Both the position numbers and the translations under genes were made by a program. The notes below the pieces were generated by a model that saw only the letters and a program-made list of their open reading frames with translations, did no database searches and was not told the DNA's origin. From a virus, in the IMG/VR virus record IMGVR_UViG_3300021376_000203, positions 1-33,277 of that record: a stretch of DNA of 33,277 nt, one strand, 5' to 3'. This document shows positions 1 to 33,277 of the stretch, piece after piece (position 1 is the stretch's first letter; every line of letters begins with the position of its first letter).

Positions 1-1167
1 GAAACTATTAAAAACTATAAAAGCTTTAGTGGCGGTATGCTTAGTGTGCCACAAGGCCGTATCGATCTAATACCAGATGGATATAATATAGTAGACAAAC
101 GTGTTACAAATCCTGTGCCGTTTCCTACAGCTAGATATCCGCTGCGTCCAGATCAACAAGAAATTTATGATCAAGTTACAGATACTTGCTTTATCAATGC
201 ACTAGTAGGTTGGGGTAAGACATTTACTGCTTTACATATAGCACGTAAGTGGGGCCAAAAAACGCTAATTGTAACTCATACTACTGCGCTACGTGATCAA
301 TGGCATGAAGAAATCGAAACATTATTTGGTATTAGTCCTGGTATTATAGGCAGTGGTAATTTTGATGTAGAAGATCACTTTATTGTAGTTGGCAATGTAC
401 AAAGCATAGTAAAAAATTTAGAAAAAATTAATCGTGAATTTGGCACAATTATATTAGACGAAGCACATCATTGTCCTGCCACAACTTTTAGTCAAACTAT
501 AGATAGCTTTCACAGTAGATATAGACTAGCACTTAGTGGTACTATGCAACGCAAAGATGGTAAGCACGTATTATTTCAAGATTACTTTGGTACCACAGTA
601 TTTAAACCTGAACAGGCTAATACTATTAATCCAGTAGTACACCTAATAAAAAGCAATATTTCATTAAAACATAACGTTCCTTGGGTAGAAAAAATTAATG
701 AACTAACACAAAGCGAATACTATAGAAAATATATCAGTGCACTTGCAACTTATCATATACAACATGGGCATAGTGTGCTTGTTGTAGCAGACCGTGTAGA
801 ATTTTTGGAGAAAGTAAAAGAATATGTTGGAGAAACGTGTTTGTTGGTTACTGGCGACACCAGCTTTGAAGAACGGCAATATGCTAAAGAGCAAATCCTT
901 AACAAAACAAAAATGTGCATTGCTGGTAGCCGCCAAATCTTTAGTGAAGGAATCTCAATCAACATACTCAGCTGCGTCATCCTAGCAGTACCAATGAGTA
1001 ATGACAGTTTACTAGAACAAATTGTTGGCCGAATAATGCGACCATATCCAGGCAAATTATCACCAATTGTAGTTGATATTCAATTTAGCGGTTGGACCGA
1101 TAAAAAACAAAATACTGATAGACTAGGACTATATATGAAAAAAGGCTGGGAAACGATATTGGTGTAG
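1..1167 (+). CDS. uvsW: UvsW-like DEAH-box superfamily 2 helicase (5'-partial)
   Basis: ATP-dependent helicase of the T4 UvsW type, expected to unwind branched DNA such as stalled forks and recombination intermediates. Counting from the ATG at 37, the sequence shows a Walker A motif (A55 to T62, with G60-K61-T62), a DEAH box at 141-144, SGT at 168-170 and the arginine-finger motif IVGRIMRP at 329-336. The reading frame stays open from base 1 to the ATG at 37, and the residues it encodes resemble the linker that precedes the helicase core in this family. T4 UvsW is about 587 residues and only about 388 are visible here. I therefore read this as a gene cut by the window edge rather than one starting at 37. 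The family is clear; the exact orthology to UvsW is inferred from the recombination genes downstream. Confidence 0.85.
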   Translation, partial: ETIKNYKSFSGGMLSVPQGRIDLIPDGYNIVDKRVTNPVPFPTARYPLRPDQQEIYDQVTDTCFINALVGWGKTFTALHIARKWGQKTLIVTHTTALRDQWHEEIETLFGISPGIIGSGNFDVEDHFIVVGNVQSIVKNLEKINREFGTIILDEAHHCPATTFSQTIDSFHSRYRLALSGTMQRKDGKHVLFQDYFGTTVFKPEQANTINPVVHLIKSNISLKHNVPWVEKINELTQSEYYRKYISALATYHIQHGHSVLVVADRVEFLEKVKEYVGETCLLVTGDTSFEERQYAKEQILNKTKMCIAGSRQIFSEGISINILSCVILAVPMSNDSLLEQIVGRIMRPYPGKLSPIVVDIQFSGWTDKKQNTDRLGLYMKKGWETILV

Positions 1168-1177
1168 AAATTTTAAC

Positions 1178-1206
1178 TTGTAGTAGTACTTCTATTGTGT
1201 TATAAT
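1178..1206 (+). promoter_or_regulatory. Sigma70-like promoter, extended -10
   Basis: TTGTAG (1178-1183) and TATAAT (1201-1206) are separated by exactly 17 bases, and the -10 box is preceded by TGT, the extended -10 form. It lies in the only gap between the helicase and the next gene. The ATG at 1209 is only two bases past the -10 box, so a normal start point near 1213 would exclude that ATG from the transcript. Confidence 0.6.
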
Positions 1207-1208
1207 AT

Positions 1209-1571
1209 ATGATAAATCAAAGAAAAAGTTTTCGATTTAGTCTTAGTAAATTAGAACGGCTAGCAAACAATAATCCAATTAAATTAGTAGAAATTCTTGA
1301 AGAATACTATAAAAGATTTAAACTTGGATTAGAAGGCGGAAGTAGTTATCTACTATCGCCAGCTGAATTATTTTTTGATGATAACACAGATATACTATTC
1401 AAATCGCAGTATATAACGCTAGCGGCACGTAGAAGTTATCAACAGTATATAGATTTAGGTTACACATATTTAGATTTAAGTTACTATCCAGACCTAAAAA
1501 TTAACGCAATAAAATACAATCCGCTATTAACACTTAACAATAATAAACTATATTTTAAATACGAGGAATAA
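1209..1571 (+). CDS. Hypothetical protein, 120 aa
   Basis: I do not recognise a family. The product is a soluble, charged protein rich in Lys, Tyr, Leu and Asn, with helical segments in the first 45 residues and a Tyr-rich second half. There is no signal peptide and no membrane segment. It lies directly upstream of the ssDNA-binding protein with no gap (stop at 1569-1571, next ATG at 1572), so the two are probably co-translated, and a replication-associated role is only a guess from position. The start is odd: no ribosome binding site precedes the ATG at 1209, and a good promoter -10 box ends three bases before it. Translation may depend on read-through transcripts from the helicase gene. Confidence 0.6.
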   Translation: MINQRKSFRFSLSKLERLANNNPIKLVEILEEYYKRFKLGLEGGSSYLLSPAELFFDDNTDILFKSQYITLAARRSYQQYIDLGYTYLDLSYYPDLKINAIKYNPLLTLNNNKLYFKYEE

Positions 1572-2207
1572 ATGGCAATTAGCTTTAAACAAACTAAAGG
1601 GAAAGCAGCTACAAACAAAGTAGAAACTTACGAATACAAAGACGGTGAAAATACGGTTAGATTAGTTGGTGGAGTTTTGCCACGCTATATTTATTGGATT
1701 AAAGGCACTAACAATAAGGATATTCCTATTGAGTGCTTAGCCTTTAGTCGTGAAAAAGAAAAATTCGATAATCTCGAAAAAGATCATATGCCAGATTATT
1801 TTCCTGATTTAAAATGCAGTTGGAGTTACTCCATCAATTGTATCGATCCTAAAGATGGTAGAGTTAAGGCGCTTAATCTTAAAAAGAAGCTGTTTGAACA
1901 GATTCTTACAGCTGCAGAAGATTTAGGTGATCCTACAGACTACGATACAGGTTGGGATGTAGTATTTAAACGTCAAAAAACTGGTCCACTTGCATTTAAT
2001 GTCGAATATACACTACAAGTATTACGTTGCAAGCCTCGTGCCCTTACAGAGGCAGAAAAAACAGCTGCAAATAGTGCACAAAACATTGACGACAAGTTTC
2101 CAAGACCTACTCCAGATGAAGTTAAAGCTCTACTAGAAAAAGTTACCACAGCTGAAGATGATGAGGGTGATGCTAGCGAGCAAGAAGCTATCAAAGAATT
2201 AGGTTAA
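1572..2207 (+). CDS. Single-stranded DNA-binding protein, gp32-like
   Basis: Likely the phage ssDNA-binding protein that coats single strands during replication and recombination. The 211-residue product has a basic N-terminus (Lys-rich, about residues 6-16), a central region with the alternating aromatic and hydrophobic pattern of an OB-fold (about 25-155), and a strongly acidic C-terminal tail (about 192-210) of the type that recruits partner proteins. It is shorter than T4 gp32 (301 residues). Cys55, His72, Cys82, Cys90 and Cys153 are present but do not form the Cys-x2-Cys part of the gp32 zinc site. A GAGGAA ribosome binding site lies just upstream and a terminator follows the stop. The assignment rests on this pattern, the acidic tail and the neighbouring recombination genes. 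Confidence 0.7.
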   Translation: MAISFKQTKGKAATNKVETYEYKDGENTVRLVGGVLPRYIYWIKGTNNKDIPIECLAFSREKEKFDNLEKDHMPDYFPDLKCSWSYSINCIDPKDGRVKALNLKKKLFEQILTAAEDLGDPTDYDTGWDVVFKRQKTGPLAFNVEYTLQVLRCKPRALTEAEKTAANSAQNIDDKFPRPTPDEVKALLEKVTTAEDDEGDASEQEAIKELG

Positions 2208-2213
2208 TAATAG

Positions 2214-2247
2214 GCCCAGTAATTTACGTTACTGGGCTATTCTTTTT
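2214..2247 (+). terminator. Rho-independent terminator
   Basis: A perfect 9-bp stem (GCCCAGTAA at 2214-2222 pairing with TTACTGGGC at 2229-2237) with a 6-base loop is followed by a T-rich run ending at 2247. It begins seven bases after the stop codon of the ssDNA-binding protein, so it would uncouple that gene from gp47/gp46. Confidence 0.85.
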
Positions 2248-2256
2248 GAGACTATA

Positions 2257-3216
2257 ATGAAAGTACTATTTACAGCAGATATACATATAAAACTAGGGCA
2301 AAAGAATGTACCACAAGATTGGGCTAAAAATAGGTATAATTTATTGTGGCAACAATTAACTTTACATCAAGATAATGCAGATCTATTTATTATAGGTGGC
2401 GATGTTTTTGATAAATTACCTAGCATGGAAGAGCTAGAGATTTATTTTGATTTAATTAATCACTGTAAAATAAACACGATTATATATAGCGGCAATCATG
2501 AAGCAGTAAAAAAATCTACAACTTTTATGACTAATTTAGCTAAGGCTACTAATAAAATGAATCGTAAAGTTATTATTGTAGATGATTACTACAGCGATTA
2601 TGGCATTGAATTTGTTCCATATAACAAATTAAAAGACTTTGAAAAAAATAATCCTTGGCCAGAAGGCGGAGAAATATTATGCACACATGTTCGAGGGGCT
2701 ATTCCACCACATGTAACACCAGAAGTAAATTTAAATATTTTTAATGCTTGGAATGTAGTATTAGCTGGTGATTTACATAGCTATGAAAATTGTCAACTTA
2801 ATATTTTATATCCTGGTAGTCCAATTACTACAAGTTTTCATCGTCAAATAGTTGATACAGGTGTAATTTTATTAGATACAGATACATTACAACATAGTTG
2901 GATAAAATTAGATTTACCACAACTTATTCGTAAAACAGTAGGTGTAAATGACCCTAAACCGTCAACACCTTATCATCATACAATTTACCAAGTTGAGGGT
3001 GATTTGCAAGAGTTGGGTGAACTAGAAGATAGTGACTTAATTGACCGCAAGGTAATCAAGCGCATAAGCGATGTACAGCTTATGCTAGATAGGGATATGA
3101 GTTTGGTAGAAGAGGTACGTGAGTATTTACAATATATACTAAACTTGCCAGAAGCAACTATAGAGCGTGCCATACTTGAAGTGCAAAATAATTTAGATAA
3201 AATAGAACATGAATGA
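2257..3216 (+). CDS. 47: gp47-like recombination nuclease subunit (SbcD/Mre11)
   Basis: Nuclease subunit of the phage gp46/gp47 complex (SbcCD, Mre11-Rad50 type), which resects double-strand ends to start recombination-dependent replication. Metallophosphoesterase motifs are all visible: D8-x-H10, G48-D49-V-F-D, G79-N80-H81-E82, H144, and G171-D-L-H174. The last motif is often GHxH in bacterial SbcD, so position 172 carries Asp where His is common. Length 319 is close to T4 gp47 (339). The ATG at 2257 has no ribosome binding site, and a TATAAT sequence (2253-2258) overlaps the start codon. The gene overlaps the next by 8 bases. The partner gene gp46 lies 150 bases downstream, past one small gene. 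Confidence 0.92.
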   Translation: MKVLFTADIHIKLGQKNVPQDWAKNRYNLLWQQLTLHQDNADLFIIGGDVFDKLPSMEELEIYFDLINHCKINTIIYSGNHEAVKKSTTFMTNLAKATNKMNRKVIIVDDYYSDYGIEFVPYNKLKDFEKNNPWPEGGEILCTHVRGAIPPHVTPEVNLNIFNAWNVVLAGDLHSYENCQLNILYPGSPITTSFHRQIVDTGVILLDTDTLQHSWIKLDLPQLIRKTVGVNDPKPSTPYHHTIYQVEGDLQELGELEDSDLIDRKVIKRISDVQLMLDRDMSLVEEVREYLQYILNLPEATIERAILEVQNNLDKIEHE

Positions 3217-3400
3217 GTATCATCCTAACATGATTTATGTAGCTAAAATAATAGCAGAAAGAGAGTGTGGTATGCAAGAACACTGGCTTGACTACTATGA
3301 ACAAGCTAAAAATACAATATTACTAGTAGAGCAACTAGGATTTTTAAATAAAAAACGGTTTTGGAAAAATGATAACAATCAAAGAACTACGCTGGACTAA
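3209..3400 (+). CDS. Small hypothetical protein between gp47 and gp46, 63 aa
   Basis: A 63-residue protein that overlaps gp47 by 8 bases at its start and gp46 by 32 bases at its end. Overlap at both ends is the usual sign of a real small gene packed into an operon. It is rich in Glu, Asn, Tyr and Lys, has no signal or membrane segment and matches no family I know. No strong ribosome binding site precedes the ATG, so translation may be coupled to gp47. A role with the gp46/gp47 complex is a guess from position. Confidence 0.6.
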   Translation: MNEYHPNMIYVAKIIAERECGMQEHWLDYYEQAKNTILLVEQLGFLNKKRFWKNDNNQRTTLD

Positions 3401-5168
3401 TTGTTTTAGCTATGGTGCAAATAATGTTATCAACTTTGTTAAGGCACCATTGACACAACTAGTTGGTAAGAATGGACACGGTAAAAGCAGTGTAGCACTA
3501 ATACTAGAAGAAGTATTATTTAATAAAAATAGTAAAAATATTAAAAAAGCTGACATACTAAACAGGTATGTTAAAGAAAAAAGCTATATTATTGAACTAG
3601 ATCTAGAACGAGATAACAATGAGTATACAATTAAATGCACGCGTGGTACTCAACAAACAGTTAAATTATTAAAAAATGGTGTAGATATTAGTGCTCACAC
3701 TGCTACACAAACCTATAAAATTATTGAAGAAATTATAGGCATAGATCATAAAAGCTTTGCACAAATTGTTTATCAAAGTAATGCTAGCAGTTTAGAATTC
3801 TTAACTAGTGCCGACACTGCTAGAAAAAAGTTTTTAATAGAAATACTAAACTTAACTAAGTATACTCGAGCCGGAGAAATATTTAAAGAGTATACTATTG
3901 AACTTGGTAAACAAATTAGTGAATGTCAAGGAAAAATTACAGCTATAAATAGCTGGCTAGATAAATACGAAAAGAGTGATCTAACACCAAGACAATTACA
4001 AAAGGTAGAAGTATTAGATAGTACTTTACCTACACAAGTAGCACAACTTGAACTAGAAATACTTAATGTAGATAAAACTAATCGTAAAATTAATCAAAAT
4101 AATACTTATATTAAACAATTAGACAATTTAAACCCTATTATAGAAATACGTCCTATAAACTATAGTAAGCTTAAAGACGCGCAACAGCAACAAACCGAAT
4201 GCATGAAAACTGTACGTGATGGTGAAGCATTTATTAAACGCTTAAATAACTTGCATGGTATATGTCCTACTTGTTTTAGCAAGATTGATGAAAATAAAGT
4301 AAGTGAGCTTGTACATATAAAAATGCATGAAATAGAAAGTGCTAGAGCAGAAGCGGTTGCAAATTTAATTGTTGCTAACGATTTAGAGTCACAGGATACT
4401 AAATATAAACAAGCTAAACAAATTGAGCAAGAATTTGAAAAGTTAATATTACTAATAGATAAGTCACTAACTACAAATATACTAGATAAGAACGAGCTTC
4501 AAGTACAATACAACGAACTATCTAAAAATTTACAAAATACTCAGCAACGTATTAAACTAGCCGAAGAATATAATAACAAAGCGCAGCAGCATAATAGTAG
4601 AATAGATGCTATTAAACAACAGCTACAAGAAATGAATATTGAACTTGAAGAACATAGTTTTCAGCTTAATATTATGAATGAACGTATGAGTATATTACAA
4701 GTACTCACAAAAACATTTTCAACTACAGGACTAGTTGCTTATAAAATAGAATGTTTAGTTAAAGATTTAGAAGATATTACTAATAAGTACTTAGTAGATT
4801 TAAGTGACGGAAGATTTCAAATTAGTTTTAAAGTAAATAGTAGTGATAAACTTAATGTTGTAATTACTGATAATGGTCGCGACATTGATATAAATGCTCT
4901 TAGCGGCGGTGAAAAAGCCCGTGTAAATGTAGCCACACTGCTAGCAATTAGAAAATTAATGCAAACACTAAGTAGTAGTCGTATTAATTTACTAATACTT
5001 GACGAAACAGTAGAAGCATTAGACGTAGATGGTAAAGAAAAATTAGTAGAAGTATTATTACGCGAAGAACACCTAAATACTTTTTTAGTAAGTCATGGGT
5101 TTAGCCATCCACTTTTAGAGAAAATAAATGTTGTTAAACGTAATAATATATCTTGTATTGAAGGATAG
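3369..5168 (+). CDS. 46: gp46-like recombination ATPase subunit (SbcC/Rad50)
   Basis: SMC-like ATPase partner of gp47. The 599 residues show the full Rad50 plan: an N-terminal ATPase half with Walker A (G33-KNGHGK-S40), a long Gln/Glu/Lys-rich coiled coil (about 160-440), a zinc hook CPTC at 299-302 at its centre, the ABC signature LSGGE (511-515), and Walker B with D545-E546. The hook joins two gp46 subunits through a shared zinc ion, and the ATPase heads bind gp47. Length is close to T4 gp46 (560). The ATG at 3369 has a GGA five bases upstream and begins a typical SbcC N-terminus, although it lies inside the preceding gene. The stop is followed two bases later by the next start. Confidence 0.95.
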   Translation: MITIKELRWTNCFSYGANNVINFVKAPLTQLVGKNGHGKSSVALILEEVLFNKNSKNIKKADILNRYVKEKSYIIELDLERDNNEYTIKCTRGTQQTVKLLKNGVDISAHTATQTYKIIEEIIGIDHKSFAQIVYQSNASSLEFLTSADTARKKFLIEILNLTKYTRAGEIFKEYTIELGKQISECQGKITAINSWLDKYEKSDLTPRQLQKVEVLDSTLPTQVAQLELEILNVDKTNRKINQNNTYIKQLDNLNPIIEIRPINYSKLKDAQQQQTECMKTVRDGEAFIKRLNNLHGICPTCFSKIDENKVSELVHIKMHEIESARAEAVANLIVANDLESQDTKYKQAKQIEQEFEKLILLIDKSLTTNILDKNELQVQYNELSKNLQNTQQRIKLAEEYNNKAQQHNSRIDAIKQQLQEMNIELEEHSFQLNIMNERMSILQVLTKTFSTTGLVAYKIECLVKDLEDITNKYLVDLSDGRFQISFKVNSSDKLNVVITDNGRDIDINALSGGEKARVNVATLLAIRKLMQTLSSSRINLLILDETVEALDVDGKEKLVEVLLREEHLNTFLVSHGFSHPLLEKINVVKRNNISCIEG

Positions 5169-5170
5169 AT

Positions 5171-5356
5171 ATGGTCAACAAGCATTACGAAAAAATTATG
5201 AGTAAACGTGCTAAGCGTATAGAAAAAGCCACTAAAATTTTAGAACAACAAGCATTAAATGATCAAAAACCTACAGACTTATATACAGACGATCTAGGCA
5301 ATATTGATTGGGCAAGATTAGCTAAGCATGTTAGTGAGGCAGTTAGTGGTAGATAG
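5171..5356 (+). CDS. Small hypothetical protein, 61 aa
   Basis: A Lys- and Ala-rich small protein with a basic helical first half (about residues 1-32) and an acidic middle. It has no Cys, no signal and no membrane segment. A clear AAGGA ribosome binding site lies eight bases upstream of the ATG, two bases after the gp46 stop. Its 3' end overlaps the nuclease gene that follows. I do not recognise a family. Confidence 0.65.
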   Translation: MVNKHYEKIMSKRAKRIEKATKILEQQALNDQKPTDLYTDDLGNIDWARLAKHVSEAVSGR

Positions 5357-5807
5357 CCGTCAAAAAGGCGCACGTACTGAAACTATAGCACGGGATATGT
5401 TACGTAAACATACAGGTTTAAACTGGGAAAGAGTGCCTGGAAGCGGAGCACTTGACCCTAAACATCAACTAAAAGGTGATTTGTATATACCTGGATTAGT
5501 TAATAGATTTTGTGTTGAGGTAAAAGGCTATGCAGATGATCATATTAACAGTGGTTTATTAACACATAAGACGCCACAACTTATAGAGTGGTGGCAACAA
5601 ACTAATCGTCAAGCTCGTCAAGTTGATAAACTACCTTTACTTATATTCAAACATGATCGTAGTAAATTGTTTGTGGCTACTGTAGTATTTGATGATGACA
5701 AATTATTAGAAAAACGTTGGCTAATGTATAACTCAGATAATTATGAGTTTTATATTTTCTTACTCGAAGACTGGCTTAGCATAAGCACGATTAAATTTGT
5801 ATCTTGA
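5346..5807 (+). CDS. PD-(D/E)XK nuclease, Holliday junction resolvase-like
   Basis: A protein of about 153 residues with the signature of small PD-(D/E)XK nucleases of the archaeal Hjc type. It has an N-terminal helix with a conserved Glu (K-G-A-R-T-E-T), then a segment ending in K-G-D-L-Y with the catalytic Asp, then C-V-E-V-K-G-Y with the Glu-x-Lys pair. Such enzymes cleave Holliday junctions or other branched DNA, which fits the UvsW and gp46/47 neighbours. An ATG at 5328 gives six more residues but lacks a ribosome binding site. The GTG at 5346 has GAGG seven bases upstream and cuts the overlap with the previous gene from 29 to 11 bases, so I prefer it. The nuclease fold is fairly sure; the substrate is inferred. 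Confidence 0.7.
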   Translation: MVDSRQKGARTETIARDMLRKHTGLNWERVPGSGALDPKHQLKGDLYIPGLVNRFCVEVKGYADDHINSGLLTHKTPQLIEWWQQTNRQARQVDKLPLLIFKHDRSKLFVATVVFDDDKLLEKRWLMYNSDNYEFYIFLLEDWLSISTIKFVS

Positions 5808-5832
5808 CATGATAACTCATGTGTGATATAAT
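5804..5832 (+). promoter_or_regulatory. Consensus sigma70 promoter
   Basis: TTGACA (5804-5809) and TATAAT (5827-5832) with a 17-base spacer, and TGA before the -10 box gives an extended -10 form. The -35 box overlaps the last bases of the nuclease gene. It should drive the exonuclease, dUTPase and ribonucleotide reductase genes from about 5840. Confidence 0.8.
5807..5822 (+). promoter_or_regulatory. Palindrome between -35 and -10 (possible operator)
   Basis: ACATGA (5807-5812), TAAC, then TCATGT (5817-5822) form a perfect inverted repeat that overlaps the -35 box and fills most of the spacer. A dimeric repressor bound here would block RNA polymerase. No regulator is encoded nearby, so its function is inference. 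Confidence 0.4.
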
Positions 5833-5856
5833 AATAAATTACACTATAAAAATCAT

Positions 5857-6693
5857 ATGAAACCTTTTATACAATTTGAAACAACTGAAAAGACATTGAT
5901 GATAGTTGATGCGCTTAATCTTGCTTTTCGCTATAAACATAGTGGAGCTAAAGATTTTGCAGAAGACTATTTACGCACCATTGAAAGCTTAAAAAAGAGT
6001 TATAAAGCTAAGTGGATTATTGTTGCCGCAGATCAAGGGTCAAGTAGCTATCGTAAGAATATTTATCCGCTTTATAAGCAAAATCGTAAAGATAAATATG
6101 ATCAGCAAACTGAAGCTGAACAACTAGAGTTCGAACTATTCTTTGAAGATTTTAGCCATGCACTAGAATTAGTTGGTCAATATTATCCAGTATTACAGTT
6201 CCAAGGAGTTGAAGCAGATGATATTGCTGCTTATGTAGTAAGTAAAAAACGTAAACTACTCCTTGATGATATTTGGTTAATAAGCAGTGATAAAGATTGG
6301 GATTTACTAATCAAACCAGGAGTAGGAAGATTTAGCTATGTTACTAGAAAAGAAGTTACGTGGGATAACTGGAACGATTACTACGCATTTGAACCCGAAC
6401 AATATATATCAGTTAAGTGTCTTATGGGTGATAGTGGTGATAATGTCCCTGGTATTCCTGGTGTGGGACCTAAACGCGCTCAGCAACTTGTTGAAGAATA
6501 TGGCACTACCTGGGATATTATTAATAGTATTCCTTTACACGGTCGCTACAAATACATCGAAGCGCTTAACGAAAACCGAGAACAATTAGAACTTAACTAT
6601 CAACTTATGGATCTTGTTACCTATTGCAAAGACGCAATCGGCAGTAAAAACTGTGAAAAAATTGATAAAATACTAGAGCTAAAAATTAAATGA
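5857..6693 (+). CDS. 5'-3' exonuclease / flap nuclease (T4 RNase H-like)
   Basis: Structure-specific 5'-3' exonuclease of the T4 RNase H, T5 FEN and Pol I 5'-nuclease family, which removes RNA primers from lagging-strand fragments. Conserved acidic metal ligands are visible at D18, D59, E119, D121, D122, D145, D147, D192 and D195. The helix-hairpin-helix DNA-binding segment follows (N-V-P-G-I-P-G-V-G-P-K, about 197-206). Length 278 is normal for phage members. It is the first gene after the consensus promoter. Its ATG has no ribosome binding site, and the expected leader is only about 17 bases. Its stop overlaps the dUTPase start (ATGA). Confidence 0.9.
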   Translation: MKPFIQFETTEKTLMIVDALNLAFRYKHSGAKDFAEDYLRTIESLKKSYKAKWIIVAADQGSSSYRKNIYPLYKQNRKDKYDQQTEAEQLEFELFFEDFSHALELVGQYYPVLQFQGVEADDIAAYVVSKKRKLLLDDIWLISSDKDWDLLIKPGVGRFSYVTRKEVTWDNWNDYYAFEPEQYISVKCLMGDSGDNVPGIPGVGPKRAQQLVEEYGTTWDIINSIPLHGRYKYIEALNENREQLELNYQLMDLVTYCKDAIGSKNCEKIDKILELKIK

Positions 6694-7175
6694 AAGAAAC
6701 TACAGAATTTTTTAATATTAACAATAGCTATGATTACGATCGTGATATAGTAGTTAAACAACTAGTAGAATGTCGTGTAGATAATATAGCCTATTTACCA
6801 AAACGCGCTAATCCTAGTGATGCAGGAGCAGATTTACGCAGCACTGAAAGTTGTGAACTCTGCCCTGGCGAAACAAAACTTTTAGATACTGGTGTAGCCA
6901 TTAAAATTCCACAGGGTTACGGAGGGTTTGTATTTAACAGATCAGGACAAGGCCTAAAGGGAATTATTGTGCTTAATAGTGTAGGCGTTATTGACAGTGA
7001 TTATCGCGGAAACATAAAAATTGCACTAAAAAATATTAGCGAAAATACATATACAATAGAGGTTGGAGCTAGAATTGCTCAACTGGTTATTTTACCAGTT
7101 ATATTATGCGATTTTATTGACAGCTGGAATGATACAAAACGTGGTACTGGAGGATTTGGTAGCACAGGAAAATAG
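6690..7175 (+). CDS. dut: dUTPase (deoxyuridine 5'-triphosphate nucleotidohydrolase)
   Basis: Trimeric dUTPase that hydrolyses dUTP to dUMP and pyrophosphate, keeping uracil out of DNA and feeding thymidylate synthesis. All five family motifs are present: I at SDAGADLRS (43-51), II at R84-S-G, III around G99-VIDSDYRG with catalytic D102 and Tyr105, IV around R128-I-A-Q-L, and V the glycine-rich C-terminal RGTGGFGSTG (151-160). Motif III ends in Asn (108) where Glu is usual. An extra N-terminal stretch of about 30 residues precedes the core. The start overlaps the exonuclease stop, so translation is probably coupled, and the reductase gene follows nine bases later. Confidence 0.93.
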   Translation: MKETTEFFNINNSYDYDRDIVVKQLVECRVDNIAYLPKRANPSDAGADLRSTESCELCPGETKLLDTGVAIKIPQGYGGFVFNRSGQGLKGIIVLNSVGVIDSDYRGNIKIALKNISENTYTIEVGARIAQLVILPVILCDFIDSWNDTKRGTGGFGSTGK

Positions 7176-7183
7176 GAGCAATT

Positions 7184-9148
7184 ATGCAAATAAGCACACG
7201 CGCACAAGTTATTACTAGACGCACCTACAATAGGCCTATTAGTGATGATGGCAAAGAGTTTGAAACATGGACACAAACAATCAAACGAGTACGTGATCAT
7301 CAACACTGGCTATGGGAACGTAGTGTAGAGCGTCAGTTATATTTTAATGAAGTAGCTGAACTAGAAGAACTAGAACAACTTATGTTGTCTAGAAAAGTAT
7401 TGATGAGTGGCCGTACATTGTGGTTAGGTGGTACAAATGTAGCACAAACTCGTGAAGCCAGTCAATTTAATTGTAGCTTTACACAAGTAGAAACTGTGTA
7501 TGATGTAGTAGATGTCTTATGGTTATTATTACAAGGTTGTGGTGTAGGATTTAAGCCAATTGTAGGTACACTAAATGGATTTTCAAAACCAATAAAAGAC
7601 ATTCGAGTTATTAAAAGTCAACGAACAGCTAAGGGCGGTATAGAACACAATGTTGAAACTTGGGATGCTAACACAAAAACTTGGACAATACAAGTAGGAG
7701 ACAGTGCTGAGGCTTGGGCTAAATCTATTGGTAAACTACTTGCTGGTAAATACCCAGCAAATACACTTGTACTTGATTATAGTCAACTAAGACCTGCAGG
7801 AGAAAGATTAAAAGGATATGGCTGGATTAGTAGTGGTGACAATGCTATTTCAAAAGCCTATGTTGCAATCGCTAATATACTTAGTGGTCGAGCAGATAGT
7901 CTCCTTACTAGAATGGATATTCTTGATATTGTTAATCATCTTGGAACAATTTTATCCAGTCGTAGAAGCGCTGAAATTGCTCTTTTTGATTATGGTCAAC
8001 CAGAGTGGGAAGAGTTTGCAATAGCTAAAAAAGACTTTTGGTTGTATGGCCGTGAACACCGTCAACAAAGTAATAATAGCTTAGTATTTAAAGAAAAACC
8101 TACACGAGCTGAACTAAAGCATATATTTAATCTTATGCAAGAGGCCGGTGGTAGTGAACCAGGATTTATTAATGAACAAGAAGCTCTTAGACGTGCTCCG
8201 TGGTATAAAGGAGCAAATCCATGTGTCGAAATCCTATTGGGCAACAAGTCCTTCTGCAACCTTACAGAAACGGATATCTCCAAGTTTAAAGGTGACACCG
8301 CTGGACTACACGATGCGATCAGATTGGCTGCCAGGGCAAATTATCGTCAAACCTGTGTTAATCTTAAAGACGGGATCTTACAAGAAGCTTGGCACCTTAA
8401 CAACTATTTCCTACGTCTCTGCGGGGTTGGTTTAACAGGTATTGCAATGCGTCCTGATATGAATACCTATGACTATGAATATCTTAAGCGTACAGCAACC
8501 AGTGCCGCTATTAGCATGGCAGATGAACTAGGATTACCTCGTCCTAAAAATGTTACTTGTGTTAAGCCTAGTGGAACCCTATCAAAGATTATGGATTGTA
8601 CCGAGGGCGTACATAAACCACTAGGCAAGTATATTTTCAACAATGTGCAGTTTAGTACCTATGATCCTGTTATTCCACTAATGCGTGAAGCAGGCTATAA
8701 AGTAATAAATCATCCAACAGATCCTACGGGAGTATTAATAACCTTTCCAGTAGAATGGAAAGATGTACCATTTCACAAAGAAGCTGGCAAAGAAGTTAAT
8801 CTAGAAAGCGCGGTACATCAGCTAGACAGATATAAATTATTACAAACTAGTTGGACACAGCAAAATACATCAGTAACAATCAGTTACGATGTTACTGAAG
8901 TTAATGAGATTGTTGATTGGTTATTTAATAATTGGGATTGCTATGTAGGCGTAAGTTTTATTTATAGAACAGACCCTACTAAAACAGCTAAAGATTTAGG
9001 CTACTTATATCTTCCACAAGAAGTTGTTGATGAGCAAACCTACAAAGATTATGTTTTTAACCTAAAATCAGTAAATTTAGAAAGTGCTAACAGCTTCAAT
9101 GAAATTGTTAGTGAGGATTGTACAACAGGAGCTTGCCCAATAAAATAA
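7184..9148 (+). CDS. nrdJ: Class II adenosylcobalamin-dependent ribonucleoside-triphosphate reductase
   Basis: Monomeric B12-dependent ribonucleotide reductase of the Lactobacillus leichmannii type, making dNTPs from NTPs without oxygen. Active-site cysteines sit at C97 (FNCSF), C347 and C358, and the 11-residue spacing of the last two equals that of C408/C419 in the L. leichmannii enzyme. The C-terminal pair C646 and C651, ending CPIK, matches the thiol-relay tail. The product has 654 residues against 739 in L. leichmannii. The usual NPCGE loop reads NPCVE, a Gly to Val change next to the thiyl-radical cysteine. An AGGAG site lies upstream. Codons from about 8216 to 8330 end in C far more often than elsewhere in the gene. 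The enzyme pairs with dUTPase in nucleotide supply. Confidence 0.95.
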   Translation: MQISTRAQVITRRTYNRPISDDGKEFETWTQTIKRVRDHQHWLWERSVERQLYFNEVAELEELEQLMLSRKVLMSGRTLWLGGTNVAQTREASQFNCSFTQVETVYDVVDVLWLLLQGCGVGFKPIVGTLNGFSKPIKDIRVIKSQRTAKGGIEHNVETWDANTKTWTIQVGDSAEAWAKSIGKLLAGKYPANTLVLDYSQLRPAGERLKGYGWISSGDNAISKAYVAIANILSGRADSLLTRMDILDIVNHLGTILSSRRSAEIALFDYGQPEWEEFAIAKKDFWLYGREHRQQSNNSLVFKEKPTRAELKHIFNLMQEAGGSEPGFINEQEALRRAPWYKGANPCVEILLGNKSFCNLTETDISKFKGDTAGLHDAIRLAARANYRQTCVNLKDGILQEAWHLNNYFLRLCGVGLTGIAMRPDMNTYDYEYLKRTATSAAISMADELGLPRPKNVTCVKPSGTLSKIMDCTEGVHKPLGKYIFNNVQFSTYDPVIPLMREAGYKVINHPTDPTGVLITFPVEWKDVPFHKEAGKEVNLESAVHQLDRYKLLQTSWTQQNTSVTISYDVTEVNEIVDWLFNNWDCYVGVSFIYRTDPTKTAKDLGYLYLPQEVVDEQTYKDYVFNLKSVNLESANSFNEIVSEDCTTGACPIK

Positions 9149-9149
9149 T

Positions 9150-9329
9150 ATGGAAAACACAGAACTTACATTTACATTTACAGTACAGGAAGCAAATACT
9201 ATACTTATGGCATTACAAGAAATGCCAGCTAAAGTAGCTAATCCACTTACAGCTAAGATTCAGCAACAGGCTCAACCCCAATTGCCAAAATCAGAAAACG
9301 AAACTCCTACTTTAGAAGTTGTTAAGTAA
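9150..9329 (+). CDS. Small conserved-looking phage protein, 59 aa
   Basis: ATG at 9150, one base after the reductase stop, through TAA at 9327-9329, immediately before the hairpin terminator. The product begins MENTELTFTFTVQEANTILM and continues with Ala/Leu-rich helical sequence (QEMPAKVANPL), then a polar Gln/Pro/Glu tail. From memory, the VQEANTIL...LQEMPAKVANPL pattern resembles small proteins encoded by many marine phages, but I cannot assign a function. It is the last gene of the + strand operon, and translation is probably coupled to the reductase. Confidence 0.7.
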   Translation: MENTELTFTFTVQEANTILMALQEMPAKVANPLTAKIQQQAQPQLPKSENETPTLEVVK

Positions 9330-9358
9330 AAAAAAGCCCGCATTAGCGGGCTTTTTTA
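9330..9358. terminator. Bidirectional terminator between convergent arms
   Basis: A GC-rich stem (AGCCCGC at 9335-9341 with GCGGGCT at 9346-9352, loop ATTA) is flanked by an A tract on the left and a T tract on the right. It therefore reads as a rho-independent terminator on both strands. It lies between the last + gene (stop at 9329) and the last - gene (stop at 9362). Confidence 0.93.
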
Positions 9359-9361
9359 TTT

Positions 9362-10000
9362 TTATAGTGGCGTATCACTATAACTATCTTCATCATCTAC
9401 TGTATTATCACCATCGTGCATATCATCTAGCTGACTAAATACTTCTACAAGTATATCACGATAAGGTTGGTCTACTTTACACAGATCTAGTAAGTATATG
9501 TCTAAATGGTCATTTCGTAATAATTCTGCATGATACATAAATTGACCAAAAGCTTCTAGGTCTTCACTAATGTTTTGGTTGGCATAATTTTCTATTAATT
9601 GTGCTGCCATAATACGTAGTGGTTTACTAATCATGCCTTTTTGAGCTATACGAACTAATTGAAGTGCTTTGCCTTCACGCTCACGCATAATCTGATTACG
9701 TTTAGCAGTACTCCAACTATATCCACCATCACCACCCCATAAATCCCAAGCTACACGACCTTTACTAGGAAATCCTTCTTGTCCACTATAAAAACCACTA
9801 GCTTTCTTATCTACTTCATGACGACTAAAGAAGCTGTACATGCGTAGTACTACACTTGCCGATAGTGGATCGCGATCTTTTAGTTGATTGGCTCTAGCTA
9901 AACCAACAAGTGTGCCGCCAGCTTTTCCTTCGCTTTTCCATTTTAGTGCTCTTTTGGCAGCACTAGCCATACCACTTGTTGGTTTATACGTTTTGGCCAT
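9362..10000 (-). CDS. Phage protein with a motif seen in head-associated proteins, 212 aa
   Basis: The first 100 residues carry a pattern I recall from proteins linked to phage capsid and protease genes: S-A-A-K-R-A-L, then G-G-T-L-V-G-L-A-R-A, S-F-F-S-R-H-E-V-D-K, G-R-V-A-W and L-W-G-G-D-x-G-x-S-W-S. The rest is helical and ends in an acidic Asp/Ser tail. The molecular function of this domain is not known to me. The ATG at 10000 is chosen over an upstream in-frame ATG at 10024 because it has TAGGAA at the right spacing, the same start context as phoH (10769) and the 99-residue gene (11090). It is the last gene of the - strand arm. Confidence 0.65.
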   Translation of the reverse strand: MAKTYKPTSGMASAAKRALKWKSEGKAGGTLVGLARANQLKDRDPLSASVVLRMYSFFSRHEVDKKASGFYSGQEGFPSKGRVAWDLWGGDGGYSWSTAKRNQIMREREGKALQLVRIAQKGMISKPLRIMAAQLIENYANQNISEDLEAFGQFMYHAELLRNDHLDIYLLDLCKVDQPYRDILVEVFSQLDDMHDGDNTVDDEDSYSDTPL

Positions 10001-10085
10001 GATAATTCCTATTATTTTATACAATTGTCATTTAAAAACCAGAGTTTATTTACAGCATACATAACAGTTTTTATAGCTAGTATTA

Positions 10086-10769
10086 TTATTTATATGCTAA
10101 AATTATTTGTTTACATAAGTTGCTACGTACAATATCTTCATCTCTGAATTTAATCGTTTCAATACCTTCGATATTACTTAATCTAATGCTGGCATCTAGT
10201 AGTCCGCTGTTGTTAATATCACTTTGTTCGTGATCTCCGCTAATTATTATTTTACAGTTTTTACCAACGCGTGACAAGATCATTTTTATCTCATCTCTAG
10301 TCGCATTTTGTGCCTCGTCTAATAAGACTATACAGTCATCAAAAGTTAATCCACGCATAAATCCTAACGGTTTAGGTTCTATTTGTTTTTTACTAAGCGC
10401 ATACTCATAGAATCCTCGTCCTAGACTATCAGAAAAAATATAATCAAATGGTTCTAGGTAGGGAGCATATTTTTCGTCTAGTGTACCAGGCAAAAATCCT
10501 AATCCTCGTCCAGTTTCTATATTTGGTCTAGTTAGTATAATCTTTTTGATGCGACGATAAAATAATTCACTGGCAGCATATGTTGCTGCAATATATGTTT
10601 TGCCAGTACCTGCACTACCTATGCCAAAAATTACACTATTTTTATGTATAGCTGTTAAATAATTTTCTTGAATATAATTAAGTGGTTTTATATTTTTAAA
10701 ACTTATATTTAATGGAACAACATTATTAAGTTGAACACTACGTAACTTCTTAGCACTGCTTTTAGCCAT
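10086..10769 (-). CDS. phoH: PhoH-like P-loop ATPase
   Basis: PhoH-family ATPase, common in marine phages; in bacteria the family is linked to phosphate stress and RNA metabolism, but its phage role is unsettled. The 227-residue product shows Walker A GSAGTGKT (51-58), the family stretch T80-R-P-x4-G-x-G-x-G-F-L-P-G, Walker B with D151-E-A-Q, and S177-G-D-H-E-Q-S-D as the downstream nucleotide-sensing motif. The N-terminus is short and basic, and no extra RNA-binding or PIN domain is present. The start has a TAGGAA ribosome binding site. It is flanked by a secreted Lys-rich protein upstream and the 212-residue gene downstream. Confidence 0.93.
   Translation of the reverse strand: MAKSSAKKLRSVQLNNVVPLNISFKNIKPLNYIQENYLTAIHKNSVIFGIGSAGTGKTYIAATYAASELFYRRIKKIILTRPNIETGRGLGFLPGTLDEKYAPYLEPFDYIFSDSLGRGFYEYALSKKQIEPKPLGFMRGLTFDDCIVLLDEAQNATRDEIKMILSRVGKNCKIIISGDHEQSDINNSGLLDASIRLSNIEGIETIKFRDEDIVRSNLCKQIILAYK
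10087..10094 (-). promoter_or_regulatory. T4-type late promoter box candidate
   Basis: The - strand reads TATAAATA here, the exact T4 late-promoter box. It overlaps the phoH stop codon and lies about 86 bases upstream of the ATG at 10000. It is the only exact copy I found on the - strand at a gene boundary, and AT-rich sequence makes chance matches plausible. Confidence 0.3.
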
Positions 10770-10790
10770 GTATATTCCTAGTAGTTAAAG

Positions 10791-11090
10791 TTATTTCTTA
10801 TCAGGTACTTTATGTCCTTCTAATTTTTCATGTACTTTAACGTCTTTACAAATCTGTTCCGGCTTGCCATCTTTGCCAATAACAGGTTTGCCATCTTTAA
10901 CTTTATCAATACAAGCACGTTCTTTTTTAATATCTTCCTTTTTAGCCGGAGCTTTTTGTTCTTTCTTTGTTGGATCGTCTTTTTTAGCTTCAGTTTTAGC
11001 TGGTGCTTTTTCTTCCTTTTTTGATGAATCCGACGCTAGTGCTGGTTGTATTAATAGTGAAGCTACAAGGGCTAATAAAATTTTAGTCAT
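10791..11090 (-). CDS. Secreted Lys-rich small protein, 99 aa
   Basis: Residues 1-19 form a typical signal peptide (basic start, hydrophobic core, cleavage after P-A-L-A). The mature part begins with repeated Lys/Glu/Ala/Pro segments (K-K-E-x-K-A-P-A-K, about 24-55). It ends in a compact domain with two cysteines (ACIDKV and QICKDV) that could form a disulfide, and a GKDGKP-type repeat. It is probably periplasmic. The start at 11090 has TAGGAA at good spacing. I know no family. The Lys/Pro-rich spacer resembles a flexible linker through the cell wall, but that is inference. Confidence 0.65.
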   Translation of the reverse strand: MTKILLALVASLLIQPALASDSSKKEEKAPAKTEAKKDDPTKKEQKAPAKKEDIKKERACIDKVKDGKPVIGKDGKPEQICKDVKVHEKLEGHKVPDKK

Positions 11091-11101
11091 AAAATTTCCT
11101 A

Positions 11102-11548
11102 TTATAGTTCTGGAAATGGTTGTTGTGGTGGTGCGGCTTTACCGCCAAACCCAACAGTTACTTGATTGCCACCAGTTGATGGTGCTATGCTTATACTACC
11201 ATTATTACCTAGAGTAACAGTTGGCATAGGTGGTGGGCTTGGTGGCTTATCCCAACCTTTGTTTGCAGCTTGTAGTGCTACTTTTTGAGCCTCCTTATCA
11301 CCACTGGCTAACATAATACCGCTAAGAGTACCTGTTAAGAAAGTAGCAATAGGAATAATCAATTCAAAAAACTTGTTATCTACAGGACTAATACCGTTCA
11401 TTGGCTGTGTTACGAATATTAAGCTGTAAAGAACTACAAATACGATACCGAATAGTGTTAATGCTAGTACCATACCTATAAAAAATTTCAGCCTAGCCAT
11501 TAATTCGTCTTCGGTATAACGTGGACCTGACCATAAGTCTTTAATCAT
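11102..11548 (-). CDS. Two-helix membrane protein, holin candidate, 148 aa
   Basis: Two hydrophobic helices (about residues 20-45 and 62-85) separated by a short loop, a charged N-terminus (W-S-G-P-R-Y-T-E-D-E-L) and a cytoplasmic-looking Pro/Gly-rich tail (about 95-148). This size and topology suit a class II-like holin, and no other holin candidate is visible near the endolysin. It could equally be another inner-membrane protein of the envelope cluster. The ATG at 11548 overlaps the upstream stop (ATGA) and has AGGA seven bases before it, which I prefer to a TTG two codons earlier. Confidence 0.55.
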   Translation of the reverse strand: MIKDLWSGPRYTEDELMARLKFFIGMVLALTLFGIVFVVLYSLIFVTQPMNGISPVDNKFFELIIPIATFLTGTLSGIMLASGDKEAQKVALQAANKGWDKPPSPPPMPTVTLGNNGSISIAPSTGGNQVTVGFGGKAAPPQQPFPEL

Positions 11549-11763
11549 TTGCAATCCTTTGCTGATGCTTGAGCAGGATATTTACTACCAGCTACTAATT
11601 GTGTTCGTTCATAGGGTGTTAAATCTTCTGGACAGGTACCGTTTGCACTACAATAAGGTTTTTTACAAACCTTGTGCTCCCAATTATCTGGATTTTGACA
11701 TGGATACCTGTAAATGTCACTGCAACTAGCTAAGAGTAAGGTTAGCAGTGCTATCCTAACCAT
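11545..11763 (-). CDS. Small outer-membrane-type lipoprotein, Cys-rich, 72 aa
   Basis: The ATG at 11763 gives an ideal lipoprotein signal: an Arg near the start, a Leu-rich core and lipobox L-A-S-C with the modified Cys at residue 14. An in-frame ATG at 11778 adds five residues, including an Asp, and spoils the basic N-terminus. The mature part is short and has five further cysteines, some spaced to suggest disulfides (YPCQ, KVCKKPYC, GTCPED, DCK). It overlaps the DUF4337-like gene upstream by 13 bases and the holin candidate downstream by 4. An o-spanin role is possible, but a better candidate lies beside the endolysin. Family unknown. Confidence 0.6.
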   Translation of the reverse strand: MVRIALLTLLLASCSDIYRYPCQNPDNWEHKVCKKPYCSANGTCPEDLTPYERTQLVAGSKYPAQASAKDCK

Positions 11764-12278
11764 GGCAACCACATCCATAGTGCCTGCGTAACTATTAATG
11801 CACCAGCTACACCAACCACAGTACTTACATAAAACATAGACATACTAGCTGCTAATATACTTGCTGTTAGTAAAACAATGCTAATTTGTAGTATACTTCC
11901 GCCCCAGGTAAACCAAGGACTGCGCTTTTTAGCTTCATCACGCTCCAACTCTAGTGCTTTAGCTTTTTCCATAATGTCTTTTTTGTCATCGCTCATACGC
12001 TTAGCTTCAGCTAAAAACTTTTCCTTATTTTCTGGTTTATTAGCCTCTGCAGCACTAATCTCGTATAGTACTCCACGTACATTTTTAGCTTGATACCACG
12101 CCCACATATTGTTAGCTTGAATAGTATTATTTTGTATTTTGCTACTATTCGACCCACCAATCATTGTGTTTATAGCTAGTAGTGCAGCTAAAAATACAAT
12201 AACAAATCCTGCTTTGTCTTTGATTTTAGCTTCTTTTTCGCTACGAGTTAGCGGTTTAGGTTCTAGTGTATCACTCAT
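11751..12278 (-). CDS. DUF4337-like inner-membrane protein, 175 aa
   Basis: The product resembles bacterial DUF4337 membrane proteins. It has a charged cytoplasmic N-terminus, a first membrane helix (about 25-40), the motif S-S-K-I-Q-N-N-T-I-Q-A-N-N-M-W-A-W-Y-Q-A-K, a charged helical region (about 75-117), then two hydrophobic helices near the C-terminus (about 125-170). The function of DUF4337 is unknown to me. An AGGA site precedes the ATG at 12278. It lies in a run of membrane and secreted genes between the secreted repeat proteins and phoH, and its 3' end overlaps the lipoprotein gene. Confidence 0.65.
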   Translation of the reverse strand: MSDTLEPKPLTRSEKEAKIKDKAGFVIVFLAALLAINTMIGGSNSSKIQNNTIQANNMWAWYQAKNVRGVLYEISAAEANKPENKEKFLAEAKRMSDDKKDIMEKAKALELERDEAKKRSPWFTWGGSILQISIVLLTASILAASMSMFYVSTVVGVAGALIVTQALWMWLPWLG

Positions 12279-12287
12279 GCTGCATCC

Positions 12288-12941
12288 TTATTTATTAGCC
12301 AATGGGTTATCTAGAGCTTTCTTTAAGTCCTCGGCTATCTTACGATCAAGAGCTTTAAGTTTAGCATCCACTTCACGATTATTGGCAGCAATAGCCTTAG
12401 CATTATCAGCACTCATTTTATTCATTTCTTTAGTAGCAGCATTAAGTGACTGATCAGCTGATTTTTGTATACTACGCACTTCAATTTTAATTTCTTGCAC
12501 AGTTTTATCTATCTCACGTTGTTGTATTTTGTTACTAGTTTCAACACTTTCAACAACTTTTTCTAATCTGCGTATATCACTCTTCAAATCATTTTTAATA
12601 TCACGAGTGTATTCTGCAGTTTTATCACTGCCTTCTTGTACAGCCTTGCTTGTTTTAGTAATATTTTCTTCTATTACTGCTAATCGTTTATCAAACTCGC
12701 TAAAATCTGGACTAATATATTCAGCAATCTTTTTCTTCATGCCTATGTAGTCTTTATATACTTCAAAGACACCATATAATCCACCCAACGTACTACTGAT
12801 TAATGTAGCTGCTACCATTAATTTTGCCGGAGTAAATTCATAGCCTCCAATACTAATAACAGTATCTTTGCTAGCATATTTTTTAACTGCGGCCTCAGCT
12901 TCATCTATCTTCTTATTAACATCTTTAATTTCTTCAGTCAT
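12288..12941 (-). CDS. Membrane-anchored coiled-coil protein, 217 aa
   Basis: A short charged N-terminus, one hydrophobic segment (about residues 38-58, L-M-V-A-A-T-L-I-S-S-T-L-G-G-L-Y-G-V-F), then a long Lys/Glu/Asp/Ala heptad-like coiled coil to the C-terminus (about 75-217). The true start is the ATG at 12941, which has AAGGA upstream; the frame is open to an ATG at 12989, but that would overlap the preceding gene and has no binding site. The architecture suits an inner-membrane protein with a rod domain, as in spanins or membrane-tethered scaffolds. It is about 5 kb from the endolysin, so a lysis role is not supported. Family unknown. Confidence 0.6.
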   Translation of the reverse strand: MTEEIKDVNKKIDEAEAAVKKYASKDTVISIGGYEFTPAKLMVAATLISSTLGGLYGVFEVYKDYIGMKKKIAEYISPDFSEFDKRLAVIEENITKTSKAVQEGSDKTAEYTRDIKNDLKSDIRRLEKVVESVETSNKIQQREIDKTVQEIKIEVRSIQKSADQSLNAATKEMNKMSADNAKAIAANNREVDAKLKALDRKIAEDLKKALDNPLANK

Positions 12942-12951
12942 TTTGCTTCCT

Positions 12952-13191
12952 TTAATGTTTAGTAGCAAATCTACTGGATAATAACTCACGCATTAATTTT
13001 AGTTCTTCTTCATTTTGAATTATTATTTTTTCATCTAAATCAATTTCATCTTTCCAAATTGATTCAGGAACATTTAAGAATAAATAAATATCTTTCCAAG
13101 TTGTAGTTACATTTTGATTATAACATAATTCTATAACTCGCATCATAGCATCAGAAATTAGTTCAGAAATATGATTATAGTGTAGTTTCAT
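12952..13191 (-). CDS. Small acidic hypothetical protein, 79 aa
   Basis: A soluble, acidic protein rich in Glu, Ile, Leu and Asn, with no signal or membrane segment. The ATG at 13191 has AGGA nine bases upstream. It follows a gap of 96 bases after the 832-residue gene, the longest gap in the - arm apart from the frameshift region. The next gene starts 10 bases after its stop. I do not recognise it. Confidence 0.6.
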   Translation of the reverse strand: MKLHYNHISELISDAMMRVIELCYNQNVTTTWKDIYLFLNVPESIWKDEIDLDEKIIIQNEEELKLMRELLSSRFATKH

Positions 13192-13287
13192 GTTTTTAAT
13201 CCTAGATGGACATTGCTATTACAAACAAGCTTAATATAAATAATACAATATGTAGTAACGCTAAATAATTTGTATTATTAATATAAA

Positions 13288-15786
13288 TTATTTCCTATAT
13301 TGCTGATCTACCATTTCCTGATGAAGTTTATCACTTGCTAACTGCCTTAATGCTCTAACATTATCTACTGTTTTTTGATTACGATAAATTTCTTTAGATG
13401 CATAAAAATTTGCATCACTTAAAGCTATCATATAAGTATTAAAACCTACCGGAGTTCTAGCTATATTAGTAATAGAAACTCCTGCAGCTGCATCATTATC
13501 TTGAACATTAGATTTTACTTGTTGTATATTATTATCTTTATTTTCTTGTTCAATGATTAGCTGTTTATTTTCTATAATGTCATTTATAGGATTTGTTCTA
13601 TCTGTAGTAATATTAGCTTGTTGTATAGGAATATCTACTGTAATTAGTGGTGCAATAATAATAGATTGTATAGTTGATTTTTGATCTATGTTTACATGTT
13701 GCTGAGGTACTTGTAATATATCTCTTGATATACTAACTGCACTAGCTTGTTGATTTGGTTGAAAAACTTCAAATTGTTTGGTTTCAGATGCACCCTGTAT
13801 AACTGGTGATTGATAAGGTGCTACAACAACTGGTGTTACTTGAGAAAACATTGGAGGCTGCAAAATATTAAACTGTTGTACAGCTTGTATAACAGCTTCT
13901 GACATAGCATTAAATTGTACTATAGTACTAGTACTACTAGTATTAGTTGTTTGAGGTACAATATCAGGTATTATTTGACGTTGCATAACGGTTTCTGACA
14001 TAGCATTAAATTGTACTATAGTACTAGTACTACTAGTATTAGTTATTTGAGATACAGTATCGGCCGCTATTTGACTTTGTATATTTTTCTGTTGAATTGT
14101 TTGATTAACTACACTAGTACTGCCTGGAACCGGTACAATATTTAAATTCGTATCTGATTTAATACTAGTTCCAACATTTTCTAAAATTAATTGTTGTTCT
14201 TGTTGTTGCGTAATGCTTTGACTGTTGGTAACAGCTTCTATAGCTATATTTTCTGCTTGCAATATACTTGCACTAGCAGCAGCTACTGCTGTTTGTTGTG
14301 CAATTTCACTTGCCTGAGTTGCTATAATATTTTCTCGTTGTTGATTTTGACTAATTAAGCCAAGTGCTAGTTCAGTTATATTAGATATATTTGATTTTTC
14401 ATCTAACTTATCTTTAGAAGGGTGTTGATCATAAAGTAACAGTTTATCTGCTGTTTGCTCTGTAGCAACGGAAATTTTAGTATCTTTTGTATGTGGATTT
14501 TCAATAGTAGTTTCTATAGTTGAATTTGGTGTAGTTGTGATTGTAGTTATTGAAGATATTATAGACGCCCTAATTTTTTCTTGCTTATCATTTTCTAAAT
14601 CAGCTAATCGTTTAATTTCAGCATTATAATTACTACAATTTTTATTATACAGTGGATTTTTATGGCAAGGATCTGGAGACCAAATAGGTCTTACATAACC
14701 TGAAAACCCCATGTTATCGCCATATCCTCCGTATACGCTCCAAGAAACGTTGCCCATTGTTAAGCTATTTCTAGATTCTGTAAATAAAAATCGTCCCTTT
14801 CTTGAACCTCCAGTGTTATCACCGGATACATACCAATTATCAGAAAATAAGCTAGTTCCTGCGCTGTTTGTTACATTAAAAGTTACATTTCTTGCATTAG
14901 CAGTACTGGTTGACCAACATATAATAAATTGAGCAGTGCAATATTCTCCTGCAAAGTATCCAAATCCATAACTATATCCATGTAGTTGAATTCCACCGCC
15001 TATGTGAGGCAGTGAATTAGGAATAGAAAAATTATTCCATTGCAAAGGACTTTTAGCATTTTCTATTACAGTGCTAAAACCAGGACAATTAACACTATAT
15101 GCAGGATTCAGTATACAAGGATCTACACTGTAATTGACTTTGACATAAGCATCTTTGACCTGTGGACCATAACAGTCAGGATTGCAAGCCCAAAATCCTG
15201 CGTCCATACCAGTAATACTGAGTTTGGCAGATCCTAATTGGCTGATCGGTTTGGCAGCAAAGTTATAGGTTTCAGCCAGCTGTTGCCAATTGGGGTTGTA
15301 TGGAGGATTACCGTCACTGACATTTTTAGCTCCAAGATCATGATAAATGGATGTGACCACCGTGCCATTGGGTAAGGTATAGGTAAAAGTAGTGTTTAAG
15401 TTGTCTTGTAGTGTGCCGGTTTCACAGGTTAAACCTATTTGATTGGCACATGGAAATCTGTATTTGAATCCATATGCAATACCTGTGGCAAATACAGCAC
15501 TGGTATTCTGATAACCAAAATTCACAGAATTCAAATTCACTGTTTGATCTATGGTGCCGGACACATAACCAAAAGTATATCCATCAGCACCATATGATCC
15601 TGTCATACCAGACACGGTCCAATTACTACCAGAAGTCAATGTAGGATTTTGTACAAGATTACCAGTGACTGCATCAATGCTGTAGCCACTGGGTGTGTTT
15701 GGGCTATTATTAACTACTTGTGCTAAAACAAAACCTGGTAATATTGCTATAAACAGTAGTAAATAATTTACTAATTTATTTTTCAT
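13288..15786 (-). CDS. Large secreted phage protein, 832 aa
   Basis: A signal peptide (residues 1-22, cleavage at V-L-A/Q) is followed by an N-terminal half (about 30-385) with beta-rich, Cys-containing sequence, including G-S-N-W-T-V-S-G, Y-R-F-P-C-A-N, and two similar segments S-V-D-P-C-I-L-N-P-A-Y-S and S-P-D-P-C-H-K-N-P-L-Y. From memory, this half resembles exported proteins of pelagic phages. The second half is Gln/Ser/Thr/Ile-rich with low complexity and contains a 32-residue tandem repeat, and a distinct C-terminal segment follows (about 770-832). It is translationally coupled (ATGA) to the Asn-rich secreted protein upstream. Export into the host envelope is likely; the function is unknown to me. 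It could be a virion protein, but the signal peptide argues against that. Confidence 0.75.
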   Translation of the reverse strand: MKNKLVNYLLLFIAILPGFVLAQVVNNSPNTPSGYSIDAVTGNLVQNPTLTSGSNWTVSGMTGSYGADGYTFGYVSGTIDQTVNLNSVNFGYQNTSAVFATGIAYGFKYRFPCANQIGLTCETGTLQDNLNTTFTYTLPNGTVVTSIYHDLGAKNVSDGNPPYNPNWQQLAETYNFAAKPISQLGSAKLSITGMDAGFWACNPDCYGPQVKDAYVKVNYSVDPCILNPAYSVNCPGFSTVIENAKSPLQWNNFSIPNSLPHIGGGIQLHGYSYGFGYFAGEYCTAQFIICWSTSTANARNVTFNVTNSAGTSLFSDNWYVSGDNTGGSRKGRFLFTESRNSLTMGNVSWSVYGGYGDNMGFSGYVRPIWSPDPCHKNPLYNKNCSNYNAEIKRLADLENDKQEKIRASIISSITTITTTPNSTIETTIENPHTKDTKISVATEQTADKLLLYDQHPSKDKLDEKSNISNITELALGLISQNQQRENIIATQASEIAQQTAVAAASASILQAENIAIEAVTNSQSITQQQEQQLILENVGTSIKSDTNLNIVPVPGSTSVVNQTIQQKNIQSQIAADTVSQITNTSSTSTIVQFNAMSETVMQRQIIPDIVPQTTNTSSTSTIVQFNAMSEAVIQAVQQFNILQPPMFSQVTPVVVAPYQSPVIQGASETKQFEVFQPNQQASAVSISRDILQVPQQHVNIDQKSTIQSIIIAPLITVDIPIQQANITTDRTNPINDIIENKQLIIEQENKDNNIQQVKSNVQDNDAAAGVSITNIARTPVGFNTYMIALSDANFYASKEIYRNQKTVDNVRALRQLASDKLHQEMVDQQYRK
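13885..14076 (-). repeat. 96-bp tandem repeat in the 832-aa gene
   Basis: Two adjacent 96-bp copies (13885-13980 and 13981-14076) share a perfect 52-base core (13897-13948 and 13993-14044). Because 96 is a multiple of three, the repeat adds 32 residues in frame, including S-T-S-T-I-V-Q-F-N-A-M-S-E in both copies. Confidence 0.9.
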
Positions 15787-17321
15787 CTATGCCAACCTAC
15801 ATGTTTGCGCTCTTTTACTGTCTCAGGTTCGGTTTTATAGTCATAGGCTGGAACCTTTTCTGGGTTTTTATCCCACAAATCACGAGCCTTGTCACCAATT
15901 TGTCCTTCATATGGGCAAGGAGTACCTGCTGCCATCATGGCTTCCCATACACGACGGTCTTGGCACATAGTAGCAACTGCTGCAACCTTCATACCCATGT
16001 CGTATAGTGTTTTACTAAGTTTTAATCTTTCACAATTTAAATCTCGTTGAGTGCCACCCAAGGCAAATCCTAAAAATTGAGTTTGTGCTGCACCACTAAC
16101 ACCAGTAGTACATAAATCAGTACCACCTCCTGACATCATAGCAGGTGCTATAGCAGTTGGTGGAGGTTGTACAACTCGTTGAGTAATTGTAGTTTCATTA
16201 ATATTACGATTAGTCATATCACCAGTTTGTATATTAACATTACGATTATCACTTATAGTATTATTAGTATTTTTATTAATGTTACTAGCAGAACTGCTAC
16301 TAACATTAATATTACGATTAGTCATGTCGCCAGTTTGTATATTATTATTTGTGTTAGTAGTTGTTGCAGTAGATTGATTTATGTTACGATTAGTCATGTC
16401 GCCAGTTTGTATATTGTTATTAGTAGTATTACTAACACTTGTGCTATTATTGTTGTTATTATAAGTCATAGTGCCAGTATTAACATTATTATTTGTATTA
16501 ATATTATTGCTAGTACTTGTGCTAGTACTTGTGCTAGTACTTGTGCTAGTATTAATATTGCGATTAGTCATATCTCCAGTATTAATATTATTATTTGTGT
16601 TAATACTGGTTGAATTATTATTATTGTTATAATTCACAGTACCTGACATAATATTACGATTAATACTATCAGAGGTGTTTGTAGTTCGATTTATATTAGT
16701 TAGTGTACCACTTTGAATATTATTGTTAGTATTAACATTAGTTGAAGTATTGTTATTGTTATAAGTAACCGTACCTGACATAATATTACGATTAGTACTA
16801 TCAGAGGTGTTTGTAGTTTGATTTATATTAGTTAATGTACCACTTTGAACATTATTGTTAGTATTAACATTAGTGCTAGTACTTATACTAGTTGATGCAT
16901 TATTATTATTATAAGTCATTGTACCAGTATTTACATTGTTATTATTATATGTAACTGACCCACTCATGTTTGTATTATTGTTGTTAGTTACTGTACCACT
17001 TTGAACATTATTATTTGTATTGATATTAGTGCTTGTGCTTGTGCTAGTATTTACATTGTTATTAGTATTAGTACTTGTACTATTTACTGTACTATTATTA
17101 ATATTATTGCTAGTACTTATACTAGTATTATTAGTTTGTACTGAACTAGTACTGTTAGATGTAGAATTAGTGTCTACTAAACTTTTAGAATCATAGCCAC
17201 CCTGGTTTATTGGATTAGTTACACTTGTAGTTGTACCACCAGTAGTAGACTGTGTACTAGTATTTTGTGCCCACACACTTGAGGTTGTGAGTACCACTAA
17301 AAAGGCTAATATTCTACGCAT
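15783..17321 (-). CDS. Secreted Asn/Thr/Ser-repeat protein with conserved Cys-containing C-terminus, 512 aa
   Basis: A signal peptide (residues 1-18, cleavage V-W-A/Q) leads into about 360 residues made almost only of Asn, Thr, Ser, Gly, Ile and Val. Within it I count 12 copies of a unit close to N-[IV]-x-[ST]-G-[TD]-[MVL]-T-[NY]-x-N-x-N. The spacing and Asn ladders suggest a beta-solenoid or amyloid-like fibre. After a Pro-rich hinge (V-Q-P-P-P-T) comes a folded domain of about 115 residues with cysteines (D-L-C, L-N-C-E-R-L-K, M-C-Q-D-R-R-V, P-C-P-Y-E-G) that I recall from other marine phage proteins. A strong AAGGAG site precedes the ATG at 17321. Its stop overlaps the start of the next secreted protein. 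Function unknown. Confidence 0.8.
   Translation of the reverse strand: MRRILAFLVVLTTSSVWAQNTSTQSTTGGTTTSVTNPINQGGYDSKSLVDTNSTSNSTSSVQTNNTSISTSNNINNSTVNSTSTNTNNNVNTSTSTSTNINTNNNVQSGTVTNNNNTNMSGSVTYNNNNVNTGTMTYNNNNASTSISTSTNVNTNNNVQSGTLTNINQTTNTSDSTNRNIMSGTVTYNNNNTSTNVNTNNNIQSGTLTNINRTTNTSDSINRNIMSGTVNYNNNNNSTSINTNNNINTGDMTNRNINTSTSTSTSTSTSTSNNINTNNNVNTGTMTYNNNNNSTSVSNTTNNNIQTGDMTNRNINQSTATTTNTNNNIQTGDMTNRNINVSSSSASNINKNTNNTISDNRNVNIQTGDMTNRNINETTITQRVVQPPPTAIAPAMMSGGGTDLCTTGVSGAAQTQFLGFALGGTQRDLNCERLKLSKTLYDMGMKVAAVATMCQDRRVWEAMMAAGTPCPYEGQIGDKARDLWDKNPEKVPAYDYKTEPETVKERKHVGWHR
16509..16550 (-). repeat. 12-bp microsatellite, 3.5 copies
   Basis: GCTAGTACTTGT is repeated at 16509, 16521 and 16533, with half a copy at 16545. 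On the coding strand it gives alternating Ser-Thr. Slippage would change length by four residues without losing frame. Confidence 0.85.
16641..16904 (-). repeat. 132-bp tandem repeat in the Asn-rich gene
   Basis: Two adjacent, nearly identical 132-bp copies (16641-16772 and 16773-16904) each encode 44 residues, so the repeat is in frame. Differences are mainly single bases. It marks recent expansion of the repeat domain. Confidence 0.8.
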
Positions 17322-17346
17322 ATTAGTCTCCTTGACAAAAAGCGTA

Positions 17347-17961
17347 TTAATGTGCTAGCACATGTAAACAATGTTCATAGTGTTTTTTGCGATCCTCTAA
17401 GCCAATTGTTCCGCCGTTTATGCGTTTTGTAAGGGTAAGTATATCCTGTTTATCAGCCCACTGATTGAGATTGTTTGACTCCCAAAACCAGCAGGCACTT
17501 TGTGCAGCACCTTCAAAAGTTTCCATGTACTCCGACGCTTCTTCAGGACTAATCTGTAGGCTAGCAGCAAACCAGCTGTAGTTTTCACGGCCAGTTACTT
17601 GTATCAATCCACGACCACAAAAACGCCAGCCATCTCCACTTTCTTCCGGTCCATTACCCATGCGATTGGCATATACACGATTAGCAATTTTTTCTGGTTG
17701 TTTTTCATATTGCTGCGCCAATGCATCTGTAGGAAAATACTTGGGAAAAACTTTACGCAAACTTGCCCACTTGTAGTTTAAGTTTTCTTTTATAAAAACA
17801 AAATTACCCGATTCATGTGCACACTGTGCTAAAAAGGCAGCTATACGATCTGGTGTATTTATTTCATATTGTGGTAATAATTGTTGTAGGGCAGTATACC
17901 AGTAACTAACATACTGGTTTTTTGGAATTATCTTTTTTAGTTGATCTTGTGTAAGTTCCAC
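17347..17961 (-). CDS. GH19 (chitinase-like) endolysin
   Basis: Glycoside hydrolase family 19 muramidase-type endolysin that cuts peptidoglycan during lysis. The core motif A-H-E-S-G carries the general acid E50, and a second acidic residue lies at E59 in K-E-N-L-N-Y. The substrate-groove motif G-R-G-L-I-Q-V-T-G-R-x-N-Y is at 116-128. At 204 residues it is a single catalytic domain with no cell-wall-binding module and no signal peptide, so it needs a holin. Translation starts at GTG (17961), which overlaps the upstream TAG by one base and has a strong AAAGGAG site. Rz1-like and spanin-like genes precede it directly. Confidence 0.93.
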   Translation of the reverse strand: MELTQDQLKKIIPKNQYVSYWYTALQQLLPQYEINTPDRIAAFLAQCAHESGNFVFIKENLNYKWASLRKVFPKYFPTDALAQQYEKQPEKIANRVYANRMGNGPEESGDGWRFCGRGLIQVTGRENYSWFAASLQISPEEASEYMETFEGAAQSACWFWESNNLNQWADKQDILTLTKRINGGTIGLEDRKKHYEHCLHVLAH

Positions 17962-18224
17962 TACTTCTCCTTTTTCCAGTGGGTGTTATACCACCTTATC
18001 CAACTATCATTATTTAACTTGCATAAATGATATAAGTTGTAGTTTTGTTGTATTAGGTCTACAAGCTCTGCCATGCTAACATCCTGCGTATTAGCCAGCT
18101 TTAGTTGATCACAAGGCTTAAGCATTGCTGGATCAGCTACTTGTGGCCAAGGTGGGTTAATCTTAAAACTTTGAAGACAACCAGATAATAGTGTGCTAGC
18201 TAGTGCTAATAGTAATAATCTCAT
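17961..18224 (-). CDS. Rz1-like outer-membrane lipoprotein (o-spanin)
   Basis: An 87-residue product with a lipoprotein signal: Leu-rich core and lipobox L-L-S-G-C with Cys16. A Pro-containing linker follows (I-N-P-P-W-P), then a helical segment with two Cys and several Trp and Tyr. It fits an Rz1-type outer-membrane spanin that pairs with an inner-membrane coiled-coil partner to fuse the two membranes at lysis. The start overlaps the stop of that partner by ATGA, the tight coupling expected of spanin pairs, and the endolysin follows at once. The lipoprotein call is firm and the spanin role is inferred from context. Confidence 0.8.
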   Translation of the reverse strand: MRLLLLALASTLLSGCLQSFKINPPWPQVADPAMLKPCDQLKLANTQDVSMAELVDLIQQNYNLYHLCKLNNDSWIRWYNTHWKKEK

Positions 18225-18775
18225 TGTTTTGCACCCCTAGCAGTATTATTGAGTTTTTCTATGTATAATTCAGGCACAGTTGGACAATTTTTAGCATTGG
18301 CCAACACATCCTCCAGCTTTTTATTAGCCAGTTGTTTATCCTTTTCACCTAATGCAGCATATTTATCCTGTTCAGCCTTGGTGAGTGTAGCTAACACATT
18401 TTGCACTGTGGCGTCCTTGGATTTTAACACCTCAATAAACCTTTTATTTTGCTGACGTTCGCGTTCTGCGGAATCTTTTAGTTGCTGCAGTTTAGCATCG
18501 CGTTCCTGCTTGAGTTCTTGATTTGCCAACTCCTGCTGCTTGGCTGCGGCTTCTGCCCTGGCAGTCTCCTCGGCCAGCTTTTGCTGCCAGTAGTTGTTAT
18601 TCCAGTTTGCACCCATAAAAAATACTGTGAGTGCAAATACTGGAATTGTTGAGTAGTGTACAATCTTAGCCTGTGGTATTAGTTGTGCAAAGAATCTTGT
18701 TATGAAGAATAGGATTATACAAGCTACGGCTAACAGTGGAAAAAACCAGTTTGGTATAAAGTTTAATAAAAACAT
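18221..18775 (-). CDS. Membrane-anchored coiled-coil protein, Rz-like i-spanin candidate
   Basis: A 184-residue product with two hydrophobic segments at the N-terminus (about 9-30 and 42-60), followed by a long Gln/Ala/Lys/Glu coiled coil (about 62-165) and a short tail with one Cys. A coiled coil next to an Rz1-like lipoprotein and an endolysin is the layout of Rz. Rz proteins normally have one membrane helix, so with two helices the coil would be periplasmic only if the N-terminus is outside. The start overlaps the upstream stop (TAATG). If the topology does not fit, this may be another membrane protein with the lysis role carried elsewhere. Confidence 0.65.
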   Translation of the reverse strand: MFLLNFIPNWFFPLLAVACIILFFITRFFAQLIPQAKIVHYSTIPVFALTVFFMGANWNNNYWQQKLAEETARAEAAAKQQELANQELKQERDAKLQQLKDSAERERQQNKRFIEVLKSKDATVQNVLATLTKAEQDKYAALGEKDKQLANKKLEDVLANAKNCPTVPELYIEKLNNTARGAKQ

Positions 18776-19242
18776 TATTGTACGGCCTGAATTAATTCCT
18801 CTACAGTTGTGCTAGCTGTAATTGCCAGTTCTTTAGCGTTACAGCTAGTAACAATTGCTTGACGATTGCTAGCTATATCACTGGGTATATCTACATTACG
18901 TTCAGCTTTTCTAATAACAGTCCAGTCAGTTTGCTGTAATTGCTGATTTGCACTAGCCTTAACACTAGTTATAGCTTGTTGTTTTAATTCGGCCAGATCT
19001 TTAGGTGTTGTAGCGTGCACCCAGGTTGCCACATCGTCTACAACTTCAACAGTGCTGCTAACCCAGTAATAACGCTGATCTGGCATGGGCGTATTAACAA
19101 CTTCTTGCACGCCTAGCTGTGCTAGACGTGTGCTGTCAAGTGCTATTAACCAATTAAACCCATAGTCTACGCCATCAACAAATAATTGCTGGCCAGGTTG
19201 TAGTGTATAAACTACTTGATTATTTTTTACAACTGCAAACAT
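18775..19242 (-). CDS. Tail fibre assembly-like protein, 155 aa
   Basis: The N-terminal half (about 1-78) is a beta-rich small domain. The C-terminal half is helical, with L-K-Q-Q-A-I-T-S-V-K-A-S-A-N and then T-D-W-T...S-N-R-Q-A-I. This helical plus TDWT layout resembles the C-terminus of phage tail-fibre assembly or chaperone-like proteins. It directly follows the 1968-residue fibre (three bases between them) with a strong GAGG site, the usual place for a fibre chaperone. A similar TDWT-containing protein is at 33010, at the other end of the fibre array. The family call is moderate. Confidence 0.55.
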   Translation of the reverse strand: MFAVVKNNQVVYTLQPGQQLFVDGVDYGFNWLIALDSTRLAQLGVQEVVNTPMPDQRYYWVSSTVEVVDDVATWVHATTPKDLAELKQQAITSVKASANQQLQQTDWTVIRKAERNVDIPSDIASNRQAIVTSCNAKELAITASTTVEELIQAVQ

Positions 19243-19245
19243 TTT

Positions 19246-22200
19246 TTACCTCGCTAAGCTATATTTAAATGGGTTTTCGGCAAAAGCTGCGTAAACATAA
19301 GTTTGACCACTGCTGTTCCAAGTTTGATCGGTTTGTCGTATTTTAAAACCATTGCTAAGAATATCACCAAAATTATAGTTTGTAGCTTCAGCATCAACGG
19401 CACTAGGGGATAACCGCTTATTTGCTACGTTAAAAGTATCTCTTGCAGTATCATTGATTTGCCAATTAGTAGCAGCTACACTAGATGCTTTTAATATTAT
19501 AAATTTGGGTTTGAATCCGCAATAAACAAATGGACCATCTGCACTACCATTACCAGTATAACTACCAATAGAACTGTATCCGGCAACTTCTGCAAAAATA
19601 TAACCTACCAAAAGTTCACCGTTATTATACCAGGAGGGACCTTGAGAGAATACAGTAGATGTAGGTGTTGTGTTGTTAAATGGTCCAGTTTGAGTCTGTG
19701 TGGCAGCTGTACTATTTAACATTAGCCTAACAGTGGCTCCAATTGATGCGTGATATACGTCCCAATTATATACAGCATTTCTACCACGTATAATCATAAA
19801 TTTTGGAACTGCATTTAATCCATGACCAATTGTAGCTGCACCATTATATGTCCATGTTACAATACTAAATCCAGCTGTGGTATTGGCTCTAACATTACTT
19901 TGAATAGATCCGGCAGTATTAGTTACTGTACTAGTTCCAGCATCCCAGTTCCAGGCAACATAAGACCAAGTACTACGATTAGTTTGATCTCCTGTTCCTG
20001 ATCCTACAGTAGTTGTGAAACCTGTATTAGTAGCTGCGGATACATACCCCCATTGTGGATCAGTTACGCCACCTCCAGTATTATTTTCAGCAGCAGTACT
20101 ACTAGACGATAATTTAGTGTCGGATGTAAATCCGCGAACAACATCTTGTAAAACATGGTCTTGACCAGAAGCATCTCGACGCTTAATCCATACTAAATCT
20201 GGATTGAAATTTAAGGTACTAATTGTTTGCGTACTGCCATTACCTATATAGGTTACGGCATCAAAAGCTGTATTAGATTTAACTATGCTAGGTGTAGGCA
20301 AGTTTTGTGTGCACAGTGCCTTATAGCCAGTAGGTGCACTATAGGCAAATGGGCGTTGGCCGAAATTGACCGACTGCGATCTTCCGGCTTGATAGCAGCC
20401 AAACTGCGGAAAGACAGTCTTGCCAGCCAACCCCGACGAGAATGCCACTCCTTGAGAGGCACCGTTCTTGTAGAACGTGAGCGTTCCGGCATCCATATCA
20501 AGAGCAACGCCCATTACGTCCCCGCCTGCAAACGTAGCCCCGTATGCTGGCTGGGATCCGTTGCCAACCTTGAACGCACGGCCGTCGTAGGTCCAGGAAT
20601 TTGTGTCACTCCCACCATACGCATTGTTAATTGCGTCTCGAAGTCCGACCCCGAGTTGGAAGAACATATCTCCCGACATTGTAGACTCCCAGTACCACTT
20701 GCCTGAAGAGATACCAAATGTTGCTTGTACGTTATTCCACGTTGAATTAGTAGCAGTCGTATCGAGATTGCCGTTTGTGAGCGTAGGAGCCGAACTGCTT
20801 AACCAAAGTGGATTTAGTGTACAATAATTCCCCCGCACCTCACCACCTAAACCAGTATCAGTACCATAACTGGTTGGCGTATCTACAAGGCTATCATTGC
20901 CAACACCACTAGCTACACTAAAGTTATTTGCCACCCACTGCTTGTGGCCAATGTCTCGTACAGTTGCACTAAATGTGCGAGTTGGTGGAGTAAAAGTACC
21001 TGTGTAGCGGGCGAACTTAGTAATGCGTAGGTCTTGCATATGTCCATAAGCATAATCTGGTGTACCACCAGCAGGGTTGTAGCCAATTGTTAGCGGGCAC
21101 GTTGCATTAAACAAATTTACTGAAGTAGTCGTACTTACTATTGACGTGCCATTAACAAATATTCTTGTTGTACCATTACTGCGGCAAAGAGCAAGATGAT
21201 ACCAAGTATTTACAGACATTCCAGAAGCAGCACTCATTGTTGCAGTTTGGGTTGACCCATTTGTAGACGTGTACCAGTATAAATTTCCAGAAGTAAGATA
21301 AAAAAGCCAACTAATATTGCTAGAACTTGGACCCCACATACCTACAAGAGACTGATTATTTCCAGGAGTTCCTGTCAATGCCAATGGGTAATACCATAGT
21401 TCAACTGTAAAGTCATTGGTGCTAAATAAAAATGCTTGATTTAATGGAGACGTTAAATAATCCCCGGTCCCATCAAAATACATACTACCCGTAGCATCAG
21501 TAATAGATTTTTTAGTGCTAGTTACACTACGGCTATCACCAACTGTTTCTAACACATTTTTACCACTATAGTCCACAACGCCGGCATTGTTGAAGTTTAG
21601 TAGGAGTTGTGTGTTTGCTACGGCTTGGGGTGGTTGCATTGGTGGAACAAAGTTGCTGGTGTATAGTGCGGTGCCTTTTAGTATACGAAAACTAGAAACA
21701 TAACCTGTAAGATAACTTATTGATGTCTGATAGTTTCTACCTATACTTAATGCTGCTGTAGCATTATTTAAATACGTAGATGCTGATGCAGTAGTTGCTA
21801 TAGAAATACCATTTACATATATGGTTAAATTACTACCAGATCTAACAAAAGCAATATGATTCCACTGAGATACCGGCCATTTTCCTGCTGCTGATGAAAT
21901 TTCATTTATACCAGCTTTACCAATTGCTACTCTTCCATCTGGATATATATAGCCTGTTGTATATCCGCTACTATTTGTACCTGAGTTTGAAAATATGTTA
22001 TAGCTAGATGATGCAGCTGTAGGCGTATAGGCCCAGCACTCAATTGTAAAATTTGACCCATCGCCAAAATTCCAATAAGCATTACTAGGAACATCTAAAT
22101 AATCTGTTGTACCATCAAAATAAGCACTACTGCCATGTGTGCTAGCCAAATAGTTAACACCAGTAGTAAACGTGCGGCCTAGTGGATTAAACTCTGTGCA

Positions 22201-25152
22201 GCGTGGTGTGTCATTAACAGTAATAGTAAAGTTATTAGTTGAATTATCTATAAACGTATTTGATTGACAGGTGAGAAGTGAAGTGCCTGTTACAGCTGTT
22301 AATGGTGCGGTTGGAACACTTAGCGTTGGTAATGTTGGATCATATACTGCTGTGCCTTTAACAATACGCAGATTGCTAATATAACCGCTAAAATATGTAG
22401 TACCCCAAGGATCATATCCAATATTAAGAGGTGCCGATGCACTATTAAAAATTGTTATTCCGCTAAAATTGGCAGTATTACGTCTTGTGCCGTCTACAAA
22501 TAGGGCAAAATTTGAACTACTTCTAACAGCAACTACGTGATGCCATGCGTTATCGCTCAAAGCAGGACCATTACTATCAACAAATAGTGCGGTTGAACCA
22601 TTAGTAGTATAAACAAAAATTAAAAAATTGCCTCTATCAGTACTACGAGGTCTTAAATCCCAACAAGCAGTTCCTGAACCTTGCCATCTTCCAACTATAG
22701 ACGGATAATTTGAAGAACTATCTCCGGTATATATCCATCCTTCTATAGTAAAATCCGATGCTGCTAAATCAAATGCAGCATTATAAGCTATTAAAGCAGA
22801 ATCATTGCTGCCATCAAAAAAGTTACTATAAGTTTTTGTTGTGCTAGCGTGCGATAAAAATGGTGATAGTGGTTGCGTTTGTGGTGTACCAGTAAAAGTA
22901 ACAGTGAAATTATTGCTACTGTTATCTACAAAACGATTATCTTGGCAAGTTAGTAGTACTGTACCACTAATAGCGGTTAATGGATCTGTTGAAGGAATAA
23001 AATTAGAGCTATATACTGCAGCTCCTTTTACAATTCTTAAATTACTAACGTATCTACTACAAGAAGCAACACCACCTCCAATTCTGGCAAGAGTTGGATT
23101 AGCATGGCCAAGTGTTGAGCTATTTTGTATAGTTCCTCTAGAAATACCATTTGTATATAGAGTTATTGTAGAGCCGCTTCTAACCATTGCAACATGATTC
23201 CATGTATTTGCTGTGATACCAGAAGCAAAAGTTGATGTTGGGACACCACTATTTAAATATATATTATAGTTACCTGACCCATCATAGTTTAAGGCAAGAT
23301 AAGTTGAACCGCCGCCTGTAACCCAAAGTGATGTGTCTCCGGTACCACTATATATAATAGGATACACCCAGCCTTCTACTGTAAAATTACCGGTAAATTG
23401 AAATGTAGTACTTGCAGAAGTTGTAAAACTTGGATAATTTCCACTAATATCTGATTGGTACATTGCCCAACCACTAGTACCAAACGGACTAAAACTACCT
23501 TGTGTGACATTTCCACTGCGTGTAATTACTGCGCTATTAGCGCTGTCATCAATAAACCCACTGTTATTAGCACCAACCTTATCAACTAAGGTAAGCAAAC
23601 TAACTGTACCAGTTATACTGCTAGCAGCTCCGGCACCAGTATGTCCTACTGTGGTAGTTGTTAGTGGGCTAGTGCTTGGGGTAAATGTATTTGTAACAAC
23701 AGCTTGATTTTTAATAACTCGTAAGTTACTCATGTATCCGGTAAAAGGACCGGTAGTACTATAAGAAACATCGTCTCCAATATAAAGCGTTTGAGTAGAA
23801 GAATAGTTTTGACTAGCAGGAGTATTACTATTTACTAAATTACCATTAACAAATAGTCTTACTAAACTGTTACTACGAGTTACTGCTAAATGATACCAGG
23901 TATTAGCAACTAAATTTGATGTTGCATAACTTACAGCAGCAGTACCCCAGTTACTAAGAATTAAAGTGGATCCCTGTACATAAAATGCCCAAGATGTGTC
24001 ACTACCTGTTGATATATTACCAATAAGCTGCTGATTATTAAAATTGGTAAAATAAAACCAACCTTCTACAGTATAATCAGCAGTTCCAAGAGTAAAAGCA
24101 CTATTAGCAGGTATTTGTAAATAACTACCATTGTTAAAATAGGCGCTACCACTAGTAATATCATTGCTAAAAGGCGTACGACCGCTGGTAACTACCTCTC
24201 CGCTAGCACTAAGTAAATGTGCATTACTACTACGATCACTAAAGCAATTGTAGCCGCTGCTAGCACTAGGATTACCACTTAGGTGCAGTGTAGTATAGTT
24301 GCGCAACTCGTCTACAGTTTGTGCGGTATTGACGCCTAGATTAGCGGTAGTGCTGTTATCAGTAAACGGCAGGTAAAATCCATTTGTGCCATAGCTGCCA
24401 CTATAGGCTTTGGGTTTCCATATACCAGTAGTTAGATCAGTTTCGCCAAAGCTGCTAGGTGTTAATTGTTGACCATCTATTAATTGAAAGTCAGCTAAGT
24501 AGCCACTTATATAATAACTAGGATTTGCATCTCCATCACTCTTTCTGCCAATTCTATGCGGAAATGCACTGCCACATATATATCCATCCTCATTTAGTGC
24601 AGGATACGATGCTGTAGCAAAACTTGTAACTTGTTGTCCGTTAACATAAAGCTTTAATCTATTTGTGTTAACGCTTTGTGTAGTATCATAAGCAAGAATA
24701 ATATGATACCAAGCACTAATATCACGAAATACTTGAGTAGAGGTTAGTTGTTGTGTAACTGTTACATTATTATACAGACCAGTTTCAATCTGATCACTAG
24801 CAGTAAAAATTATTGAGTGTTGATTATTTGGATTACTTCCGTTGTAAACTCCCGCAAAAAGAATACATTCACCTACACCTAGACGTGATCTCTTATACCA
24901 AAAAGATACTGTCCAAGTTTTAGTATTACCAGCTACGGGGAATGATCTGTTTAAGTAAGCACTATCTGCATTATTAAAACGCAAACTGCGACTGATAATA
25001 TAGTCCGGCAGTGGAGCAGTAGTTACAGGCCATAGCCCATCACGCTGTGCTTGATAGTGTTGTACAGGCGTCCATATACCACCAGCACTAGTGCTGGTTG
25101 GATTGTTAGTAGCACCTAAGATACCACCATTATGTTGTGGGCCTATACTCAT
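19246..25152 (-). CDS. Giant tail fibre/spike with six LamG-like domains, SPRY-like and phage C-terminal domains, 1968 aa
   Basis: Probably the main receptor-binding or adhesion protein of the tail. Order: a short N-terminal module ending G-L-W-P (1-42, shared with the 328-residue fibre); LamG/concanavalin-like sandwich domains starting near residues 59, 337, 574, 780, 1010 and 1224, each with versions of Y-x-x-G-x-x-D, F-T-V-E-G-W, W-x-H-x-A-x-x-R, L-x-V-N-G and Y-x-S-N-L-R-I-x-K; a SPRY-like sandwich (about 1450-1600); and a C-terminal region of about 350 residues (F-N-P-D-L-V-W-I-K, Y-T-G-N-G-S-A-D-G-P-F-V) that I recall from many phage fibres. LamG and SPRY folds often bind glycans or protein surfaces. 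The strong GAGGAAA site and ATGA overlap fix the start. The SPRY-like part is markedly GC-richer than the rest. Confidence 0.9.
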   Translation of the reverse strand: MSIGPQHNGGILGATNNPTSTSAGGIWTPVQHYQAQRDGLWPVTTAPLPDYIISRSLRFNNADSAYLNRSFPVAGNTKTWTVSFWYKRSRLGVGECILFAGVYNGSNPNNQHSIIFTASDQIETGLYNNVTVTQQLTSTQVFRDISAWYHIILAYDTTQSVNTNRLKLYVNGQQVTSFATASYPALNEDGYICGSAFPHRIGRKSDGDANPSYYISGYLADFQLIDGQQLTPSSFGETDLTTGIWKPKAYSGSYGTNGFYLPFTDNSTTANLGVNTAQTVDELRNYTTLHLSGNPSASSGYNCFSDRSSNAHLLSASGEVVTSGRTPFSNDITSGSAYFNNGSYLQIPANSAFTLGTADYTVEGWFYFTNFNNQQLIGNISTGSDTSWAFYVQGSTLILSNWGTAAVSYATSNLVANTWYHLAVTRSNSLVRLFVNGNLVNSNTPASQNYSSTQTLYIGDDVSYSTTGPFTGYMSNLRVIKNQAVVTNTFTPSTSPLTTTTVGHTGAGAASSITGTVSLLTLVDKVGANNSGFIDDSANSAVITRSGNVTQGSFSPFGTSGWAMYQSDISGNYPSFTTSASTTFQFTGNFTVEGWVYPIIYSGTGDTSLWVTGGGSTYLALNYDGSGNYNIYLNSGVPTSTFASGITANTWNHVAMVRSGSTITLYTNGISRGTIQNSSTLGHANPTLARIGGGVASCSRYVSNLRIVKGAAVYSSNFIPSTDPLTAISGTVLLTCQDNRFVDNSSNNFTVTFTGTPQTQPLSPFLSHASTTKTYSNFFDGSNDSALIAYNAAFDLAASDFTIEGWIYTGDSSSNYPSIVGRWQGSGTACWDLRPRSTDRGNFLIFVYTTNGSTALFVDSNGPALSDNAWHHVVAVRSSSNFALFVDGTRRNTANFSGITIFNSASAPLNIGYDPWGTTYFSGYISNLRIVKGTAVYDPTLPTLSVPTAPLTAVTGTSLLTCQSNTFIDNSTNNFTITVNDTPRCTEFNPLGRTFTTGVNYLASTHGSSAYFDGTTDYLDVPSNAYWNFGDGSNFTIECWAYTPTAASSSYNIFSNSGTNSSGYTTGYIYPDGRVAIGKAGINEISSAAGKWPVSQWNHIAFVRSGSNLTIYVNGISIATTASASTYLNNATAALSIGRNYQTSISYLTGYVSSFRILKGTALYTSNFVPPMQPPQAVANTQLLLNFNNAGVVDYSGKNVLETVGDSRSVTSTKKSITDATGSMYFDGTGDYLTSPLNQAFLFSTNDFTVELWYYPLALTGTPGNNQSLVGMWGPSSSNISWLFYLTSGNLYWYTSTNGSTQTATMSAASGMSVNTWYHLALCRSNGTTRIFVNGTSIVSTTTSVNLFNATCPLTIGYNPAGGTPDYAYGHMQDLRITKFARYTGTFTPPTRTFSATVRDIGHKQWVANNFSVASGVGNDSLVDTPTSYGTDTGLGGEVRGNYCTLNPLWLSSSAPTLTNGNLDTTATNSTWNNVQATFGISSGKWYWESTMSGDMFFQLGVGLRDAINNAYGGSDTNSWTYDGRAFKVGNGSQPAYGATFAGGDVMGVALDMDAGTLTFYKNGASQGVAFSSGLAGKTVFPQFGCYQAGRSQSVNFGQRPFAYSAPTGYKALCTQNLPTPSIVKSNTAFDAVTYIGNGSTQTISTLNFNPDLVWIKRRDASGQDHVLQDVVRGFTSDTKLSSSSTAAENNTGGGVTDPQWGYVSAATNTGFTTTVGSGTGDQTNRSTWSYVAWNWDAGTSTVTNTAGSIQSNVRANTTAGFSIVTWTYNGAATIGHGLNAVPKFMIIRGRNAVYNWDVYHASIGATVRLMLNSTAATQTQTGPFNNTTPTSTVFSQGPSWYNNGELLVGYIFAEVAGYSSIGSYTGNGSADGPFVYCGFKPKFIILKASSVAATNWQINDTARDTFNVANKRLSPSAVDAEATNYNFGDILSNGFKIRQTDQTWNSSGQTYVYAAFAENPFKYSLAR
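20380..20790. other. GC-rich island within the giant fibre gene
   Basis: Four 60-base lines counted by hand (20401-20640) have 134 of 240 G+C (56%), while a line at 19501-19560 has 22 of 60 (37%). The island maps to residues of about 1454-1590, the SPRY-like domain. The boundaries are approximate. Foreign origin of this domain is the simplest reading. Confidence 0.75.
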
Positions 25153-25514
25153 GTTGACATTTCCTCATAGCTGCAAACTGCTTCTAGTGCGCTAGCTGTG
25201 GCTGATACTAGTCTAATACTATCGGATTCTTCTAGGTAAACACCATTGTCGCCTTTACCAACTACAATTAGTGTACTGTTAGCAGGCACGCTAATTTGAT
25301 AAGCTATTCTATAACTGGTAGTTTGGGCTTTATAAACATCTACAGTAACACTAGCACTTGTAGCACTAATGTTGCTGATAATAAGTGTATTTACTTTGAA
25401 CACTTTACCACTACTAGCACTGTTACTAACAATGGCTGTAGCACTAGTAGTAACTGCTAATCCACTAGTTTTAGCGTATATATAATTTACATCTACTATA
25501 TTAGGTGCAGCCAT
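25149..25514 (-). CDS. Small beta-rich fibre-accessory protein, 121 aa (paralogue of 27134-27490)
   Basis: Starts M-A-A-P-N at 25514, with GGAGGAT just upstream; the frame is open a further four codons to a TTG, which I reject. The sequence is Ala/Ser/Thr/Val-rich and beta-like, with V-P-A-N-S-T-L-I-V-V-G-K and Y-L-E-E-S-D-S-I-R, and ends in S-Y-E-E. The same layout (M-A-A-P-N, V-P-G-N-S-S-L-V-I-L-G-K, Y-L-E-E-G-D-T-I) occurs in the 118-residue gene at 27134, so the two are paralogues. Each lies directly before a fibre with a GLWP N-terminus. I expect a small virion or fibre-capping protein; the function is unknown. Confidence 0.7.
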   Translation of the reverse strand: MAAPNIVDVNYIYAKTSGLAVTTSATAIVSNSASSGKVFKVNTLIISNISATSASVTVDVYKAQTTSYRIAYQISVPANSTLIVVGKGDNGVYLEESDSIRLVSATASALEAVCSYEEMST

Positions 25515-25515
25515 T

Positions 25516-25749
25516 TTATCCTCCAAATACTATTGCCATAGCAATAGACTTTCCTCTTGTTACACCACCTACAACTACCCATTGTGCACCATTATAAGTT
25601 TCATAGTTAGCAATAGTGCTATTATATCGTAACAGCCCAGTAACGGGACTACTAGGGCGTTCGGCGGTTGTACCACTAGGCAAGGCTAGGCCGCTAGTAC
25701 CAGCACTTGTTCCACCTATTAAGTTTGCTAAGTTTTTTGCGCGGCTCAT
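25516..25749 (-). CDS. Short tail-fibre adaptor-module protein, 77 aa
   Basis: Consists almost entirely of the adaptor module that recurs in this array: [13 protein letters not shown] (about 22-34), then L-L-R-Y-N-S-T, Y-N-G-A-Q-W. It is followed by a short hydrophobic end. Upstream of the module is a helix-like start M-S-R-A-K-N-L-A-N-L. The AGGAA site at good spacing supports the ATG at 25749. It is the first gene of the triplet that ends in the giant fibre. It may form a collar or a fibre-attachment disc; this is inference. Confidence 0.7.
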   Translation of the reverse strand: MSRAKNLANLIGGTSAGTSGLALPSGTTAERPSSPVTGLLRYNSTIANYETYNGAQWVVVGGVTRGKSIAMAIVFGG

Positions 25750-25760
25750 CTATGTTCCTG

Positions 25761-26144
25761 TTATGGTTGATTGGTTACTTCTAGCCAACTGGTAGTGGCC
25801 TCATCCCAGCGGTATTGTTTGCCATCAGCTGGCATGGGTGTTGGAGGATCCCATAGGCAAGTTGTCTGATTAAGATTCCAGCTTAGATAGGGTTTAGGCG
25901 GTACAAAACAATCATTGGTGCTATCATAGCTGTAACCAATGCCTGCATAGTTTTTACGCAGTGCCTTAGTTTGATCTAGGCTAGGCTGATTGGTTTGTGG
26001 ATCATAGTGTATGCCGCCGCGTGTGTTGTAGCTAGTTTGAATCCACTGACCTGGACTAGTATCAACAAATGTGTTAAAAAATTCTGGTTCTGCAACAATT
26101 ACCTGCGTTACTAAACCGTTGACTACTTTTGCAAAATGTGCCAT
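25761..26144 (-). CDS. Conserved phage fibre-region protein, 127 aa
   Basis: Begins M-A-H-F-A-K-V-V-N-G-L-V-T-Q-V-I-V-A, then W-I-Q-T-S-Y-N-T, then R-K-N-Y-A-G-I-G-Y-S-Y-D, and ends with a Trp/Pro-rich segment (P-K-P-Y-L-S-W, C-L-W-D-P-P-T-P-M-P, Y-R-W-D-E). I recall this pattern from many marine phages, in or near fibre genes, without a known function. The gene stands between the two copies of the fibre triplet. Two Cys are present. There is no signal peptide, so it is probably a structural accessory protein. Confidence 0.7.
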   Translation of the reverse strand: MAHFAKVVNGLVTQVIVAEPEFFNTFVDTSPGQWIQTSYNTRGGIHYDPQTNQPSLDQTKALRKNYAGIGYSYDSTNDCFVPPKPYLSWNLNQTTCLWDPPTPMPADGKQYRWDEATTSWLEVTNQP

Positions 26145-26150
26145 ATTATG

Positions 26151-27137
26151 TTAACCTGTATATGTAAATGTTCCGGTTGTTGTAAAAGTATGATAAGTAT
26201 ATCCACCGGCAGAACTAACTGTACCGCCTGTTCCTCGTTGGCTACCACTATATCTAATAATTACTATACCACTACCACCTGTACCTCCAGCAGCACTCCG
26301 TCCAGCTCCTTGACCACCGCCACCGCCACCAGTATTAGCACCACCATTTCCAGGATTACCACCGTTATATCCGCTACTACTACCACTACTACCTAGGCCG
26401 TTACCACCACCGCCTGTACCACCAGCTGGATCACCTGTGGCGGCACCACCTTTACCACCACCTCCTCCACCAGCATAGTAACTACCATTCAGCCATTGTT
26501 TACCTGCACCACCTTGTCCAGGTGTAGTAGCATCATCACTTGTAAATCCTGCTTGATTAGCTCCACCACCGCCGGCACCATTTCTATTAGTATTTCCACC
26601 TTTAGTACCGCCGCTATTACCTTGGCCACTAGTAGCTGAACCAACTGTAGGGGTTCCTGTTGTCGAACTATCTCCACCTAATCCGCCGCTACTACCGCCG
26701 CTTCCAGAAGTGAGTATTTCATCACCGCCCCCACCTCCACCGCCTATAGCAGTAGCAGATAATGTAGTACCTATTAATGAACTAGGGCTACCGTTTGTAC
26801 CACTAACCGAGGTATTCCAACCCCCGCTAGCACCACCTGCACCACCTGCACCAATAATTATACTATAGTTTGCACCAGGAAGTATAAAACCATCGCTAGC
26901 TATATAACCTCCAGCACCACCACCACCACCACCACCTCCATAACCATTTTGACTTTCAGAACCTCCACCACCTCCACCACCAGCTACTATTAAATATTCA
27001 ATAGCATAAGTAGGTTTAGGCCATAATCCGGCACCTTGATATTGTTGAACATCTACTAAAGTATTAATGCCTGGTGCAGTTACTAGGGATATAGGATTGC
27101 GTGGGCCTATTACTCCACCATTAGTACGTTGTCTCAT
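26151..27137 (-). CDS. Glycine-rich tail fibre with GLWP N-terminus, 328 aa
   Basis: The N-terminal module (G-G-V-I-G-P...D-V-Q-Q-Y-Q-G-A-G-L-W-P, about 7-41) is shared with the giant fibre. After Y-L-I-V-A-G-G-G-G-G-G-G comes a long Gly/Ser/Ala-rich domain (about 50-285). The end is the C-terminal module shared with the two other Gly-rich fibres (I-V-I-I-R-Y-S-G-S-Q-R-G-T-G-G-T-V...Y-T-Y-H-T-F-T). Polyglycine fibre domains of T4-like tails often form the variable receptor-binding tips. The ATG at 27137 overlaps the upstream stop by ATGA. Confidence 0.8.
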   Translation of the reverse strand: MRQRTNGGVIGPRNPISLVTAPGINTLVDVQQYQGAGLWPKPTYAIEYLIVAGGGGGGGSESQNGYGGGGGGGGAGGYIASDGFILPGANYSIIIGAGGAGGASGGWNTSVSGTNGSPSSLIGTTLSATAIGGGGGGGDEILTSGSGGSSGGLGGDSSTTGTPTVGSATSGQGNSGGTKGGNTNRNGAGGGGANQAGFTSDDATTPGQGGAGKQWLNGSYYAGGGGGGKGGAATGDPAGGTGGGGNGLGSSGSSSGYNGGNPGNGGANTGGGGGGQGAGRSAAGGTGGSGIVIIRYSGSQRGTGGTVSSAGGYTYHTFTTTGTFTYTG

Positions 27138-27490
27138 TGTATAAGCTCGTAACTAATTATAATATGTAACGCACTGGTAGTACCGGCAAATGCTTGTATA
27201 GTATCACCTTCTTCTAGGTATATTGGTGTATCTTTGCCCAATATTACTAATGAACTATTACCTGGTACATTAATAGTACCTGCTAAATAATAACTAGTAG
27301 CGCTTCTAAGTACTGTAACGGTTGTAGTAGCTACAGTAGCAGTATAATTAGCAACCACAATACTATTAATCTTATAAGCCTGATTACTACTACTGGCATT
27401 AACTAATACATTAGCTGCACTTGTTGTTAGTGCTTGTAGTGCAGTTTTGCCTGTAGCTGTTGTAAATGAAATTAAATTAGGAGCTGCCAT
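27134..27490 (-). CDS. Small beta-rich fibre-accessory protein, 118 aa (paralogue of 25149-25514)
   Basis: Starts M-A-A-P-N at 27490 with GGAAC upstream; an in-frame start at 27520 overlaps the previous gene and is rejected. Thr/Ala/Val-rich beta-like sequence, with a Y-L-E-E-G-D-T-I motif near the end that matches Y-L-E-E-S-D-S-I in its paralogue. It directly precedes the 328-residue fibre, as its paralogue precedes the giant fibre. Probably part of the fibre attachment or tip; no known family. Confidence 0.7.
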   Translation of the reverse strand: MAAPNLISFTTATGKTALQALTTSAANVLVNASSSNQAYKINSIVVANYTATVATTTVTVLRSATSYYLAGTINVPGNSSLVILGKDTPIYLEEGDTIQAFAGTTSALHIIISYELIQ

Positions 27491-27491
27491 A

Positions 27492-27689
27492 TTATGTTCC
27501 AAATATTGAATTATAGCCAAAAGTTAGTGCTCTATCGCTTAATATAGCCCATTTTGTACCGGTGTATACTTCTATTAAACCCAGTGTACTATTAAAACCC
27601 ATTTGCCCAGCACTAGGATTGCTAGGACGAGTAGCTGTGGTCCAGGTTGGTTGAGTTACACCAGCTGATCCGTCTAATGTTAATGCCAT
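27492..27689 (-). CDS. Short tail-fibre adaptor-module protein, 65 aa
   Basis: A minimal version of the adaptor module: T-A-T-R-P-S-N-P-S-A-G-Q-M-G-F-N-S-T-L-G, E-V-Y-T-G-T-K-W, and an end S-I-F-G-T that matches the end (I-R-F-G-T) of the 56-residue gene at 32010. The start at 27689 has AGGAT at good spacing and an upstream context identical to that of the 28804 gene. It is the first gene of the triplet that ends in the 328-residue fibre. Confidence 0.7.
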   Translation of the reverse strand: MALTLDGSAGVTQPTWTTATRPSNPSAGQMGFNSTLGLIEVYTGTKWAILSDRALTFGYNSIFGT

Positions 27690-27712
27690 GTTTTATCCTA
27701 TGCTGTAAATGT
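27685..27712 (-). repeat. 28-bp gene-junction repeat, copy 1
   Basis: Identical to 28800-28827. Spans the start codon and ribosome binding site of the 65-residue gene and the stop and last codons of the 368-residue fibre. Confidence 0.95.
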
Positions 27713-28804
27713 TCCACTGGTAGTAAATGTATGATAAGTATAGCCGCCTGCTGAGGTAACAGTACCGCCAGTACCGCGTTGGCTACCTAAATAACGTACT
27801 ATTACAACACCACTGCCCCCTTGTCCAGCTTGATCAGTAGGTGCTGTGCTAGGGGCATTATAGTGACTTCCGCCGCCACCTCCTCCACGATTAACTAGTC
27901 CATTATATCCATATGCTCCAGGATTACCTGTAGTACCAGAACTACCGGCAGCACCAGCACCACCTACACCACTACCACCTGTACCTCCTGGATAAGAGTA
28001 ATATTGAATATTTCCACCGCCACCGCCGGCATAATAAGTACCAGAACCAGTAGGCCATTCAATACCTATACCACCATTACCACCTGCTGTTGCATTAGAG
28101 CTAACGCTGCCGCCAATACCCCCTGCACCACCACCGCCTGCAGCAGGATAACTAGTATTGCTTCCATCATTTCCACCGCCTCCGGCATAACCTTGTCCAG
28201 TAGTACCAGCTCCACCTGCTCCACCATTTCGCGATGTACCTCCACCACTTCCGCCAGCTAAACCGCTAAGGCTAGATGTTGCTTCGTATCCCCCGCCACC
28301 ACCGCCTATAGCAACATATGTAGCAGTAAAAGAAGAATTGCTGCCATTAGTACCTCTAGCTCCGCCTGATCCAGGATAGGAACCATATTGTGTAACTCCT
28401 CCTGCACCTATAGTTATATTATAGCTAATAGCTGTTGTTATTAAAGATCCGGTAACTACTCCACCTCCACCGCCTCCACCTCCACTGTGTCGACCACCAC
28501 CACCACCACCAGCAACTACTAAATATTCTAGTGTATATTGACCTAATTTAACTGTAATCCAGTTATTTGTCATATAGGCTTCAATACCGCCAATAGTCGT
28601 ATTATATCGCATATAACCATTTACTGGATTTGTTGGTCTTTGAGCCGTTGTACCACTAGGTAAGCCAAAAGCTCCGGTATTATTGCTGGTGGTAACCAAT
28701 CCACTGGTAGCCTGCAGCTCAAGTGTACCCGACGTATCCGCCGTATAAACTATACCAGTTTGGCCACTGGCAACGCCGTCATCTGCTTTAATTATGCTTG
28801 CCAT
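27698..28804 (-). CDS. Glycine-rich tail fibre, 368 aa
   Basis: Opens with a helix- and strand-rich N-terminus (M-A-S-I-I-K-A-D-D-G-V-A-S) followed by the adaptor module (L-P-S-G-T-T-A-Q-R-P, M-R-Y-N-T-T, about 49-90). Then comes Y-L-V-V-A-G-G-G-G-G-G and about 220 residues dominated by Gly, Ser and Ala with scattered Tyr, ending in the shared C-terminal module (V-V-I-V-R-Y-L-G-S-Q-R-G-T-G-G-T-V). It is expected to be an elongated fibre. The start at 28804 and the stop at 27698 both lie inside copies of an identical 28-base junction sequence. Confidence 0.8.
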   Translation of the reverse strand: MASIIKADDGVASGQTGIVYTADTSGTLELQATSGLVTTSNNTGAFGLPSGTTAQRPTNPVNGYMRYNTTIGGIEAYMTNNWITVKLGQYTLEYLVVAGGGGGGRHSGGGGGGGGVVTGSLITTAISYNITIGAGGVTQYGSYPGSGGARGTNGSNSSFTATYVAIGGGGGGYEATSSLSGLAGGSGGGTSRNGGAGGAGTTGQGYAGGGGNDGSNTSYPAAGGGGAGGIGGSVSSNATAGGNGGIGIEWPTGSGTYYAGGGGGNIQYYSYPGGTGGSGVGGAGAAGSSGTTGNPGAYGYNGLVNRGGGGGGSHYNAPSTAPTDQAGQGGSGVVIVRYLGSQRGTGGTVTSAGGYTYHTFTTSGTFTA

Positions 28805-28827
28805 GTTTTATCCTATGCTGTAAATGT
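28800..28827 (-). repeat. 28-bp gene-junction repeat, copy 2
   Basis: Identical to 27685-27712. Spans the start of the 368-residue fibre and the stop of the 344-residue fibre, so the whole 368-residue gene lies between the two copies. Confidence 0.95.
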
Positions 28828-29847
28828 GCCTGAACTGGTAAATGTATGTATAGTATAGCCATTATAGCTTGTAACAGTGCCACCAGTGCCGCGTTGAGAT
28901 CCAGGATAGCGTATTAATACAATTCCGCTGCCGCCATTACCACCAATACCAGCTGCAGACCCAAATGTACCGGCACCAGCACCGTCCCCACCACTCCCCG
29001 TATTTGCAGAAGCTGCCTGAGTTCCTGTCCATCCGTCGCCGCCGCCTCTACCACCAGCAGCATATGTAACAGCACTACTGCTTAACCAAGTATTTAATAT
29101 GCCAGCGCCACCATTAGTAAAGCTCGAGCCGTTACTAATCCCGTTTGAGCCTGAACCTCCTGCTCCCCCTCCACCACCGCCAGTACCACTATTTGATGCT
29201 GGCATATATCCGGCACCACCAGCGTTTCCTTGACCTGATGTTCCAGATCCACCATTGCTCGCATACGAATAGCCGGTTCCTCCACCACCGCTGCCACCAC
29301 TAGCACCAGCAGCTGTACCATTTGATGCATTGTAATTACCGCCGCCACCTCCACCAACAGCGTTTAATATAGTAGAGCCCAATAGAGCAACAGTAGTATT
29401 AGATCCACTACCAGATGGACTTGCACTAGTTGCTGTACTGGCAGTACCTGCACCACCAATAGTTATTACATATTGTGAAGATTTTGAAACAGTTAAATTA
29501 TTTTGTAAAACACCTCCTGCTCCTCCACCCCCTCCAACATCAAAACCACCAGCACCGCCACCGGCTACTACTAGATATTCAATACTATAATTCCCAAACT
29601 GTTCGCCAACAGCTTTCCACTCAGTACCAGTATATACTTCAAGTACATTATCAGTAGTATTATATCTGGTCATACCCACAGCCGGTGTACTAGGACGCTC
29701 AGCAGTTGTTCCTACTGGTGTAGTTAGTGCACCTGTACCATTTACTTTTACAATGCCACCAGCAGCTTCAAGATTAAGCTGCCCAGTTGTATCGCTGGTG
29801 TAAGTTAGGCCAGTTGTCGTTGTATTACCTGCACGAATTGTACTCAT
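28813..29847 (-). CDS. Glycine-rich tail fibre, 344 aa
   Basis: N-terminal module (M-S-T-I-R-A-G-N-T-T-T-T-G, then L-E-A-A-G-G-I), the adaptor module ([13 protein letters not shown]...M-T-R-Y-N-T-T, E-V-Y-T-G-T-E-W, about 42-80), then Y-L-V-V-A-G-G-G-A-G-G and a long Gly/Ser/Ala-rich domain (about 90-300). It ends in the shared C-terminal module (I-V-L-I-R-Y-P-G-S-Q-R-G-T-G-G-T-V). It is similar in plan to the 368-residue fibre downstream. Recombination between the two is plausible. The ATG at 29847 follows the upstream gene by one base. Confidence 0.8.
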   Translation of the reverse strand: MSTIRAGNTTTTGLTYTSDTTGQLNLEAAGGIVKVNGTGALTTPVGTTAERPSTPAVGMTRYNTTDNVLEVYTGTEWKAVGEQFGNYSIEYLVVAGGGAGGFDVGGGGGAGGVLQNNLTVSKSSQYVITIGGAGTASTATSASPSGSGSNTTVALLGSTILNAVGGGGGGNYNASNGTAAGASGGSGGGGTGYSYASNGGSGTSGQGNAGGAGYMPASNSGTGGGGGGAGGSGSNGISNGSSFTNGGAGILNTWLSSSAVTYAAGGRGGGDGWTGTQAASANTGSGGDGAGAGTFGSAAGIGGNGGSGIVLIRYPGSQRGTGGTVTSYNGYTIHTFTSSGTFTA

Positions 29848-29848
29848 A

Positions 29849-30874
29849 TTAAATTACCACCCAACGTTGATTGCTTGGCAGGCTTACGACCACACCGCTG
29901 TTAATAACCACAGGTCCTAGGCTAAAACCGTTGTGTCCGCTAGGAAATGTATAGCTTTCGTCTATTGTAGTACGATTGACTATAATACCACCACCTGCTT
30001 TTGCACCTGCTGTACTAACTACAGTGGCTAGTTGGTATGCTAAGATTTCTACTGAGTCGCCTAGTGAAGCGGCTTGGGTAAATATTACTGTAGTGCCATT
30101 TGTTGCTGTATAGTCATCGCCGCCGCCTACAAGCTTAATACCATTTTGATATACATCTACATAGCCTACTGTATAACCACCACTAGCAGTAAAAGTAGTT
30201 TGATTGCTGGTAGCTGTTATAGTAGTAACTGTACGTGTTGTGCTGCCAGTTAAATTTGCGGCTACATTGCCTGGTACCCAGTTGCTAGTAGTGCTGTTCC
30301 AAATTAAGCCTTGACCGTTTGAGGGTGCACTAGTAGCTGTGTCTACATCACTTAGTGCGTTTATGCTGGTTGAGCTTAGCAGCGTAGTTACTCGTGTGTT
30401 TGTATAGTAGAGATTTGTTGAACCCTCTGTGACACTATCAGTACTGCTAGGACTAGCTACAATCTCCACATAGGCGCTGCCCGACCAGCGATAGACTTTG
30501 TTGTTGTCAAGTGTTAGGTATAGTTTACCGGTTTCGCCACTAACAGGTAATGCGGCTTGATTAGCATATTCTAGCACATCGTCAACATAACTAGGCAGTT
30601 GACTGGCGGGTACTTTACCACTACCGTCTAGGCTAGCATAACCATTTGCTTGCGCTTTATTACTACTATTCTCAGGCGTATAGCCTAGTGCAGTAGTAAC
30701 ATTGCTGCTGGTTATGCCGGTTAGATAACTACTAGTATCTAAAGTATACGCATTTGCTCCGGTTTTCTTTAATAGTCCCACAGTGTCTGGCAGTGCTGCA
30801 ATTGCACTAAGGTCGCCGTCTAGTAATAGGCCCGTATTTGATACACTGCGTGCTAGTGAAACGGCTTTGGTCAT
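29849..30874 (-). CDS. Tail fibre with fibre-shaft repeats, 341 aa
   Basis: Typical phage fibre sequence: K-V-P-A-S-Q-L-P-S-Y-V-D-D-V-L-E-Y-A, then G-E-T-G-K-L-Y-L-T-L-D-N-N-K-V-Y-R-W-S-G-S-A-Y-V-E-I, a Thr/Ser-rich coiled section (N-L-Y-Y-T-N-T-R-V), a beta module Y-T-V-G-Y-V-D-V-Y-Q-N-G-I-K-L, and a C-terminal Y-T-F-P-S-G-H-N-G-F-S-L-G-P-V-V-I domain ending in R-W-V-V-I. These segments are common in cyanophage and pelagiphage fibres. A strong GAGGAA site precedes the ATG at 30874. It has no adaptor module, unlike most of its neighbours. Confidence 0.85.
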   Translation of the reverse strand: MTKAVSLARSVSNTGLLLDGDLSAIAALPDTVGLLKKTGANAYTLDTSSYLTGITSSNVTTALGYTPENSSNKAQANGYASLDGSGKVPASQLPSYVDDVLEYANQAALPVSGETGKLYLTLDNNKVYRWSGSAYVEIVASPSSTDSVTEGSTNLYYTNTRVTTLLSSTSINALSDVDTATSAPSNGQGLIWNSTTSNWVPGNVAANLTGSTTRTVTTITATSNQTTFTASGGYTVGYVDVYQNGIKLVGGGDDYTATNGTTVIFTQAASLGDSVEILAYQLATVVSTAGAKAGGGIIVNRTTIDESYTFPSGHNGFSLGPVVINSGVVVSLPSNQRWVVI

Positions 30875-30887
30875 ATTTTTTCCTCAA

Positions 30888-31017
30888 TTAATATACTAGT
30901 ACTATTCGGCCATTTTCGCCATTTGATCCACCATATGCGCTTACACCTATTCCAGCAGCATAATAAGATAAACCTGTATTTGGAGGGCTATAGGTTCCAC
31001 TACTTCCGCCACCTTTA
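30888..31017 (-). pseudogene. Out-of-frame C-terminal extension of the DUF2341/PA14 fibre
   Basis: Immediately past the stop of the 331-residue fibre (31015-31017), the alternative frame runs to a stop at 30888-30890 and reads Q-Y-K-G-G-G-S-S-G-T-Y, then Y-Y-A-A-G-I-G, G-E-N-G-R-I-V-L-V-Y. This Gly-rich end and the R-I-V-L-V-Y strand look like real fibre sequence. It stops 13 bases before the next start, the spacing normal for this operon. A +1 (or -2) shift near 31020 would join it to the fibre. This could be a genuine frameshift, a mutation or a sequence error. Confidence 0.5.
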
Positions 31018-32010
31018 TACTGAACTTTCAGCACCAACTGTCCCACTATGTGCATAAGGATTGGTATATCCTGTTCCATATTTTGCATGATATGCTGGAC
31101 CTGGAGGACTTGTATATCCTGCTCCTGGCCATGCAAAATCAAATAGGGCTGTAGCACCACCTGCATTTTCATACCATTCGTTTAATACTTGAATTGGCGT
31201 GCCAGAAACTATACCTCCAGCAGTTCCCGTATATGTAGTTGGACCTTGATCTTTCCACGTGTCTATGCGATTTGTCCATGAGTCTGAGCTAAGTGCTCTT
31301 GAATAGGTTCTTGCACCATCGTCAGTTGTAACTCTAAATGTCATAGTTCCTGTGCTTAAAGGTATTACCCACGCATCCCATTGAATTGAAAGACTATCTG
31401 CTCTACTCCCCTGCCCCATGACTTGGCATGTTCCACTACCCCAAGTATAATAAGGACCATTTGTGTCCGCAACGTAAAAGTCAAAAGTATTAAATCCAGT
31501 TCCACCATAATATAAACATCTCCATCCGGATGCTAGTGTAGATGTTATACTGCTTATTGCTGATGCATTTGCATTTCTATAACGCATGTATATTGTTGTT
31601 GTAGCTGAAGTTGGAACTTTAACCCATATAATTGAAGTGCCTGCGGAATTCCAACTTTCTATCCAATGGTTAAATGACGATGTGTTTGGATCAAATCCAG
31701 ACGTTGCGCCAAATCTTAAATCACTACCATCCGCATTAGTGTTTGTATAACTAAAATTAGCTGTTGTTAGTTGAATTCTAACTTGCCAATCTGTTCCTGG
31801 AGTTGATGTTATTGTAATAGGCCTTTGTAATGACCAAGCTGGGCTAGCCACGGTGGACCACAAAGTTCCATTATACACTTCAGCACCATTTATGGTTGTA
31901 TTCCACCTTACCATGCCAGTAGACGGACTTGCAGGTCTTTGAGCAGTTGTTCCTACAGGAACTTGTAAAAATCCTGTATCATTTATTGTTGTATTTTTAA
32001 GTGTCGCCAT
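31015..32010 (-). CDS. Tail fibre with adaptor, DUF2341-like and PA14-like domains, 331 aa
   Basis: The adaptor module (about 10-48: V-P-V-G-T-T-A-Q-R-P, M-V-R-W-N-T-T, E-V-Y-N-G-T-L-W) is followed by a DUF2341-like sandwich (about 50-140: R-P-I-T-I-T, W-I-E-S-W-N-S-A-G-T-S-I-I-W-V-K-V). A PA14-like beta-barrel comes next (about 155-300: W-R-C-L-Y-Y-G-G-T-G-F, M-T-F-R-V-T-T-D-D-G-A-R). PA14 domains often bind carbohydrates, so this is a candidate receptor-binding tip. The true start is M-A-T-L-K at 32010, which overlaps the upstream TAA (TAATG) and has GGAAC before it; the longer frame to 32031 is rejected. The product appears truncated by a frameshift. Confidence 0.8.
   Translation of the reverse strand: MATLKNTTINDTGFLQVPVGTTAQRPASPSTGMVRWNTTINGAEVYNGTLWSTVASPAWSLQRPITITSTPGTDWQVRIQLTTANFSYTNTNADGSDLRFGATSGFDPNTSSFNHWIESWNSAGTSIIWVKVPTSATTTIYMRYRNANASAISSITSTLASGWRCLYYGGTGFNTFDFYVADTNGPYYTWGSGTCQVMGQGSRADSLSIQWDAWVIPLSTGTMTFRVTTDDGARTYSRALSSDSWTNRIDTWKDQGPTTYTGTAGGIVSGTPIQVLNEWYENAGGATALFDFAWPGAGYTSPPGPAYHAKYGTGYTNPYAHSGTVGAESSV
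31933..32009 (-). repeat. 77-bp direct repeat, copy 1
   Basis: Matches 32103-32179 at 76 of 77 positions, with a period of 170 bases. Encodes the N-terminus of the DUF2341/PA14-like fibre. Confidence 0.95.
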
Positions 32011-32180
32011 TATGTTCCAAATCTTATCCAAAAATTTCCATCGTAAATTTCCAGATAACCTAAGGTAGTATTAAAACGCCACATTCCGAGCGTAGGACTG
32101 GAAGGTCTTTGAGCAGTTGTTCCTGCAGGAACTTGTAAAAATCCTGTATCATTTATTGTTGTATTTTTAAGTGTCGCCAC
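32010..32180 (-). CDS. Stand-alone adaptor-module protein, GTG start, 56 aa
   Basis: Reads (M)-A-T-L-K-N-T-T-I-N-D-T-G-F-L-Q-V-P, then A-G-T-T-A-Q-R-P-S-S-P, M-W-R-F-N-T-T, E-I-Y-D-G-N-F-W, and ends I-R-F-G-T before TAA (32012-32010). The start is GTG at 32180, with AGAGGTGA upstream and the preceding stop (32183) next to it. Its first 26 codons are almost identical at DNA level to those of the following fibre, so it is a tandem duplicate of that fibre's N-terminus. It is too short and atypical for routine gene calling. A small attachment or decoy adaptor is possible. Confidence 0.7.
   Translation of the reverse strand: MATLKNTTINDTGFLQVPAGTTAQRPSSPTLGMWRFNTTLGYLEIYDGNFWIRFGT
32103..32179 (-). 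repeat. 77-bp direct repeat, copy 2
   Basis: Second copy of the repeat at 31933-32009, differing by one base (G for A). Encodes the N-terminus of the 56-residue stand-alone adaptor. Confidence 0.95.
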
Positions 32181-32182
32181 TA

Positions 32183-32992
32183 TTACTCACCTCTTAGCAG
32201 TTTGAGTTGAACTATTTCTTCTTTAAGTGATTTGATTGCTTCTAATAGATACACACTGAGTTTAGTATAATTAATACCCGATGGCTTACCATCCTCATAG
32301 CTTACTATGTTAGGTAATACACGATCTACTTCTTCAGCAATGAGTCCAGGTTCGTTCTGTCTAGATCCATCCTTACGATCATATGTGTAAGCCTGCAAAT
32401 GAGAAATAATATCTAATACATTAGTAATCGGGCTGAGGTTTTCTTTTAATGTAATACTAGAACTCTCTGTTAAAGATACTACGGTTAACAGTCCGGTACT
32501 GGCGTTATAGGTTAGCTTTGTTGTACTAACTTTAGGTGTTTGATTACTTCCTACTGCTGCTACAAATACAGGGTATACTGTGGTATTAGTGGTTGTATCA
32601 TCTGTGGCATTAACTGCTGTGCTTGGTCCAGTGGCTCCAGCAGCTCCTTGTGGTCCAGCAGCTCCTTGTGGTCCAGTAGCTCCGGTAGCTCCTTGTGGTC
32701 CAGTAGCTCCGGTAGCTCCGGTAGCTCCTTGTGGTCCAGTTGCACCTTGTGGCCCTTGTGGTCCAGTTGCACCTTGTGGCCCTTGGGGGCCTTGTGCCCC
32801 AAAACTACCCCAACCTGCGTTATTATAAACCTCAGTAAATCCAGTTGTACTATTATACCTAACCAGCCCAACCTCACCACTAGGGCGCTCAGCAGTTGTG
32901 CCGACTGGTACTTTTAGTGCAGCTGTACCGGCTATAGTAACTACACCAGTGCTAGCTGGTGTTAGCTTGCTAATTGATCGGGCTTTTGACAT
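32183..32992 (-). CDS. Collagen-like tail fibre with S74-type intramolecular chaperone, 269 aa
   Basis: N-terminal adaptor module ([27 protein letters not shown], about 28-64), then about 20 uninterrupted Gly-x-y triplets (GPQ, GAT, GAA; about 67-126) that should form a collagen-like triple helix. A Thr/Val-rich head follows, and the C-terminus carries a Peptidase_S74-like chaperone ([27 protein letters not shown]). S74 domains trimerise the fibre and then cut themselves off before a Ser, using a nearby Lys. The usual S-D pair appears here as S-S. The strong TGAGGAAA site precedes the ATG at 32992. Confidence 0.88.
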
Positions 32993-33009
32993 GTTGTTTC
33001 CTCAGAAAT

Positions 33010-33277
33010 TTATTGCCACTGATTTGCTGGAAGCTGAGGCCAAACTATTATAGTTTGTGGGTTTATAGCTATTTGTCGTAGCTGATCTCTATATGCCTGA
33101 AACTCTTGCTTGTTAACCAAACTTACATCTGCTAGCTGTGTCCAGTCTGTGGCTGCTAGCAGTTGTTTAGCTGTATTTTTATTTTGCAGTTTTATAGACT
33201 GGTCTATGTTATCCAACTCTTCTTGTGTTAAGCTAACAACACTAACAGCATAAACAACACCAGCTTCTAGGTATGGC
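33010..33277 (-). CDS. Tail fibre assembly-like protein (5'-partial)
   Basis: The frame is open from the stop at 33010 to the window edge, so the gene starts outside; a TTG at 33216 is only an internal codon. Visible residues read P-Y-L-E-A-G-V-V-Y-A-V-S-V-V-S-L-T, then a Gln/Lys-rich helix, T-D-W-T-Q-L-A-D-V, a charged helix with Q-E-F-Q-A-Y-R-D-Q-L-R, and an end with W-P-Q-L-P-A-N-Q-W. This layout is known from small phage proteins that act in fibre or tail assembly. It precedes the whole fibre array, and the 155-residue gene with a similar TDWT segment follows the array. Confidence 0.65.
   Translation of the reverse strand, partial: PYLEAGVVYAVSVVSLTQEELDNIDQSIKLQNKNTAKQLLAATDWTQLADVSLVNKQEFQAYRDQLRQIAINPQTIIVWPQLPANQWQ

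Follow-up and report, generated by a model that had tools for sequence, protein, structure and literature searches.

The window, by which we mean the whole stretch of 33,277 bases that was analysed, is a linear virus record. When compared with phage genomes, its first 25 kb had no close match. Positions 19,246-33,276 form a single minus-strand fibre operon that is tightly packed, with intergenic gaps of -4 to 17 nt and one exception of 140 nt. Beyond this operon lie a tail-fibre-assembly match (18775-19242) and then spanin-like genes and an endolysin. After the lysis genes, two large proteins of 832 and 512 aa are encoded (13288-17321, minus strand); neither has a Pfam match, and only the second matches a PHROG family, which is of unknown function. 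Seven neighbouring fibre genes (a to g) have in common a module of about 45 residues, which stands behind a leader of varying type. The features are as follows.

32183-32992, minus strand: gene a (269 aa), leader beginning MSKARS, module core at 32795-32965, collagen-like stalk, S74 intramolecular chaperone
32010-32180, minus strand: gene b (56 aa), stand-alone, GTG start, class I leader ATLKNTTINDTGFL and module core at 32013-32177
31015-32010, minus strand: gene c (331 aa), class I leader as in b, module core at 31843-32010, DUF2341, weak PA14
29849-30874, minus strand: protein of 341 aa that does not contain the module
28813-29847, minus strand: gene d (344 aa), class II leader, module core at 29599-29754, glycine-rich domain
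27698-28804, minus strand: gene e (368 aa), class II leader, module core at 28550-28696, glycine-rich domain
27492-27689, minus strand: gene f (65 aa), stand-alone, class III leader (TLDGSAGVT..WTTATRP), module core at 27534-27689, short tail
27134-27493, minus strand: MAAPN protein (120 aa)
25761-26144, minus strand: companion gene of the phrog_7759 family (127 aa)
25516-25749, minus strand: gene g (77 aa), stand-alone, leader MSRAKNLANL, module core at 25564-25731, short tail
25149-25511, minus strand: second MAAPN protein (120 aa)
19246-25152, minus strand: protein of 1968 aa with six laminin-G-like stretches, SPRY and a C-terminal DUF7483

Gene a starts at 32992, which corrects the earlier note, and its collagen-like repeats follow directly after the module. 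The start of gene c and the stop of gene b overlap by 1 nt. The 140-nt gap, the one large gap in the operon, lies behind gene c and is filled by a fibre-like C-terminal tail in another frame (30888-31172, minus strand, ending in SYYAAGIGVSAYGGSNGENGRIVLVY); because of this tail, gene c is perhaps frameshifted, and a frameshift or sequencing error at its C-terminal end is possible. The last 49 residues of the 341-aa protein (ending in NGFSLGPVVINSGVVVSLPSNQRWVVI) reappear at other loci immediately ahead of module genes.

All seven module copies are present on the minus strand in the genes for which the earlier note had proposed them, and its division into four long genes (269, 331, 344 and 368 aa) and three short genes (56, 65 and 77 aa) is right. 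An HMM built from 96 sequences, none of them from the window, was run against all 420 open frames of the window and recovers exactly these seven copies, with E from 8e-30 to 3e-18. The next match had an E of 0.18, and the best match among reversed frames, which served as a control, had an E of 0.43. The residues P, TTA, RP, G, N, T, E, Y and W are unchanged across the seven copies, and each pairwise score among the copies exceeds 300 shuffles. The proposed pattern G-TTA[E/Q]-RP holds as a motif of the array except in copy f, which reads W-TTAT-RP. The copies have diverged, with 18-34 identical residues per pair, save for b and c (37 of 51). At their 5' ends, b and c are identical at 85 of 89 bases and diverge thereafter, a near-identity that, judged from the bases, is due to a recent duplication or conversion. 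The module is covered by no Pfam or NCBIfam model, and no paper came up when the literature was searched by text for one form of the motif.

A profile search of the PDB with the module matched the ends of two tailspikes, namely Gp49 of podophage B2 (residues 370-406 of 410, E 1.5e-6, the best sequence match; PDB 9d83; PMC11654681) and TSP3 of CBA120 (residues 582-623, E 0.0024; PDB 5w6f, 6nw9; PMC6517402). The same two C-terminal ends were found from a single relative sequence of another phage. Kelch-like designed proteins that head the profile lists were rejected, as six weak repeat matches are summed in them and they are not relatives. In the predicted monomer structure of b (pLDDT 94.3), the leader is extended and is followed, after a turn, by strands at residues 34-37, 42-46 and 51-53, that is, by a three-stranded antiparallel sheet after an extended linker. 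When this model was compared with the PDB by Foldseek, three TSP3 chains came out on top, with a probability of 1.00 and an rmsd of 0.8-1.1 A across 39-40 columns; E for these chains is only 0.016-0.041 because the domain is tiny.

The C-terminal part of TSP3 is a beta-prism II trimer of three-stranded sheets whose core is lined by Asn, Trp and Pro, and this subdomain ranks among the smallest of its kind (PMC6517402). The invariant Pro and Trp of the module fit these core residues. Both tailspikes, however, have Asp where the module has its invariant Asn, so that the core Asn of TSP3 probably corresponds to a different position. Since homology extends across the whole module, sequence and predicted model identify it as a three-stranded beta-prism subdomain like D4 of TSP3, and thus as an already known fold. 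Among predicted viral structures, the same fold occurs in fibre proteins of cyanophages and uncultured phages, one of them with collagen repeats. The trimerization domains of collagen XV and XVIII are likewise small trimerising units with a similar predicted fold (TM ~0.5); however, with E of 2.5-9 and no sequence match, they are an analogy only. The TSP3 authors liken D4 to the architecture of snowdrop lectin (PMC6517402), which might suggest a lectin-like sugar-binding domain, but that comparison covers architecture only and the module usually lies at the base of the fibre and not at the tip; we consider sugar binding highly improbable.

The likeness to TSP3 D4 thus comprises the whole-module sequence, the three-stranded sheet, a size of ~40 residues and a deviation of ~1 A. 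However, D4 is a C-terminal cap after a catalytic beta-helix, and the matching part of B2 Gp49, an esterase tailspike from a different phage family, is C-terminal as well, whereas the module is N-terminal or stand-alone in seven of seven window genes. The module is therefore a homologous domain placed elsewhere and not a tailspike cap. Because its relatives cap trimeric tailspikes at the C-terminal end, the motif is, from homology and predicted fold, best read as a trimer clamp rather than as a docking site. Collagen-like repeats require three chains in register, and the module of gene a, directly before such repeats, therefore fits a clamp that would align three chains. A general link between module and collagen stalk was rejected, with collagen repeats following the module in 2 of 174 long module genes.

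The earlier note had called for a profile from the seven copies and a search for its distribution and fused domains, and the outcome bears out that such arrays are common and that the fused distal domains are diverse. With the module as seed, we gathered 80 viral loci, to which further fetched loci were added. Among 193 unique occurrences, the module is N-terminal in 124, N-proximal in 18, internal in 28 and C-terminal in 2, while 17 are stand-alone and 4 are cut; these proportions are indicative only because the sample was seeded with the window's own pattern. Loci with three to six module copies are common, and fibre arrays of this type are widespread in aquatic phages; carriers include a podovirus whose portal is P22-like as well as myoviruses of the Kyanoviridae. 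The module occurs in many PHROG families of unknown function, frequently around residues 35-80. Five PHROG families (1325, 2803, 25721, 24138 and 20787) contain the module near residues 25-82. Family 20787 is annotated as 'virion structural protein', and the other four have no assigned function. One of the module-bearing PHROG families is a virion structural protein of 67 residues. A known array of similar layout is the cyanomyovirus cluster T4-GC 347/349/350 (P-SSM4, Syn19, S-SM1), which also has runs of module genes with stand-alone next to long ones; its leaders and distal domains are different, and these phages are T4-like myoviruses. In S-SM1, genes SSM1_045 and SSM1_046 are short copies.

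That a single module stands at the head of fibres whose distal domains differ is borne out; what finds no support is the proposal that the module itself is the docking site on the tail and that a single site accepts all seven proteins. This proposal agrees with the 124 N-terminal cases, with the commonness of arrays and with a weak Foldseek likeness of the b model to a baseplate-anchor/assembly fragment of TSP4 (T4 gp10 / TSP4 XD2-XD3; E 0.43-1.1, no sequence match). However, the solved relatives TSP3 and B2 Gp49 have the domain at the C-terminal end, carriers differ in tail type, and a docking domain would always be tail-proximal, which the 28 internal and 2 C-terminal cases are not. Furthermore, about four types can be told apart within the window in the part ahead of the module (identity 0.94 for b/c, 0.45 for d/e and 0.13-0.44 for all remaining pairs), which disfavours one common site. 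We thus regard docking by the module as unlikely. The variable N-terminal leader is the likelier docking candidate, and what had been called an adaptor is better divided into leader and clamp.

The leader is not of several types in every array, as in locus L008 all six module genes carry one leader type, compared to about four in the window. Among class I members from several genomes, mean identity is 0.69 for the leader, a figure biased upward because the class was chosen by its leader, 0.52 for the core and 0.28 for the distal part; the distal domains that follow this leader include glycine-rich, DUF2341/PA14 and laminin-G-like ones. With controls, similarity within genomes is raised everywhere (z of 7.9 for the leader, 6.0 for variable core columns and 6.5 for the distal part), so that tandem duplication accounts for much of it. 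A clean split between a genome-specific leader and a generic module was weakened by these controls and dropped as a general result.

Apart from the window, at least ten genomes, unrelated ones among them, have stand-alone copies. Most end 1-6 residues past the last invariant Trp, whereas f and g have short tails. P-SSM4 and Syn19 have the distal domain at the orthologous cyanophage position T4-GC 349, but S-SM1 lacks it there. In relatives (L032/L068), the short copies differ at 7 nonsynonymous and 31 synonymous codons (dN 0.06, dS 0.77); b and its counterpart in L008 differ at 17 nonsynonymous and 24 synonymous codons, with dS saturated. Where testable, that is, in these relatives and in b, the codons thus indicate purifying selection. 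Because the short copies are recurrent, mostly share an endpoint, often stand beside long fibres and appear constrained, they are, in agreement with the earlier note, real, conserved proteins and not debris. The same observations bear on another reading, in which duplication spread the module chiefly as an inert spacer or a landing pad for recombination and left the short copies as leftovers. The 5' identity of b and c, the common 3' ends of the glycine-rich genes and the raised similarity in all parts of the genes would fit, but the constraint on the relatives' short copies and their mostly identical domain boundary across unrelated genomes make it very unlikely.

Short and long module genes adjoin or overlap in about ten loci, often with similar leaders, and b and c overlap. 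Short copies might therefore enter mixed trimers with the product of the adjacent long fibre gene and fix the number of complete fibres per virion. However, adjacency is partly expected because the arrays are dense, and the core identity of such pairs is not above that of strangers (0.56 for b/c, with a between-genome mean of 0.50), so that we judge this distinctly unlikely. The broader idea that stand-alone clamps regulate fibre display, either by mixed trimers with the neighbouring full-length fibre or by competing with it for sites, and so tune the number of each fibre, is doubtful, if conceivable.

Two further gene families neighbour the module genes. The MAAPN proteins are 42% identical to each other, and each lies directly after a short module gene (f or g) and ahead of a fibre with a GGxxG N-terminus. 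They are predicted to form a beta jelly-roll, with a model pLDDT of 93.5, and the model weakly resembles several oligomeric proteins, among them a trimeric phage cement protein. Relatives are numerous in viral contigs, and most of these loci have no adjoining module gene; a fixed cassette of short module gene, MAAPN protein and fibre, seen twice in the window, is thus not general. The phrog_7759 protein is ~69% identical to its relatives and is encoded in 40 of the 80 module loci, which makes it a candidate common partner of module fibres.

We consider it probable, though well short of certain, that each long protein consists of a leader, a beta-prism trimer clamp and an exchangeable distal domain, and that the short proteins are leader and clamp, kept as probable pegs or plugs. 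The clamp would comprise the extended GTTAxRP segment and the three-stranded sheet, and three such sheets would be arranged about a threefold axis like those of the CBA120 TSP3 cap, here at the opposite end of the protein behind a short N-terminal leader. By homology with trimeric tailspikes, the clamp would keep three chains in register, while the leader, as the likeliest attachment peptide, would attach the fibre. The distal parts (collagen-like with S74, glycine-rich, DUF2341/PA14) may serve as stalk or in host binding, as their Pfam domain types suggest. The short proteins would form trimers that have no fibre, probably as small pegs or plugs at fibre sites, with caps or mixed-trimer partners as alternative roles.

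Our results provide a structural identity for a motif of many aquatic phage proteins of unknown function, and suggest that one clamp serves at either end of fibres. They turn hypothetical short genes into testable candidate virion components. If short copies indeed occupy or share fibre sites, they would offer a means of balancing several receptor-binding proteins. A clamp at the base of interchangeable fibres would help to account for aquatic phages that carry several different fibres.
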